NCBI GenBank assembly: GCA_030684405.1
Contig: JAUXYA010000003.1
Location: 1 to 57,102, forward strand
DNA length: 57,102 bases
Reading direction: 5' to 3'
Source: Burkholderiales bacterium
GTDB lineage: Bacteria > Pseudomonadota > Gammaproteobacteria > Burkholderiales > SG8-41
Shown piece by piece: positions 1 through 57,102 of the stretch. Numbering within the stretch: position 1 is the first letter of the stretch; the number at the start of each line of letters is the position of its first letter. Below the pieces are notes generated by a model. That model saw only the letters and a list, made by a program, of their open reading frames with translations. It made no database searches and was not told the DNA's origin. The translations under genes and the position numbers were made by a program.

Positions 1-2
1 TG

Positions 3-141
3 ACAAAGATACCGTCATTCCGGACGCGCGTAGCGCGAGCCGGAATCCAGTTTCGCTTCAATACAAAACCCCTGGATTCCTGCTTGCGCAGGAATGACGG
101 GGGCACAGTCCTCGTGTCACTTACATATGTAATTCTCAATA
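3..141 (+). repeat. Dispersed intergenic repeat, family A, copy 1
   Basis: This is a nested inverted repeat. Outer arms GTCATTCC (14-21) and GGAATGAC (91-98) enclose inner arms GGAATCCAG and CTGGATTCC. Nearly the same sequence returns at 14594-14820, so it is a mobile or amplified non-coding repeat, MITE- or REP-like. The homology runs past the hairpin to TTCTCAATAA at about 141. The left boundary may lie outside the window. It carries no transposase. Confidence 0.85.
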
Positions 142-338
142 AGTGGTTGATGGATTACCCGATGGTGCGTCGGCGTGTGGAGGAAGGGTGGCTGTGCCTG
201 CGTGGCTGGCATTATGTGATTGAAGAAGGCAAGGTGCTGGTGCTCAATGTCGAGAGCGGACGATTCGAGTCCTTCGATGCGGCGCTGCATGCCGCACGTG
301 CCAACGTTCCACTGGCCGGGGTTAACCTGTGGCCGTAA
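142..338 (+). pseudogene. 3' remnant of a beta-carbonic anhydrase gene
   Basis: About 65 codons are open, and the residues YPMVRRRVEEG, then LRGWHY and IEEGKVL, resemble the C-terminal end of CynT-type beta-carbonic anhydrases, where a YPxV...L.GW...I..G pattern follows the zinc site. All zinc ligands (Cys, Asp/Arg, His, Cys) would lie upstream and are missing. The frame instead runs back into repeat A. The repeat therefore appears to have replaced or truncated the 5' part of the gene. The fragment ends at a TAA at 336-338. It cannot be an active enzyme on its own. The family call rests on a short C-terminal similarity judged by eye. Confidence 0.6.
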
Positions 339-369
339 CTGACAGTAATTTAATCTACGGGACCGGCGG

Positions 370-756
370 ATCGACTACTCAATTCTCAAATTGATTCATG
401 TGACCTGTGTGGCCACGAGTTACGCGCTGTTCGTGCTGCGTGGCATCTGGATGCTGCGGTGCCCGGAGCGGCTGCAGCTGCGCTGGGTGCGCACCCTGCC
501 GCATGTCGTCGATACGGTGCTGCTCGGCAGTGCCGTCGCAATGGCGCTGATGATCCGCCAGTATCCCTTTGTTGCCGGCTGGCTGACCGCCAAGCTGCTG
601 GCGCTGCTGCTGTACATCGTCCTTGGCTCGATCGCGCTGAAGCGCGGCCGGACCCGAAAACAGCGGATTGCTGCATGGTTCGTCGCGCAGGCGGTTTTTT
701 TCTACATCGTCGCGGTGGCGCTGACGCGCAATCCTTTGCCGTGGACCGCGCCCTGA
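370..756 (+). CDS. SirB2 family membrane protein
   Basis: A small integral membrane protein of about 125 residues with four predicted hydrophobic helices, matching the SirB2 family, whose biochemical role is unknown. Family members normally begin MDYxLLKxIHVTCV. Here the matching residues DYSILKLIHV are present, but the codon before Asp is ATC at 370-372. The first conventional start is TTG at 391, which would remove the conserved N-terminus. An in-frame TAA at 346-348 rules out a start much further upstream. The true start is therefore either the rare codon ATC or TTG 391. The gene is convergent with the nitronate monooxygenase gene, with 13 bases between the two ends. Confidence 0.75.
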   Translation: MDYSILKLIHVTCVATSYALFVLRGIWMLRCPERLQLRWVRTLPHVVDTVLLGSAVAMALMIRQYPFVAGWLTAKLLALLLYIVLGSIALKRGRTRKQRIAAWFVAQAVFFYIVAVALTRNPLPWTAP

Positions 757-769
757 GGGGCTGCGGAGC

Positions 770-1936
770 TCAGCCCGTGCCCGCGGGAACGATACCGCTC
801 AGCAGGTAGTCCAGCAGTTCGGCCACTGGCCGGATGGCCTTGCCGAAGGGCAGCGGTTCCGAGCCGCGGAAGAACAGCCCTTTCTTGACGTCGCCGTGCA
901 GCGCATGGGCGAGACGGGTATCGATGCAGAACTGCCCTGCGCTGATGATGCCGTCACGCAGGCCGCAGACCGTAAGGCAGTTCAGGCCCTGCACGCAACG
1001 GCGCGGATCGGCTTTTGCATGCGACTGCAGCGCCTTTTCACGGCGCAGGTAGTTCTTCAGCCAGGGCGTCAGCACGGCACGCGCCGGCAGGCCGGCGACG
1101 CTCATGAAGGAGACAATGTCCTCTGGACGCGCCTCTGCCAGCACGCGCTTGAAACCGGGGTGCGCGTCGCCTTCCGTGGTAACTGCGAAGGCCGTGCCCA
1201 CCTGAACTGCGGCCGCACCCATGCCGAGCAGCGCGCGCACCTGGTCGTGGCGATGTATGCCGCCGGCGGCAATCAGCGGAATTTTTTCGGGTTCGAGCCC
1301 GAGCCCGCGGAGCAGGACCGGGATTTCCGCCAGAACGCGCTCGAAGTCGAAGCGCGGGTCGCCGATGTCCTCCGCACGGGTGGCTCCGAGATGGCCGCCG
1401 GCATAACGCGGATGCTCGATGATGATCGCATCCGGGATGCGTTGCCGGCGGATCCACTTTTTGACGACGATGCCGACACCACGGGCATCTGACAGGATAG
1501 GGATCAGCGCAACCTCGGGAAAGTCGCGCGTCAGGTCGGGCAGGTCAAGTGGCAGGCCGGCCCCCATGACAATGGCGTGTGCGCCGCTGGCGCAGGCCTG
1601 GCGCACATAGTCGGCATGTACCGCCACCGCCTTCATCACGTTGACGGCGATCGCGCCGTGATTTCCGGAGAGAGCCAGCGCCTTGCCGATCTCGCGGTCG
1701 AGGGCAACCAGGTTGACGCGGTTCAGCTGCTCGGCGTCCCGGCAGCCGTCCGTCCGGGCGAGCAGGTCCGGATGATGGTGACGCAGGTCGACGCTGGAGA
1801 GGGTGCCGAGCGCGCCCAGCGCGGCGACACTGCCGGCAAGGCGGTGCGCGGAAATGCCGACACCCATGCCGCCCTGGACCACGGGCAGCAGGGTGCGACG
1901 GCGCAAGTTCCATTGCGGTAAGGCAGAGGCATTCAT
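770..1936 (-). CDS. Nitronate monooxygenase (2-nitropropane dioxygenase family)
   Basis: A 388-residue FMN-dependent TIM-barrel flavoprotein of the NMO/2-NPD family, which oxidises alkyl nitronates to carbonyl compounds and nitrite; some relatives are enoyl reductases. Visible features are the N-terminal VVQGGMGVGIS loop, an AGGHLG segment near residue 180, and the phosphate-binding AAGGIHRHDQV and GAAAVQVGTAF segments (about 232-265) typical of the barrel C-terminal half. A C-terminal extension holds a Cys cluster (CVQGLNCLTVCG). The family usually has 310-380 residues, so this looks full length. An FNR-like site at 1994-2007, 57 bases before the ATG, suggests expression at low oxygen. Substrate is unknown. 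Confidence 0.8.
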   Translation of the reverse strand: MNASALPQWNLRRRTLLPVVQGGMGVGISAHRLAGSVAALGALGTLSSVDLRHHHPDLLARTDGCRDAEQLNRVNLVALDREIGKALALSGNHGAIAVNVMKAVAVHADYVRQACASGAHAIVMGAGLPLDLPDLTRDFPEVALIPILSDARGVGIVVKKWIRRQRIPDAIIIEHPRYAGGHLGATRAEDIGDPRFDFERVLAEIPVLLRGLGLEPEKIPLIAAGGIHRHDQVRALLGMGAAAVQVGTAFAVTTEGDAHPGFKRVLAEARPEDIVSFMSVAGLPARAVLTPWLKNYLRREKALQSHAKADPRRCVQGLNCLTVCGLRDGIISAGQFCIDTRLAHALHGDVKKGLFFRGSEPLPFGKAIRPVAELLDYLLSGIVPAGTG

Positions 1937-1993
1937 TTCGGGCGGGAGTGGTTCACAAAAGACCGATACTGCAGTCTTGCAGGCCAGAGCGCC

Positions 1994-2007
1994 TTGATTT
2001 GCATCAC
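1994..2007 (-). promoter_or_regulatory. FNR-type box upstream of nitronate monooxygenase
   Basis: TTGATTTGCATCAC matches nine of the ten defined bases of the FNR/Anr consensus TTGATNNNNATCAA. It lies 57 bases before the ATG at 1936, the same spacing as the sites upstream of the radical SAM, ccoN, hemN and fnr genes. Confidence 0.6.
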
Positions 2008-2023
2008 CGTGGGCGCCGATTCT

Positions 2024-2785
2024 TCAGCCGGGATGCCTGCGCAAGTCCTCGATGTCGGGGATCCGGATGTCGGGACCGTCCAGGCGGATCACGCCCGCGG
2101 CGGCAAGCCCGTGCAGGATGCGCGAGAAATGCTCATGAGTCAGGTTGAGCCTGGAGGCAATGACATTCTTGAGCGCCGGCAGGCGGATAAGGATTTCCTC
2201 CTTGGCCGCAGGATCGACCAGGCTCAGCAGGTACCCGACAACGCGCTGGGTGCCGGACAGCAGCGACTGCGATTCGATTTCGCCCACCAGGCGGTGCAGC
2301 CGCATGCTGAGGCTGGCGATGATGCGGTGAGCCAGCCGCGGGTCCTGCTCCAGTTCGTTAAATACGGTATTTGCGGCGACATGCAGCAGGCGGCTGTCGG
2401 CAATTGCTTCGGCGGACACGCGGTACGGGATGCGCAGGAACATCGCCGCTTCGCCGAATGTCTGGGCGGGGCCCGGAAGTTCGACAACACGTTCCGCGCC
2501 TTGTGCGCTGTGCAGAGAAAGCTTGATGCGGCCATTGATGACCAGGTGAAATCCCGTGCAAGGGTCTCCCGCGCGAAACAGCAGGCTGCCGCGTGCCAAC
2601 CGGACCATCGTGGTTCCGGCAGCGATGCGGGCGAGCGTTCCGGGGTCAAGGCCGCCGAACAGCGCGGTGCGGCTCAGCAGGCCGGCAGCATCCGGCGCGG
2701 ATGCCTTGCGCGCAAGTGTGGACTGGTCAGCGACGCTGTCTCCACAGGAGGTGCCGTATCGTGTTGGTTCCCGCTTCATCGGCAT
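2024..2785 (-). CDS. Crp/Fnr family regulator, Dnr-like
   Basis: A transcription factor with an N-terminal cyclic-nucleotide-type beta-roll (LLFRAGDPCTGFHLVINGRI region), a long dimerisation helix (MRLHRLVGEIESQSLL) and a C-terminal winged helix-turn-helix (SRLNLTHEHFSRILHGL). The HTH and the tail LDGPDIRIPDIEDL resemble Pseudomonas Dnr, a heme-based NO sensor controlling denitrification. The Cys cluster of FNR is absent. The reading frame opens at 2818, but no ribosome-binding site is seen there. ATG 2785 (or 2779) is preferred because it places the palindrome at 2845 the usual 59 bases upstream. Target genes are not evident in the window apart from possible autoregulation. Confidence 0.8.
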   Translation of the reverse strand: MPMKREPTRYGTSCGDSVADQSTLARKASAPDAAGLLSRTALFGGLDPGTLARIAAGTTMVRLARGSLLFRAGDPCTGFHLVINGRIKLSLHSAQGAERVVELPGPAQTFGEAAMFLRIPYRVSAEAIADSRLLHVAANTVFNELEQDPRLAHRIIASLSMRLHRLVGEIESQSLLSGTQRVVGYLLSLVDPAAKEEILIRLPALKNVIASRLNLTHEHFSRILHGLAAAGVIRLDGPDIRIPDIEDLRRHPG

Positions 2786-2844
2786 TGCAGCTTTCAGGCG
2801 TGAAAGACTGCCTGCCATTGAAACCGTGAATGACGGCCTGCGGC

Positions 2845-2858
2845 TTGACCTGTGTCAA
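2845..2858 (-). promoter_or_regulatory. Dnr/FNR-type box upstream of the Dnr-like gene
   Basis: TTGACCTGTGTCAA is a perfect palindrome with the TTGAC-N4-GTCAA form common at Dnr/Nnr-regulated promoters. It sits between the radical SAM gene and the Dnr-like gene, oriented to act on the latter and probably mediating autoregulation or control by FNR. Confidence 0.65.
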
Positions 2859-2884
2859 TAATGCTTGGACTGCGGCTCGCGGAC

Positions 2885-3838
2885 TCAGCCGTAGGCGATG
2901 CAGTTCCCGCAGACCGTGCCGCGGACGTCCTTCTTCAGGTGCGCCGCCCGCAGCTGCGTGAAGTTGTCGGAATGCCATGCGCTCATGAACGGCATCTCGT
3001 TCAGGTCGCCCATGGTCCAGTGGGCCGTGGCGTCGAAACAGCAGGCCGAAAGCCGGCCTTCGGACGTGACATGGCCTTCGGTGAAAGCTGACCAGCAGGG
3101 CAAGGGTTCGCGCAGGGCGCCGATGCGTCCCTGGTTGCCGGCGGTGGGTCGGTAACCGAGCTGTTCCTCGCGCTGCGTCGCGAATGCACCCATCGAATAC
3201 AGGGGTAGCCAGTAGTGGCTGTCGACCCAAGGTAGCACTTTTTCGCGCAGCAACTCCTCCATCCGCAACTGCTGGTCGCCGTCGTAGCGGATCGAGGAGG
3301 CATAAAGCCCGGTTTTGAAGCCGCCTGCTGAACGCAGGTCGTGGGCGGTGCGGATATTGTCCAGTGCGCGATGGAAGAGCTTGCCCGAAACGCCCATGAT
3401 CTGCTCGAACTGCGCTTCGTCGGCGGCATTGACCGACCATTTCAGCGAGTCGAGGCCGGCCTGCATACAGGCCTCTACCGCTTCGGGGAAGGCCATCGAG
3501 GCGTTCGAGGTCAGGAACACATAGGGAAAGCGCAGCTCCTGCTTGGTCCAGGCGATGCAGTCCACCAGCAGGCGCGGATTCATGAAGGATTCACCGAGGT
3601 AGAACACGCCGATTTCCTCGACGCCGGCTTCGCGCATTTCACGGGTGATGCGGCGGAACAGTTGGAAATCCATGTCCCATTTGGGCTGGATTTCGCGCGT
3701 GCGCAGAGCGCAGAACCCGCAGCGGTAGTTGCAGCGCGGGGAGATCTCGATCTTGACGCTCTTCGGCGCCGGCGGCTGCGCGTGGCGGAACTCAGGGGGG
3801 ATGCGGGTAATGTTGTCGATGCGTTCGGTGATGGTCAT
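2885..3838 (-). CDS. Radical SAM/SPASM domain protein
   Basis: A 317-residue radical SAM enzyme. The [4Fe-4S] motif CNYRCGFC is near residue 36, followed by a GE-type strand (FYLGESF) and the rest of the barrel. The C-terminal third carries further Cys residues (PCWSAF, SACCFD, CGNCIAYG) in the arrangement of a SPASM-type auxiliary cluster domain, so it probably binds more than one cluster. Such proteins modify peptides, mature enzymes or build cofactors such as heme d1. The substrate cannot be told from sequence, and no precursor peptide is adjacent. A perfect FNR box lies 56 bases before the ATG, consistent with an oxygen-sensitive enzyme made under low oxygen. Confidence 0.85.
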   Translation of the reverse strand: MTITERIDNITRIPPEFRHAQPPAPKSVKIEISPRCNYRCGFCALRTREIQPKWDMDFQLFRRITREMREAGVEEIGVFYLGESFMNPRLLVDCIAWTKQELRFPYVFLTSNASMAFPEAVEACMQAGLDSLKWSVNAADEAQFEQIMGVSGKLFHRALDNIRTAHDLRSAGGFKTGLYASSIRYDGDQQLRMEELLREKVLPWVDSHYWLPLYSMGAFATQREEQLGYRPTAGNQGRIGALREPLPCWSAFTEGHVTSEGRLSACCFDATAHWTMGDLNEMPFMSAWHSDNFTQLRAAHLKKDVRGTVCGNCIAYG

Positions 3839-3894
3839 GGTGGCCGGCCGGAGGTGGGGACAGCCGCATTATTGCTGCCCCTCCGCGAATGTCC

Positions 3895-3908
3895 TTGATT
3901 CGCATCAA
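3895..3908 (-). promoter_or_regulatory. FNR box upstream of radical SAM gene
   Basis: TTGATTCGCATCAA is a perfect match to the FNR/Anr consensus TTGATNNNNATCAA, 56 bases before the radical SAM start at 3838. This fits activation from about -41.5 with a leader of roughly 25 bases. Confidence 0.75.
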
Positions 3909-3933
3909 GCCCGTTCCCGCCGCGCTCCCAACG

Positions 3934-3962
3934 AAAAAAGCCGGGCATCGCGCCCGGCTTTT
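3934..3962. terminator. Rho-independent terminator after the usp gene
   Basis: The GC-rich arms GCCGGGC and GCCCGGC enclose a five-base loop, with A6 before and T4 after. The hairpin is therefore terminator-like in both directions. It directly follows the stop of the minus-strand usp gene and separates it from the radical SAM promoter. Confidence 0.85.
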
Positions 3963-3979
3963 GCGTTAAGCGGCTGTTT

Positions 3980-4423
3980 TCAGCGCAATACCAGGACCGG
4001 TATCTTGATTCCGGCGAGCACTTTCTGGGTTTCGCTACCGATCAGCAGTTTCGACAGCCCGCTGCGGCCGTGGGAGGCCATGGCAACGAGGTCGCATTTG
4101 TATTTATTCGCGGCCTTGATGATGGAATCGGCGGCAAAGTCGCTGCAGGCCGAATAGGCCGCGCAGGACACCCCGGCGGCGGCGCATTCCTTTTTCACGG
4201 CATCGAGATGCTTGGCGGCGATGCTCTTGGCCTTGGCTTCGTATTCCTTGGGCAGCATGAAATCGGCCGGAACGTAGTCGGCATAGACGTTGAACTTGTA
4301 GGCGGGCGCGACGTGGAATGCCGTCACTTTTGCACCGCTGAGTTTGGCCAGGGCGACGGCTTTCTTGATGGCCTTGCGCGACAGGGCAGATCCGTCGGTC
4401 GGAACCAGGATGTTGCTGAACAT
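3980..4423 (-). CDS. Universal stress protein, UspA family
   Basis: A 147-residue single-domain Usp protein. The N-terminal ILVPTDGS strand-loop and the C-terminal ATP-binding motif G-2x-G-9x-G-S/T (GRSGLSKLLIGSET) are both present, so it belongs to the nucleotide-binding class. The reading frame opens at 4519, but ATG 4423 has a good ribosome-binding site (AAGGAGAAAGCC) and begins at the conserved domain, so it is chosen. The gene diverges from ccoN, and one FNR box at 4506-4519 lies between them. Usp proteins are often induced with the anaerobic or microaerobic regulon. Confidence 0.85.
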   Translation of the reverse strand: MFSNILVPTDGSALSRKAIKKAVALAKLSGAKVTAFHVAPAYKFNVYADYVPADFMLPKEYEAKAKSIAAKHLDAVKKECAAAGVSCAAYSACSDFAADSIIKAANKYKCDLVAMASHGRSGLSKLLIGSETQKVLAGIKIPVLVLR

Positions 4424-4505
4424 GGCTTTCTCCTTGCTGATGGGGTGGACTATGGTTTCAAGGCTTATTGTAACGCTAACTTTGCCCGCGTCCGTTTTCT
4501 GCGGG

Positions 4506-4519
4506 TTGATGTAGATCAA
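4506..4519. promoter_or_regulatory. FNR box between usp and ccoN
   Basis: TTGATGTAGATCAA matches the FNR/Anr consensus perfectly. It lies 61 bases before ccoN ATG and 82 bases before usp ATG, so it may serve both divergent genes. The ccoN spacing fits class II activation. Confidence 0.8.
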
Positions 4520-4580
4520 GATGCGCGATCGCTCTGGAATTTATGCTGCTGCGCATGATCATTTGGCCGGGGAGCCTTTA

Positions 4581-6005
4581 ATGCAGTCGCAATCGACCTA
4601 CAACTACACCGTCGTGCGGCAGTTCGCGATCATGACGGTGGTCTGGGGCATCGTGGGCATGTTGGTGGGGCTGATCATCGCCGCGCAACTGATCTGGCCC
4701 GAACTCAATCTCACGTCCTGGCTGTCCTACGGCAGGCTGCGACCGCTGCACACCAATGCGGTGATCTTCGCATTCGGCGGGTCGGCGCTGTTTGCGACCT
4801 CTTATTACGTGGTGCAGCGCACCTGCCATGTCCGGCTGTTCGGCGACTGGCTGGCATCCTTCACTTTCTGGGGCTGGCAGGCAGTGATCGTGCTGGCGGT
4901 GGTGACACTGCCCCTGGGGATGACCTCGGGCAAGGAATACGCCGAACTGGAGTGGCCGATTGACGTGCTGATCACCCTGGTCTGGGTATCCTATGCCGTG
5001 GTCTTTTTCGGCACCATCGCCAAGCGCAAGATACCGCATATCTACGTCGCCAACTGGTTCTTCGGCGCCTTCATCATTACGGTTGCCGTGCTCCACCTGG
5101 TCAACAGCGCGGCGATGCCGGTGACGCTGACCAAATCCTACTCGGCCTATGCCGGCGTGCAGGATGCGATGGTGCAGTGGTGGTATGGCCACAATGCGGT
5201 GGGCTTCTTCCTCACCGCGGGCTTCCTCGGCATGATGTATTACTTCATTCCGAAGCAGGCCGAACGTCCGATCTATTCCTACCGCCTGTCGGTGGTGCAT
5301 TTCTGGGCGCTGATCTTCACCTACATGTGGGCCGGCCCGCATCACCTGCATTACACAGCGCTGCCGGACTGGGCGCAGTCGATCGGCATGATTTTCTCGC
5401 TGGTGCTGCTGGCGCCGTCCTGGGGCGGCATGATCAACGGCATCATGACCTTGTCGGGCGCCTGGTACAAGTTGCGCACCGACCCCATCCTCAAGTTCCT
5501 CGTGGTGTCGCTGTCGTTCTACGGCATGTCGACCTTCGAAGGCCCGATGATGTCGATCAAAACCGTCAACGCGCTGTCGCACTACACCGACTGGACCATC
5601 GGCCACGTCCACTCCGGCGCGCTCGGCTGGGTCGGCATGGTGACCTTTGGCAGCCTCTATTACCTGATTCCGCGGCTCTACGGGCGCACCGAGATGTACA
5701 GCATGAAGCTGGTGACGCTGCATTTCTGGGTCGCGACCATCGGTATCGTGCTCTACATCGCCGCGATGTGGATCGCCGGCGTGATGCAGGGCCTGATGTG
5801 GCGCGCGGTAAATCCCGACGGCACGCTGACCTACGCCTTTGTCGAGTCGGTGAAGGCAACCTATCCCTATTACGTGGTGCGACTGCTTGGCGGACTGCTC
5901 TATTTTGCCGGAGCGCTGATCATGGGCTGGAACGTCTATCGCACCGTGGTCGGACAGAAGGCGGTGGATGCGCCGATCCCGGCGCCGGCCGCTGCGCACG
6001 CCTGA
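4581..6005 (+). CDS. ccoN: Cytochrome cbb3 oxidase subunit I
   Basis: The 474-residue catalytic subunit of the high-affinity cbb3-type terminal oxidase, which reduces oxygen to water and pumps protons in the inner membrane. About twelve hydrophobic helices are seen. Conserved heme and Cu_B ligand regions include [11 protein letters not shown] (His of heme b), [23 protein letters not shown] (His pair) and [12 protein letters not shown]. The reading frame opens at 4521, but ATG 4581 starts the conserved [15 protein letters not shown] segment and is preferred. It is the first gene of ccoNOQPGH and is preceded by an FNR box. The gap before ccoO contains the AT-rich element at 6005-6041. Confidence 0.95.
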
Positions 6006-6041
6006 TTATATAAGCGCTTGATTTTAAACATATTTTTATTC
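6005..6041 (-). repeat. AT-rich element between ccoN and ccoO
   Basis: A 37-bp AT-rich tract just before the ccoO ribosome-binding site. Read with the gene it contains TTATATAAGCGCTTG followed by CATATTTTTATT. The tract upstream of the cupredoxin gene (24391-24425) has the same order and spacing, without gaps, in the same orientation relative to its gene. The two copies differ in the core, AAGCGCTT versus AAGTACTT, yet both cores stay palindromic. Function is unknown. Confidence 0.5.
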
Positions 6042-6051
6042 AGGAGAAGAC

Positions 6052-6669
6052 GTGGAGACTTCGGGCCATGCGATTATCGAAAAAAACCTGGGACTGCTGA
6101 TCGTGCTGATCATCGTCGCCATCAGCTTTGGCGGCCTGGTCCAGATTGTGCCGCTGTTCTTCCAGAAGTCGACGACACAGCCGGTGAGTGGACTCAAGCC
6201 GTACACCGCGCTCCAGCTGTCGGGGCGCGATGTCTACGTCCGTGAGGGCTGCTACAACTGTCACTCGCAGATGATTCGGCCTTTCCGCGCCGAAACCGAA
6301 CGATACGGGCATTACTCGGTCGCCGGCGAGTTCGTCTATGACCGTCCCTTCCAGTGGGGCAGCAAGCGCACCGGACCAGACCTTGCCCGCGTCGGCGGCC
6401 GTTATTCCGATGAATGGCACCGTGTGCACCTGATCAATCCGCGCGACCTGGTGCCGGAATCGAACATGCCGGCCTACCCCTGGCTCGCCACTGCCGCGAT
6501 CGATCCGGCGTCGGTAGCGCCGAAATTGCGCGCCCTGCGCCGGCTCGGCGTGCCGTACACCGACGAGGACATCGAGAAATCAGCGGAAAGCGTCAAAGGC
6601 AAGACCGAAATGGACGCGCTGATCGCCTATCTGCAGGGCCTCGGCACGCTGCTGCGCAATGTGAGGTAG
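6052..6669 (+). CDS. ccoO: Cytochrome cbb3 oxidase subunit II (monoheme c)
   Basis: A 205-residue membrane-anchored cytochrome c that passes electrons from CcoP to the CcoN active site. It has one N-terminal transmembrane helix (about 12-36) and a periplasmic domain with one heme c motif, CYNCH, near residue 68. The axial Met is probably in SNMPAYPW. It starts at GTG 6052 with the ribosome-binding site AGGAGAAGA. It lies three bases upstream of ccoQ in the ccoNOQP operon. Confidence 0.95.
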
Positions 6670-6672
6670 CCC

Positions 6673-6849
6673 ATGGACATCAACCTGGCCCGCTCACTGA
6701 TCACTGCCTTGCTGTTCATCATTTTCATCGGCATCGTGCTGTGGGCATGGAGCAAGGGCAAACGCAAGGATTTCGAGGAGGCGGCGCGGCTGCCACTTGA
6801 TGACGACCTGCCTGAAGAACGCACGGACCGCAAGGGGAGAGGGGAATGA
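6673..6849 (+). CDS. ccoQ: cbb3 oxidase small subunit CcoQ
   Basis: A 58-residue single-span membrane protein (MDINLARSLITALLF...) with one helix at about residues 8-26 followed by a charged, acidic cytoplasmic tail. Size, topology and position between ccoO and ccoP identify it as CcoQ, which stabilises the cbb3 complex. Its stop codon overlaps the ccoP start (ATGA at 6846-6849), so the two are probably translationally coupled. Confidence 0.9.
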   Translation: MDINLARSLITALLFIIFIGIVLWAWSKGKRKDFEEAARLPLDDDLPEERTDRKGRGE

Positions 6850-7757
6850 GCGATTTCGTACATGACGGCTGGAGCCTTTATATCGCCATCATCACGGTGG
6901 TAAGCCTGCTGGCCTGCGCTGTGTTTCTGAAGATGCTGTCGACCCAGAAACTGGCCAAAGGCGAAGAACCCGGTACCACGGGCCATTCCTGGGACGGCCT
7001 CGAGGAATACAACAACCCGCTGCCGCGCTGGTGGATGTGGCTGTTCTACATCACCATCGTGTTTGCCCTCATCTACCTGATCCTCTATCCCGGACTGGGT
7101 TCCTATGGCGGATACCTCGGCTGGTCCTCCACAGGCCAGTACCAGCAGGAGCAGAAGCGCGCAGCCGCGACTTACGGGCCGATCATCGACCGCTTCCTGA
7201 AGCAGGATGCCATCGCCGTGGCTGCGGATGCGGAGGCCCGCGAAATCGGCCAGCGGCTGTTCCTCAATTACTGCGCCCAGTGTCACGGCTCCGATGCCGG
7301 CGGCTCGCGCGGTTATCCCAATCTGCGCGATGGCGACTGGCTCTACGGCGGCACGCCGGAAGCCATCCGTACGACCATCGTCGACGGCCGCAACGGCGTG
7401 ATGCCGCCGCTGGGCGCCGCTCTCGGCAGCAGCGAGGACGTGCGCGATACCGTGCATTACGTGCTGGCGCTCGCCGGGCGCACCCATGATGGTCTGCGCG
7501 CCCAGCGCGGCAAGGTCAAGTACGCGACGGCCTGCGTCGCCTGCCATGGCGCCGACGGCAAGGGCAACCAGCAGCTCGGTGCGCCCAATCTGACCGACGA
7601 CATCTGGCTGCACGGCGGCACCGAAGCGGCGATCACCGAGAGCATCGTCAAGGGCCGCGTCAATCAGATGCCGGGGCACAAGGACTTTCTCGACGAAGGC
7701 AAGATCCACTTGCTGACCGCCTACGTGCTCGGCATTTCGGGGCAGGGCAGGAAGTAG
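6846..7757 (+). CDS. ccoP: Cytochrome cbb3 oxidase subunit III (diheme c)
   Basis: A 303-residue subunit that accepts electrons from soluble cytochromes c. Two N-terminal transmembrane helices (about 12-30 and 64-82) are followed by two cytochrome c domains with heme motifs CAQCH near residue 143 and CVACH near 229. The candidate axial Met residues are in GVMPPLG and NQMPGHKDFL. The arrangement is that of the long, two-helix CcoP form. It starts within the ccoQ stop codon and ends immediately before ccoG. Confidence 0.95.
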   Translation: MSDFVHDGWSLYIAIITVVSLLACAVFLKMLSTQKLAKGEEPGTTGHSWDGLEEYNNPLPRWWMWLFYITIVFALIYLILYPGLGSYGGYLGWSSTGQYQQEQKRAAATYGPIIDRFLKQDAIAVAADAEAREIGQRLFLNYCAQCHGSDAGGSRGYPNLRDGDWLYGGTPEAIRTTIVDGRNGVMPPLGAALGSSEDVRDTVHYVLALAGRTHDGLRAQRGKVKYATACVACHGADGKGNQQLGAPNLTDDIWLHGGTEAAITESIVKGRVNQMPGHKDFLDEGKIHLLTAYVLGISGQGRK

Positions 7758-9176
7758 ATGTCCCCGGACGGGCGCGCTACGCCCGCGGCAGGCGCCGAGG
7801 AAGTCGAAGCCTCGCTCTACGAGGTCCGCCAGCAGATCTACCCGCGCGCGGTCACCGGCTGGTTCGCCTGGTGGCGCGTGGCGCTGGTGGTGCTGACTCA
7901 GCTGGTGTTCTACGGCACGCCCTGGCTCACGTGGAACGACCGCCAGGCCGTGCTCTTCGACCTGGTCTCGCGCAAGTTCTACATCTTCGGCATGGTGCTG
8001 TGGCCGCAGGATTTCATTTTCCTGACGCTGTTGCTGATCATCTCCGCCTATTCGCTGTTCCTGTTCACCGCGATTGCCGGGCGTCTGTGGTGCGGCTATG
8101 CCTGCCCGCAGACGGTCTACACCGAGATCTTCATGTGGATCGAGCGCCGTATCGAGGGTGACCGGATGCAGCGCATGCGCCTCGACCAGGGGCCGGCGAG
8201 TTTTCGCAAGTTCGGGCTCAAGGCGCTGAAGCATGGCACCTGGATCGCACTCGCGTTGTGGACCGGCTTCACCTTCGTCGGCTATTTCACGCCGATCACC
8301 ACGCTCGCCGCTTCTTTCGCCGCGTGGACGCTGGGCCCCTGGGAAACCTTCTGGATATTCTTCTACGCCTTCGCCACCTACGGCAATGCCGGCTGGATGC
8401 GCGAGCAGGTGTGCAAGTACATGTGTCCCTATGCGCGCTTCCAGAGCGTGAGGTTCGATCCGGACACGCTGGTCATCACCTATGACACGCAGCGCGGCGA
8501 CCCGCGCGGTGCTCGCGGTCGCAAGGCCGACCCGAAGGCGCTGGGACTGGGTGACTGCGTCGACTGCAATATCTGCGTGCAGGTCTGTCCGACCGGCATC
8601 GATATCCGCAAGGGCATGCAGTACGAGTGCATCGGCTGCGCCGCCTGCATCGACGGCTGCAACCAGGTTATGGACAAGATGGGTTATCCGCGCGGCCTGA
8701 TTCGTTATTCGACCGAGAATGCGATTGCCGGCCAGTATGCAGACTCGGATTTCCGGCGCCATGTGTTCCGGCCGCGGGTGCTGGTGTACGCCGCACTGCT
8801 GTGCATACTGGTCGTTGCCTTCATCGGCGGGTTGCTGTTGCGCAGCCCGCTGAAGGTGGACGTGCTGCGCGATCGCGGCGCCCTGATGCGCGATGCGCCG
8901 GGGGGGCAGATCGAAAATGTCTACCGCCTGCAGTTCATCAACACCGACGAGGTCGCGCGCCGTTACACGATCGGCGTCGAGGGCCTGCCTGGACTTAGAG
9001 TCATGACCCCGCAACCGATCGAGGTGCCGCCGGCAACGACCCAGGCCTTCCCGGTATCGGTGCGCGTCGATCCTGAGGGGCTGGCACCGGGTTCACACCC
9101 GATCATGTTCCTGGTCAATGATATCGATCGGCCCGAGGTGGGCGCGCGTGAAAAATCCCGTTTCTATGTCCGTTGA
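7758..9176 (+). CDS. ccoG: Cytochrome c oxidase accessory protein CcoG
   Basis: A 472-residue membrane-bound polyferredoxin (CcoG/FixG/RdxA), thought to help copper reduction and delivery during cbb3 assembly. It has about five hydrophobic helices, the membrane-associated Cys motif GYACPQT, a further CKYMCPYARF motif, then two ferredoxin-type clusters (CVDCNICVQVCP and CIGCAACIDGC, about residues 265-300). The C-terminal region is a periplasmic beta-rich domain. Its ATG directly follows the ccoP stop with no spacer, so coupling is likely. Confidence 0.93.
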   Translation: MSPDGRATPAAGAEEVEASLYEVRQQIYPRAVTGWFAWWRVALVVLTQLVFYGTPWLTWNDRQAVLFDLVSRKFYIFGMVLWPQDFIFLTLLLIISAYSLFLFTAIAGRLWCGYACPQTVYTEIFMWIERRIEGDRMQRMRLDQGPASFRKFGLKALKHGTWIALALWTGFTFVGYFTPITTLAASFAAWTLGPWETFWIFFYAFATYGNAGWMREQVCKYMCPYARFQSVRFDPDTLVITYDTQRGDPRGARGRKADPKALGLGDCVDCNICVQVCPTGIDIRKGMQYECIGCAACIDGCNQVMDKMGYPRGLIRYSTENAIAGQYADSDFRRHVFRPRVLVYAALLCILVVAFIGGLLLRSPLKVDVLRDRGALMRDAPGGQIENVYRLQFINTDEVARRYTIGVEGLPGLRVMTPQPIEVPPATTQAFPVSVRVDPEGLAPGSHPIMFLVNDIDRPEVGAREKSRFYVR

Positions 9177-9186
9177 GGAGAATGCC

Positions 9187-9705
9187 ATGCACAACACGAC
9201 GCAGCCGCTGCTGCCCTGGTACCGCGAACCCTGGCCCTGGCTGCTGATGGCCGGACCGGTCACGGTGATTTTTGCCGGCATTGCAACCGCGTGGATTGCG
9301 GTGGTCAGCAGCGATGGCCTGGTCGTTAATGACTATTACAAGCAGGGTTTGGCCATCAACCAGACACTGGAGCGCGGCGCGCTGGCCACCCGCCTGGGTT
9401 ATCGCGCCGAGCTTGAGCTTGCACCCGATGCGCGCAGTGTGTCGCTGCGGCTGGCGGCGGCTGAAGGTGCAGTTCTGCCAGCGCAGCTGCAGTTGCGCGT
9501 CGCACACCCGACCCGTGCCGGCCGTGACGCACTGGTGCTGCTGCGTCAGCAAAATCCTGGCCAGTACCAGGGAGCGGTGCCCGAACTGAGCGCCGGACGC
9601 TGGATCTTGGTGCTGGAAGACATGCAGTTCAGCTGGCGTATCAGCGGCGGGCTGACGGTACCGGCGTCAGGCGCCGTCACGCTGTTGCCGGACAATCCCG
9701 GATAG
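9187..9705 (+). CDS. ccoH: FixH/CcoH family cbb3 assembly protein
   Basis: A 172-residue membrane-anchored protein with one N-terminal helix (about 18-38, in PWPWLLMAGPVTVIFAGI), the family motif VVNDYYKQGLAINQ, and a periplasmic beta-rich domain. CcoH/FixH stabilises cbb3 subunits during assembly. A longer reading frame opens at 9118, but ATG 9187 follows a strong ribosome-binding site (TGAGGAGAATGCC) and gives the usual length. It starts 10 bases after ccoG. The CcoI copper ATPase and CcoS that often follow are not present in the window. Confidence 0.88.
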   Translation: MHNTTQPLLPWYREPWPWLLMAGPVTVIFAGIATAWIAVVSSDGLVVNDYYKQGLAINQTLERGALATRLGYRAELELAPDARSVSLRLAAAEGAVLPAQLQLRVAHPTRAGRDALVLLRQQNPGQYQGAVPELSAGRWILVLEDMQFSWRISGGLTVPASGAVTLLPDNPG

Positions 9706-9714
9706 GAGGAAAAC

Positions 9715-9858
9715 ATGGCCTGGAAACTCTTGTTTGGATCGGACTATGGCCTGATGAGCCTGCTGTCCATCGTGATCGTTATCGGCATTGGTATCTGGCT
9801 TTACCTGTTTTTCCGCAGAAAGATCGCGGAAGACGAAAACCGGAGGCGCCCGGGCTGA
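9715..9858 (+). CDS. DUF3149-like small membrane protein
   Basis: A 47-residue single-span protein (MAWKLLFGSDYGLMSLLSIV...) with a C-terminal RRKIAEDENRRR tail. The start MAWKxLF.SDYGL matches the DUF3149 family of very small membrane proteins found near cbb3 genes in betaproteobacteria. It follows the ribosome-binding site AGGAGGAAAAC, only nine bases after ccoH, so it belongs to the cco operon. Role unknown; a small assembly or stabilising factor for the oxidase is an inference. Confidence 0.75.
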   Translation: MAWKLLFGSDYGLMSLLSIVIVIGIGIWLYLFFRRKIAEDENRRRPG

Positions 9859-9876
9859 GCCCGGCGCGGATGCGAA

Positions 9877-10128
9877 ATGCGTAAGCAAACCGGCAAGCGA
9901 CTGATGTGGATACTGTGGCCGTCGTTCATCGTCGGCGGCATCGCGGAAGCGGTGTTTTTCACGCTGATCGATCCGCAGGAGCTTTACCTGCTCGGCGAAC
10001 CGGTGCATTGGTCGCCGACCGCGGTGTATTCAGTCGGCTTCTTCATGTTCTGGCTGATCGCCGCCGCATCCAGCGCCTTCACCTGTTTTCTGCTGAGTGC
10101 GACTCCCGGGGATGACGTCTCAGACTGA
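9877..10128 (+). CDS. Small two-helix membrane protein of unknown function
   Basis: An 83-residue protein with two hydrophobic segments (about 9-31 and 48-73) joined by a short loop (DPQELYLLGEPVHWSPTA). It follows the DUF3149 gene by 18 bases and is probably the last gene of the cco operon. It is not recognised with certainty. Similar small membrane proteins occur downstream of ccoGH in related bacteria, but no role is established here. Confidence 0.7.
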   Translation: MRKQTGKRLMWILWPSFIVGGIAEAVFFTLIDPQELYLLGEPVHWSPTAVYSVGFFMFWLIAAASSAFTCFLLSATPGDDVSD

Positions 10129-10232
10129 GCGCTCGGGGGGTTCATAGCGGGCGTGATGACGGTAGACTGTGGGTAGTGCAACCGGTTTTGCTGCAGCGGA
10201 GTGCTGCAGCGTCTCGATTACGGGAGGTGGTC

Positions 10233-11447
10233 ATGCTCCTGCAACGTCGTTTCGACAATCTGGTAGACCGTCTCGCCACGCAGGCGAGGCTGCCCTTGCG
10301 CCTGCAACTGTGGAACGGTCGCCGCGTCGATCTCTCGCCCAGTCCGACCGTGACCATTTCATTGCCCAGGCCCTCGGCGCTGCGTTACCTGGTAAACCCC
10401 GACCTTGAAAAACTCGGCGAGGCCTTTGTCGAGGGTGATATCCAGGTCGAGGGTCCCATACACGAAGTATTCCGGATCGGCGAGAGTCTGGCGCGCCAGG
10501 CTACCGGTGACGGCGGGCGACGCCGTGCGCGGGGGCGCCAGCATACCCGCACGCGTGATCGGCGCGCGATCGAGTATCACTACGATGTCTCGAACGATTT
10601 CTACGCGCTGTTTCTCGATCGCAGCATGGTCTATTCCTGCGCGTACTACCGCAGCGAAGCCGCCTCCCTGGAGCAAGCGCAGGAAGCCAAGCTCGACCAT
10701 ATCCTGCGCAAGCTGGCGCTGCGCCCGGGCGACCGGCTGCTCGACATCGGCTGCGGCTGGGGTGCACTGGTGATGCGTGCGGCCCAACATCATGGCGTTC
10801 AAGCGACTGGCGTCACGCTGTCTTCCAGGCAGCTGGAGTATGCCCGCGAGCGCATCCGCGCAGCCGGGCTAGGCGACCGCTGCCGGGTCGAGCTTCTCGA
10901 CTACCGTGACCTCGAGGGCGAGTACGACGGAATCACCAGCGTCGGCATGTTCGAGCATGTCGGGCTGCAGCATCTGCCGGAATATTTCGCGAAGATCCGC
11001 TCGCTGCTCACTGCGGACGGACGAGTGCTGAATCACGGCATTACATCCTCGGACACCGAGGCGCGGTGGATGCCGCTGGGTGCCGGGGAGTTCATCGACC
11101 GCTATGTGTTTCCGGAGGGGGAGCTTACCCATGTCTCGCAGGTGCTGCACGACATGTCCGGTGCAGGCCTCGAGGTGGTCGACGTCGAATCGCTGCGCCG
11201 GCATTACGCCCGCACCTGCCGTGAGTGGGCAGACCGCCTGGAAGCCGCCCGCGAGCGGGCGGAGGCCATTGCCGGTGGCAGGCGTGCCCGCATCTGGCAG
11301 ATCTATCTGGCCGGCTGCGCCTACGGTTTTGCGGAGGGCTGGATCAACCTCTACCAGGTGCTGGCCTGCCGCGCCGACAACACGCGGGGGCAGCGCGTGC
11401 CAATGACCCGTGACTACATGTACGGCGATGGCGCGGGGAAGGTCTGA
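10233..11447 (+). CDS. Cyclopropane-fatty-acid-synthase family methyltransferase
   Basis: A 404-residue S-adenosylmethionine-dependent enzyme of the CFA synthase family, which adds a methylene bridge to unsaturated acyl chains of membrane phospholipids. The N-terminal acyl-carrier-like domain precedes YDVSNDFYALFLD, the SAM motif LLDIGCGWGALV (about residue 170) and the catalytic-region motifs TSVGMFEHVG and HVSQVL. The reading frame opens at 10176, but ATG 10233 has the ribosome-binding site GGGAGGTGG and is chosen. It lies between the cco operon and fnr. Cyclopropanation is usually a stress or stationary-phase adaptation; low-oxygen control here is only suggested by location. Confidence 0.85.
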   Translation: MLLQRRFDNLVDRLATQARLPLRLQLWNGRRVDLSPSPTVTISLPRPSALRYLVNPDLEKLGEAFVEGDIQVEGPIHEVFRIGESLARQATGDGGRRRARGRQHTRTRDRRAIEYHYDVSNDFYALFLDRSMVYSCAYYRSEAASLEQAQEAKLDHILRKLALRPGDRLLDIGCGWGALVMRAAQHHGVQATGVTLSSRQLEYARERIRAAGLGDRCRVELLDYRDLEGEYDGITSVGMFEHVGLQHLPEYFAKIRSLLTADGRVLNHGITSSDTEARWMPLGAGEFIDRYVFPEGELTHVSQVLHDMSGAGLEVVDVESLRRHYARTCREWADRLEAARERAEAIAGGRRARIWQIYLAGCAYGFAEGWINLYQVLACRADNTRGQRVPMTRDYMYGDGAGKV

Positions 11448-11486
11448 TTCGCCAGCAGGCGATTCACGGCAGCGCGTGCTGACGAT

Positions 11487-12230
11487 TCAGATACGGCAGC
11501 CGTGCTGTCCGACCAGTTCGCGCAGGCTGTCGATCTTGAGGATGCGCAAATGCTTGTTCTGCACTGCTATCAGGCCTTGCGCCTGGAACTGCGACAGCGT
11601 GCGGCTCACGGTTTCCAGCTTCAGGCCGAGGTAGCTGCCGATTTCCTCGCGGGTCATGCGCAGGTGAAACTCGGTCGACGAGTAGCCGCGTGCGGCGAAG
11701 CGCTGTGAGAGGTTGAGCAGGAACACCGCCAGACGCTCCTCGGCGCGCATGCTGCCCAGCAGCAGCATCACACCGTAGTCGCGCGCGATCTCGCGGCTCA
11801 TGATGCGGTGGAAATGCTGCTGCAGCGAGGGGATTTCCCGCGACAGCAGTTCCAGTGATTTCAGCGGTATTTCGCAGACCTCGCTGTCCTCCAGGACCAC
11901 TGCGTCGCAGAGGTGCTGGCCGGTGCCGATCGCATCCATGCCGATCAGGTCTCCCATCATGTGAAATCCGGCGACCTGTTCCCGTCCATCCTCGTGCAGC
12001 ACACAGCTTTTCATGAATCCGGTGCGGATCGCGTACAGCGCATGCAGGGCCGCGCCCGCACGGAACACGTAATCGCCGCGCTTGAGCGAACGCCGGATGT
12101 CGATCATCCGGTCCATCGCTTTCAGTTCATTTGCGGACAGACCTGCCGGCAGACACAGCTCGTGCAGACTGCAGGTTGAACAGGCAGTTTTCAGCTTGTC
12201 GACTTCGACGATGCGCAGGGGGGTGGCCAT
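11487..12230 (-). CDS. fnr: Oxygen-responsive regulator FNR/Anr
   Basis: A 247-residue FNR-type regulator. The N-terminal Cys residues C17, C20 and C26 plus C108 match the four ligands of the oxygen-labile [4Fe-4S] cluster. A cNMP-type beta-roll, a dimer helix and a C-terminal HTH follow; the recognition helix LKLETVSRTLSQFQ has the E--SR contacts that read TTGAT half-sites. It diverges from hemN, and the FNR box at 12291-12304 lies between them, so autoregulation is likely. It is the obvious candidate to act on the other FNR-type boxes in this window. Confidence 0.95.
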   Translation of the reverse strand: MATPLRIVEVDKLKTACSTCSLHELCLPAGLSANELKAMDRMIDIRRSLKRGDYVFRAGAALHALYAIRTGFMKSCVLHEDGREQVAGFHMMGDLIGMDAIGTGQHLCDAVVLEDSEVCEIPLKSLELLSREIPSLQQHFHRIMSREIARDYGVMLLLGSMRAEERLAVFLLNLSQRFAARGYSSTEFHLRMTREEIGSYLGLKLETVSRTLSQFQAQGLIAVQNKHLRILKIDSLRELVGQHGCRI

Positions 12231-12290
12231 GGCCGGGGAGTGGTGGGATTAGACTTTTTTGAACTCGCGCAACCGCATCTTACCGCCGTT

Positions 12291-12304
12291 TTGATCTGGG
12301 TCAA
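12291..12304. promoter_or_regulatory. FNR box between fnr and hemN
   Basis: TTGATCTGGGTCAA has nine of ten consensus bases. It lies 54 bases before hemN ATG and 60 before fnr ATG, positioned to influence both divergent genes. It also fits the TTGAT-N4-GTCAA form used by Dnr. Confidence 0.75.
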
Positions 12305-12358
12305 AACGGCGGCCCCGGTCGCTGCGCAGAATGGTATCCAAAGCTGGGCTACCTGCCG

Positions 12359-13768
12359 ATGAATCTCATTAAAGCGAATCCCGAAATACTGCCCCTGGAG
12401 GTCGATCTCGATCTGATCCGGCGCATGGATCGCAACGGTCCGCGTTATACCTCGTACCCGACGGCGGACCGTTTCGTCGAAGCATTTGCCGCCGAAACCT
12501 ACAAATCCTGGGTGGCCCGGCGCAACATCGGCGGCATCCGGCGCGCGCTGTCGATTTACGTGCATCTGCCGTTCTGCAGCACGATCTGTTTCTACTGCGC
12601 CTGCAACAAGGTGGTTACGCGCGACCGCGGCAAGGGCGAACGCTACCTGGACTATCTGTTCCGTGAAATCGACCTGCAGGGGCCGTTGTTCGGCGATGAC
12701 CGGGTGGTCGAGCAGATGCACTGGGGCGGCGGCACGCCGACTTTTTTCACGATGCCCCAGCTGGAGTTGCTGTGGCAGCGACTTAAGCGCCATTTCCGGA
12801 TGGCCGCCGACGGCGAATACTCAATCGAGGTGGACCCGCGCAGCGTCGATGCCGCCGGGATGCATGCATTGCGCGCCATGGGTTTTGGCCGTGTCAGCCT
12901 CGGCGTGCAGGATTTCGATCCCGAGGTCCAGCGCGCGGTCAACCGCGTGCAGAGTGAGGCGCAGACGCTGGAGGTGATGCAGGCTGCGCGTGCGGCCGGT
13001 TTTTCATCAATCAATGTTGACCTGATCTACGGCCTGCCCAAGCAGAATGCCGAGAGTTTCGACCGCACGCTCGACCGCGTCATCGCAGCCTCACCCGACC
13101 GCATCGCGATCTACAACTACGCGCATTTGCCGACGCGCTTCAAGCCGCAGCGGCGCATTGCCGACGCCGACCTGCCGCTGCCGGAGGTCAAGCTCGGGCT
13201 GATGGGGCTGGCCGCGCGCCGCCTGCGAGAGGCGGGCTATATCTACATCGGCATGGACCATTTCGCGAAGCCTGAGGATGCGCTGGCGGTGGCCCAGCGC
13301 AAGGGCCTGCTGCACCGCAATTTCCAGGGTTATTCGACCCACGCCGACTGCGACCTGATCGGTCTCGGGGTGTCGGCAATCGGCGCGATCGGTCCGACCT
13401 ACAGCCAGAACCACCGCGAGCTCGCCGACTATTACGACAGCCTCGATCGCGGCGTGCTGCCGGTGGTGCGCGGCCTTGAGTTGTCGGCCGATGACCTGCT
13501 GCGGCGCGCGGTGATCCAGGCGCTCAGCTGCCAGTTTCGGCTGTCGAAAAATTCCATCGAGATCGCCTATCTAATCGATTTCGATCGCTATTTTTCCGGG
13601 GAAATGGCCGACCTGCGCAGCATGGCGGCTGACGGGCTGGTGCAACTCGACGCGGAATGGATTACCGTGACGCCTCGTGGCCGCATGCTGGTCCGCAACA
13701 TCTGCATGGTGTTCGACAAGTACCTGCGCCGCGAGCGCGAGACCACCCGGTATTCGCGTGTCATTTAG
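12359..13768 (+). CDS. hemN: Oxygen-independent coproporphyrinogen III oxidase
   Basis: A 469-residue radical SAM enzyme that decarboxylates coproporphyrinogen III to protoporphyrinogen IX when oxygen is scarce. The N-terminal RYTSYPTADRF and YVHLPFCSTICFYCACNK motifs are those of true HemN rather than HemW; C73, C77 and C80 bind the cluster. Glycine-rich WGGGTPTFF and the SLGVQDFDPEVQ segment follow. Length agrees with E. coli HemN. It starts 54 bases after an FNR box and stands between fnr and the DsbD_2-like gene, a common arrangement near cbb3 operons because the oxidase needs heme. Confidence 0.95.
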   Translation: MNLIKANPEILPLEVDLDLIRRMDRNGPRYTSYPTADRFVEAFAAETYKSWVARRNIGGIRRALSIYVHLPFCSTICFYCACNKVVTRDRGKGERYLDYLFREIDLQGPLFGDDRVVEQMHWGGGTPTFFTMPQLELLWQRLKRHFRMAADGEYSIEVDPRSVDAAGMHALRAMGFGRVSLGVQDFDPEVQRAVNRVQSEAQTLEVMQAARAAGFSSINVDLIYGLPKQNAESFDRTLDRVIAASPDRIAIYNYAHLPTRFKPQRRIADADLPLPEVKLGLMGLAARRLREAGYIYIGMDHFAKPEDALAVAQRKGLLHRNFQGYSTHADCDLIGLGVSAIGAIGPTYSQNHRELADYYDSLDRGVLPVVRGLELSADDLLRRAVIQALSCQFRLSKNSIEIAYLIDFDRYFSGEMADLRSMAADGLVQLDAEWITVTPRGRMLVRNICMVFDKYLRRERETTRYSRVI

Positions 13769-13780
13769 AAAGTAGGCGTG

Positions 13781-14524
13781 ATGGATGGCTGGCTGCAGGC
13801 GATGATGCTTACCGCATTCGGTGCGGGCCTGCTCGGCGGCGCCCACTGTGCCGCAATGTGTGGCGGCATTGTCAGCCTGACCTGTACACCGGCGGCATCG
13901 CCACAGCAGCGGCGCTGGCGCTTTGCGCTGGCGTACAACGCCGGTCGCATATCCAGTTATGTGCTCGCCGGCGCACTCGCCGGCGCCCTTGGTCAGGCCG
14001 GCATGGCCCTGCGCGGCGGCGCGCTGGCCCAACACCTGCTGATGTTCCTGATGGGAGCGACCCTGATCGTCGTTGCGCTGAATGTGGCCGGCGTCACGCC
14101 GGTGACCCGCGGCATTGAGGCGGCGGGCGGCTTCCTCTGGCGCCGGGTGCAGCCCCATTCGCGCCGTTTTCTGCCGGTGACCGCACCCTGGCAGGCGTTG
14201 GGCCTCGGCGCTCTGTGGGGCTGGCTGCCCTGCGGCATGGTTTACGCCGTACTGCTGACTGCGCTGGCCTCCGGCAACGCCGCCGAAGGTGCGTTGATTC
14301 TTGGCGCTTTCGGTCTCGGCACACTGCCCAACCTGCTGCTGATCGGCGCAGCGGTAGGGCGTGCACAGGGCTGGATGCAGTTGCGCGCGCTGCGGTATGC
14401 CGCAAGCGCGGTGATTGCCGCCGTCGGCATCTGGGGCATGCTCCATGTGCTGCAACCAGCGGCGCGGGATGGCGACAGCCTGCTGTGTCGCGTCGCACCG
14501 GGGCTCGCCGAACTGCTGCGCTGA
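13781..14524 (+). CDS. DsbD_2/TauE-SafE-like membrane protein
   Basis: A 247-residue inner-membrane protein with about six hydrophobic helices and the motifs GGAHCAAMCGGI near residue 25 and GWLPCGMVYAVL near 155. These paired Cys-containing motifs are typical of the DsbD_2 (UreH-like, formerly sulfite exporter TauE) family, often found beside fnr, hemN and cco genes. A role in copper or thiol handling for cbb3 maturation is plausible but not established. Start may be GTG 13778 or ATG 13781, and the latter is used. It begins 12 bases after hemN and is probably cotranscribed. Confidence 0.8.
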   Translation: MDGWLQAMMLTAFGAGLLGGAHCAAMCGGIVSLTCTPAASPQQRRWRFALAYNAGRISSYVLAGALAGALGQAGMALRGGALAQHLLMFLMGATLIVVALNVAGVTPVTRGIEAAGGFLWRRVQPHSRRFLPVTAPWQALGLGALWGWLPCGMVYAVLLTALASGNAAEGALILGAFGLGTLPNLLLIGAAVGRAQGWMQLRALRYAASAVIAAVGIWGMLHVLQPAARDGDSLLCRVAPGLAELLR

Positions 14525-14593
14525 TCCGGCAGGCCGTCGTCCATCTTGCTTTCGTGAAAACGCCAGGTCACGCCGACGTTCACCTGTTGATGG

Positions 14594-14820
14594 TTACATA
14601 ATTCAGTAACAAAGATATCGTCATTCCGGACGCGAGTAGCGCGAGCCGGAATCCAGTTCCGCTTCAATACAAAACCCCTGGATTCCTGCTTGCCCCCCAA
14701 GCAGAATACAATCAACTTAATGACCTTGGAAAACCTAACATACAAGGGGACTTCCTTCGGGGCGCGCAGGAATGACGGGGGCGTGGTCATCGTGCCAGGT
14801 ACTTATGTCATTCTCAATAA
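14594..14820 (+). repeat. Dispersed repeat, family A, copy 2, with 72-bp insert
   Basis: Nearly the same sequence as 3-141: GTCATTCC and GGAATGAC outer arms, GGAATCCAG and CTGGATTCC inner arms, and the TTCTCAATAA end. Between TGCTTG and CGCAGG it carries an extra 72 bp at 14693-14764 that copy 1 lacks. The insert is AT-richer than its surroundings and has no clear ORF or terminal repeats. The repeat fills most of the gap between the DsbD_2-like gene and sodC; no gene is seen in that gap. Confidence 0.85.
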
Positions 14821-14839
14821 TACGCTGGGGATGGGAACG

Positions 14840-14869
14840 ATCCGCTTCCGCGACAGCGCAGAAGCGGAT
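14840..14869. terminator. Hairpin downstream of sodC
   Basis: The perfect 9-bp arms ATCCGCTTC and GAAGCGGAT enclose a 12-base loop just after the sodC stop on the minus strand. There is no clear T tract, so it may be a weak or factor-assisted terminator, or an mRNA-stabilising hairpin. Confidence 0.45.
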
Positions 14870-14881
14870 TCCGGGAATGGA

Positions 14882-15400
14882 CTAGCGGATGACGCCGCAG
14901 GCCACGCGGCCACCGGCGTTGCCGGTCGGATCGGTTTTGAGATCGTCCGCGTCCATGTGCACGATGATCGCACGGCCGATGATGCCGTCGGGTTTGTCAC
15001 GGCTGACGGAAATGCCGCCAACCACAAAGTTGATGCTGGCCGTGCCTTTGTCATTAAAGTTGATATTGCCAAGGTCCCCTGCGTGCTTCTCTGACTCATA
15101 AGGACCGCCGTGTTTGCGACCTGTGGGATTGAAGTGGCCGCCGGTGCTCATACCCTTCGGATCGCTGCAGTCGCCTTTTTCATGGATGTGGAAACCCTTG
15201 GGCCCTTTGCTGTGTCCGCTGAAATTGCCGCTGACGCGCACGATGTCGGGGCCGGCCTGGGTGAAAGTCACGTTACCGCGAACCTGGCTGCCGCTGCGCG
15301 GTTCGAGTACGGCAGTCGCCGTGGTTTCCTGCTGGACTGCGGGTCCGGCACAACCTGCGGCAATGGCGGCAAGTGCCGTTGTGATGACGAAGCGTTTCAT
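14882..15400 (-). CDS. sodC: Cu-Zn superoxide dismutase, lipoprotein
   Basis: A 172-residue periplasmic or membrane-anchored SodC that dismutates superoxide. The signal sequence ends in a lipobox-like AAGC with Cys17, so it is probably a lipoprotein. Metal-ligand motifs GFHIHEKGDC, GGHFNP, KHAGDLGN and IVHMDADD are present, as is the disulfide partner in GRVACGVIR. A longer frame opens at 15457, but ATG 15400 has the ribosome-binding site AAAGGAGACTTC and starts the signal peptide. It follows the Rieske gene on the same strand. Copper for the enzyme would share the periplasmic pool managed by the copper locus further along. Confidence 0.92.
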   Translation of the reverse strand: MKRFVITTALAAIAAGCAGPAVQQETTATAVLEPRSGSQVRGNVTFTQAGPDIVRVSGNFSGHSKGPKGFHIHEKGDCSDPKGMSTGGHFNPTGRKHGGPYESEKHAGDLGNINFNDKGTASINFVVGGISVSRDKPDGIIGRAIIVHMDADDLKTDPTGNAGGRVACGVIR

Positions 15401-15483
15401 GAAGTCTCCTTTGGCAGAGTGAATGAGATGCCGTTTGGCAGCTCGGTACCCACACACAAGTATTTGATTTATAAGTTATTTTT

Positions 15484-16188
15484 TTAACAGCGCACTTGCT
15501 GTTTGCAGAACTGCTTCAACGGAGTGACCACGGTTTTGACAGCCACGCGCTGTTGCGCCCGCGTTGCCGAGCCGTGTTCCAAAGCCAGGCGCATTTCATA
15601 TTTGCTGAAAAAGGTGTTGAACATTTCGCCGCCGAGCGTGCCAGTGGCGAATAGCGCGTCTGCGGCAGCGTCGTACTCGAGCAGGATGGCGCACAGCGGC
15701 TGCGGCGCCGGACCGCCCAGCACGCGCGCACCGGCCGCCGGATCGTACTCGCTGTGCTCGGAACAGCAGTGGATCATGTTTGGCTTGCTGATCCGTGATG
15801 CGGTCGAGCGTTCACGGTAGCTGATGAAGCTGATCTGCCGCGTCGGATAAGTCAGCTGATGGGAGCAGATCGCCGAATAGGCGACGATGGCGCCGCGCGG
15901 GCCGATGCCGCCCGGCCACTGGTAGGCGTCCCCGGCTTCCGTTTTCAGCGACACATTGCGCCCGGTCGGCTTGCCGAGGTTCAGCAGGAAACAGGGGGTG
16001 CCCTCGAAGGGGTAGTGGAAGACATAGTTTTCGCCGACCGTCAGCCGCGAGGCGCGCAGCACGCGCCCGCTGTCATCGTTCAGCTGTACGCGGCCGTAGC
16101 TGCGGGGGCGTGCGTCGGCCGCTGCGGCACCGCCCTGCAGGGCGATTGCCGTTGCGGCGCAGACTCGAATGAAATCCCGACGTTCCAT
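15484..16188 (-). CDS. Tat-exported Rieske [2Fe-2S] protein
   Basis: A 234-residue protein starting MERRDFIRVCAATAIAL, a twin-arginine signal. A Rieske-type cluster is indicated by CSHQLTYP near residue 125 and HCCSEHSEYDP near 155, which supply the Cys-x-His and Cys-x2-His ligand pairs plus extra Cys residues. The order resembles small subunits of arsenite-oxidase-like or thiosulfate/sulfite enzymes, but no molybdenum large subunit is adjacent. ATG 16188 has AAGGGG upstream and is chosen over the frame opening at 16215. The partner enzyme is unknown. Confidence 0.7.
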   Translation of the reverse strand: MERRDFIRVCAATAIALQGGAAAADARPRSYGRVQLNDDSGRVLRASRLTVGENYVFHYPFEGTPCFLLNLGKPTGRNVSLKTEAGDAYQWPGGIGPRGAIVAYSAICSHQLTYPTRQISFISYRERSTASRISKPNMIHCCSEHSEYDPAAGARVLGGPAPQPLCAILLEYDAAADALFATGTLGGEMFNTFFSKYEMRLALEHGSATRAQQRVAVKTVVTPLKQFCKQQVRC

Positions 16189-16270
16189 CGACGGCCCCTT
16201 TGGACACCCAGCCATTGTTCGGAATCCGGCTGCCTGCTGTCAATAGCCGGCGCCGTTGGGGGGCGGCAGG

Positions 16271-19200
16271 CTATTCCGCGGCGCTGCGCGGTCTGTCTGG
16301 AGCCGGGCGGATCCTCAGGCGGATCTCGCGGCGCAACTGTTCTTCGTCCCGCCCCTTGATGAAGAACTTGTGGACTTCACCTTCGTTGATCGCGGCCGTC
16401 GCGATGCCGAAATCACCGACGCCGCTGAGCATGATGCGCACGATTTCCGGATACATCAGCTTGACCCGGCGCAGGAATTCGACGCCGCTCATCTCCGGCA
16501 TGTTCTGGTCGGAGATGACGATGCTGACGGAATGCGTGGCCAGCAGTTCGAATGCGTCATGGGTGTTGCCGGCCGTCAGCACCGGGTGTCCGTCCTTCTG
16601 CAGCAGCAGCTTGTTCAGTAGCAGGTGGTCGTTGTCGTCGTCTACGATCAGCACCGCAGGCGTGCGGTCGGCGGCCTCGGTCAGGCGCGCACGGTGCAGT
16701 GGACGTTCGGCGCTGAGCAGGGCGGCGCAGGCTTCCGCCGGCAGCGGTTTGGAGAACAGGTAGCCCTGCGCCTCGTCGCAGTGGTTTTCACCGAGGAAGC
16801 GCAATTGTTCCTCGTTCTCGACACCCTCGGCGACAACCCGCAGCCCGAGGCTGTGTGCCAGAGTAATCACCGTCCGCGCAATCACCGCATCGTCGGCATC
16901 GACGGTAATGTCGCGCACGAAGGAGCGGTCGATCTTCAGCGCATCCAGCGGGAAGCGTTTCAGGTAGTTCAGGCTCGAGTAACCGGTGCCGAAATCGTCG
17001 GCGGCGAGCAGGATGCCCAGCGCCTCCAGCTGCTTGAGGATGACGATTGCTTCTTCCGGGTTCTCCATCAGCGAGCTCTCGGTGATCTCGATCTGGATCA
17101 GCTGTGGCTCGATGCCGGATTCTGCCAGTGCCCGGCGCATGATCTCGCTGAATCCGGGCTGGCGCAGTTGGCGCGCGGAAAGATTGATGGCCACCGGTAC
17201 CGGCTGGATGCCGGCATCGCGCCAGGCGCGGATCTGTGCGCAGGTGGCCTGCGCAACCCATTCGCCCACCGGTACGATGAGGCCGGTCTCCTCCAGCAGC
17301 GGGATGAACTGCGCCGGCGGCACCAGGCCCTGATCGGACGATTGCCAGCGCAGCAGCGCCTCAAGGCCCGATATCCGGCCGCTGGCAATATCCACCTTGG
17401 GTTGATAATGGAGCACGAACTCGTGGCGCTCCAGCGCCCGGCGCATGCGGGACTCCAACTGCAGCTTCTCGGCGGCGCGGGCATTCATTGCCTCGGTGTA
17501 AAACTGAAAGTTGTTGCGTCCGGCTGCCTTCGCGCCGTACATCGCGGCATCTGCATTCCTGAGCAAGGTTTCGATTTCGCTGCTGTCAGCCGGATAGAGC
17601 GCGATGCCGATGCTGACGGAGATAAACACCTCGTTGCCGTCGAGATCGTAGGGGGCGGCCAGCGCGCGCAGCACCTTCTGCGCAACATGCCCGGCATTCT
17701 GCGGGCTCCACAGTTCAGGCAGGATCACCGCGAACTCGTCACCGCTCAAGCGGGAGACGGTATCGCTGGGGCGAAGGGTTGCAGTCAGTCGTGCCGCCAC
17801 CTGCTTCAGCAAGAGGTCGCCGGTGACATGACCCAGTGTGTCGTTGACCCGCTTGAAGCGGTCGAGATCGAGGAACAGGATGCCGATGATCCAGTTGTTG
17901 CGGCGCGCCTGCGCCACGGCCTGGCGCAGGCGGTCGTTGAACAACACGCGGTTGGGCAACCCGGTAAGGCTGTCGAAGTGGGCGAGGTGGGCCAGCTGCT
18001 CGCGGGAGAGCTTGGCCTCGGTGACGTCCTCGGCGATGCCGGCGATACGGTAGACCTCGCCGTGCACATTGCGAATCGGGAACGCGCGGTCGTGCATCCA
18101 GCGTACACTGCCGTCGACATGCACGACGCGGTACTCGATGTCGTAGGTGCCCAGAGGCGCCTTCTCCCTGCGTGCATGCTGTACGCGCTGCCGGTCATCC
18201 ACGTGGATCGCCGCCAGCCAGGATTTCGGATTCTGCTCCAACTCGGCGAGCGAGTGCCCGGTGATCAGTTCGTAGTTGGGGCTGGCATACAGCGTGCGGC
18301 GCTGCTCCGCATCGGTAATCCAGAATACCTGAGGCACATGCTGCGCCAGCTGGCGGAACTGCTCGTCGCTCTCCTGCAGCGCGAGCAGCGTCGCCTGGTG
18401 CTCGTCCTGCAGGCTGAGATTGGTCAGCGCGTAGGAAATGTCGCCAGCCATCTGCCGCAGCAGACTGATGGCCTCGTCGTCGAAAAATCCCTGTTCGGTC
18501 GCTTGCAGGCCCATGACGCCGACCGTTTCCCCATTGCAGGTAAAGGGTAGGGACGCCAGCGAGCGGAATCCGTAATGCCGCGCACGTTCATGCCAGCGCG
18601 TCAACAACGGGTCGTTCAACAGGTCGTTGCTGAACATTATCCGGTTTTCGCGGAAGGCGCGGCTCGCCAGTCCCTTGCCTTCAGGCAGCGTCGGATTGGT
18701 GGATACCCGCAGGTCGTTGAAGTAATGCCTGCTGACGCCGGCATAGGCGACGACTTTCAGTTCTTCGGTCTCCGGTTCATGGAGGCGCACCCACGCCGAA
18801 CCCACGCCACCGTCGCTGACGGCGATCCGGCACACCGCACGGAACAGACTCTCGCGGTCGCGCGTGCGCATGATTGCCGCGTTGGTCGCGCTAAGCGTGC
18901 TGAAAAAGCGGTTCAGCCGCATGATGCGCATCTCGGCAAGCTTGTGTGCGGTGATATCGCGGTTGACGCCGACGATGCCGAAAACCCGGCCCGAGTGGTC
19001 CTTCAGCGGAATTTTCGCGGTGAGGTGCCACTGCGGCTTGCGTTCGTTGAAACCCTCTTTCGCGACATAAGTCCGGGTTTCGCGCTCATTCATCGGCAGG
19101 CCCGATGCGACGATTTTCCGGTCTTCCTCACGGTAGCGCTTCGCCATTTCAGGCGGGAACAGTTCATCGACAGTCTTGCCGATGAGTTGTTCATGGCGGT

Positions 19201-21907
19201 CGACACCGCGGATTTTCAGGTATGCGGTATTGGGCAGGATGATGCGGCCTTCGAGGTCGCGCACGTAGATTCGTTCCGGCAGGGCGTCGATCACCGTGCG
19301 CAGCAGCAGGCGCTCCTGGGCCAGGGCATCCTCGACTTTTTTCCGCTCCGAGATGTCCTCCATCATGCGCAGGAAGTACAGCGGCTCTCCAGCGGAATCG
19401 CGCACCAGCGAGACCGAGCGGTTGGTCCACACCAGCGAACCATCCTTGTGCCGGTACGGGCGCTGCGAGCTGAATACCTTCATCTCGCCCTTCAGCATTT
19501 GCTGCAGGTAGTGCGGACGGTCGGCTTCCAGGTATTCCGGCGTCAGGATGTCTGCGGTGGTCATCTGCAGCAGCTCGTCACGGGTATAGCCGAGGATTTC
19601 GCAGGCCTTCGGGTTGGTATCGAGGATGCGGCGGTCGAAGCCGGTATGCATGATGCCGACGGGGGCTGTATCGAAGGTCGCGCGGTAGCTGTCCTCGGCC
19701 CGGCGCCGCGCGGTGATGTCCTCGACCACCAGCACAAAATGGGGCTTCCCGTCCGCGATATCGCGGGCCAGCGATGTCGTGCGCCGCACCCAGATCAGGC
19801 TGCCGTCGCCGCGCAGGTAGCGTTTCTCAGAGCGGAAGTTTTCGACTTCACCAGCCAGCAGGCGGGCGCGTGCTGCGGTATCCATGCCGCTGTCGTCGGG
19901 ATGGCTGACCTGCTTCAGGTTCATCCGCAGCAGGGACTCGCGGTCGTAACCGGTCATCTCGCAGAACTTCTGGTTGACTTCGAGGATGTCGCTGTCGAAA
20001 TTCACCCTGACAATGCCCACTGCGGCCTGCTCGAAGGTCTGCTCGAGGCGCGCCTCGGCCTCCTTGCGCGAGGTGATGTCCTGGATCACGGCAATGACAT
20101 GCGAGGGCTTGCCATCCGCGCCACAAACCGAGGAGACGCTGATCGAGCACCAGATGACGCTGCCGTCCTTGCGCCGGTAGCGGCGCTCCCGGCTGTAACC
20201 GGTGATCTCGCCGCTGTGCAATCTGTCGTTGTATTTGTAGGCCTCGCCCTGGTCGTCGGGTAGCGTGACGTCGGCCGGGCTCAGGCGCATCATTTCTTCG
20301 TGCGAGTAGCCGAGCATGTCGCAGAATTTCTGGTTGATGCGCAGCCAGTACCTGCCACGCCCGCCGGGTCGGCGCAGGGTCATGCCCACGCCGGCCTGCT
20401 CGAAGGTGGCGCTGAACAGTTCTTCCTCTTCCTTGCGCCGGGTGATGTCCTCGACGACGCGGATCAGGTACAGGGGCCCGCCGTCCTCGTCGCGCGCCAT
20501 CGACACGGTGCGTTTGACCCAGATCAGACGGCCGTCCTTGCGCCGGTAACGCTTTTCACCTGAAAAGCTGTTGATCTCGCCGGCGAGTAACTGCTGGCGC
20601 TGAGTCAGGTCCTTGCCTTTGTCCTCGGGATGCACCACGTCGTGGGTGCTCATACCCTGGATTTCTTCCTGGCCGTAGCCCAGCATCTCGCAGAAGCGGC
20701 TGTTCGCCAGCAGATAGCGGTCATCGAGCGTGGTGTGGACGATGCCGACAGTAGCCTGTTCGAAGGTGGTGCGGAACTGCTGCTCGGCGGCACGGCGGCT
20801 GGAGACGTCCTGGATCATCGCGACGAAGTAATCTGGCTCGTTGCCGGCCTGGCGCACGCGCGCGACTGAGGCTTCGGCCCAGATCACGCTGCCGTCCTTG
20901 CGGATAAAGCGCTTCTCGCTCGAACTCGTGTTGGGCGCGCCGTCGACAGTCAGCTCATTGCGGTTGTGGACTGAGGTTTCGCGGTCCGCGGGATGGGTGA
21001 TGTCGTTCAGGTTACGGGCCAGCAGCTCGCTCCGCGCGTACCCCAGTATCGAACAGGCCGCGGGATTGGCGTCGACCACCCGTCCATCGAGCGCGGTATG
21101 CACGATGCCGATAGGCGCGTGTTCGAGGGTGGCGCGATATCGCTGTTCTGCGGAATTGCGTTCAGTGATGTCGGTGGCAACGCCGCCCAGCGCGTAGATT
21201 GCGCCGGAGGGGTAGCGCAGCGGGAACTTGGTGACCAGGGAACTGTGCAGACCGTCGACATAAAGCGCCTGTTCCTCGAAAGTCATTGCAATACCTGCCT
21301 CAAGCACCTGCCGATCATGGCCCTGGAACGCTGCGGCCTGTGCCCCTCCGAAAATCTCGGCATCGGTGCGGCCCAGTACGGTGCTCTCGTCGAGGCCAAA
21401 GGCTTGCAGGAAGCGGGGATTGACGTGCAGGTAGTGGCCCGCCGTGTCCTTGATGAAGGTCGGCGCCGGGCTGTTGTCGAGGAAGGCTTGCAGGCGGGCC
21501 TCGTTCTGCAGCAGTGTGTCGCGCAGCCGCCGGCGCTCCAGCGCGACCTGGATTACGACAGGCAAGCGGCTCAGCTGATCTTTGAGCAGGACATCGTCTG
21601 CCCCCTGCCGCAGGACTTCCTCCGCTTCCGCCTCGCGGATGGCGCCGGAAACCAGGATGAACGGGATGTCGAGGCCGCGTTCGCGCAGGAGAGTCAGCGC
21701 GCGCAGGCCGTTGAATCGCGGAAGATGGTAATCAGAGAGCACGATGTCGGGGCCGGCATCGAGCCCGGTCCGGTAGTCCGCCTCGGTCTGCACGCGCCTC
21801 CAGTCATAGCCGTGGCCGCTGCTGCGCAGGGTGGCCATCAGCAGTTCGGCGTCGGCATCCTGGTCCTCGACCAGCAATACGCGCAATGTGTGGACCGGAT
21901 TCAGCAT
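16271..21907 (-). CDS. Multi-PAS REC/GAF/GGDEF/EAL/REC signalling protein
   Basis: An 1878-residue soluble cyclic-di-GMP signalling protein. Approximate order: REC (8-125, phospho-acceptor Asp59 in LSDYH); seven PAS/PAC units of about 120 residues (135-1005); GAF (1020-1180); an eighth PAS (1190-1310); GGDEF (1320-1480) with SGDEF and an RPSD inhibitory site five residues before it; EAL (1495-1740) with [30 protein letters not shown] and VAEGVE; and a final REC (1755-1870, VISDQNMP). The EAL catalytic residues look intact. The first residue of the GGDEF signature is Ser, which may still allow cyclase activity. No transmembrane segment is seen. It may be part of a phosphorelay, since REC domains occupy both ends. 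A decayed paralogue lies upstream. Confidence 0.92.
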   Translation of the reverse strand: MLNPVHTLRVLLVEDQDADAELLMATLRSSGHGYDWRRVQTEADYRTGLDAGPDIVLSDYHLPRFNGLRALTLLRERGLDIPFILVSGAIREAEAEEVLRQGADDVLLKDQLSRLPVVIQVALERRRLRDTLLQNEARLQAFLDNSPAPTFIKDTAGHYLHVNPRFLQAFGLDESTVLGRTDAEIFGGAQAAAFQGHDRQVLEAGIAMTFEEQALYVDGLHSSLVTKFPLRYPSGAIYALGGVATDITERNSAEQRYRATLEHAPIGIVHTALDGRVVDANPAACSILGYARSELLARNLNDITHPADRETSVHNRNELTVDGAPNTSSSEKRFIRKDGSVIWAEASVARVRQAGNEPDYFVAMIQDVSSRRAAEQQFRTTFEQATVGIVHTTLDDRYLLANSRFCEMLGYGQEEIQGMSTHDVVHPEDKGKDLTQRQQLLAGEINSFSGEKRYRRKDGRLIWVKRTVSMARDEDGGPLYLIRVVEDITRRKEEEELFSATFEQAGVGMTLRRPGGRGRYWLRINQKFCDMLGYSHEEMMRLSPADVTLPDDQGEAYKYNDRLHSGEITGYSRERRYRRKDGSVIWCSISVSSVCGADGKPSHVIAVIQDITSRKEAEARLEQTFEQAAVGIVRVNFDSDILEVNQKFCEMTGYDRESLLRMNLKQVSHPDDSGMDTAARARLLAGEVENFRSEKRYLRGDGSLIWVRRTTSLARDIADGKPHFVLVVEDITARRRAEDSYRATFDTAPVGIMHTGFDRRILDTNPKACEILGYTRDELLQMTTADILTPEYLEADRPHYLQQMLKGEMKVFSSQRPYRHKDGSLVWTNRSVSLVRDSAGEPLYFLRMMEDISERKKVEDALAQERLLLRTVIDALPERIYVRDLEGRIILPNTAYLKIRGVDRHEQLIGKTVDELFPPEMAKRYREEDRKIVASGLPMNERETRTYVAKEGFNERKPQWHLTAKIPLKDHSGRVFGIVGVNRDITAHKLAEMRIMRLNRFFSTLSATNAAIMRTRDRESLFRAVCRIAVSDGGVGSAWVRLHEPETEELKVVAYAGVSRHYFNDLRVSTNPTLPEGKGLASRAFRENRIMFSNDLLNDPLLTRWHERARHYGFRSLASLPFTCNGETVGVMGLQATEQGFFDDEAISLLRQMAGDISYALTNLSLQDEHQATLLALQESDEQFRQLAQHVPQVFWITDAEQRRTLYASPNYELITGHSLAELEQNPKSWLAAIHVDDRQRVQHARREKAPLGTYDIEYRVVHVDGSVRWMHDRAFPIRNVHGEVYRIAGIAEDVTEAKLSREQLAHLAHFDSLTGLPNRVLFNDRLRQAVAQARRNNWIIGILFLDLDRFKRVNDTLGHVTGDLLLKQVAARLTATLRPSDTVSRLSGDEFAVILPELWSPQNAGHVAQKVLRALAAPYDLDGNEVFISVSIGIALYPADSSEIETLLRNADAAMYGAKAAGRNNFQFYTEAMNARAAEKLQLESRMRRALERHEFVLHYQPKVDIASGRISGLEALLRWQSSDQGLVPPAQFIPLLEETGLIVPVGEWVAQATCAQIRAWRDAGIQPVPVAINLSARQLRQPGFSEIMRRALAESGIEPQLIQIEITESSLMENPEEAIVILKQLEALGILLAADDFGTGYSSLNYLKRFPLDALKIDRSFVRDITVDADDAVIARTVITLAHSLGLRVVAEGVENEEQLRFLGENHCDEAQGYLFSKPLPAEACAALLSAERPLHRARLTEAADRTPAVLIVDDDNDHLLLNKLLLQKDGHPVLTAGNTHDAFELLATHSVSIVISDQNMPEMSGVEFLRRVKLMYPEIVRIMLSGVGDFGIATAAINEGEVHKFFIKGRDEEQLRREIRLRIRPAPDRPRSAAE

Positions 21908-22212
21908 GAGCAGTTATTGCCGGTTGCAGTCAGGACGCGTTGTGCAGAGCTGCATTTTCCTGTGTTGTACGCGGGCAGGAGGTTCATCGTTAACCCTGTC
22001 TTTGGGTTTCAGTTTTGCGCGTATAACCTGATGACAAGGATAGGGCAGATTTTGCCAATTGTGGTGCAATAAGGCTGTTTGGAGCGCGATGTAGGCTGTC
22101 CGTGTCTGAGGGGAGCCAGTGGTTCCGGTTTGAGAGTCCGGTTTTTTAAGCAGGCTCCCGGTCTGCACGGTTTATTGCCGCGCTAATTGGCGCTGCTCGC
22201 CATTTGCCGTGA
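21908..22212. other. Intergenic region upstream of the multi-PAS gene
   Basis: About 305 bp with no convincing reading frame, hairpin terminator or repeat shared with other parts of the window. It must contain the promoter of the multi-PAS gene (minus strand), but no clear -35/-10 pair could be assigned by eye. Confidence 0.5.
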
Positions 22213-23045
22213 TTATGTGCTCGCATTCTGTGCAGTATGGCCGATTCTGCGTTTGATTTCGCGGCGCAGCATTTCTTCGTCTCGTCCTTTAACGAAAAAC
22301 CTCTGGACCTCGCCATGGTTGATGGCGGCGGTTGCGGTATTGAAATCGTCGGTGCCGCTGAGCATGATGCGCATGGTATCCGGGTACATCAGCTTCACTC
22401 GACGCAGAAAGTCCACGCCGCTCATCTGCGGCATGTTCTGGTCGGAAATCACGATGCCGACGTGGTTGCTGGTCAGCAGTTCGAAGGCTTTGTGTGTATC
22501 GCTGGCGGTGAGTATGTGGTGGCCGTCTTTCTGCAGCATGATCTGCGCCAGCATCAGGTCATTCCTGTTGTCGTCGACAACCAGGATTGCCGGTTTTTGG
22601 TCAGCGGCCGCTGGTTCCCGACGCGGGCCGTGCAGCGGGTGGCCTGAGGACAGCAGTACCGAGCACTCTTCCGCGGGCAGCGGTTTTGAGAATAGGAAGC
22701 CCTGTGCTTCGTCGCAATGGTTGTCGCCGAGGAAGGCGAGCTGTTCCTCGGTTTCCACACCTTCGGCGATGACTTTGAGTCCCAGGCTGTGTGCGAGGGT
22801 AATCACCGTGCGTGCAATGACCGCATCGTCTTCGTTGACCGTTATGTCGTGGACGAACGAGCGATCGATCTTGAGGGCGTCCAGCGGGAAACGCACCAGG
22901 TAGCCCAAGCTGGAGTATCCGGTGCCGAAATCGTAGGTCCGCCGTGCGTTTCTCAGCCCTTGCGATCGCTGATGTCGCACACGATCGTCTCAACTCCGAC
23001 CACCTCGCCTTGGTTACTCAGCGGGTGCGGATACTGCGAGAAACC
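22213..23045 (-). pseudogene. Decayed PAS/EAL-REC paralogue
   Basis: The last 250 codons encode the end of an EAL domain, starting at DFGTGYSS, and a complete REC domain ([12 protein letters not shown]). Both are very similar to the C-terminus of the neighbouring 1878-residue protein. Upstream, in another frame, lies the end of a PAS/PAC unit ([16 protein letters not shown], then DISDRKG and a stop), which begins abruptly after the CusF-like gene. The GGDEF domain and most of EAL are missing, and the junction near 22935 is frameshifted. This is the relic of a second multi-domain protein after an internal deletion. The REC part might still be translated from ATG 22980 but has no clear ribosome-binding site. 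Confidence 0.8.
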
Positions 23046-23057
23046 ACGTTGACGTTG

Positions 23058-23396
23058 TTACTTTGCAGCTTCAATGCCGGTCACGGTATACACGCTGCCG
23101 ATCTTCTCCGCACTGAAGCGGACCTTGTCGCCGGCCTTGATGCCTTGCAGCAAGGCCGGATCCTTGACCTGAAACACCATGGTCATCGGCGGCATGTCGA
23201 GATTGGGGATGGGGCCGTGGCGCAGGGTGATTTTCTTGGTATCCAGATCGACCCGGCGCACCTCGGCGTCCGACAGCGCGCTTTTTGCGGAGGCAGCTGC
23301 AGGTGCCGGATGGTGGGCCGCATGGTCTGCGGCAGTTTGCTGGGCGTAGACGGGTGCACTCGCGAGGATCGCGGCGATCAACAGGGTTTTTCTCAT
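23058..23396 (-). CDS. CusF-like periplasmic copper-binding protein
   Basis: A 112-residue exported protein: signal peptide to about residue 18 (APVYAQ), a His-rich linker (DHAAHHPAP), then a CusF-type small beta-barrel with the copper-site region LRHGPI and MPPMTMVF, followed by KAGDKVRF. CusF binds Cu(I)/Ag(I) with His, two Met and a Trp cap; the Trp position appears to be Met here, as in many CusF-like proteins. It would carry periplasmic copper to an efflux system or to the neighbouring oxidase. It is the last gene of the copper operon. Confidence 0.85.
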   Translation of the reverse strand: MRKTLLIAAILASAPVYAQQTAADHAAHHPAPAAASAKSALSDAEVRRVDLDTKKITLRHGPIPNLDMPPMTMVFQVKDPALLQGIKAGDKVRFSAEKIGSVYTVTGIEAAK

Positions 23397-23429
23397 GGCA
23401 ATTCTCCTGGGGGATTTGTATCGGGCTGA

Positions 23430-23870
23430 TCAGTAACGGGCATAAATGGAATGGCGGCCGTCTTTGTTCACCAGCAGCACGTTGTAGCGCTGCGGTGTCG
23501 GCGACTCCATGCCCGGCGAGCCCTGCGGCATGCCGGGCACGGCAAGCCCGGCCGCGACGGGGCGCTCGGCGAGCAGGCGCTTGATTTCACGCGCCGGCAC
23601 ATGGCCCTCGATGGCATAACCTTCGACAACACCCGTGTGGCAACCGCCGAGGTTTGCGGGAATGCCGCGGCGCTTGCGCTCATCGGCGGTGTCTTCGACT
23701 GCGACCGACTTCACACGGAAGCCGTTGGCGCGCAGATGATCCATCCACGCGCCGCAGCAGCCTCAACTTGGGTTCAGATAGACCGTGACCAGCGGTGGTT
23801 CGCTACTGTGGGCGACTCCGGTCATTGCAGCCACTGCCAGCGCGAATATGAATTGACGTCGCTTAAGCAT
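23430..23870 (-). CDS. DUF411 metal-binding protein with in-frame TGA (possible selenoprotein)
   Basis: Reading from ATG 23870 gives a signal-peptide-like start (MLKRRQFIFALAVAAM...AHS), then VTVYLNPS, a TGA at 23765-23763, then GCCGAWMDHLRANGF and the rest of a complete DUF411 domain (GGCHTGVVEGYAIEGHVPA, AGLAVPGMPQGSPGME) to the stop, 146 codons in all counting the TGA. DUF411 proteins normally read PSCGCC or PTCGCC here, so the TGA replaces exactly the first Cys. Nothing else is damaged. A SECIS-like hairpin follows (23727-23753). Either Sec is inserted, or this is a single nonsense mutation or sequencing error; a product starting at internal ATG 23744 would lack the motif. DUF411 proteins sit in copper-resistance operons, as here, and are thought to bind metal through these Cys. 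Confidence 0.7.
23727..23753 (-). promoter_or_regulatory. SECIS-like hairpin after the in-frame TGA
   Basis: In gene direction, GGCGCG pairs with CGCGCC. The stem continues through two G-U pairs and GAT/ATC to give 11 pairs closed by the five-base loop GGATC. The loop starts 20 bases after the TGA. The published bacterial SECIS model asks for an apical loop 16-37 bases from UGA, 3-14 bases long, with a G among its first two bases; all are met. Pairing was done by hand, and GC-rich DNA forms such stems by chance fairly often. Confidence 0.55.
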
Positions 23871-23876
23871 TGCCGA

Positions 23877-24380
23877 TTACCTCTGGGTTACGTTGACTTT
23901 GCCGACCATGCCGGCCTCGAAATGTCCGGGCAGCAGGCAGCCGAAATGAAATTCACCGGCCTTGGTGAATTGCCAGATGACGGTTTCGGTTTTGCCGGGC
24001 GCGACGTGGGCCATGTACGGTTCGTCGTGTTCCATGTTGGGGAATTTTTTCATCAGCTCGGCATGCTCCTTCAGCTCCGCCATATTACCGAGCACGAACT
24101 CGTGCATGACCTTGCCGGAGTTTTTGACGATGAAGCGAATGGTCTCGCCCTGCTTGACTGAAACGGAGGCAGGGATGAAGCGCATCTTGTCGTTCATGTC
24201 GATATTGATCGTGCGCGTGATCTTTTTCGGATCACCCTGTTTGCCGAAGGCTTTTTCTTCCGGGTTGATCGCGGCGGGTTTGCCGCTTTTTTTGCCATGA
24301 GCTTCACTGTGGGCCCAGACGGGCGTGGCGGTGAGTGCGGCGACCAGCAGCGAGATGGCCAGAGGGGTGCGGTATGTCAT
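23877..24380 (-). CDS. Periplasmic cupredoxin (copper tolerance)
   Basis: A 167-residue exported blue-copper-type protein. It has a signal peptide to about residue 23 (TPVWAHS), a Lys/His-rich linker, and a plastocyanin-like fold with probable copper ligands His in VMHEFVLG and Cys, His, Met in GCLLPGHFEAGM. It resembles cupredoxins of copper-resistance operons, for example the CopI type, which protect periplasmic enzymes from Cu(I). It lies between the multicopper oxidase and DUF411 genes; its stop is six bases before the DUF411 ATG. The AT-rich element at 24391-24425 lies immediately upstream of its start. Confidence 0.85.
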   Translation of the reverse strand: MTYRTPLAISLLVAALTATPVWAHSEAHGKKSGKPAAINPEEKAFGKQGDPKKITRTINIDMNDKMRFIPASVSVKQGETIRFIVKNSGKVMHEFVLGNMAELKEHAELMKKFPNMEHDEPYMAHVAPGKTETVIWQFTKAGEFHFGCLLPGHFEAGMVGKVNVTQR

Positions 24381-24390
24381 CGGATATCCT

Positions 24391-24425
24391 ATAAAAATAT
24401 GAATAAAAACAAGTACTTATATAAA
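24391..24425 (-). repeat. AT-rich element upstream of the cupredoxin gene
   Basis: Read with the gene it is TTATATAAGTACTTG followed by TTTTTATTCATATTTTTAT, ending ten bases before the cupredoxin ATG. It aligns without gaps to the tract before ccoO (6005-6041), in the same orientation relative to the gene. A related tract is at 54570-54599. Confidence 0.5.
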
Positions 24426-24448
24426 CCAAAAAAATGACTCTTTTATCC

Positions 24449-24557
24449 GTGGCCCGGATGGAGGCCGCAGGCCGGAATCCGGGAACAGTGACTCGTTGAG
24501 AAGACTGACCCGGATTCCACTTCGTTTCATCCCATTGGGCTACAGCCTCGCGAGGCG
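24449..24557 (-). repeat. Dispersed repeat, family B, copy 1
   Basis: On the minus strand: a small hairpin (GCCTCGCGAGGC), then TGTAGCCC, GATGAAACGAAGTGGAATCC, a spacer, and CCCGGATTCCGGCCTGCGGC. The arms GGAATCCGGG and CCCGGATTCC form an inverted repeat. The same element is at 56876-56985 in the opposite orientation. It fills the gap between the multicopper oxidase and cupredoxin genes. Confidence 0.85.
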
Positions 24558-24597
24558 CATACCATGACGGGAGGAAATTTCATTTTGTCAGGCGCTC

Positions 24598-25989
24598 TTA
24601 GTGTTGGTGTCCAGTGGCGGGCTTGCGCGCGCGGAATTCTTTGTCCGGTGTAACAACCGGTGACGGCTTGGCTTGGGTCGCCGAGGGTGTGGTGCCGGTC
24701 CACTCGTAAGCCACGGTGCCGGGCGGAAATTTGTACGGGCCGGGATCGCTGTAGTCGCCGGGTTTCTGGTCCTTGCGAACCTTGAGCACGCTCAGCATGC
24801 CACCCATGCCGATGGGACCGAACTGGCCGTGCCCGGCCATCATGGGCGCGGTGTTCTCGGGAAGTTGCATTTCCATTTCCTTCATGTCGTACATGCCGCG
24901 TTCGCCCATCAGCATGTAGTCGGGCACTACCTTCTGGATCTTGCTGACCAGGCCGCGATGGTCCACGCCGATCATGGTCGGTACGTCGTGTCCCATCGCA
25001 TTCATGGTGTGGTGGCTCTTGTGGCAATGGAAGGCCCAGTCGCCTTCCTCGTCAGCGATGAATTCGAGCTGGCGCATTTGCCCCACGGCGATGTCGGCCG
25101 AGACCTCGGGCCAACGGCTGGTTACAGGGGTCGGGCCACCGTCGGTGCCGGTGACTTCGAATTCGTGGCCGTGCAGGTGAATGGGATGATTGGTCATCGT
25201 CAGGTTACCGATGCGGATGCGCACGCGGTCTCCGTGACGGACATTGAGCGTGTCGATACCCGGGAAGACGCGGCTGTTCCAGCACCAGATGTTGAAGTCG
25301 AGCATGGTGTTGATCTTGGGCGTGCGGGAGCCGGGCTCGACGTCGAAGGCGTTGAGCAGGAAACAGAAATCACGGTCCACCTCTTTGATCAACGGATGTT
25401 TTGCCTTGGGGTGGGTGACCCAGAAGCCATGCATGCCCATGGCCATTTGGGTCATCTCGTCGGCGTGGGGATGGTACATAAAGGTACCGGGGCGGCGCGC
25501 CTCGAACTCGTAGACGAAGGTCTTGCCGGCGGGGATGGAGGGTTGGTTCAGCCCCGCCACGCCGTCCATGCCGGCCGGCAGACGCTGCCCGTGCCAGTGC
25601 ACGGTGGTGGGCTCGGGCAAGCGGTTGGTCACGAAGAGGCGTATGCGGTCGCCTTCCACCACCTCAATGGTCGGGCCCGGACTTTGCCCGTTGTAACCCC
25701 ACATGTTGACCACGAAGCCGGGAGTGACCTCGCGCACCACCGGCTCGGCTACCAGGTGGAATTCCTTGACCCCGTTGTTCATCCGCCAGGGCAGTGTCCA
25801 GCCGTTGAGGGTGACTACCGGGTTGTAGGGGCGGCCAGTGTTGGGCGCGAGGGGGGCGCCCGTGGCGGCAGAGGTCTGGATGACCGGCTCGGGCAATGCA
25901 GCCAGCGCGGAGCGGGCAATCACCAGACCGGCGACCGATGCGGCGGCACCGGCGAAGAACTGTCGGCGGGTGGGAGTGTTCTGTGTCAT
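24598..25989 (-). CDS. Tat-exported multicopper oxidase
   Basis: A 463-residue multicopper oxidase. The start MTQNTPTRRQFFAGAAAS is a twin-arginine signal for export of the folded enzyme. Copper-ligand motifs are in order: VHWHGQRLP, MYHPHADEM, HPIHLHGHEFEVTG and FHCHKSHHTM, covering the type 1 and trinuclear sites. Met-rich stretches near the C-terminus (GMYDMKEMEM, MMAGHGQFGPIGMGGM) may bind Cu(I). The likely role is Cu(I) oxidation and detoxification, as for CueO/CopA. ATG 25989 is chosen over the frame opening at 26058 because the Tat signal begins there. It starts 28 bases after the TolC-like gene. Confidence 0.92.
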   Translation of the reverse strand: MTQNTPTRRQFFAGAAASVAGLVIARSALAALPEPVIQTSAATGAPLAPNTGRPYNPVVTLNGWTLPWRMNNGVKEFHLVAEPVVREVTPGFVVNMWGYNGQSPGPTIEVVEGDRIRLFVTNRLPEPTTVHWHGQRLPAGMDGVAGLNQPSIPAGKTFVYEFEARRPGTFMYHPHADEMTQMAMGMHGFWVTHPKAKHPLIKEVDRDFCFLLNAFDVEPGSRTPKINTMLDFNIWCWNSRVFPGIDTLNVRHGDRVRIRIGNLTMTNHPIHLHGHEFEVTGTDGGPTPVTSRWPEVSADIAVGQMRQLEFIADEEGDWAFHCHKSHHTMNAMGHDVPTMIGVDHRGLVSKIQKVVPDYMLMGERGMYDMKEMEMQLPENTAPMMAGHGQFGPIGMGGMLSVLKVRKDQKPGDYSDPGPYKFPPGTVAYEWTGTTPSATQAKPSPVVTPDKEFRARKPATGHQH

Positions 25990-26017
25990 GTAAAGGAATC
26001 CTTGTGTCGATGTCGTG

Positions 26018-27127
26018 TCAATGACCGGCGGGCGCGGCGCTGGCACCCTGATTGGCACCGCCGAGGGAGACGAAGTTGCCGGGCTGGCCCCCTTGCAGCA
26101 CCCATTGCAGATCAGTATCGGCGATCAGGGCATCGCGCTGGACACTGATGGCCGCCACCACGGCTTGCGATCGGGCACTCACGTCAGCCAGCAGATCCCA
26201 CACGCTTTTCAGCATGCCGTTGTAACGCAGCAAGGTTTCCTCGCCAATGAGTTGACGCTGCTTCAATATCCCCTCGCGGTGAATGCGGTGGGCCTGCAGG
26301 CTGGCGGTATAGGCGGCAAAGGCTTGCCTGGCCTGTGTGGCTGCCTTGCGGCTTTCGGCCTGGGGCAGATGCCCTTGAATGGCGGCGGTGCGCTGCTGCA
26401 GCTGCGATTCGTTGATCGCGGTTGCCGGCGTATCCGGCAAGCGGTCCGGCAGCGCCACACTGTCATGTACCGAATCCAGCCCCATCGCCTTGAGCAGCGC
26501 CCATTCGGCCTGCTGGACGGCCAGCCGGGCGCGCGTGAGTTCCAGCTGAGCCGACGATTCGCCTAGCGCGACCTGGGCCTGCTGGTAGGCGCTCCAGTTA
26601 CCCACGCGCACCATGCGACGTCCCAATTCTGCGGCCGCTTCAGTCGCCGTCAGCGCGTTCTCATGATGCTGCAAGGTTTGCCGCGCGGCCACGGCCGTGA
26701 ACCAGGCCTTGCGCGTCGTCGCGGCGATTTCGAGCACTCTATCTGCACCGTGGATTCTGTTTTGCAGGGTGGGATCCAGCGCGCTCCAGTCCCCGCTAGC
26801 GACGCGCTCGACGTTCTGGCGGCCCATTTGGGCCAGCGGGGACGCCAGATCCAGGTGTGCACTCCATGCCGCACGGACCGCATCGGCAGCGGAAGCCAGC
26901 GCAAAGCCGGCGGCCGGGCTCTGCGCGGTGACGGCCTTGGGTGTCTGGCTTTGCTCCCACCGCAGAACATCGACGTGCCCCCGGGGAAACTGACCCACGG
27001 CTTCGTTGGCTTTACGCCATTCCTGCGCTGCGCTTTCTTGCCCTTGAGCCTGGACGGCCCATGGTAATACGGCCAAACCCAGTGCCAACACGGGTCTCAG
27101 CGTCAGGCTTGCCCATCGATGTTTCAT
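26018..27127 (-). CDS. TolC-like outer-membrane efflux family protein
   Basis: A 369-residue exported protein with a signal peptide (VLPWAVQAQG) and long Ala/Gln-rich amphipathic helices with heptad character (ARQTLQHHENALTATEAAAE, ESSAQLELTRARLAVQQAEW), typical of the TolC/CusC coiled-coil barrel. It is shorter than usual (about 420-480 residues), and only a modest beta-barrel part is visible. No RND pump or membrane-fusion gene is adjacent, so the partner may be elsewhere or the protein may act differently. It is the first gene of the copper operon, divergent from the CopRS-like genes. Confidence 0.65.
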   Translation of the reverse strand: MKHRWASLTLRPVLALGLAVLPWAVQAQGQESAAQEWRKANEAVGQFPRGHVDVLRWEQSQTPKAVTAQSPAAGFALASAADAVRAAWSAHLDLASPLAQMGRQNVERVASGDWSALDPTLQNRIHGADRVLEIAATTRKAWFTAVAARQTLQHHENALTATEAAAELGRRMVRVGNWSAYQQAQVALGESSAQLELTRARLAVQQAEWALLKAMGLDSVHDSVALPDRLPDTPATAINESQLQQRTAAIQGHLPQAESRKAATQARQAFAAYTASLQAHRIHREGILKQRQLIGEETLLRYNGMLKSVWDLLADVSARSQAVVAAISVQRDALIADTDLQWVLQGGQPGNFVSLGGANQGASAAPAGH

Positions 27128-27202
27128 CGAAGTCGCTCCTCTTGATATGGATCAACGCGGTGAGTCTGTGCAGTGGGTGCCGACAGGAAGCTGTCCGAAA
27201 AA

Positions 27203-27216
27203 TTACAAATATGTCA
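27203..27216. promoter_or_regulatory. CopR/CusR-like box
   Basis: TTACAAATATGTCA matches TGACAANNTTGTCA, the CusR/CopR operator, at ten of its twelve defined bases, and forms an imperfect palindrome (ATTACA/TGTCAT). It lies in the 272-bp divergent region between the TolC-like gene and the response-regulator gene, 75 bases from the former start. Confidence 0.55.
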
Positions 27217-27399
27217 TCTTCGCGCCATGGCCTGTTCTTGCGGGCAAACTGGAAAACCAAAAAAAGTTGGAATTTCTATCGTTTTCTCTGCTGATGAGAC
27301 GCTAATCATGGCGTTCGACGCGAATACCACCGCCTTATTCCTTCTTATTACGATGGCGAACAAAAGTAGTTTTTCAGGGTTTCCACAAGAAATTCTTCT

Positions 27400-28083
27400 G
27401 TGAAAATATTGATTATTGAGGATGAGCCCAAGACGGGCGACTATCTGCGCCAGGGTCTGCGTGAGGCGGGATTCGTCGTGGACCTCATGTCCAACGGCGA
27501 GGATGGCTTGCACCATGCGCTGGAGGGCGAGCACGATCTGGTGATCCTGGACGTGATGCTGCCGGGTATGGATGGCTGGCAGGTATTGCGCAACTTGCGC
27601 AGTCACGGGCGGCTGACACCGGTGCTGTTCCTGACTGCACGTGACCAGGTGGAAGACCGGGTCAAGGGGCTGGAACTGGGCGCGGATGATTATCTGGTCA
27701 AGCCTTTTTCCTTTGCTGAGCTGTTGGCCCGGGCACGCACCATCCTGCGTCGTGGCCGCAGCGGCGTGGAGAGCACTACCCTGCAAGTGGCCGATCTGGA
27801 ACTCGACCTGCTGCGCCGTCGAGCGAGTCGCGCCGGCAAGCGCATCGCCCTCACGGCCAAGGAGTTCGGCCTGCTGGAACTGCTGATGCGCCGCCAAGGC
27901 GAGGTGCTGCCGCGTTCGCTGATTGCTTCGCAGGTTTGGGACATGAATTTCGACAGTGACACCAATGTGATCGAGGTGGCGGTGCGGCGCCTCAGAGCCA
28001 AGGTGGATGATGGTTTCGACGTCAAGCTGATCCAAACCGTGCGCGGCATGGGTTACGTCCTGGAAGTGCCTGACACCCGATGA
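27400..28083 (+). CDS. copR: Heavy-metal response regulator (OmpR family)
   Basis: A 227-residue response regulator: receiver domain with acidic pocket EDE, phospho-acceptor Asp in VILDVMLPG (about residue 51) and Lys in VKPFSF, followed by an OmpR-type winged helix (about 130-223). Sequence features such as [11 protein letters not shown] and [17 protein letters not shown] match the CopR/CusR/IrlR branch that responds to copper or silver. It starts at GTG 27400 with no obvious strong ribosome-binding site. It overlaps the sensor gene by four bases and diverges from the copper operon it presumably controls. Confidence 0.85.
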
Positions 28084-29465
28084 AGTGGCCGCAACTGACC
28101 CTGACCGCCAGACTGACGATCCTGTTCACCGGGGTGGCTGTTTCGGTTCTGCTCGGGCTGGGCGTCCTGGTTGCCTGGGCCACGGACCGTCATTTCGTGG
28201 AACTCGACCACGCCTACCTGAGCGACAAAGTGCATCTGGTTGAGAAATTCGTCGCGGAAGCGAACACCCCTGCCGAGTTGAAGAAGGTGCTCGACGAAAT
28301 GCTGGGCAGTCACAGTGGTTTGTTCATCCAGGTGTGGCGGGATAGTGAGCTCATTTACGGCCCTGCGGACCTGGCCGAAAATGCACCGGCCGGATTTCTC
28401 CCTGAAGGAAATTTCGCCGATTGGAAATATGCGAATACGGAACTCCGGGGATTGGTCGAGAGGCTGAAGCTGCGTGTCGATAGTCCCTTGGTGAGCACCG
28501 GATCCCGGGATGTGCGCGTGTTGGTGGCCGTAGATACCGTGCACCACGAGCATTTCCTGGCTGCCATGAAAAAGACGCTGGTCCTCTACATTCTGTTCGC
28601 AACCTTCGTCAGCGGTTTGCTCGGCTGGTGGGTTGCCCGTAAGGGACTGGCGCCATTGAAGGGGATGCGCGAGAGGGCGAAGTCCATCACCGTACACAAC
28701 CTGCAGGAGCGCATGCCTGTGGACTCGGTGCCGGTGGAGTTGGCCGAACTGGCAGTGGGCTTAAACAGCATGTTTGACCGGCTCAACCGGGATTTTCAGA
28801 GGTTGATGGATTTTTCCGCTGACCTGGCACACGAGCTGCGAACGCCCCTGAGCAACCTGTTGACCCAAACCCAGGTGGCACTGGCGCAGCGGCGCAATCC
28901 CGACGAATATCGAGAGGTCCTCGCGTCCAACGCTGAAGAGTTCGAACGCATGGCCAAGATGGTCTCGGACATGCTGTTTCTGGCCAAAATGGAAAACGGC
29001 ATCGACCTGCCGCACCGCGAGCTCATCAGGTTGGATGACGAAGTGCGTGCGCTGTTTGATTTCTACGAGGCCGTGGCCGGGGAGAAGAATGTTCGGCTGG
29101 ATCTCAAAGGGCAGGCTGAGATGGACGGCGACAAGCTGATGATCCGACGCGCCATCAGCAACCTTCTGTCAAACGCTTTGCGTCATGCTGATGCCGGCTC
29201 AGTTGTCGGAATCGACATTTCCTCGCGCGAAGAGGCGGTGGAACTGGAAGTCATCAACCAGGGCCAGACAATCGCCCCGGATGATCTGCCACGACTTTTT
29301 GACCGCTTTTACCGGGCCGACAGATCCCGCGGGCATCCGGCGTCGGAGGGGGCGGGTCTGGGGCTGGCGATCACCAAGGCCATTGTGGAGTCACACGGAG
29401 GCCGGATTGGTGTGCGTTCCTCGGAGCGGAGGACAAGTTTTTACCTGGAGTTTCCCAGGCCATAA
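28080..29465 (+). CDS. copS: Heavy-metal sensor histidine kinase
   Basis: A 461-residue membrane sensor kinase of the CopS/CusS type. It has transmembrane helices near residues 12-32 and 165-185, a periplasmic sensor domain between, then HAMP (about 190-240), HisKA with phospho-acceptor His in [14 protein letters not shown], and HATPase_c with [18 protein letters not shown] and [12 protein letters not shown]. The periplasmic domain would detect Cu(I) or Ag(I). The ATG overlaps the response-regulator stop codon (ATGA), so the pair is translationally coupled. Confidence 0.88.
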
Positions 29466-29604
29466 CGCTATCCCCTCGAGGGGTGATCCGCCCTTCGGCA
29501 TTAATGCCAGAGGATTTTCACTCGCCCGAAGTTCGTAAAACCACAGGGCATTTTCCGGGAAGGTGCTTTCCCCCAGGACTGTCCTGAAAATTCCTTGTAA
29601 GTGA

Positions 29605-29641
29605 AGGAGGGGACGTTCTGTCCGGCAGGACGCCCCCTTTA
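29605..29641. terminator. Terminator hairpin between copS and the Met-rich gene
   Basis: GGGGACG...TGTCC pairs with GGACGCCCC in a GC-rich stem with loop GGCA, preceded by AGG and followed by CTTT. It lies between the convergent copS and Met/His-rich genes and may serve both. Confidence 0.6.
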
Positions 29642-29643
29642 TT

Positions 29644-30111
29644 TCACTTGGAGGGCGCGCCTTGCATCACGTGCTCTCGATGCATCATTTGCTCCATCAT
29701 CATCTGCATCATGTCCATGCGCTTTTCCATCATTTCCTGGTGCTGTTTCGGGTCCATGCCGGACATCGGACCGCTACCGCGGCCACCGTGACTCATGCCC
29801 ATTCCCATGCCGCCGTGACCACCCATCATGGAGCCGCCCATCCCGCGCATCATTTTCATGTTGGCCTGCATGGACTGCATGTGCTCCTGCATCAACTTCT
29901 GACGCTCCTTCGGATCCTTGGTTTGGTGGATCTTGTCCATCTGCTGCTGCATGCGTTTCATGTTTTCATGCATCTGAGCCATATGCTTGTCATCCATCAT
30001 GGCCATCGGCTTGCCGGCCATGGGTTTGGTGGCAGGCGTCTCAGCTGCCAATGCCACGGGGGTGTAGAGGGTCAGGACTGTCAGCATTGCTGCGGAAATA
30101 GCGGATTTCAT
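29644..30111 (-). CDS. Exported Met/His-rich protein, probably copper-binding
   Basis: A 155-residue protein with a signal peptide (VALAAE end) and a mature part very rich in Met, His and Gln (MMDDKHMAQMHENMKRMQQQ, GMGGSMMGGHGGMGMGM, MMQMMMEQMMHREHVM). A helical segment KDPKERQKLMQEHMQS resembles Spy/CpxP-type LTxxQ proteins. The composition suits binding of several Cu(I) or Ag(I) ions. ATG 30111 has GGAGAAAAC upstream; the longer frame opening at 30522 lacks support. It is convergent with copS and likely part of the copper response. Confidence 0.75.
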   Translation of the reverse strand: MKSAISAAMLTVLTLYTPVALAAETPATKPMAGKPMAMMDDKHMAQMHENMKRMQQQMDKIHQTKDPKERQKLMQEHMQSMQANMKMMRGMGGSMMGGHGGMGMGMSHGGRGSGPMSGMDPKQHQEMMEKRMDMMQMMMEQMMHREHVMQGAPSK

Positions 30112-30214
30112 GTTTTCTCCTTGGATGTGCGATAGGAATTGCCCGGAAGCGATCCGGTCAGAAACGGACTGGGTATTACAGGATTCGGGTCGGCGAGAAT
30201 CGCCAAAGACGGAA

Positions 30215-30619
30215 CTAACTGCGGAAGTTGCCGAAAAGAATGTAGCGGGGGAGCCTGGCGATGGAGGTTCCGGGTCCGGTGTGATCCGGCAGGGAAGTGC
30301 TTGACCGGAAGAGCGGGGCAGCGCTTCCGCAGGCTGGCAGCGTCCGGTCCGGGGGCAGCGGCTCAAGGGCCGGCGCAGTCGCCTGCGGGGCCGACGATTT
30401 CTGGTGGCAATGCAGTGGAGTTTCAGCGGGAGCAGTGTGATGCCCCGCCGCTGAAAGCGCTCCGGTGTTGGCCTGATGGTCGGCTGCAGGTTGTGCGGCA
30501 GCTTGGATGGCTTGATGCCCAAGACTGCCCGCGAAAGCTGCAGCAGGGGCGAGCAGCAGACCCGCCGTGAGCGCGATCACTCGAGCCAGATATGAGCCTT
30601 TTGCGGGGGCTTTGCGCAT
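30215..30619 (-). CDS. Exported protein of unknown function
   Basis: A 134-residue protein with an N-terminal signal sequence (ARVIALTAGLLLAPAAAFAG) and a mature part with scattered His residues (GHHTAPAETPLHCHQK) and a single-Cys region (LPACGSA). No family is recognised. Position beside the Met-rich copper protein and the HCH motif hint at metal binding. An FNR-like palindrome lies 34 bases upstream of the ATG. It may not be a real gene if codon bias proves atypical. Confidence 0.45.
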   Translation of the reverse strand: MRKAPAKGSYLARVIALTAGLLLAPAAAFAGSLGHQAIQAAAQPAADHQANTGALSAAGHHTAPAETPLHCHQKSSAPQATAPALEPLPPDRTLPACGSAAPLFRSSTSLPDHTGPGTSIARLPRYILFGNFRS

Positions 30620-30653
30620 AAAAAAAATACTAGTCCATGTCCGGGTTTTCTTG

Positions 30654-30667
30654 TTGACTTAAATCAA
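30654..30667 (-). promoter_or_regulatory. FNR/Dnr-type box upstream of the 30215-30619 gene
   Basis: TTGACTTAAATCAA matches nine of ten consensus bases. It is 34 bases before the ATG, closer than the other sites in the window, and lies between a remnant gene and the unknown exported protein. Confidence 0.5.
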
Positions 30668-30745
30668 ATCCTGACAACACATGGCCCAATAGTGGGTGTT
30701 TTCCCGGGAGTACCGGGCAACCGTCCTGCCGAATGAGCGCTGTCC

Positions 30746-30976
30746 TCAAGCAAAGGCCCAGGATTCATTCTGTTCAACATGCCATTCTGAAATTGAGGAT
30801 ATGCCAAAGCAGAAACTGAATGTGCTCTGGCAGGCGAGTTTTTCGTGCGGCTGTTTCCAGGCGTTGCGCTGCGGGTCATCGAACACTTTGGCCCAGTGTT
30901 CGGCGCCACTGAAGCTGTGATCATGCCGGTGCGGGGTTTGTGCCGCAGCCGGCAGGACCGAGAGAACGTTATTCAC
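30746..30976 (-). pseudogene. Truncated copy of the exported methyltransferase-like gene
   Basis: The first 45 or so codons (SVLPAAAQTPHRHDHSFSGA, EHWAKVFDDPQR, then KQPHE) nearly repeat the N-terminus of the protein encoded at 37436-38092. After PHE the similarity stops and the frame continues into unrelated sequence. The shared DNA is about 115 bp, with a block of some 40 bp nearly identical. It is a 5' fragment, in direct orientation with the intact copy, on the other side of the adhesin gene. Confidence 0.8.
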
Positions 30977-31131
30977 TGTTCATTTTTTGCCGACGGCCGT
31001 TTCAGTTAATTGACTGATTTTGATGGAGTTTTGAAATCAGATGTCGAAAACTCAATCGACCAGACGAAATGTCGTCAAAAATTAGGCTCGAAATTGGTCG
31101 TTAACATATTGTAAATAATGACTTTTTTCAC

Positions 31132-31159
31132 TTGTTTTTGAGTGGTGTGTTGTTACACT
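31132..31159 (+). promoter_or_regulatory. Possible promoter of the adhesin gene
   Basis: TTGTTT (31132-31137) and TACACT (31154-31159) are 16 bases apart in an AT-rich stretch just before the adhesin signal peptide. A start of transcription near 31166 would coincide with the likely GTG start and leave no leader. This is a by-eye guess. Confidence 0.3.
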
Positions 31160-31165
31160 GCCCGC

Positions 31166-34100
31166 GTGCAAAAAGTTTCCAAAAATGTCTTGCTGCCCCG
31201 TCTGTCCGTGCTGGCCGTTGCCGCCTGCTTTGGCGGCGCAGCGCTGGCCAACCCGGCGAACCCGACGGTGGTGCATGGCACGGCCACATTTCAGCAGGCC
31301 GGCAACATCCTCAACATCACCAACAGCGCCAACGCCATCATCAACTGGGGCTCGTTCTCGATCAGCGTTGGTGAACTGACCCGTTTCATCCAGCCTTCAG
31401 CCTTGTCGGCGGTATTGAACCGCGTGACCGGCCAGGACCCCTCGGCCATCCTCGGTGCGCTGCAGTCGAACGGCCGCGTGTTCCTGATCAACCCCAACGG
31501 CATCGTCTTCGGCGCCGGTGCGCAGATCGACGTTGCCGGGCTGGTGGCCTCCACTCTGAATCTCAGCAACGAAGACTTCCTCAACAACCGGATGCGCTTC
31601 ACCGACGGCATCGGTGCCGGCAGCGTGGTGAACCAGGGCCAGATCACCGGCGGCAGTGTCTACCTGGTGGGCAATGCGGTGACCAACAACGGGCTGATCA
31701 CCAGCCCCAACGGCGAAGTGGTGCTGGCTGCGGGCAACAGCGTGGAGCTGGTGAACCCGGGGACACCGAACCTGCGGGTGGAAATCAACGCCCCGGATAA
31801 CGAAGCCCGCAACCTCGGCACCATCAGCGCGGAGGCCGGGCGCATCGGCATCTACGCCGGGCTGATCAACAACAGCGGCACGCTCAACGCCAGCAGCGCC
31901 GTGGCGGAGGGCGGGCGCATCCTGCTCAAGGCAACACAGAACGCCAGCACCACGACGGACAGCCAGATCAGCGCCAGTGGCGGAGCGGGTGGCGCGGTCA
32001 CGATCGAGTCGGACGGCACCACGCTGGTCGAAGGCCGGGTCAATGCGACCGGCAGCGCGGGTGCCGGCGGCAGCGTACATCTGCTGGGTGAACGGGTTGG
32101 ACTCATCGGCAACGCCAGTATCGACGCTTCGGGCGCGACCGGCGGCGGCACGGTGCTGGTGGGAGGCGACTATCAGGGCGCGAATCCGGAGATTCGGAAT
32201 GCAGAGCGCGCTTACGTCGGACGGAATGTCGCGATCAGGGCGGATGCGCTTATCGAGGGCGACGGCGGCAAGGTTATTGTCTGGGCGGATGGCGACACCC
32301 GCTACGCCGGGTCGATCAGTGCGCGCGGTGCGGGGAGCGGTGATGGCGGCTTCGTCGAAGTATCCGGTAAGCATCTGCTGGATTTCCACGGACGCGTCGA
32401 TGTCGGCGCAGACAGCGGCGTTGGTGGCCTTGTGCTGCTCGACCCGCAGGACATCCTGCTCAACACCTCGACCCAGCCGACGCCGCCCGTCAATCCCGAC
32501 GGGGTGCCGGATGTTGCTTTTGGTGATGCGCCGGACCCCGGTACCTACACCATCCAGATCGCCGACGTCACCGGTTTCTCCGAACTGTACCTGCAGGCCA
32601 CCCGCAACATCACCGTCGCCAACGCGGTGACCATGGGCGCCGGCAACAGCATCCGGCTCGAGGCCAACAACAACATCACCGTCAATGCCGGCGCGACGAT
32701 GACAGTATCGGGTGCCGGCTCGATCACTCTGACGGCGGATGCCGACAGTTCGGGCGCCGGCGCGGTATCGCTGGCTGCCGGCCTGGTGGCGCGCGAGGGC
32801 GGCATAACGATCAGTGGTGCCGGGGTGACCGGCACGGCTGCCGGAACCATCAGCACCACTGGCGCCGGCAACCTGGACGCGGGCAACGTGACGATCAACG
32901 CCAGCGGCACGGTCAGCCTGCTGGGCGCCATCACGGCAAGCGGCGGCACGGCGACCGGCGGCAATCCCGGACGTAACGGCGGCAATGTCACCATCAACGC
33001 GGCTGGCGTGAGTACTGCGGCGATCACCGCCAACGGTTCCGCGGGTGTTGGCGCCGGACTGAGCCAGCAGGGCGGTGCGGGCGGCACAATCACCATCAAC
33101 TCGACTGGTGGCGTGACGACCGGCGCGCTGGGCGCATCTGGTGGCAACGCGAGCACCACCAATGCCGCCGGTGGTGCCGGGGGGGCGATCGCGATCAACA
33201 ACAGCGTCGCTGGCAACGTGACGACCGGAGCCTTGACCGCGCGCAACGGTTCGGCAACAGGTTCCGGCATCGGCGGCGCCGGCGGCGGCATCACGGTGAC
33301 GAACACGGCTGGGAACATCAGCACGGCAGCAATCAGCACCGCAGGCAATGCCAAGGGTGCAGGCGGCAATGTCACACTGGATGCCGGTGGCGGTGTGCAG
33401 GTGACGGGCACGATTTCCACTTCCGGCGGTGGTGGTTTGGGTGTGACGCCCGGAGCAAATGCCGGCAACCTGATCATCACCGGCGTGAACCGCGCGATCA
33501 CGGGCGCCATCACCGCGAGCGGCGGCGCCGGACTCGGGGCGAACCAGAACGCAGGTGCTGCGGGCACAGTGAGCATCACCGGCAGCGGCACGCTGTCCAC
33601 GGCGGGAATCACCGCAAGGACGGGTAATGCGACGGGCACCGGTGCGGGCGGTGCTGCCGGCAGCATCACGCTCACCGGCAGCACGGTGACCGCCGGGGCG
33701 TTGACGACCAGCGGTGGTTCGAACGGCGACGCCGGCGCGATCAGCGTGACCGCGGCCAGCGGCCTGCTGAACCTGACGGGCAACCTGGCGGCCAGCGGTG
33801 GTGCTGCGGTTTCGGGTACTGGCGGCAACGACGGGGCAACTGTTGTCCTTGGCGGAGTCAACGTGACGACATTGGCACTGACCGCCAGCGGCTCCAATGG
33901 CACGGGGGCGAACCAGGCCGGCGGCGCCGGCGGATCCATCACCGTCAATTCGACCGGTGGCGTGACGACGGGTGCCGTTACGGCATCGGGCGGCAATGCC
34001 ACCGCAACGAACGGCAACGGCGGTGCGGCCGGCAGCATTGCAGTCAACAACAGCGTCGCCGGCAATGTTGCGACCACCACGCTCACGGCGCGCAACGGTT

Positions 34101-37100
34101 TGGCGAGGGGCTCCGGTGTCGGTGGCGCGGCTGGCAGCATTGCCGTGAACAACACGGCGGGCAACATCAACACGACGGCGCTGAGCACTGCGGGCAACAC
34201 CAAGGGCGCCGGCGGCAGCATCACGCTGGAGGCCGCCGGCAACGTGCAGGTCACGGGCACGGTCTCGACTTCGGGCGGCGGCGGCGCGGGCACAACGGCC
34301 GGTGCGAATGCCGGCAATTTGATCATCGCCGGCGTGAACCGCGCGATCACGGGCGCGATCACCGCGAGCGGTGGCGCCGGGCTGGGTGTGAATCAGAATG
34401 GTGGTGCTGCGGGCACAGTGAGCATCACCGGCAGCGGCACACTGTCCACGGCGGGAATCACCGCAAGCACGGGTAATGCGACGGGCACCGGCACTGGCGG
34501 CATCGCCGGGAGCATCACCCTGACCGGTAGCGCAATCACTGCGACGGGAGCCCTGACGACGACCGGCGGCGCCAATGGCGCCGGCGGCAACATATCGGCG
34601 ACCACAACGGCCGGTTCGCTGAACGTGAACGGCGCAGTGACTGCCAGCGGCGGTGCGGCCGTGGCCGGCAACGGCGGCAACGCGGGCGGGCAGATCCAGT
34701 TGGCCGGAGCGGGCGGCGTGACGACGCTGGCACTGACCGGTGTCGGCACGGCAGGCAATGGCGCAGGTCGGTCGGGCGGTGCCGGTGGCGGCGTTAACGT
34801 CAGTTCGTCGGCTGGCAACCTGGTGGTCGGCGCGATCAATGTATCCGGTGGCGCTGCCGGGAGCGGCACGGCCGCAGGCGGCAACGGCGGTATGGTGTTG
34901 CTCGATGCCGGTGGTGCGTCGCCGCTGATTACGATGTCGGGGATCGCTGCAGCGGGCGGCAATCCCGCAGGTGCCGGCATCGCTGGCAACGGCGGCAATG
35001 TGACCGTGAACGACAACTCGCTGCTGGCCGCGAACACGGTGATCAATGCCAGTCCCGGTGCCGGCGGAACCGGTGGCGATGTGATGTTCTCGGGCAGTGT
35101 CAATTCGTCCGGCGCCGCACGCACCCTGACGGTCAACACAACGGGAACCACGACTTTTGGCGGCGCAGTGGGCAATGTGCTGGCCCTGGGTACGCTGACC
35201 ACCAATGCCGGTGGCAGGACGGTGCTGGGCGGCAATGTGACCACGGCCAATGCCGCGGTCAGTTTCGGCGATGCGGTCGAGTTGACCACTGATACGGTCA
35301 TCACTACCGGCAGCGGAGCCGTGGCATTTGCCGGCACCGTGGACGGCGGCCATGCCCTGACAGTAAATTCTTCAGGCGCAAAAACTTTCGGTGGCGCGGT
35401 GGGCGCTACGACCGCGCTGTCCAGCCTCGGGGTCAGTGCCGGCAGCACGACGGCCATCAATGGCGGCAGCATCACCACCACCGGCGCACAATCGTTCGGC
35501 AATGCCGTGACGTTGGGCGGATTGCCGGCGGCCACGCTCACTGCCGGCGGGGATGTGTCTTTCAGCAGCACGGTCAATGGCGCGCGGGCGCTGACCATCA
35601 ACACCCCAGGTAACACCGTGTTCGGTGCTGCCGTGGGCAATACCACGGCGCTGACCGGGATCACCACGAATGACGGCGGGGTCACCAGTCTCGCGGGCAA
35701 CGTCTCGACGACAAACGCGCCGATCAACTTCGGTGACCAGGTCGTGCTGGCGGGAAACAGCACGGTCAGTGCGGGTTCCGGTGCGGTGACTTTTTCCGCT
35801 ACCGTGAATTCCTCGGGGGCGGCGCGCGCGCTGACCGTCAATTCGACCGGCGTCACCACCTTTGGCGGCGCGGTGGGCGGCGGCCTCGCACTCGCGAGCC
35901 TGACAACCAACGCCGGTGGCAGCACCGTCATCGGCGGCGGTGCGGTGACCACCACCGGCAACCAGAACTGGGGTGATGCGGTGACGCTGACGGCTGACAC
36001 CGTGCTCACCGGCGCGACACCGACCTTTACATCGACTGTGAATGGCGGAGGACTCAACCTCAGGCTTGATTACAGCGGTCTGACCATCCTCAACGGCGCG
36101 AACTTCACCGGCATCCGCAATCTCGAAACCGGCAATGGCGGGGCCACGCAGCTTTCCGGCGCCATCGTGACAACGGGATCGCAGACCTATCACGATTCAG
36201 TGACAACAACGGGTGCCGTTACGTTGAACGCGGGCGGCGCCATCAGCGCTTCCGCCCCGGTGACCGCGACGGCTGGCCCGTTGACGCTGATTTCGAGCGC
36301 ATCCATCGACCTGTCAACGACTGGCAGCGATTTCGGTACGGTGCAGGCCACCGCGGCCGGAAACCTCACGCTGACCGATATCAACAACATCATCATCAGT
36401 TCTGTGGCGGCGGGCGGATCGGTACGGATTTCCGCCAGCGGCAACCTCACCCTGAACGGCGCAGTCAGCGCAGCCGCTGCGGGGGATGCCGCGGTGCTTG
36501 CCGCCGGCGGCAATTTCAACAATGCGGCAGGAGCGGCCGACGTCAGTACGCCGTCAGGCCGCTGGCTGGTGTACAGCGCCGATCCGGACACTGCGGTCTT
36601 TGGCGGTCTCATCAGCGGCAATGCAGGCCTGTGGTCGCAGACCTTTTCCGGCAATCCGCCCGAGACCGTTGCTGTCGGCGGCAACCGCTACCTGTTTGCT
36701 GCAGGGCGCGTACTGACGATATCCGCGGGAGATGCCAGCAAGGTCTACGGCGATGATGTCACCGGCCAGCTGACTGCGTATGCGGTCAATGGATTAAACA
36801 CCAACACCTATGGCGGCGTGATTACCGCAGACACGCAGATAGTTGCGGTGGCCGGTTTGCCGGGGCTGACCTCGGCCGGCACCGCGGCCAATGCCGACGT
36901 TGCCGGTTCACCTTATGCCATCACCGCCGGCGCAGGCACGCTGAGCAGCCCTCACGGTTATACCTTTGCCTATTCGGGTGTGCCCGGCCAGCTGACCGTA
37001 AGCCCGGCGCCGCTGACAGTGACGGCGAGCGATGCTGCGCGAAATTTTGGCGATCCGAATCCCGCTTTCAGCGCGGCTTATGCCGGACTTCGTGCCGGGG

Positions 37101-37405
37101 ATACGCCTGCGGCGCTGGGAGGAATGCTGCTCCTCAGTACACCGGCGGACCAGTCTTCCCAGCCCGGGTACTATGCGATCAATGCCGCTGGTCTGTCATC
37201 GCCCAACTACACACTGACTTACGTGCCGGGCCAGTTGCAGGTGATTGGCCGCACGACTGTCACCGTCAATCCGCAGATGAACGTGCAGGATCAGCTGCTG
37301 TCCATTGGTGCTGTCATTGAACCGCGGCAGCGTACGGGTGAAGACTCGACCTTGTCGTGCCGTTACCTCGGCCCGATAGGCGGTTTCGCCTGCGCCGGCA
37401 AGTGA
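31166..37405 (+). CDS. Filamentous-hemagglutinin-type (TpsA-like) exoprotein
   Basis: A 2079-residue secreted protein. The signal peptide (LSVLAVAACFGGAALANPAN) is followed by a two-partner-secretion domain (about 35-280) with hallmarks NPNGIVFGAGAQIDVAGLVA and ITGGSVYLVGNAVTNNG. A long beta-helical body of Gly/Ala/Thr/Asn repeats follows, including a tandem 283-residue duplication. Near the C-terminus are two MBG-type repeats (about 1850-2025; ISAGDASKVYGDDVTG and TASDAARNFGDPNPAF). There is no autotransporter barrel, so a TpsB partner is expected but is not in the window. GTG 31166 gives a normal signal peptide; GTG 31142 is also possible, and neither has a clear ribosome-binding site. Likely role: surface adhesion or biofilm matrix. 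Confidence 0.88.
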   Translation: MQKVSKNVLLPRLSVLAVAACFGGAALANPANPTVVHGTATFQQAGNILNITNSANAIINWGSFSISVGELTRFIQPSALSAVLNRVTGQDPSAILGALQSNGRVFLINPNGIVFGAGAQIDVAGLVASTLNLSNEDFLNNRMRFTDGIGAGSVVNQGQITGGSVYLVGNAVTNNGLITSPNGEVVLAAGNSVELVNPGTPNLRVEINAPDNEARNLGTISAEAGRIGIYAGLINNSGTLNASSAVAEGGRILLKATQNASTTTDSQISASGGAGGAVTIESDGTTLVEGRVNATGSAGAGGSVHLLGERVGLIGNASIDASGATGGGTVLVGGDYQGANPEIRNAERAYVGRNVAIRADALIEGDGGKVIVWADGDTRYAGSISARGAGSGDGGFVEVSGKHLLDFHGRVDVGADSGVGGLVLLDPQDILLNTSTQPTPPVNPDGVPDVAFGDAPDPGTYTIQIADVTGFSELYLQATRNITVANAVTMGAGNSIRLEANNNITVNAGATMTVSGAGSITLTADADSSGAGAVSLAAGLVAREGGITISGAGVTGTAAGTISTTGAGNLDAGNVTINASGTVSLLGAITASGGTATGGNPGRNGGNVTINAAGVSTAAITANGSAGVGAGLSQQGGAGGTITINSTGGVTTGALGASGGNASTTNAAGGAGGAIAINNSVAGNVTTGALTARNGSATGSGIGGAGGGITVTNTAGNISTAAISTAGNAKGAGGNVTLDAGGGVQVTGTISTSGGGGLGVTPGANAGNLIITGVNRAITGAITASGGAGLGANQNAGAAGTVSITGSGTLSTAGITARTGNATGTGAGGAAGSITLTGSTVTAGALTTSGGSNGDAGAISVTAASGLLNLTGNLAASGGAAVSGTGGNDGATVVLGGVNVTTLALTASGSNGTGANQAGGAGGSITVNSTGGVTTGAVTASGGNATATNGNGGAAGSIAVNNSVAGNVATTTLTARNGLARGSGVGGAAGSIAVNNTAGNINTTALSTAGNTKGAGGSITLEAAGNVQVTGTVSTSGGGGAGTTAGANAGNLIIAGVNRAITGAITASGGAGLGVNQNGGAAGTVSITGSGTLSTAGITASTGNATGTGTGGIAGSITLTGSAITATGALTTTGGANGAGGNISATTTAGSLNVNGAVTASGGAAVAGNGGNAGGQIQLAGAGGVTTLALTGVGTAGNGAGRSGGAGGGVNVSSSAGNLVVGAINVSGGAAGSGTAAGGNGGMVLLDAGGASPLITMSGIAAAGGNPAGAGIAGNGGNVTVNDNSLLAANTVINASPGAGGTGGDVMFSGSVNSSGAARTLTVNTTGTTTFGGAVGNVLALGTLTTNAGGRTVLGGNVTTANAAVSFGDAVELTTDTVITTGSGAVAFAGTVDGGHALTVNSSGAKTFGGAVGATTALSSLGVSAGSTTAINGGSITTTGAQSFGNAVTLGGLPAATLTAGGDVSFSSTVNGARALTINTPGNTVFGAAVGNTTALTGITTNDGGVTSLAGNVSTTNAPINFGDQVVLAGNSTVSAGSGAVTFSATVNSSGAARALTVNSTGVTTFGGAVGGGLALASLTTNAGGSTVIGGGAVTTTGNQNWGDAVTLTADTVLTGATPTFTSTVNGGGLNLRLDYSGLTILNGANFTGIRNLETGNGGATQLSGAIVTTGSQTYHDSVTTTGAVTLNAGGAISASAPVTATAGPLTLISSASIDLSTTGSDFGTVQATAAGNLTLTDINNIIISSVAAGGSVRISASGNLTLNGAVSAAAAGDAAVLAAGGNFNNAAGAADVSTPSGRWLVYSADPDTAVFGGLISGNAGLWSQTFSGNPPETVAVGGNRYLFAAGRVLTISAGDASKVYGDDVTGQLTAYAVNGLNTNTYGGVITADTQIVAVAGLPGLTSAGTAANADVAGSPYAITAGAGTLSSPHGYTFAYSGVPGQLTVSPAPLTVTASDAARNFGDPNPAFSAAYAGLRAGDTPAALGGMLLLSTPADQSSQPGYYAINAAGLSSPNYTLTYVPGQLQVIGRTTVTVNPQMNVQDQLLSIGAVIEPRQRTGEDSTLSCRYLGPIGGFACAGK
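32930..34627 (+). repeat. 849-bp tandem duplication within the adhesin gene
   Basis: Two in-frame units of 849 bp (283 codons) start near 32930 and 33779; a partial third unit follows. The offset is constant: NSTGGVTTG is encoded from near 33098 and 33947, and GVNRAITGAITASGGAG from 33482 and 34331. Boundaries are approximate. Confidence 0.8.
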
Positions 37406-37435
37406 TTTCTTCGCATTAGCCGGAAAGTGCCGGGG

Positions 37436-38092
37436 TCAGGGTTGTGCCGGCTGAAACATGAGGAAATACTGGTTGGGCAGGAATCCGTATTCCTCCGACA
37501 AGATGTAGCCTGCACGTTTCAACTCGACCTTCACCTGTTCCGCGGCAATGCGCGCCGCGCGCGGTGGACCCACTGGCGAGTCGAGCTTGAAATCAATGAT
37601 CGCCAGTCGTCCGCCGGATTTCAAGGCGTCCTTCAGCTTTCGGAAGTATTGTTCGCGGTTGTCGATGTGGTGGTAGACATCGACCAGGATGGCGAGATCG
37701 ACCTTGCCCGGAAGTTTGGGATCACCGGGCTGTGCCTGCACAGCGCTCAGGTTGCCGAGTCCGGAACGTTTTGCACGCTCTGCAAGGTACTTCACCATGT
37801 CGGGCTCGGCATCGACCGCGAAGACGCGGCCTTGCGGCACCATGTGAGCGAAACGCACCGCGAAATAACCGGTGCCGGCACCGATGTCGGCAACGACCGC
37901 GTCCGGTTTCAGTTTCAGTGCCTGGATCACCTCGTGCGGCTTCTGCCAGGCGTCACGCTGCGGATCGTCGAATATTTTCGCCCAGTGTTCTGCGCCGCTG
38001 AAACTGTGGTCATGCCGGTGCGGGGTTTGTGCCGCAGCCGGCAGGACCGATAACGCGCAGAGCACTGTGAGGAGCAGGGGGAGCCGTTTCAT
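37436..38092 (-). CDS. Exported methyltransferase-like protein
   Basis: A 218-residue class I methyltransferase fold: VVADIGAGTGYFAVRFA (SAM-binding motif I, about residue 68), VFAVDAEPDM, and LAILVDVYHHI with LKSGGRLAIIDF. It begins with a clear signal peptide (MKRLPLLLTVLCALSVLPAAAQ) and a His-rich segment (TPHRHDHSF), so it should be exported, although SAM is cytoplasmic. Catalytic activity in the periplasm is therefore doubtful, and it may have another role. A truncated copy lies at 30746-30976. The next gene upstream on the same strand encodes a Met-rich exported protein. Confidence 0.8.
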   Translation of the reverse strand: MKRLPLLLTVLCALSVLPAAAQTPHRHDHSFSGAEHWAKIFDDPQRDAWQKPHEVIQALKLKPDAVVADIGAGTGYFAVRFAHMVPQGRVFAVDAEPDMVKYLAERAKRSGLGNLSAVQAQPGDPKLPGKVDLAILVDVYHHIDNREQYFRKLKDALKSGGRLAIIDFKLDSPVGPPRAARIAAEQVKVELKRAGYILSEEYGFLPNQYFLMFQPAQP

Positions 38093-38124
38093 GTGGAAGA
38101 GTCCTTGTTTGTGCTATTGCGGAT

Positions 38125-38844
38125 TTAATGCGCGTGTTGCTGTTGCCGGCCCTGGGCCGCAGGGACGACAGCGCCGGCGCGTGCGCCGCGCGGTCCGCCC
38201 GGTCCCATCGCCATGCGCGCGTCGATGCCGCGGTGGAAGGCGACCGGCCCTTCCTTGACCAGTTCGGTGACCTCGTCGGCGTGTGCCTGCAGCGCCGTGG
38301 CCACCTTCGGATCGGGCGAAGTGCGGGTGACGATGGCGCCCTTCGCCGTGAATTCGATCTTGGACTTGATGTTCTTCGCATTGTCGAAAATCACCGGCAG
38401 CGTGGTGCTGAAGATGTTGAATTCCTTGCCCTCCTGGAGTCGGCCGGACATGCTGGCAACGTGGGCCTTGATGTCCTGGGCGATCTTCGGATCGTCGGAT
38501 TCAGTGACGGTCCTGATGCCGTCGGGCAGGCGGGTGACCGTGCGGCGGATTTTGGTGTTTTCATGCACCAGGTTCATCGTAATGCCCATGTCGGCTGCGG
38601 AATTGGCGTCCTGCGTGGTCAGCATGCCGACCGGGCCGCGGCCCATGCCCCCGCCCCCGCCCATGCCGGGGCCCATGCCCTGGCGCATCATCGGCTCGTG
38701 GCCGGCACTGCCGTGGTCATGCTGGTTGGCGCCGCGCCCGCCGCCTGTGGACTGCGCGAATACGGCACTTGCCGCGAATACGGCACTTGCCGCGAATATG
38801 GCCGCTGCGGCTGCGGCGATGGCGATCTGGTTTCCCTGTTTCAT
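38125..38844 (-). CDS. Exported protein of unknown function, Met/Gly-rich
   Basis: A 239-residue protein with a signal sequence that includes a small tandem repeat (FAASAVFAASAVFA, from a repeated 18-bp DNA unit near 38758-38795). A Gly/Met/His-rich linker (HEPMMRQGMGPGMGGGGGMG) follows, then a folded domain (NLVHENTKIRRTVTRLPDGI, ADEVTELVKEGPVAFHRGID) and an Arg/Gly-rich tail ending HAH. The family is not recognised. The Met-rich linker and neighbours suggest a periplasmic metal or envelope-stress role, which is inference only. Confidence 0.7.
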   Translation of the reverse strand: MKQGNQIAIAAAAAAIFAASAVFAASAVFAQSTGGGRGANQHDHGSAGHEPMMRQGMGPGMGGGGGMGRGPVGMLTTQDANSAADMGITMNLVHENTKIRRTVTRLPDGIRTVTESDDPKIAQDIKAHVASMSGRLQEGKEFNIFSTTLPVIFDNAKNIKSKIEFTAKGAIVTRTSPDPKVATALQAHADEVTELVKEGPVAFHRGIDARMAMGPGGPRGARAGAVVPAAQGRQQQHAH

Positions 38845-38916
38845 CTAGCGCTCCTCGTCATGATCTTGAAAAGACGGAGGGGCCGGACCGCGCCCCTCCC
38901 ACTGTTGCCGCCAGGC

Positions 38917-39375
38917 TCAGTGCTTGTGCTCGGTGTTCGCCGGTGCGTTGCGGCCTTGCGGACCGCGGTGCTCCGGCAGGGTGATGCCTTTCTCGGCCGC
39001 GCGCTTCTCCATCTCGGTGCGGTTGGCCAGTGCAATCTGCTGGCGCTCTTCCGGGGTTTTGGCGTTGCGCATTTTCTCACGGAGGGCAGTGCGCTCTTCC
39101 GGAGTGACCAGCGACTGGCCGGTCTGCGCGCCGTGCTGGCCGTGGCCCTGGGCCTTGCCATGTCCGGCATGTGATTCACCGTGTTTCATGCCTTGCATGC
39201 GGCCTTGTTTCATGCCTTCCATGCGGTTCTGGCCGCCGTGGCCCTGCATGCCCTGGTGCTGTCCGCCCTGCTGCGCGCCATGGCCCATGCTGTTACCCAT
39301 CGGGCTGGCGTGGACGGCGGCGGCAATGCCGAGGGAAAGGGCAACTGCGGCAGTGATCTTGTTCAGCGTATTCAT
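38917..39375 (-). CDS. Exported Met/His/Gln-rich protein, Spy/CpxP-like
   Basis: A 152-residue protein: signal peptide (GIAAAVHAS), then low-complexity Met-Gly-His-Gln repeats (GQHQGMQGHGGQNRMEGMKQ, GRMQGMKHGESHAGHG), then a helical region with SLVTPEERTALREKMRNAKT and TPEERQQIALANRTEMEKRA, like the LTxEQR motifs of Spy/CpxP periplasmic chaperones. It may bind metal through the repeats or protect envelope proteins. It is the first of three same-strand genes (38917, 38125, 37436) and lies near a two-component system. Confidence 0.7.
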   Translation of the reverse strand: MNTLNKITAAVALSLGIAAAVHASPMGNSMGHGAQQGGQHQGMQGHGGQNRMEGMKQGRMQGMKHGESHAGHGKAQGHGQHGAQTGQSLVTPEERTALREKMRNAKTPEERQQIALANRTEMEKRAAEKGITLPEHRGPQGRNAPANTEHKH

Positions 39376-39588
39376 GGTCTCTTCCTTTGTGTAAGTTGGG
39401 GAGTTCTGTCCGGGTCCGTTCGCCTTTGCGTGAACGCTCCCGACGCCTGCATTAACGCATTAGCCTGTAAATCAACTGTTACCGGCAAGGGTCGTTTGGT
39501 ATCGCTGTCTTGCAGCCGGAGAGGCATTGATACACTGCGATACAATTTTTCGGGCGGCTCCCACAGGCCTCCGGTATAAACACGAGCC

Positions 39589-39735
39589 ATGAATGCAGCC
39601 ATGAATACGCCAAACCATATCCTGGTGGCGGACGGCAACCGGGAAATCCGCAACCTGCTTACCGAGCACCTGCAGCGGCAGGTTTATCGAGTGGCAGCTG
39701 GCGCGGCTGGCAAGGGCGTTGAGAGCAGCCGATGA
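39589..39735 (+). pseudogene. Truncated response-regulator fragment
   Basis: Forty-eight codons (MNTPNHILVADGNREIRNLL from the internal ATG, ending VESSR) copy the start of the response regulator at 40948 (NVPDHILVVDDDREIRSLL), including TEHLQRQ versus TEYLQQQ. Two of the three acidic-pocket residues are lost (DGN instead of DDD), and the frame stops before the phosphorylation site. The TGA overlaps the ATG of the following hydrolase gene. It is a relic of a duplication. Confidence 0.8.
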
Positions 39736-40739
39736 AGCGACGTGAGTTCATTGCTTGCGGCGGACTCGCCGGGGTCGCTTGTCTTGAATTGTTTCAGGCT
39801 CCAGCAATGCCGCAGGCTTTCGCGAGGGATGTGGCCAACCCGCTTCCCTTGAGTTTTAGTGGACTGCAGAATGAATTGGCCCGGATCAAGCCCGATGTCG
39901 GTCGTTTCCGGCGGGAGGGACCGTTCAAGGTCGATGTGCACGAGAACTATGTCTTGCCTGTATCCACTCAGCGGACTGATGCCGATCTCGCATTCTCGTC
40001 GTTCCCGGATATGCAACCGCGTCAGCCGAGCTCGCAACCATTAGCCAAAGATCAAATTGATTCGGACTTGATCCTTGCCCGGCATGCTGAGCGCGTTCCG
40101 TTGATCATTTTCATGCACGGTTTTGGTGGCTCGACGATCAACCATTTAGAACAGGCCCGCCACGTGGCTTCCTGGGGCATGCACGCCATTACCCTGCGAT
40201 TGTTCAATGACAGTGAATGGGGTACGAACGGGCGGACGGTCGCCAGGCTTGTGCGTTTTCTGATGTCGCCCCCAAGGGACCTTGAACCTCGCATTGATCC
40301 CGCCAAAATTATTCTTGTGGGATACTCGTTCGGAGCGATTTCCGCCTCGATGGCACTGGCTTTGAAAGCGCCCGCCAAAGGCGCGGTCCTGCTTGACCCC
40401 GCTGCTGTCCGCACTGCTATTTCGACCTGGCTGCCCTTGGTTGAGGAGCCTGTGATGATCATCGGAGCTGACGAAAATTATGTTCAGGCGAACCTCCGCG
40501 ATCACTACTTTCAGCATCTCGGAGGCAACGTAGTCGAGGTATCAGTCAAGGGTGCGACTCATGAAGATGCCCAGTCTATGGAGGATGTCGAAACGACGAG
40601 GGAGCGGCAGACTACGTTCAACAGCATAATCACCGCGGCAGCTTTCAGCCTTGCCGGTGGTGGCGCGCTTGAATATGTGTGGGCGAGCATTAAAAGCGAG
40701 CTTGACGGCGGGAGGCTTTTTGGGGCGCGAAGAAAATGA
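39732..40739 (+). CDS. Alpha/beta hydrolase family protein, exported
   Basis: A 335-residue protein with a Tat-like or Sec signal (MKRREFIACGGLAGVACLEL). An alpha/beta hydrolase core has the oxyanion region IFMHGFGGS, the nucleophile elbow VGYSFGAISAS and a likely catalytic His in KGATHEDAQ. It is a paralogue of the lipoprotein at 48102-49070: both share FRREGPFKV-like and HEDAQ motifs and the ending GRLFxARxK. The substrate is unknown; similarity to chlorophyllase- or PET-hydrolase-like proteins is possible. It begins inside the stop of the truncated response-regulator copy. Confidence 0.7.
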   Translation: MKRREFIACGGLAGVACLELFQAPAMPQAFARDVANPLPLSFSGLQNELARIKPDVGRFRREGPFKVDVHENYVLPVSTQRTDADLAFSSFPDMQPRQPSSQPLAKDQIDSDLILARHAERVPLIIFMHGFGGSTINHLEQARHVASWGMHAITLRLFNDSEWGTNGRTVARLVRFLMSPPRDLEPRIDPAKIILVGYSFGAISASMALALKAPAKGAVLLDPAAVRTAISTWLPLVEEPVMIIGADENYVQANLRDHYFQHLGGNVVEVSVKGATHEDAQSMEDVETTRERQTTFNSIITAAAFSLAGGGALEYVWASIKSELDGGRLFGARRK

Positions 40740-40770
40740 CTGCATGGTTTGCGATCAATAATTTCAGGAC

Positions 40771-40925
40771 TATTGAGTATTACGTAACTGCGCGACACTC
40801 CTCCCTCACCCTCGATTCCTCTCCCTCCGGGACCAGGGGACACTGGAAGCGAAGCAGAGGGATCGAGGGTGAGGGAACATGTCGGAATAGATATGCCGTG
40901 TCATGGGGTTTGGTAATCCTCAATA
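40771..40925. mobile_element. MITE-like element with terminal inverted repeats
   Basis: A 155-bp non-coding element between TATTGAGTATTAC (40771-40783) and GTAATCCTCAATA (40913-40925), which are complementary at 12 of 13 positions. Inside is a second inverted repeat, CCCTCACCCTCGAT (40803-40816) with ATCGAGGGTGAGGG (40862-40875), a perfect 14-bp match. The termini resemble the TTCTCAATAA end of repeat family A. There is no transposase. It lies between the hydrolase and the response regulator. Confidence 0.65.
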
Positions 40926-40947
40926 ATGGGAGTTTTAAATACCAGCC

Positions 40948-41673
40948 ATGAACGTACCAGACCACATCCTCGTGGTTGACGATGACCGGGAGATCCGCAG
41001 CCTGCTCACTGAGTACCTGCAGCAGCAGGGCTACCGCGTCAGCGCGGCCGCTGACGGCAGGGGGCTGCACGCGGCGATGGCACAGGCCCACCCCGACCTG
41101 GTGATTCTCGACCTGATGCTGCCCGGCGAGGACGGCCTGACGCTGTGCCGGGAGTTGCGTGCACGCTCCGAGGTGCCGGTCATCATGCTCACCGCCCGCG
41201 GCGAGGAGACTGACCGAATCGTCGGGCTCGAACTGGGTGCCGATGACTATGTCGCCAAGCCTTTCAGCCCGCGCGAGCTGCTGGCGCGCATCAAGAGTGT
41301 GCTGCGGCGCGCGCGTGCCCTGCCCGAAAATCTGAGGAGCGGCGACACCGGCGTATTCCGCTTTGCCGGGTGGACATTGGATGCGGCGACCCGCAATCTG
41401 ACTTCTCCGCAAGGCGTGCTGGTGGCGCTCTCCGGCACTGATTTCCGGCTGTTGAAGATTTTTGTTGAACATCCCAACCGTGTGCTGAACCGTGACCAGT
41501 TGGTCGACCTGATGCTCGCGCGCGAGGCCGGCCCCTACGACCGCGCGATCGATATCCAGGTGAGCCGCCTGCGGCAGCGGCTCGGCGAGGACGCGAAGGA
41601 GCCCGTGATCATCAAGACCGTGCGCGGGCAGGGTTATGTGTTTGCCGCGCATATCGAGAGCGCGCCGCAATGA
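40948..41673 (+). CDS. OmpR-family response regulator
   Basis: A 241-residue regulator: receiver domain with DDD pocket (LVVDDDREI), phospho-acceptor Asp in VILDLMLPGEDG (about residue 54) and KPFSPRELLARI, followed by an OmpR-type winged helix (FRLLKIFVEHPNRVLNRDQL, TVRGQGYVFA). It overlaps the sensor kinase gene by four bases. A truncated copy of its 5' end lies at 39589-39735. It might control the neighbouring exported Met-rich proteins, as CpxR controls spy, but no operator was identified. Confidence 0.88.
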   Translation: MNVPDHILVVDDDREIRSLLTEYLQQQGYRVSAAADGRGLHAAMAQAHPDLVILDLMLPGEDGLTLCRELRARSEVPVIMLTARGEETDRIVGLELGADDYVAKPFSPRELLARIKSVLRRARALPENLRSGDTGVFRFAGWTLDAATRNLTSPQGVLVALSGTDFRLLKIFVEHPNRVLNRDQLVDLMLAREAGPYDRAIDIQVSRLRQRLGEDAKEPVIIKTVRGQGYVFAAHIESAPQ

Positions 41674-43106
41674 CGCTGCTGCCGCGTTCACTGTTCAGCC
41701 GGCTGACGCTGGTGCTGCTGGGCGGCCTGCTGGTTGCACAGTTTCTCAGCTTTGCGATCCACATGCATGACCGTGGCGAACTGCTGGCACAGGCGAGCGG
41801 CATGCAGTCGGCCCAGCGCATCGCCGACATCGTCAATCTGCTCGATCCGCTGACACCTGCGGAGCGGCAGAAGATCGTCCGGGTGCTGGCGGCGCCGCCG
41901 TTGGCGGTCAGCCTCGATCGGCCACCCTTGCGGCTGGCCGACGCAGAGAGCGAATCAGGAGCGCGGGCGCTGATGTTTGAGTCGATGCTCAGACGTTATC
42001 TCGGTAATGAACGGCCACTGACCGTGGCGCTGGCCATTGGCCGGCAGGGGCAAGGGCAGGGGCGGGGTGGTGCCGGTATGTATTCCCCGCGCTGGGCTGA
42101 AGAAAGCGGCGAGTCGGCGCCGCCGATGATGCGCCAAGGCGGTGGTGGGGGTGGAGGACTGGTCTTCGTTGCCCAGGTCACGCTGAGCGACGGCACGCTG
42201 GCGACTTTCGACACACGTCCGCCGCAGGCTACCGAGCACTGGCCGTACCGGCTGCTCGCCAGCATCGTGCTGTTGCTGGTGGCGGTCATCGTGGTCTCGC
42301 TGATCGCGGTGCGCTGGGCGACACGGCCGCTGAAAACTTTGGCTGATGCCGCCGATGAGCTGGGGCGCAATATCCATCGCCCGCCACTGGCGGAGCAGGG
42401 GCCGACCGAAGTCCTGCGCGCTGCCCGCGCCTTCAACACCATGCAGTCGCGGCTGGCCAGTTATCTGCGCGAGCGTACCCAGGTGCTGGCGGCAATGTCG
42501 CACGACCTGAAGACACCGATTACGCGCTTGCGGCTGCGTGCCGAGTTGCTGCAGGACGAACAATTGCGCGACAAGTTTGAGCGCGACCTGTGCGAGATGG
42601 AGACCATGGTGGCCTCAGCGCTCGATTTTCTGCGCGGCATGGACAACGGCGAGCCGGTGCGGCCGTTGGAGGTGAACGCAATGCTGGAGAGTCTGCAGGC
42701 GGACCTGCGCGAGACCGGCGGTGCGGTGACAATCGAGGGGCGCGCGGCAAGCCCGTATCCGGGCCGGTCACAGGCGCTGAAACGCTGCCTCGCCAATCTG
42801 CTGGAAAATGCAATCAAGTATGGCAAGTCGGCCCATGTTGTGGTGGATGACGACAAGGACCGGCTGCAGATCAGTATTCTCGATGAAGGCCCGGGCATAC
42901 CACCGGAACATCTCGACAAGGTCTTCGAGCCTTACTACCGCGTCGAAGGTTCGCGCAACCGCGATACCGGCGGTACGGGCCTTGGCCTCGCAATCGCGCG
43001 GAATGTCATCGAACTGCATGGCGGCGGCATCAAGCTGCAGAATCATGCCGGGGGAGGTCTGTTGGTGACCGTCGTTTTGCCAAGGCAGCAGTCGATCGGT
43101 AAATAA
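41670..43106 (+). CDS. Sensor histidine kinase
   Basis: A 478-residue membrane kinase. It has transmembrane helices near 12-30 and 192-212, a periplasmic domain containing a Gly/Met-rich loop (GQGQGRGGAGMYSPR, PPMMRQGGGGGGG), then HAMP, HisKA with phospho-acceptor His in AMSHDLKTPITRLRLRAE, and HATPase_c with NLLENAIKYG, DEGPGIPPEHL and GTGLGLAIARN. The form is that of EnvZ/RstB-type sensors. The Met-rich periplasmic loop is unusual and could sense metal. It overlaps the response regulator by ATGA. Confidence 0.85.
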   Translation: MTLLPRSLFSRLTLVLLGGLLVAQFLSFAIHMHDRGELLAQASGMQSAQRIADIVNLLDPLTPAERQKIVRVLAAPPLAVSLDRPPLRLADAESESGARALMFESMLRRYLGNERPLTVALAIGRQGQGQGRGGAGMYSPRWAEESGESAPPMMRQGGGGGGGLVFVAQVTLSDGTLATFDTRPPQATEHWPYRLLASIVLLLVAVIVVSLIAVRWATRPLKTLADAADELGRNIHRPPLAEQGPTEVLRAARAFNTMQSRLASYLRERTQVLAAMSHDLKTPITRLRLRAELLQDEQLRDKFERDLCEMETMVASALDFLRGMDNGEPVRPLEVNAMLESLQADLRETGGAVTIEGRAASPYPGRSQALKRCLANLLENAIKYGKSAHVVVDDDKDRLQISILDEGPGIPPEHLDKVFEPYYRVEGSRNRDTGGTGLGLAIARNVIELHGGGIKLQNHAGGGLLVTVVLPRQQSIGK

Positions 43107-43244
43107 AAAAATAAATAAAAACAACAACTTAAAAGACTTTTTTTTGGCGCAGCATCATTCCGCTTCATGAATCACCGATGACTGTGCGCTATTGCGCTGG
43201 TGTCTCGCTGCTTGGAGCGACAAAATATTCCGCAAGGAGATGGC

Positions 43245-43925
43245 ATGGCGCGGGGCAGAACCCATCCACTGGAATCGCTGATCGACACCATGGCGCGCTG
43301 GCCCTGGTGGGCCGGCGTACTTGCGGCAATGGTTTCGGGCCTGCTGTTGCAGGCGCTCATGTACTTCACTATTTCCGGCAGCGATGCTCCGTCCGGCGGG
43401 TCATGGTCCGCGTTCGGGGCGGCGACGGGCGGACTGGTGCAGGGACTGCAGTATCTGCTGCCTGTGTTTTTTCTGGTCGCTGCGGCGATGTCGGCCTGGC
43501 TGGACTTCCGGCGCCGCCGGAACTATGCCGCGGTCGCCGGTGAACGCGGGCACGCGGCACTTGAACTGCTGTCATGGCGCGAGTTCGAGAACCTTGTCGG
43601 CGAGTTCTTCAGGCGCAAGGGCTTCCATGTCGAACAGCGCACTGGCGGTGAGGCCGACGGTGGTGTGGATCTGGTGGCGAGCATCGGCGAAGACCGGTAT
43701 CTCGTTCAGTGCAAGCACTGGCGGGTGCAGCGCGTTGGCGTGAAAGTGGTGCGCGAGATTTGCGCCGTGGCCGCGGCCGAAGGAGCAGCCGGCGTTTTCG
43801 TGGTGACCTCCGGATCTTTTACAGAAGAAGCGCGCCGCTTCGTCGCGGAAAACCGCATCGACATCGAGCTGATCACCGGCGGCCAGCTGCGGCAGATGAT
43901 CCGCGGGCTCGAGTACACGCCCTGA
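43245..43925 (+). CDS. Membrane-anchored Mrr-type endonuclease
   Basis: A 226-residue protein with two N-terminal hydrophobic helices (about 18-44 and 62-84), then an Mrr catalytic domain (about 100-225): LLSWREFENLVGEFFRRKGF, GGVDLVASIGEDRYLVQCKHW with the D...QxK active-site pattern of the PD-(D/E)xK fold, and a C-terminal VVTSGSFTEEARRFVAEN motif. Such membrane-linked Mrr-like proteins may act on modified or foreign DNA, but the target is unknown. ATG 43245 has the ribosome-binding site AAGGAGATGG. No methyltransferase or other defence gene is adjacent. Confidence 0.85.
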   Translation: MARGRTHPLESLIDTMARWPWWAGVLAAMVSGLLLQALMYFTISGSDAPSGGSWSAFGAATGGLVQGLQYLLPVFFLVAAAMSAWLDFRRRRNYAAVAGERGHAALELLSWREFENLVGEFFRRKGFHVEQRTGGEADGGVDLVASIGEDRYLVQCKHWRVQRVGVKVVREICAVAAAEGAAGVFVVTSGSFTEEARRFVAENRIDIELITGGQLRQMIRGLEYTP

Positions 43926-43999
43926 CCATGGCCCTGTGCGGTGGTGCTGCGTTAAGATGGCGGGACGGCGTCAAGGCCGGCAACCGGGGGAAGTTACAG

Positions 44000-44983
44000 A
44001 TGGCGAACACGAAGCGATGGCATGTCGCGGCTCTGGCCGCAGGGACAATGAGCTGCGTTGCGGGATACGTGCAGGCGGCAGAATCGACTTATCCGCAGCG
44101 CCCGGTGCGCATGATGGTGAGTTATCCACCGGGCGGCCCCAGCGACCTGACTGCACGCCTGGTGGGGCCGCGCCTGACTGAAGCGCTGGGCCAGCAGGTC
44201 GTCATCGACAACCGCGGCGGTGCTGGCGGTACGCTGGCGGTGACCTTGCTGACTCAGGCAGCCCCCGACGGCCACACGCTGCTGATGTCGGCGGGCGGCG
44301 AGATTGTCATCGCGCCCAATCTGCGGCTGAAGCTGCCCTACGATCCGACCAAGGACATCAAGCCCATCAGCCGTGTCGGTGCGAGCCAGTTGGTGCTGGT
44401 GGTGCATCCTTCGGTGCCGGCGAAATCGGTGAAGGACATGATCGCGCTGGCGAAAGCGAAGCCGGGCAGCCTCAATTACGCTTCTGCAGGATCGGGCTCG
44501 ACTGCACACCTGGCCGGTGAGCAGTTCAAGCACCTCGCCAACATCGACATCGTGCATATTCCCTACAAGGGTGCTGGCCCGGCCCTCGCCGAACTGATGG
44601 CAGGACAGGTGCACATGCTGATCAGCGCCTATTCCTCGGCCTTTGCGCACATTCAGGCGGGCCGGTTGCGGGCGCTGGGCGTCACCGGTACGAAGCGTCT
44701 GGCGTCTGCGCCCGAGCTGCCGACCATCGCCGAGACCCTCCCCGGATACGAAGTGCTGTCCTGGTACGGCGTGCATGCGCCGAAGGGCACTCCGCCGGCG
44801 ATCGTCAACCGCCTGCATCGCGAGCTGTCGACGATTGTGCGCCGGCCGGAAATTTCCGAGCGTCTGGCCGCGCTGGGCATCGAGCCCGAGGGTAATTCGC
44901 CTGACGAGTTTCTCGCCCAGATCAAGGCCGAGATTGCAGCCTGGGGCAAGGTCATTACCGCGGCGAAGCTGCCCAGGGAATAA
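44000..44983 (+). CDS. Bug/TTT-family periplasmic solute-binding protein
   Basis: A 327-residue receptor of the tripartite tricarboxylate transporter (Bug) family. It has a signal peptide (VAGYVQAAE), then the hallmarks YPQRPVRMMVSYPPGGPSD, DNRGGAGGTLA, GHTLLMS and HIPYKGAGPALAELMAGQV. It would bind a carboxylate in the periplasm. No TctA or TctB membrane gene is nearby, which is common in betaproteobacteria, where these receptors are greatly expanded. ATG 44000 follows GGGGGAAG. It is followed by a TonB receptor gene 17 bases later; shared expression is possible. Confidence 0.9.
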   Translation: MANTKRWHVAALAAGTMSCVAGYVQAAESTYPQRPVRMMVSYPPGGPSDLTARLVGPRLTEALGQQVVIDNRGGAGGTLAVTLLTQAAPDGHTLLMSAGGEIVIAPNLRLKLPYDPTKDIKPISRVGASQLVLVVHPSVPAKSVKDMIALAKAKPGSLNYASAGSGSTAHLAGEQFKHLANIDIVHIPYKGAGPALAELMAGQVHMLISAYSSAFAHIQAGRLRALGVTGTKRLASAPELPTIAETLPGYEVLSWYGVHAPKGTPPAIVNRLHRELSTIVRRPEISERLAALGIEPEGNSPDEFLAQIKAEIAAWGKVITAAKLPRE

Positions 44984-45000
44984 AAGTCCGGACTGCTTCG

Positions 45001-47148
45001 ATGTACCGATGTGGTTGCGGGGCAGGACCGGATTTTTCGTGTGTATCGGCCTATGGCCGGCGCACGCTGCGTGTTGCCGGTGCCGCATTCACGGCGCTGG
45101 CACTGGTGGTTCCGGCGCGTGCGCAGGAGACCGTCACCCTGCCCGAAGTTTCTGTCAGCGCGACCCGCGTCGAGCGCGAGAGCCTGGATCTGCCGGTATC
45201 CATTGATGTGATCGACCGGCGGACGATCCGTGAAGCGGGTCCGCAGGTGAATCTTTCCGAAGCACTGGGGCGTGTGCCGGGCATCGCGGTGCAGAACCGT
45301 CAGAACTACGCCCAGGACCTGCAGATTTCATCCCGCGGTTTCGGCGCGCGTGCCGCCTTCGGTGTGCGCGGTATTCGCCTCATTGCGGACGGCATTCCGG
45401 CCACCATGCCCGACGGCCAGGGCCAGGCGGCGAACTTCAGCCTTTCCTCAGCGCAGCGCATCGAGGTGATGCGCGGACCGTTCTCGAGCCTGCACGGCAA
45501 TGCCGCCGGCGGCGTGGTGCAGATATTCACCGCCGAGGCGCCGCCGGAGCCGACCTTCATGGTGGATGCCAGTCTCGGCAGTTATCGCAGCGCGCGCCTC
45601 GGTCTGCAATACGGCGGGCGGCACGGGCCGCTCGGGCTGCGGCTCGAGGCCGCGCGTTTCGAAACCGGCGGTTATCGTGACCACAGTTCGGCGCGACGTG
45701 ACACCAGCAATGCCCGAATCAGCTACGACAGGGGCCGCGCCGGGCGCCTGACGGTGGTGCTGAACAGCCTCGATCAACCGGAGACCGAGGATCCGCTGGG
45801 ACTGACTGCGGCGCAGCTTGCGCAGAATCCGCGCCAGGCCGTGGCCGCAGCCTATGTGTTCAATACGCGCAAGAGCATTGCCCAGGGGCAGGCCGGTTTC
45901 ACATACGACATCGATCTCGGGGGCGGACATGCCCTGCAGGCGCGCACCTATATCGGCGATCGCCGGGTGACCCAGTATCTGGCGATACCGCTCGCGGTGC
46001 AGGCCGTACCGACGCACTCCGGCGGCGTGGTTGACCTCGATCGCAGTTATGGCGGGCTGGGTCTGCGCTGGAGTCATGAGGGACAGCTTGCCGGACGGCG
46101 GGCGGCGTTCAGTGTTGGTGTCGATCATGACCGCATGGCCGAGCGGCGGCGCGGTTTCATCAACAACATGGGCAGCAGCGGTGCGCTGAAGCGTGACGAG
46201 GATAACCGCGTCGAAAACGCCGATGTTTACGCCCAGGCTGAGTGGCAGGCATTGCCACGGCTCGGGCTGCTGGCCGGCCTGCGCCACAGCCGCGTGCGCT
46301 TTGAATCGCAGGATTATTTCATCGCCGCCGGCAACGCCGACGACAGCGGCGCAGTGGACTATGTGCGCACCACCCCGGCGCTGGGCGCAAGCTTCCGCGT
46401 TTCGCCGCGTCTGAATGTTTATGCAAACGCCGGTCGCGGTTTCGAAACTCCGACTTTCGTCGAACTGGCCTACCGGCCCGGCGCCGCCGCAGGTCTCAAC
46501 TTCGCACTGAAGCCTTCGACCAGCCTGCATCGCGAGTTGGGCATCAAGGCATTGACGGGGGATCACGGCCAGCTCAATGCGGCGCTGTTCCGCATCGATA
46601 CCCGGGACGAAATCGTCGTCAACAGTGCTGCCGGCGGGCGCAGTGATTTTCGCAATGCCTCGGGCACCCGGCGCAAGGGGCTGGAACTGGCGTGGCAGCA
46701 GCGCCATGCCGGCGGATTCGAATCCGCGCTGGCTTGGACACTGCTTGATGCCAGCTTCCGCCAGCCATTCGTGTCCGGTACGCCGCCGCTGGTGGTGGCC
46801 GCGGGCAACCGCCTGCCGGGTGTCGCGGCGCGCCAGTTTTATGGCGAGCTGCTGTGGCGTGACGCAGCCAGCGGTTTTCATGCCGGCGTCGAACTGCGTC
46901 ATGTCGGCAAGGTGTATGTCAACGACCGCAACAGCGAGTCTGCGGCGGCCTATACCATCGGCAACCTGCGCGCCGGTTTCATGCAGCGCGGCCGCGGCTG
47001 GCGGTTCTCGCAATTCCTGCGTGTGGACAATGTGGCCGATCGTGGCTATGTCGGATCGGTGATCGTCGCCGACGGCAACGGCCGCTACTACGAGCCGGCC
47101 CCGGGCCGCGCCGTGACCCTGTCGGCGACTTTAGAGTTTCGCTACTGA
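45001..47148 (+). CDS. TonB-dependent outer-membrane receptor
   Basis: A 715-residue receptor: signal region (about 20-42, ALALVVPARAQ), a TonB-box-like ETVTLPEVSVSATR, plug domain (about 60-165; DVIDRRTIREAGPQVNLSEA, DLQISSRGFGARAAFGVRG, EVMRGPFSSLHGNAAGG) and a 22-strand-type barrel ending LSATLEFRY, with a C-terminal aromatic. It belongs to the FecA/YncD-like group importing iron chelates or other metal complexes. The substrate is not evident. The unusual Cys-containing start (MYRCGCGAG) before the hydrophobic core suggests the real start may lie some codons downstream. Confidence 0.88.
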   Translation: MYRCGCGAGPDFSCVSAYGRRTLRVAGAAFTALALVVPARAQETVTLPEVSVSATRVERESLDLPVSIDVIDRRTIREAGPQVNLSEALGRVPGIAVQNRQNYAQDLQISSRGFGARAAFGVRGIRLIADGIPATMPDGQGQAANFSLSSAQRIEVMRGPFSSLHGNAAGGVVQIFTAEAPPEPTFMVDASLGSYRSARLGLQYGGRHGPLGLRLEAARFETGGYRDHSSARRDTSNARISYDRGRAGRLTVVLNSLDQPETEDPLGLTAAQLAQNPRQAVAAAYVFNTRKSIAQGQAGFTYDIDLGGGHALQARTYIGDRRVTQYLAIPLAVQAVPTHSGGVVDLDRSYGGLGLRWSHEGQLAGRRAAFSVGVDHDRMAERRRGFINNMGSSGALKRDEDNRVENADVYAQAEWQALPRLGLLAGLRHSRVRFESQDYFIAAGNADDSGAVDYVRTTPALGASFRVSPRLNVYANAGRGFETPTFVELAYRPGAAAGLNFALKPSTSLHRELGIKALTGDHGQLNAALFRIDTRDEIVVNSAAGGRSDFRNASGTRRKGLELAWQQRHAGGFESALAWTLLDASFRQPFVSGTPPLVVAAGNRLPGVAARQFYGELLWRDAASGFHAGVELRHVGKVYVNDRNSESAAAYTIGNLRAGFMQRGRGWRFSQFLRVDNVADRGYVGSVIVADGNGRYYEPAPGRAVTLSATLEFRY

Positions 47149-47165
47149 TCCGCTACCGGGTATTC

Positions 47166-48074
47166 CTAAGGTGCGGCGCTGGTCTTGGCCGGCGCCGGGG
47201 ATCTGAAGATGCGCTGGGGTGGAGTGCCCGAGATGTACTGGATGCGCTCCAGCGCGGGAACCGCAGTCTCGTTGCAGACCTTGCGCACGCGAAAGGTCTG
47301 GATCGGCGGCACCCACCCGCTCTTCGACTGGCAGACCACTTCGACGCAGGATATCTGCTTGAGCCAGGCACAGATGCTGATGTCCTTGTTGCCGGCATCA
47401 CGAATCTGGGTAAGGAAGGGTTCGTGGGGATAATGCGGCTTGTTGTTGCCAAGCTCGGACATCACGTCCTGATGCACCGTGTAGAAACTGCCGTTGACCA
47501 CCATCAGCTCCAGTACTTTTTCCATGAAGCGCGTCAGATTGTCGGTGTAGGAGAATCCGCCGATGACGTCGCTGATCAATTGGAATGAGCCGCCAAGTTC
47601 ATCGCTGGTGAAATCGCGTAGCGGCTTGTTGAACACGTAACGCATCCTCGCCGGCTCGACGGTTGCCGCCGCGCGATACCAGGCTTCCGTGCGGCGGTCC
47701 TCGATCGACATGGCGACCGTGCTGGCCTTGCGGCGCAGCGGGGTTCTGACGGTCTCGTCGACTTCGACCGCCGGGGAGTGGTAATCGATCATGGCCTGTC
47801 CGCGTCCGGCACCGATGTCGAGCCAGCGATCGGTGGGGCCCAGGTTTTCGACGGCGGATTCGAATCCGGGCATCAGGGCAAGGACGTAGGCGGCGAGGCC
47901 GCGGTCGATGACATAACCCTCGGGCCGGGTTTCACCGCGGCTGTGGTAAATGCTTTGCTGCCGGGACGCCTCGACATCGAAGACAGGTGATGCGGCCGGT
48001 GCCGGCAGTGCGATGCCCGCGAGGGCAATGAGCCCGGCGAGCAGACGATGGGTGGTGGCGATGCTCTGCAACAT
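47166..48074 (-). CDS. Second exported methyltransferase-like protein
   Basis: A 302-residue protein with a signal sequence (LLAGLIALAGIALPAPAAS) and a motif I-like RWLDIGAGRGQAMIDY near residue 85, suggesting a methyltransferase-type nucleotide fold. The remainder (FQLISDVIGGFSYTDNLTRF, VNGSFYTVHQDV) is consistent with a divergent member. Cys-containing segments near the C-terminus (DISICAWLKQISCVEVVCQS) could form disulfides, fitting a periplasmic location. It follows the lipoprotein hydrolase gene by 27 bases on the same strand. Activity with SAM outside the cytoplasm is doubtful. Confidence 0.6.
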   Translation of the reverse strand: MLQSIATTHRLLAGLIALAGIALPAPAASPVFDVEASRQQSIYHSRGETRPEGYVIDRGLAAYVLALMPGFESAVENLGPTDRWLDIGAGRGQAMIDYHSPAVEVDETVRTPLRRKASTVAMSIEDRRTEAWYRAAATVEPARMRYVFNKPLRDFTSDELGGSFQLISDVIGGFSYTDNLTRFMEKVLELMVVNGSFYTVHQDVMSELGNNKPHYPHEPFLTQIRDAGNKDISICAWLKQISCVEVVCQSKSGWVPPIQTFRVRKVCNETAVPALERIQYISGTPPQRIFRSPAPAKTSAAP

Positions 48075-48101
48075 GGTCCTCCGTTGTAATAGCTGTGTAT
48101 T

Positions 48102-49070
48102 TTATTTTTTCCGGGCGTCGAAGAGGCGGCCGGCGGCGATTGCGGGCTCATAACTTTGCCAGGCGTAGTCCAGCTGGCCGGTGGAACTGATGCTGATCGC
48201 GGCTGTGGTGAGTGCACTCAGGAAGGCGAGCCGTTCCTGGTTGTCGGCGTCATCACTGAGGCTGAACTGCGCATCTTCATGTCCTGCACCGCGGATCGAC
48301 AGTTCACCGGCATTGCCACGGAGGTTGTTCAGGAAAATCTCGCGGCCGCGAGCAGGAAACACCGCATCATCTGCGAGGATGATCATCACCGGGCGGCCGA
48401 TGCGGCCCAGGGCTGTGGGGAGCCCCTTGCCGAAGGATGCCGGGTCGAGCAGCACGCCGCCGATCACGGGCGCGCCCTGACCCATTGCAAAGGACACGGC
48501 CGAGGCGCCGAAGGAGTGCCCGACCAGGAGGATATTCCGGGTATCGATATCGGGAAACTGGGCGGGCCGCTTGCGGATGTAGTCGGCAACGCGCGCGAGC
48601 GTGCGGCCGTGGGTTACCCAGGAGCCGCGGTTGGGCAGTTGCAGGACGATGCTGTTGATGCCCCAGGTCGCGAGATGCATGCCCTGGTAGGCATGGTCGG
48701 CCTTGCCGTTGTTGTAGCCGTGCAGCAGGATCACGAGCGGCGCATTGTTGCCCAGCGCCGAGATGTAGAAATCGGCGGGAATACGCTCCTTGGCGGAGAG
48801 CCTGATGAACTGGCCGCTGCGCACGCTGACCTCGAAGGGGCCGCGCCGCCTGAACTGGTCGACGCCGAGGTTGCGCTCCACCACCTGCGTGCGCACGGTT
48901 TCACTCTCCAGCACCTTGGTCACGGGGTCGGGCTTGAACACGATCGGGGTGACATCGGTGGATGGCATCTGCGCGCAGCTGCCGACCAGCACCATCAGCG
49001 CGACGGCGGTGAGTACGGCGGCAAGCCGGCTGCTACGGGGCACGGGATGGATCACGCTGCGGGATGTCAT
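48102..49070 (-). CDS. Alpha/beta hydrolase family lipoprotein
   Basis: A 322-residue protein with a lipoprotein signal (VALMVLVGSCAQ; Cys after LVGS). The hydrolase core has ILLHGYNNG, nucleophile elbow VGHSFGASAVS, a possible Asp in LADDAVF and His in GAGHEDAQ. It is a paralogue of the protein at 39732-40739. ATG 49070 overlaps the TGA of the exonuclease gene (ATGA) and has no clear ribosome-binding site, so translation is probably coupled. The longer frame opening at 49154 is rejected. Substrate unknown. Confidence 0.75.
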   Translation of the reverse strand: MTSRSVIHPVPRSSRLAAVLTAVALMVLVGSCAQMPSTDVTPIVFKPDPVTKVLESETVRTQVVERNLGVDQFRRRGPFEVSVRSGQFIRLSAKERIPADFYISALGNNAPLVILLHGYNNGKADHAYQGMHLATWGINSIVLQLPNRGSWVTHGRTLARVADYIRKRPAQFPDIDTRNILLVGHSFGASAVSFAMGQGAPVIGGVLLDPASFGKGLPTALGRIGRPVMIILADDAVFPARGREIFLNNLRGNAGELSIRGAGHEDAQFSLSDDADNQERLAFLSALTTAAISISSTGQLDYAWQSYEPAIAAGRLFDARKK

Positions 49071-49696
49071 GTGCGAATTGTGTCGGTTCCGGGAACGGAC
49101 TGCAATCCGGAGACCAGACCGTGCGCCCCGAATTTCAGGCAAAGCTCGCGGCATACCCAGGCGTCTGTCGCGGCGTAGGCAATCTGCGCCGGCGTCAGCT
49201 GCGGCGCCGCCCAGTTCGTGGTCTTGGCGCCCTTGGGTACGCGGCAGCCGAGCAGCAGGCCGGCAAGGTTGCGCACGCCAGTCTGGCCGTAGCCCTGGCG
49301 CTTGGCGATGACGCCGAGATCGATCACCTGCCGGTCTTCGAAGGGGAAAACCTGCCTGAGCATGCGCAGGTCATGGGCCAGCGATACTCCGGCCTTGACG
49401 ATATCCGCAGCCAGCATCTCCGCGAGCAGGCCGCGGGTGTCCGGGTAACGCAGCGGAAGAATATGCACGGCGTTTGCGGTGGCGACCTGTGCCAGGCTCG
49501 GCAGATAACTCTCGCCCTTGCGGAATGCGGGGCGGGTTTCAGTGTCGAAGCCGACGACAGCATCGCCGAGGATGTCCTGGCGCGCCGCATGCAGCAGCGC
49601 CGGCGTGTCGACGAAATGGATCGGGCCTTCGTAGCGAACCACCGGCAGTTCGTTGAGTGCTTCGCGAGTGATGGCGCGCGGGGTGGCGGAGTTCAT
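49067..49696 (-). CDS. RNase D-like 3'-5' exonuclease
   Basis: A 209-residue single-domain DEDD exonuclease. Exo motifs are visible: GFDTETRP (Exo I Asp and Glu), SLAHDLRML (Exo II Asp) and IAYAATDAW (Exo III Tyr and Asp, DEDDy class). The HRDC domains of full RNase D are absent, so this is the short form found in many proteobacteria. Its substrate may be RNA or DNA ends. It is the first gene of a coupled set with the hydrolase lipoprotein and the methyltransferase-like gene, and diverges from the amidase gene. Confidence 0.85.
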   Translation of the reverse strand: MNSATPRAITREALNELPVVRYEGPIHFVDTPALLHAARQDILGDAVVGFDTETRPAFRKGESYLPSLAQVATANAVHILPLRYPDTRGLLAEMLAADIVKAGVSLAHDLRMLRQVFPFEDRQVIDLGVIAKRQGYGQTGVRNLAGLLLGCRVPKGAKTTNWAAPQLTPAQIAYAATDAWVCRELCLKFGAHGLVSGLQSVPGTDTIRT

Positions 49697-49774
49697 GGCG
49701 CGAGGGTAACCGATTGCCGTCCTGCATGGTACAGTCGAGATACGGTCAAGACGATGAGGAAGCACGGGAAAACA

Positions 49775-50533
49775 ATGGCGGCGGCGCGGTGTCCCCGGCC
49801 GTGGTGGGTGGTCTGGCTATTGCCGGCGGCCCTGTCCGCCTGCGCGCCGCTGCCGCTCTACACCACGCTGCCGGTGGAAATGCATCCCTCGCCGAATTTC
49901 AGCGAGCGGCGACCGAACTACGTGATCCTGCATCACACCTCCAACAACACGGCTGAGCGGGCACTGACGACGCTGACCAGCCGGCTGACCCAGGTCAGCG
50001 CGCATTACCTGGTGGCGCGCGATGGCCGCATCATTTACCTCGTCGATGAACAGAAGCGTGCCTGGCATGCCGGCGATTCGTACTGGGGCGGCAACCGCGA
50101 TCTCAACTCCTCGTCGATCGGCATCGAGCTCGACAATAACGGCCGCGAGCCTTATCCGGATGCGCAGATCGAGGTGCTGATCGCGCTGCTCGGCGATCTT
50201 GCGGCGCGCTGGAACATCCCGCCGGCCAATGTGCTCGCTCACGGTGATGTCGCGCCAGGGCGCAAGGTCGATCCCGGTGCGCTGTTTCCCTGGCGACGTC
50301 TCGCCGAGGCGGGTTTCGGGCTGTGGTGCGATCCACCGTATCCGCAGCCGGCGTCGACGGCGGATGATGCCCTGTTGCTCGCGGCACTGGGTTATGACGT
50401 GACCCGGCTGCCGGCGGCGGTTGCTGCGTTCAAGCGACGCTGGGCCCCCGCTGATTCAGCGCCGGGGCTCAGCGAAGAGCAGCGGGCGCTGCTGCACTGC
50501 CTCATCGGCAAGAAGCAAGCTGGTGAGCAGTGA
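49775..50533 (+). CDS. N-acetylmuramoyl-L-alanine amidase, lipoprotein
   Basis: A 252-residue Amidase_2 (AmpD/AmiD-type) enzyme cleaving the amide bond between MurNAc and the stem peptide. It has a lipoprotein signal (VVWLLPAALSACAP), then the zinc-ligand region YVILHHTSNN, HYLVARDGRIIYLVDE, HAGDSYWGG, SIGIELDNN and VLAHGDVAPGRKVDPG, and a C-terminal helical domain (LLAALGYD, EEQRALLHCLIG) that may bind peptidoglycan. The lipobox suggests an outer-membrane AmiD-like protein rather than cytoplasmic AmpD. ATG 49775 has GGGA six bases upstream; ATG 49754 is the alternative. Confidence 0.88.
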   Translation: MAAARCPRPWWVVWLLPAALSACAPLPLYTTLPVEMHPSPNFSERRPNYVILHHTSNNTAERALTTLTSRLTQVSAHYLVARDGRIIYLVDEQKRAWHAGDSYWGGNRDLNSSSIGIELDNNGREPYPDAQIEVLIALLGDLAARWNIPPANVLAHGDVAPGRKVDPGALFPWRRLAEAGFGLWCDPPYPQPASTADDALLLAALGYDVTRLPAAVAAFKRRWAPADSAPGLSEEQRALLHCLIGKKQAGEQ

Positions 50534-50602
50534 ACGGTGAGCAGTGAGTGGAGACTGTTTGTGTCGAGCGTTGCGTTCTGCTCCCGCTCACCGCTCACTG
50601 TT
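50521..50602. repeat. Inverted repeat between convergent genes
   Basis: GTGAGCAGTGAACGGTGAGC, occurring partly twice in tandem, faces GCTCACCGCTCACTGTTTAC. Together they can form a long imperfect hairpin between the convergent amidase and dienelactone hydrolase genes, probably acting as a two-way terminator. It overlaps the amidase stop codon and the hydrolase C-terminus. Confidence 0.6.
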
Positions 50603-51305
50603 TACCCGCCCGCAAACTCTGAAGTATCCCCAACGCCTTGTCCATCGAGAACTCATAAGTCTGCGGACTCCAGGCCTGGGCATTCTCGCGCATCATGTAG
50701 CCGTGCTGCACGCCGGGGAACACATGGACTTCGAGATTCGTCTGTTGCTGCGCTCGCGCGGTGTAGGCCGCCAGCACATCCGGCGGCGCGGCGAAGTCCT
50801 GGTCGCCCCAGATCAGGCATACCGGTTTCTCCAAATCGTCGAATTCATGCAGAAAATCCTTCATCTGCGTGCTGTGGCAGCCGATGCCGGCGTCGAAGCC
50901 AAGACGCTTCGGGCCGATGACGGCATAGGGGCCGCCAAAACAGAAACCCATGGTTGCCGCCTTGCCGTTGTGCAGCGGCAGCTTGCGCACCATCGCCAGC
51001 GTGTCGGCAATGTCCGTTTCTCCGGCCTTCAGCACCGGCAGGCGCGGCAGGGAACGCTGGCCTGCACGTTCGTCATCGCGCGGCAGCGGGCCGGGCAGGG
51101 TGCGCCAGAACAGGTCCGGCGCCGCGGCGATGTATCCCTTCGCTGCGAACGCGTCGGCGATGCCGCGGATGTCGGCGTTGACGCCATGCACCGCCGGGGC
51201 GAGAACCACTGCGGGCGTCTTCGCGTCTCCGGCAGGCAGCGCGAGATAACATTCGAATTCACCGCTGCCAGTGGAGGAGCGGATCCTGATGCGCCGGCCA
51301 GACAT
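50595..51305 (-). CDS. Dienelactone hydrolase family protein
   Basis: A 236-residue alpha/beta hydrolase of the DLH family, which opens lactones such as dienelactone in aromatic degradation. Catalytic elements are visible: nucleophile Cys in MGFCFGGPYAV (about residue 123), Asp in WGDQDFAAPP and His in VQHGYMMRE. The N-terminal SGEFECYLALPAG strand is typical. No chlorocatechol genes are nearby, so a housekeeping or detoxification role on another ester is likely. It lies five bases from the FKBP stop codon, on the same strand. Confidence 0.88.
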   Translation of the reverse strand: MSGRRIRIRSSTGSGEFECYLALPAGDAKTPAVVLAPAVHGVNADIRGIADAFAAKGYIAAAPDLFWRTLPGPLPRDDERAGQRSLPRLPVLKAGETDIADTLAMVRKLPLHNGKAATMGFCFGGPYAVIGPKRLGFDAGIGCHSTQMKDFLHEFDDLEKPVCLIWGDQDFAAPPDVLAAYTARAQQQTNLEVHVFPGVQHGYMMRENAQAWSPQTYEFSMDKALGILQSLRAGKQ

Positions 51306-51310
51306 GGCCT

Positions 51311-51655
51311 TCAGCCCGTGGCCAGCAGTTCGACTTCGAACACCAGCGTCGCGTTCGGCGGAATCACGCCGCCGGCGCCACGTGCGCCGTAGCCGAGCGC
51401 TGGCGGGATCGTCAGCTTGCGCTTGCCGCCGACTTTCATGCCCTGCACGCCCTCGTCCCAGCCGCGGATCACGCGGCCGCCACCGAGCGGAAACACGAAG
51501 GGGTCGTCGCGGTCCTTGCTCGAATCGAATTTCTTGCCGTCAGTAAGCCAGCCGGTGTAATGCACAGTGACTTCCTGACCGGCCGCGGCTTCCGCGCCGT
51601 TGCCGGTGACGAGGTCTTCAATGATCAGTCCGCTTGCGGTGGTAATGGCTGGCAT
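51311..51655 (-). CDS. FKBP-type peptidyl-prolyl isomerase
   Basis: A 114-residue single-domain FKBP that speeds prolyl bond isomerisation. Family motifs are present: [49 protein letters not shown] and [14 protein letters not shown]. There is no signal peptide, so it is cytoplasmic. ATG 51655 matches the usual start; the frame opening at 51730 has no support. It is followed closely by the dienelactone hydrolase gene. Confidence 0.93.
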
Positions 51656-51733
51656 GTCCGTTCCTTGGTCGTTTGCAAATCGAGGCCGCATTATGCCCGG
51701 GCTTACTGCGTGGCGAAACCCGCAGGACACCGG

Positions 51734-52285
51734 TTATTTGCCGGCGGAGGCCTGCATGCGTTTGCGATGCTCGGGCGTGGTCAGCATCACGCGCCCCCAG
51801 TCAACCGTGCTCGTAGTGCCGTCGAGGCTCACCCAAAGGTCCTTCAGTTCCCATTCGGCAAACTTCGCGGGAAAACGCGAACGCTGGCCGACAATTTTTT
51901 CGCTGCGCTGGCGGGTCGGTTCGCCATATTTCCGGGTCAGGTCTTCCAGCGCCGTGCCCTGGCCCTGAATGCCCCAGGTATCGATGTGGATGGCGACGAT
52001 GACATCGTTGGCAGTTTCGACCAGTAGCTCGCCACGTGCCCAGGGCACGACTTTGGGCCGCGGGTAGAACACGCGGTGCTGATCGGTGCCCCAGGCAGTT
52101 TTTACCCGTTGCGCTGCGTTATGGCAGTGGCGATCGGTCAGTGCATCCTGGTTGCGGGCGCAAGCTGGAAACTGGAAACGCGTGCCGAGCTCGACGCCGA
52201 ACAGCGCATTGCGGGATTCGGCGGCTTGAACTGCCGCGGGCAGGCACAGCAGCAGCGTGCACAGCAGATGGCGGAATGATTTCAT
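51734..52285 (-). CDS. Exported protein of unknown function
   Basis: A 183-residue protein with a Sec signal (LLCTLLLCLPAAVQAAE) and a mature domain with two Cys residues (FPACARNQ, DRHCHNAAQ) likely to form a disulfide, and the segment TRKYGEPTRQRSE. It is not recognised as a named family, although the sequence resembles small periplasmic proteins conserved in betaproteobacteria. It starts at the ATG at 52285 or at 52294. It precedes the FKBP gene on the same strand, 78 bases away. Confidence 0.7.
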   Translation of the reverse strand: MKSFRHLLCTLLLCLPAAVQAAESRNALFGVELGTRFQFPACARNQDALTDRHCHNAAQRVKTAWGTDQHRVFYPRPKVVPWARGELLVETANDVIVAIHIDTWGIQGQGTALEDLTRKYGEPTRQRSEKIVGQRSRFPAKFAEWELKDLWVSLDGTTSTVDWGRVMLTTPEHRKRMQASAGK

Positions 52286-52349
52286 TGGCGGCATGATACG
52301 TGGCTTGTATTCATAACTGACATATCCATAACAGACAGCGGGACGGGCA

Positions 52350-52634
52350 GTGGGTTCATGGCAGGTTTACATTGCGCGCTGCGCGGACGGCACGCTGTAT
52401 ACGGGCATCGCGCGTGATGTTGAGCGCCGCATCGCCGAGCACAATGCAGGCAAGGGCGCGGCGGCGAACTATACCCGGTCACGGCGCCCGGTGGTGTTGG
52501 TTTACTGCGAGTCTGCGGAAAACCGTTCGGCCGCGAGCCAGCGCGAATACCGCATCAAGCAGCTGAGCCGCGCGGAGAAGCTGGCGCTGGTGCTGGCCTC
52601 AGGCGGTCCTGCGGCCGGCACGCAGCAGAATTAG
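52350..52634 (+). CDS. GIY-YIG nuclease superfamily protein
   Basis: A 94-residue single-domain protein of the UPF0213/YhbQ type. The motif VYIARC...LYTGIA corresponds to GIY-YIG, followed by RDVERRIAEHNAGKGAA with the conserved Arg and YTRSRRPVVLVYCESAEN with Glu. Members are small structure-specific DNA endonucleases of unclear cellular role. It starts at GTG 52350. Its last 36 bases overlap the 3' end of the MFS gene on the opposite strand. Confidence 0.85.
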   Translation: MGSWQVYIARCADGTLYTGIARDVERRIAEHNAGKGAAANYTRSRRPVVLVYCESAENRSAASQREYRIKQLSRAEKLALVLASGGPAAGTQQN

Positions 52635-53774
52635 CAGCAGCATTGACGCCGCGCCCCAGCAGGCGGCCGGCAGGTAGATCAGCGCCTGCTGCAGGCCGGC
52701 ATCCTGATTGAGCTGGGTGGCGATCAGCAGGATGCGCAGCATCGCGGCGAATGCCAACATGGAAAACAGGCCGCCGGTGGCAAAACCCTCGCGCCCGCTG
52801 CGCCCGAGCAGCATCGCCGCACCGAATGCGCCGAACATCACTGCGGCCCAGGCAGCGCCGGCGGCGATCTGCGCGGCGACCAGCGTGGAAAGCGAGGTCG
52901 CCTGCGGGGCATAAAGAACTGCGATAGTACCGGCCAGCGTGCCGGCTGCCAGCACCCTGAAATCGCCGTAACGACGGATCAGCAGGGTCAGCGGCAGCAT
53001 CGCCAGGTTGAATCCCGCCCAGAATGCCGGCATCAGGTAGCCGAGCTGTTCCGCTGGCACGAAGCGCAGATACTGCGGCGCCGAGGACAGCGAGAAATGC
53101 ACCTGGAAGCCGAGTGCGGCGAGGGCAACTACGGCGAGGAACCCGGCTATCGGCAGAGGTTTGCGTGCCGGTGTTTCCGCAGTCTGCGCGCTGGCGGCGA
53201 GGCTGCGCTCGGCCCAGCCCAATGCGCAGGCGGCGATCGCCACCGACACCGAGGCCAGCGCGAAAGGCAGCCGGGGATCGGCATCGCGCAGCGCGATGGT
53301 CAGATATGGAGCGACAGCGCCGGCGATGCCGAAACCGAACAGCCAGAGCCCGGAAATCACCGGCCGCGCACCGGATGCGGCGTACTTGCCGATCAGCATC
53401 AGCGGCGGCGCGCGCAGCGCCGAGGAGGTCACAGTCCAGAGGAAGGTCAGTGAGAGCAGCAGCAGCGGACTGGCCAGCGGCGCGGCGAAGGGCAGCAGCA
53501 GGAACGCCAATGCGGAAAGCAGTGTCACCAGCGCCAGCCGCGGCCCGAGGCGGCCAACGACACGCGACATGCGGTCCGCCCGCGCGCCCATCAGCCAGTC
53601 GGCGATGACGAACACCAGCTGGTCGGCGATGAGTATCCAGAGTATCCACGACTTCGGAATGCCGGCTTCCGCAGCCAGTCGCGGCAGGAAAATGATGTAC
53701 ACCGTCCACGTCAGCGTGAACAGCAACTGGAGCAGCGCGAAGTAGACGCCGATGCGCGGCGTGAGCGTAGTCAT
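52599..53774 (-). CDS. Major facilitator superfamily transporter
   Basis: A 391-residue inner-membrane transporter with about twelve hydrophobic helices. The MFS loop motif between helices 2 and 3 appears as DWLMGARADRMSRVVGRLGP. The substrate cannot be told. ATG 53774 starts the first helix region (MTTLTPRIGVYFALLQLL) and is preferred to the long frame opening at 53894. It is divergent from the nitroreductase gene and overlaps the GIY-YIG gene tail to tail. Confidence 0.85.
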   Translation of the reverse strand: MTTLTPRIGVYFALLQLLFTLTWTVYIIFLPRLAAEAGIPKSWILWILIADQLVFVIADWLMGARADRMSRVVGRLGPRLALVTLLSALAFLLLPFAAPLASPLLLLSLTFLWTVTSSALRAPPLMLIGKYAASGARPVISGLWLFGFGIAGAVAPYLTIALRDADPRLPFALASVSVAIAACALGWAERSLAASAQTAETPARKPLPIAGFLAVVALAALGFQVHFSLSSAPQYLRFVPAEQLGYLMPAFWAGFNLAMLPLTLLIRRYGDFRVLAAGTLAGTIAVLYAPQATSLSTLVAAQIAAGAAWAAVMFGAFGAAMLLGRSGREGFATGGLFSMLAFAAMLRILLIATQLNQDAGLQQALIYLPAACWGAASMLLLILLRAGRRTA

Positions 53775-53877
53775 GGCGGCGGGCGCAGTTTGACCAAGCA
53801 GGCGCGGCCGGTCAATCAGTGCGTGTTTGCTAACATGCTGAGGCGACCCCTGCCTACCTGAAGGAACATGCGGAACC

Positions 53878-54570
53878 ATGACAGCCATCAACAACCCGGC
53901 CGCCGACGTCTTTGAGGCGGCTCAATCGCGCCGCTCGATTCGCGCCTATCGTTCTGACCCCGTGCCGCTTGAGACCCTGCGCAGCATCGTCGAACTCGGG
54001 CGCCATGCGCCCAGCGGCTCCAACCTCCAGCCCTGGCAGGTGCATGTGCTGACGGGGACAACGCTAAAGCGCGTCGGACTGGCGATTCAAACAGCCTTCC
54101 TCAACGACGAGCCCGGGCACCGGCGCGATTACGATTATTACACCGACCCGGTGTTCGAACCCTACCTCGCGCGGCGGCGCGCCTGCGGCTGGGGGCTTTA
54201 CAGCACGCTGGGCATCGGCAAGGGCGACCATGAAAAATCGAAGGCCTGGCGCGCGCAGAACTACGTTTTCTTCGGTGCGCCGGCCGGTCTGATATTCACT
54301 ATTGATTGCAAGCTTGAAAAAGGCAGTTGGCTCGACTACGGCATGTTCCTGCAGACGCTGATGCTGGCGGCGCGTGCGAGGGGCCTGCATACCTGCGCCG
54401 AGGCCTCGATCGCGAGTTATCCGGATATCGTGCGCCGTGAACTCGGCCTCGGCGAAGATCGCGTGGTGATTTGCGGCATGGCGATGGGTTATGCCGATGG
54501 CGATGCCGTGGTCAACAGCTTCCAGCCGCAGCGTATCGGACTCGCGGATTACGCCACTTTCCTTGATTAA
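53878..54570 (+). CDS. Nitroreductase family flavoprotein
   Basis: A 230-residue FMN-dependent oxidoreductase. The N-terminal SRRSIRAYRSDPVP motif and GRHAPSGSNLQPW segment form the FMN-binding core. YGMFLQTLMLAARARGLHTC is the central helix, and GEDRVVICGMAMGYAD closes the domain. The enzymes reduce nitro compounds or quinones using NAD(P)H. The physiological substrate is unknown. The ATG at 53878 follows GGAACATGCGGAACC, an acceptable ribosome-binding site. Confidence 0.9.
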   Translation: MTAINNPAADVFEAAQSRRSIRAYRSDPVPLETLRSIVELGRHAPSGSNLQPWQVHVLTGTTLKRVGLAIQTAFLNDEPGHRRDYDYYTDPVFEPYLARRRACGWGLYSTLGIGKGDHEKSKAWRAQNYVFFGAPAGLIFTIDCKLEKGSWLDYGMFLQTLMLAARARGLHTCAEASIASYPDIVRRELGLGEDRVVICGMAMGYADGDAVVNSFQPQRIGLADYATFLD

Positions 54571-54599
54571 TAAATATCAATAAAAACAAGTATTTATAA
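54570..54599. repeat. AT-rich element between convergent genes
   Basis: A tract of ATATCAATAAAAACAAGTAT followed by TTATAA. It shares AATAAAAACAAGTA and the flanking ATAT with the tract at 24391-24425, but here lies between the 3' ends of the nitroreductase and peptidase genes. Confidence 0.4.
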
Positions 54600-55010
54600 T
54601 CAAGGGTAGAACACGCGTTTGCCGGAGCGCGGTGGCAATGTCTGCAGGTGACACCAGCCCGGCGTCGCTTCCGGGTGCTCCAGCCACAGCTGCAGTTCTT
54701 CAAGCACGGCGAGGTTGGCCATGCACCATGCATCCAGTCTGCCGTTGCGGTCCTCGAGGTCGATAGCGAGGCAACTGAGATGTTTGCTGCCTTGCGCGGC
54801 GCCGGGTACCGTCGCGTTGATCGCCGCGGGACGCCAGCCCGAGCTGATCCGGCACACGAAGCCGGCGCGCCGCAGCAGGCGGTTGACGCGGCGCAGGGTT
54901 TCGCGCGCGTTGGCGCGCAGCTCGCGCGTAAGTTCATGTCGATGCAGCTTGTCCCGGCCCATGTAATAGTCGGCAAGCTTCAGCGGTGGCGCGGATTTGC
55001 GGACGGACAT
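54600..55010 (-). CDS. M15-like peptidase domain protein
   Basis: A 136-residue cytoplasmic protein resembling the VanY/M15 D-Ala-D-Ala peptidase fold: ISSGWRPAAIN, GSKHLSCLAIDLEDRNG (candidate zinc His and Asp) and a C-terminal WCHLQT supplying a third His. There is no signal peptide, so a phage-endolysin-like or intracellular role is possible. ATG 55010 is chosen over 55019. It is convergent with the nitroreductase gene and divergent from the FNT gene. Confidence 0.7.
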   Translation of the reverse strand: MSVRKSAPPLKLADYYMGRDKLHRHELTRELRANARETLRRVNRLLRRAGFVCRISSGWRPAAINATVPGAAQGSKHLSCLAIDLEDRNGRLDAWCMANLAVLEELQLWLEHPEATPGWCHLQTLPPRSGKRVFYP

Positions 55011-55089
55011 GGACCGCAAGATTACCCGATTTGCGGTGCTGCGCTTACACTAGCGGAACAACAATCAACGCAAACAGGGAAACCGGAAC

Positions 55090-55938
55090 ATGGCGGAAAA
55101 TATCGGCTCACGCGCAGGTGATGTTTACGGCTTCGACGCCTTCTCACCGCAGCAAATCGCCGACCGCGTGCAGAACGTCGGCGTGGTCAAGGCGCGGCTG
55201 CCGCTGCTGTCGATGGTGATGCTGGGCGTACTCGCCGGCGCCTTCATCGGGCTTGGCGCGCTGTACTACACGCTGGTGATCAGCGATGCGAGTCTGTCGT
55301 TTGCCGTGGGTCGGGTACTCGGAGCGGTGTGTTTTTCTCTGGGTCTGCTGCTGGTCGTGGTGGCTGGTGCAGAACTCTTCACCGGCAACAACCTGCTGGC
55401 AATGGCCTGGGCCGACGGCAAAGTCAGCACGGGCGAGGTGCTGCGCAACTGGGCGGTGGTCTGCACCGCCAATTTCATCGGTGCCGCCGGCCTCGCGCTG
55501 CTGGTCTACTGGTCCGGGCATGCCGGCCTCAACAACGGCGCGATCGCGCAGGCTTACCTGAAAATCGCGGCGGCCAAGAGCACGATGCCGCTGGCGGAGC
55601 TGTTTTTTCGCGGCGTGCTGTGCAATGTGCTGGTATGCATGGCGGTGTGGATGGTGCTCGCCGGGCGCAGCGTCGTCGACAAGTTCGTCGCCATCGTGCT
55701 GCCGATATCGGCCTTCGTTGCCGCCGGTTTCGAGCACTCGATCGCCAACATGTATTTCTTTCCGCTGGCGCTGCTGCTGAAGGAGAGCGTCGTCTCGCTG
55801 CCTGCCGGCGCCGACGCCATCACGGTTTACGCAATGTTCCGCAACCTTGTGCCGGTGATCGCCGGCAACATCGTCGGCGGCAGCGTGCTGGTGGCGCTGG
55901 TGTACTACGTCATCTACCGCAGGCCGGCGGCTCAGTGA
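55090..55938 (+). CDS. Formate/nitrite transporter (FocA/NirC family)
   Basis: A 282-residue pentameric channel subunit with six transmembrane helices. Family signatures include LGALYYTLV, GAELFTGNNLLAM, RNWAVVCTANFIGA, RGVLCNVLVCMAVWM, AAGFEHSIANMYFFPLAL and a final NIVGGSVLVALVYYV; the conserved His of the pore lies in GFEHSIANM. It moves formate, nitrite or a similar anion. Nitrite would fit the denitrification-type regulators in this window, but there is no nirBD or pfl gene beside it. Its stop overlaps the next gene's GTG (GTGA). Confidence 0.9.
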   Translation: MAENIGSRAGDVYGFDAFSPQQIADRVQNVGVVKARLPLLSMVMLGVLAGAFIGLGALYYTLVISDASLSFAVGRVLGAVCFSLGLLLVVVAGAELFTGNNLLAMAWADGKVSTGEVLRNWAVVCTANFIGAAGLALLVYWSGHAGLNNGAIAQAYLKIAAAKSTMPLAELFFRGVLCNVLVCMAVWMVLAGRSVVDKFVAIVLPISAFVAAGFEHSIANMYFFPLALLLKESVVSLPAGADAITVYAMFRNLVPVIAGNIVGGSVLVALVYYVIYRRPAAQ

Positions 55939-56795
55939 CGGACCTGCTGATTCATGCCACGCTGACCGTCAGCGGCGAGCGCGCGCAGTTGCCGGCGGTG
56001 GAGGCGCGCATCGCAACGCTGCTCGCCGCCGAGGCCAATGCCGGCGAGTTCGAGGCGCATCATGGCGAAGACGCGCTGGCCTACGATTTCATGGTGCGCG
56101 GCGGCATTCCTTTTCCGGCCTTTGCCGCGGCCTCGCAGGAATTTCCAGGCATCACGATCACTGCCGAATGGGTCAATGTCGGGGCCGGCCGCAGGGGACG
56201 TGCCCGCCTCAGCAATGGCGGCATCACCGAACATGTCGAGGAGGCACTCGACACGGCAGCCGGCGAGGCGAACCGTTATCTTGAGGCGGCTGCCGACGCC
56301 ACGATCAGTCTCGCCTTCGCGCTGCAGCGGCGCGCTGCCGGTGAGTGGGTGGGGTATGTGCTGAACCACGAGCGTGACGCGCTGTTCCGCATCACGCGGG
56401 ATGGCGATGCGGTGGAGCTGCTGGCTACCGAAGGCGCGGCGGAATGGGCCTGGCGCTGGCAGGGCGGTCCCGATATCGAGGCTTCTGCGGTACAGGCGGT
56501 GGTGCCGCCGCAGCCGCTTGATCGCGAGTTGTATGCAGAACTTGAATCACTGGCGGAAGGTTTCGTCGGCGACGGCTTCTGGCTGCGCGATGCAGCCGAG
56601 GCCGACAATGCCATCGAGCTCGACCGTTTCGTGCGTTACGGCTATACGGTCCGCGACGCCAATGTGCGGGCGGCCCGACTCCATCGCCTGCGCGCAGACC
56701 TGGGCGCGGACGCTGCGCTGGAACATTCAACGCTGGATGCGGACAACATCTGGATCAGGGATCTGCTCTTGAGATGCTGGCAATCAGGTGCCTAA
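55935..56795 (+). CDS. Protein of unknown function coupled to the FNT channel
   Basis: A 286-residue soluble, acidic, Ala-rich protein. It starts at GTG 55935, overlapping the channel stop codon, so it is probably translationally coupled. The N-terminal part (LLIHATLTVSGERAQL, ARLSNG) looks like a small alpha/beta domain; no catalytic motif, Cys cluster or membrane segment is visible. It is not recognised as any family. A role linked to anion transport is only suggested by position. Confidence 0.65.
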   Translation: MTDLLIHATLTVSGERAQLPAVEARIATLLAAEANAGEFEAHHGEDALAYDFMVRGGIPFPAFAAASQEFPGITITAEWVNVGAGRRGRARLSNGGITEHVEEALDTAAGEANRYLEAAADATISLAFALQRRAAGEWVGYVLNHERDALFRITRDGDAVELLATEGAAEWAWRWQGGPDIEASAVQAVVPPQPLDRELYAELESLAEGFVGDGFWLRDAAEADNAIELDRFVRYGYTVRDANVRAARLHRLRADLGADAALEHSTLDADNIWIRDLLLRCWQSGA

Positions 56796-56810
56796 GTAAT
56801 TCCGTAATCT

Positions 56811-56833
56811 GGTGATGGTGGCCTTCCATCACC
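56811..56833. terminator. Hairpin after the FNT operon
   Basis: GGTGATGG and CCATCACC form a perfect 8-bp stem with a 7-base loop, 15 bases after the stop of the last gene. There is no T tract immediately after, but an A-rich run follows at about 56844. Confidence 0.5.
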
Positions 56834-56875
56834 AAGCGCCCAACAAAAAATGAAATTCCCTTCTATCGTCAGGTG

Positions 56876-56985
56876 AGCCCCCACGGGGGCTGTAGCCCGG
56901 ATGAAACGAAGTGGAATCCGGGTCAGTCGTCGATATTAGCCACCGTGTCCCCGGATTCCGGCCTGCGGCCTGCTTCCGTATATGG
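56876..56985 (+). repeat. Dispersed repeat, family B, copy 2
   Basis: The hairpin AGCCCCCACGGGGGCT is followed by TGTAGCCCGGATGAAACGAA and GTGGAATCCGGGTCAGTC, a spacer, then CCCCGGATTCCGGCCTGCGG. It matches the reverse complement of 24449-24557. The rest of the gap to the window end shows no convincing gene. Confidence 0.85.
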
Positions 56986-57102
56986 ACTCCTCCCGGTTTG
57001 CAAACACGGCATGGATTGCAGTAGGTACGATTGCTCACGTATATCCGGCCTGTTCGTCGGGTCAATGACCCTGGCCATAATGGGCTATTCGCGCGCCTTC
57101 TC

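Follow-up and report, generated by a model that had tools for sequence, protein, structure and literature searches.

The gene at positions 23430-23870 (minus strand) of the DNA analysed here in all likelihood encodes a selenocysteine (Sec) form of the copper resistance protein CopG, in which an in-frame UGA would specify Sec. We assign this reading a probability of about 0.88; there are no protein, 75Se or RNA data. The window, that is, the whole stretch of 57,102 nucleotides, belongs to contig JAUXYA010000003.1 of a Burkholderiales bacterium (GCA_030684405.1). What can be taken directly from the sequence comprises the UGA, its conservation, the Sec machinery, the hairpin in the Betaproteobacteria and the fold of the protein. 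A sequence-only reading of the same DNA, made without database searches, had already suggested a selenoprotein of the DUF411 family; the hairpin adjacent to the UGA, the CopG fold, a large further group of such genes in the unrelated Acidobacteriota and a close relative carrying Cys instead go beyond it.

The DUF411 frame from 23870 to 23430 consists of 146 codons followed by an ordinary TGA as terminal stop. Its translation, MLKRRQF...VYLNPS*GCCGAW...SIYARY*, contains a single internal stop, the TGA at 23765-23763, exactly where the sequence-only reading had placed the only interruption of a complete frame. No other frame damage was found in the window gene, nor in the best matches of the 43 TGA-bearing genomes described below. 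The TGA column is that of the first Cys of CGCC in the DUF411 homologues, and the TGA read as Sec gives residue 36 of a U-G-C-C motif. Together with this residue Cys38-Cys39 (23754-23759) form the CxCC motif; further downstream are Cys77 (C-H-T, 23640-23642) and the pair Met114 and Met121 (MPQGSPGM, 23508-23531). Positions 36, 38, 39 and 77 and both Met are invariant in a protein alignment of 39 rows (15 Sec and 24 Cys rows, Sec and Cys counted together at position 36). The window protein therefore has the motif, the distal Cys and the Met pair, with Sec as first residue of the motif. The N-terminal segment (23805-23870, minus strand) is signal-like as judged from the sequence without a predictor, and its KRRQF resembles a twin-arginine motif.

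By sequence and fold the window protein is CopG. It matches PF04214 (DUF411) with 89.2 bits, and a sequence search up to E 0.001 found a single solved relative, 6WIS/6WJE from Pseudomonas aeruginosa (E 5.6e-31). An AlphaFold2 model, for which Sec was entered as Cys, reached a pLDDT of 89.9, and in the fold search with this model 6WIS/6WJE, titled copper resistance protein CopG, came first (E 3e-15; 44% identity; TM scores of 0.90-0.93 by target and of 0.78-0.79 by query). Thioredoxins followed as the nearest other structures, at E about 0.01. In the model residue 36 is situated between strand 27-32 and helix 39-48, which we take to be the place of the thioredoxin active site. The likeness to the known CopG proteins, Rhodobacter CutG among them, extends over identity, fold, the four Cys columns, the two Met and the copper gene context, whereas in the window gene UGA takes the place of the codon for the first Cys of CxCC.

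PMC7558416 places CopG-like proteins in the periplasm and states that CxCC and two Met hold a tetranuclear Cu cluster in them; oxidation of Cu(I) and onward transfer of copper have been proposed as their function. PMC8456105 describes CopG as a Cu-thiol oxidoreductase and reports that the homologue CutG and its Cys/Met motifs are dispensable for multicopper oxidase maturation in Rhodobacter capsulatus, a result that makes it less likely that CopG mainly supplies the oxidase with copper. In PMC8872213 CopG is named as an oxidoreductase easing export by Cus.

The neighbours of the CopG gene in the window are mostly copper genes. A cupredoxin gene (23877-24380, minus strand; CopI-like, below the model cut-off) is located directly upstream, with the CopG gene starting 6 nt after it, and a gene for a CusF-like copper-binding protein (23058-23396, minus strand) follows directly downstream. 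A multicopper oxidase (24598-26058, minus strand) and an outer-membrane-efflux-like protein (26018-27127, minus strand; weak, 21.8 bits vs a cut-off of 22) are encoded as well, and divergent from the copper genes are a response regulator (27400-28083, plus strand) and a CusS-like sensor kinase (28080-29465, plus strand). Within 20 non-acidobacterial TGA loci, a subset on named contigs or fetched later, a CusF like that of the window is near in 14, a cupredoxin in 15 and a multicopper oxidase in 14; the respective numbers for 88 Cys loci are 16, 9 and 15. None of 21 acidobacterial TGA loci had copper genes of the window set, the flanks being short in all but locus L115, and Pfam revealed no copper gene around L115. 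A scan of the promoter and terminator gave nothing above chance. When the window was scanned by codon-position GC for other TGA-interrupted genes, the CopG gene was not among the best 25 frames reported, and Pfam found no family spanning a TGA in the 8 of these read-through frames that were searched. The window also contains a frame of 2087 aa with an MBG domain towards the C-terminus (31142-37405, plus strand) and one of 1878 aa (16271-21907, minus strand).

The mechanism we propose is as follows. The UGA would be decoded as Sec by SelB and tRNA-Sec, aided by a hairpin starting at the codon, and the product with NPS-U-G-C-C would be a thioredoxin-like domain carrying Sec36 just ahead of helix 1. 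Sec36, Cys38, Cys39, probably Cys77 and the two Met could then bind the multinuclear Cu cluster already described for the Cys form; Sec36 would replace one cluster thiolate, the first of the motif, and might also form a UxxC redox pair. At neutral pH a selenol gives up its proton, and the selenolate that results is a softer partner for Cu(I) and is more easily reduced again once oxidised. Such a softer and more readily re-reduced site would suit the handling of Cu(I)/Cu(II) in the periplasm, and its tasks may be Cu(I) uptake, Cu(I)/Cu(II) cycling or copper transfer to the multicopper oxidase or efflux parts. The actual insertion of Sec, the binding of copper by Sec and a benefit of selenium are inferences. 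That CopG has a natural copper-selenolate cluster, with Sec36 as a ligand, perhaps a bridging one, in a Cu4 S/Se site, we consider slightly better than an even bet.

Sec36 could also act as the catalytic redox nucleophile of a UxxC thiol/selenol oxidoreductase rather than primarily as a ligand of copper; the selenoprotein part of the explanation would stay the same, and Sec alone would have another task. Known selenoproteins often carry UxxC, and this string is found 28 times in PMC13188914; moreover, thioredoxins (E about 0.01) are next to CopG in structure, and no copper neighbours were found in the acidobacterial loci. A purely redox function is nevertheless not easily reconciled with four Cys columns and two Met that are invariant in 15 Sec and 24 Cys rows, or with the cupredoxin, multicopper oxidase and CusF near 15, 14 and 14 of the 20 non-acidobacterial TGA loci. 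We regard the redox nucleophile as possible, though rather doubtful. The UxxC of thioredoxin-fold selenoproteins sits, as we assume, at the start of helix 1, just as modelled for the Sec of CopG. Those listed in the part of PMC13188914 Table 1 available to us (Trx, Grx, DsbA-like, Prx-like) share the UxxC spacing and the UGA with a downstream hairpin, but they belong to another family, and the window protein has an extra motif Cys (U-x-C-C), the distal Cys and the Met pair.

The sequence-only reading had called for a search of relatives for TGA or Cys at the column. Such a search covered 149 relatives, 71 of which had a match (46 of the window's own family and 25 of other families). In 43 of the 46 the best match contains TGA, each time one TGA and no other stop. 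All 43 TGA-bearing genomes thus belong to the window's own family, one of environmental bacteria; no stop was present in the matches of the 25 other genomes, one of which (G124) does not reach the TGA column. Three genomes of the family match without a stop, namely G002, which has TGC and is 88% identical, G054, with 49% identity and its codon unread, and G032, matched in two pieces neither of which lies over the column. Two DUF411 matches, both with TGA, were seen in each of G031 and G047, two in G050, one with and one without TGA, and additional short DUF411 pieces in G026 and G069. In an even draw over the whole class 102 of 369 genomes matched, some of the matches stopping short of the TGA column, and the window's own copy alone had a stop.

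The codon at the column was read in fetched loci only, and other matching places were scored merely as having one TGA. All 189 fetched loci of the gene, which include the window itself and many genes twice as two records of one gene, have TGC (95), TGA (79) or TGT (15) at this place and nothing else, so the expectation that Cys stands here in the family is met by every fetched copy without TGA. Neither TAA nor TAG was encountered in the matches of the family, class and Acidobacteriota searches.

The flanks of the TGA, described earlier as well conserved in both directions, are indeed under purifying selection. In a set of 16 congeneric TGA genes neither side reaches a Ka/Ks of 1, the values being 0.31 upstream with the signal peptide included (94 of 120 pairs kept), 0.18 in the 12 codons preceding the TGA (85 of 120 pairs) and 0.20 downstream (120 of 120 pairs). 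Pairs without synonymous change or without a solution were left out.

These values also bear on the idea that the UGA is a regulated stop, a selenium or copper switch yielding a short peptide or a product from ATG 23744 and the Sec protein only part of the time. The frame 23430-23744 does open with an ATG just past the UGA, and all 16 congeneric genes have ATG at this codon. In other TGA rows, however, the Met is mostly replaced by Ile or Val (Glu in L063, Met in L073), no Shine-Dalgarno-like stretch is visible by eye ahead of ATG 23744, and the codons upstream of the UGA are under purifying selection. We judge a regulated stop to be very improbable.

The genome of the window (99.4% complete) encodes the machinery required by the preferred reading as a Sec-containing CopG. 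tRNA-Sec was detected with 75.9 bits, SelB with 434 bits and SelA, whose gene adjoins that of SelB, with 585.9 bits. SelD (C21:4962-5891, L161) served as internal control: it has an in-frame TGA of its own in GGG*GCK, which we take to be the known Sec site of SelD, and a hairpin is also predicted 3' of this TGA. With SelB, tRNA-Sec, SelA and SelD all present, the suggestion of a DUF411 selenoprotein gains support from the genome. tRNA-Sec exceeded the cut-off in 41 of the 43 TGA genomes (not in G008 and G071), as did SelB in 41 (not in G009 and G071). The 25 genomes of other families contrast with them, with tRNA-Sec in 7 and SelB in 6, but this contrast is confounded by kinship. Of six named TGA genomes, four have tRNA-Sec and in two it was not found. 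Directly after selA and selB, L047 has a thioredoxin-reductase-like gene (13674-14579, minus strand; 225 bits, below the model cut-off) that may be part of a selenium locus.

Read-through without Sec occurs in other bacteria, and insertion of Trp, Cys or Arg by another tRNA, or an altered genetic code, could be invoked for the UGA. This is hardly tenable here, as TGA is the terminal stop of the CopG gene itself and of two among six neighbours, all fetched copies without TGA have Cys at the column, and the Sec machinery is present. A pseudogene, a nonsense mutation or a sequencing error, favoured merely by the usual prior for a stop inside a frame, can practically be dismissed with the TGA common to 43 family genomes (raw reads were not seen) and purifying selection on both sides of it in 16 congeneric genes.

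For a Sec-containing CopG the region at the UGA itself is of relevance. A SECIS-like hairpin is predicted at 23718-23764 (minus strand), starting inside the UGA codon and with its apical loop about 21-25 nt past the codon. The 54 nt from the UGA fold as a long hairpin of -29 kcal/mol (z -3.2 vs dinucleotide shuffles). Compared with synonymous shuffles, z was below -1.64 in 21 of 24 TGA genes (median -2.26) and in 2 of 53 Cys genes (median -0.02), repeated stretches of 48 or 54 nt having been removed before counting; L115, the sole acidobacterial gene among the 24, had a z of -0.56. In the congeneric TGA genes mean dS is 0.22 in the 16 hairpin codons vs 0.83 in the codons after them (95 of 120 pairs kept for the hairpin). 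Dropping the pairs without synonymous change raises the hairpin dS, so this contrast is conservative. Furthermore, codon identity within the hairpin exceeds that of the remaining gene by a factor of 1.46 in each of the two betaproteobacterial TGA groups and by factors of 1.04-1.22 in five Cys groups, three of which are parts of another (repeated or short genes excluded).

Base pairing was counted over 25 distinct stretches from TGA loci, in which 93.3% of 450 pair cells of the hairpin are paired. Ten pair cells are changed on both sides vs a shuffled mean of 2.8, and none of 500 shuffles was as high. Only 3 pairs of the structure are changed on both sides, however, a number reached by 47 of 500 shuffles, and with the partners slid by -3 there are 5 such pairs. 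In the RNAalifold consensus the upper stem is weaker and none of the pairs shows changes in both partners, and no SECIS family was among the Rfam matches at E up to 5 for 23600-23900 (301 bases). Taken on folding and codon comparisons, the betaproteobacterial genes meet the criterion of a predicted SECIS hairpin directly downstream of the UGA, with the pair counts mixed.

A second group of TGA genes was reached via L115, a MAG titled Vicinamibacterales. The class of L115 yielded matches in 91 of 193 genomes, and of the 94 places matched 42 have one TGA; a draw over its phylum, partly of the same genomes, gave 43 matching genomes of 396 with 46 places, 15 of them with one TGA. One acidobacterial copy (L203) reads U-P-C-C in place of U-G-C-C. 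The hairpin energy test was negative in the Acidobacteriota: the median z is -0.52 for 26 TGA genes vs -0.54 for 21 Cys genes, and values below -1.64 were obtained for 3 and 5 of them, respectively, repeated stretches of 48 or 54 nt again having been removed. The identity ratio of the hairpin codons is 1.38 in one set of 16 and 1.08 over all 28 acidobacterial genes, and 1.22 for the Cys genes in this comparison. tRNA-Sec matches were present in 150 of the 193 genomes of the class, so the machinery there does not separate Sec from Cys genomes. It was found in 34 of 42 acidobacterial TGA genomes (three of these at 50.8-51.9 bits only) and not found in the remaining 8, for which genome completeness was not given.

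The distribution of Sec and Cys was followed on a FastTree for which the 189 loci, with repeated or short genes dropped, supplied 168 distinct proteins, 61 of them with TGA. The state changes 7 times on this tree, and at least 39 times when the states are shuffled (200 shuffles), suggesting several origins of Sec. Judged from this tree, Sec seems to have arisen several times from Cys, in the Betaproteobacteria and the Acidobacteriota. Pure TGA clades with more than one member have support values of 0.73-0.97; support of the deep branches was not taken into account. A previous tree, built from 139 proteins and lacking the acidobacterial Cys genes from the phylum draw, had given 3 changes. A single reversion of CopG from Sec to Cys is also probable. 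In G002 the Cys gene (L019) is placed among the TGA genes on the 168-protein tree and retains the hairpin (z -2.28 vs synonymous shuffles), which fits a recent loss of Sec; a recent change from Sec to Cys is likely for this genome (74% complete), in which tRNA-Sec is present and SelB was not found.

As far as these searches go, Sec in CopG is new. The sequence-only reading knew of no described DUF411 selenoprotein, and our literature search, which did not cover most subscription papers and preprints outside PMC, likewise found no paper pairing DUF411 with selenoprotein or selenocysteine. DUF411 is absent from the 119 selenoprotein families or subfamilies in what was accessible of PMC13188914 Table 1 (May 2026), PF04214 does not occur in the text of that paper, and the available parts of PMC12013277, PMC9312934 and PMC5029168 name no DUF411 selenoprotein. 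No model of NCBIfam 20.0 passed E 0.001 for the window CopG. TsoX, with its HSGNPxU motif (NF045809), shares by name the letters NPxU and UxxC with the window protein; it was rejected, since a search admitting E up to 10 matched four models, none of them NF045809. A copper-selenolate cluster was not found described in the literature search listings. The presence of Sec near copper proteins has precedents, since the accessible part of PMC13188914 Table 1 lists predicted metal-related bacterial selenoproteins: CopZ-like 2Fe-2S proteins, a cation ATPase with UxxC, the SO_0444 Cu/Zn transporter, a mercuric transport protein and SaoL. They resemble the window protein in having a predicted Sec in a metal-handling protein, but none of them is DUF411.

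If the reading is correct, one more conserved family would join the list of bacterial selenoproteins, with Sec at a position that, as reported from a solved structure of the Cys form, belongs to a copper cluster. Annotation that takes the UGA as a stop would then truncate CopG in the window's family and in many Acidobacteriota. The matched Sec and Cys forms, including the Cys relative with 88% identity, would make the effect of selenium vs sulfur at a copper site directly testable.
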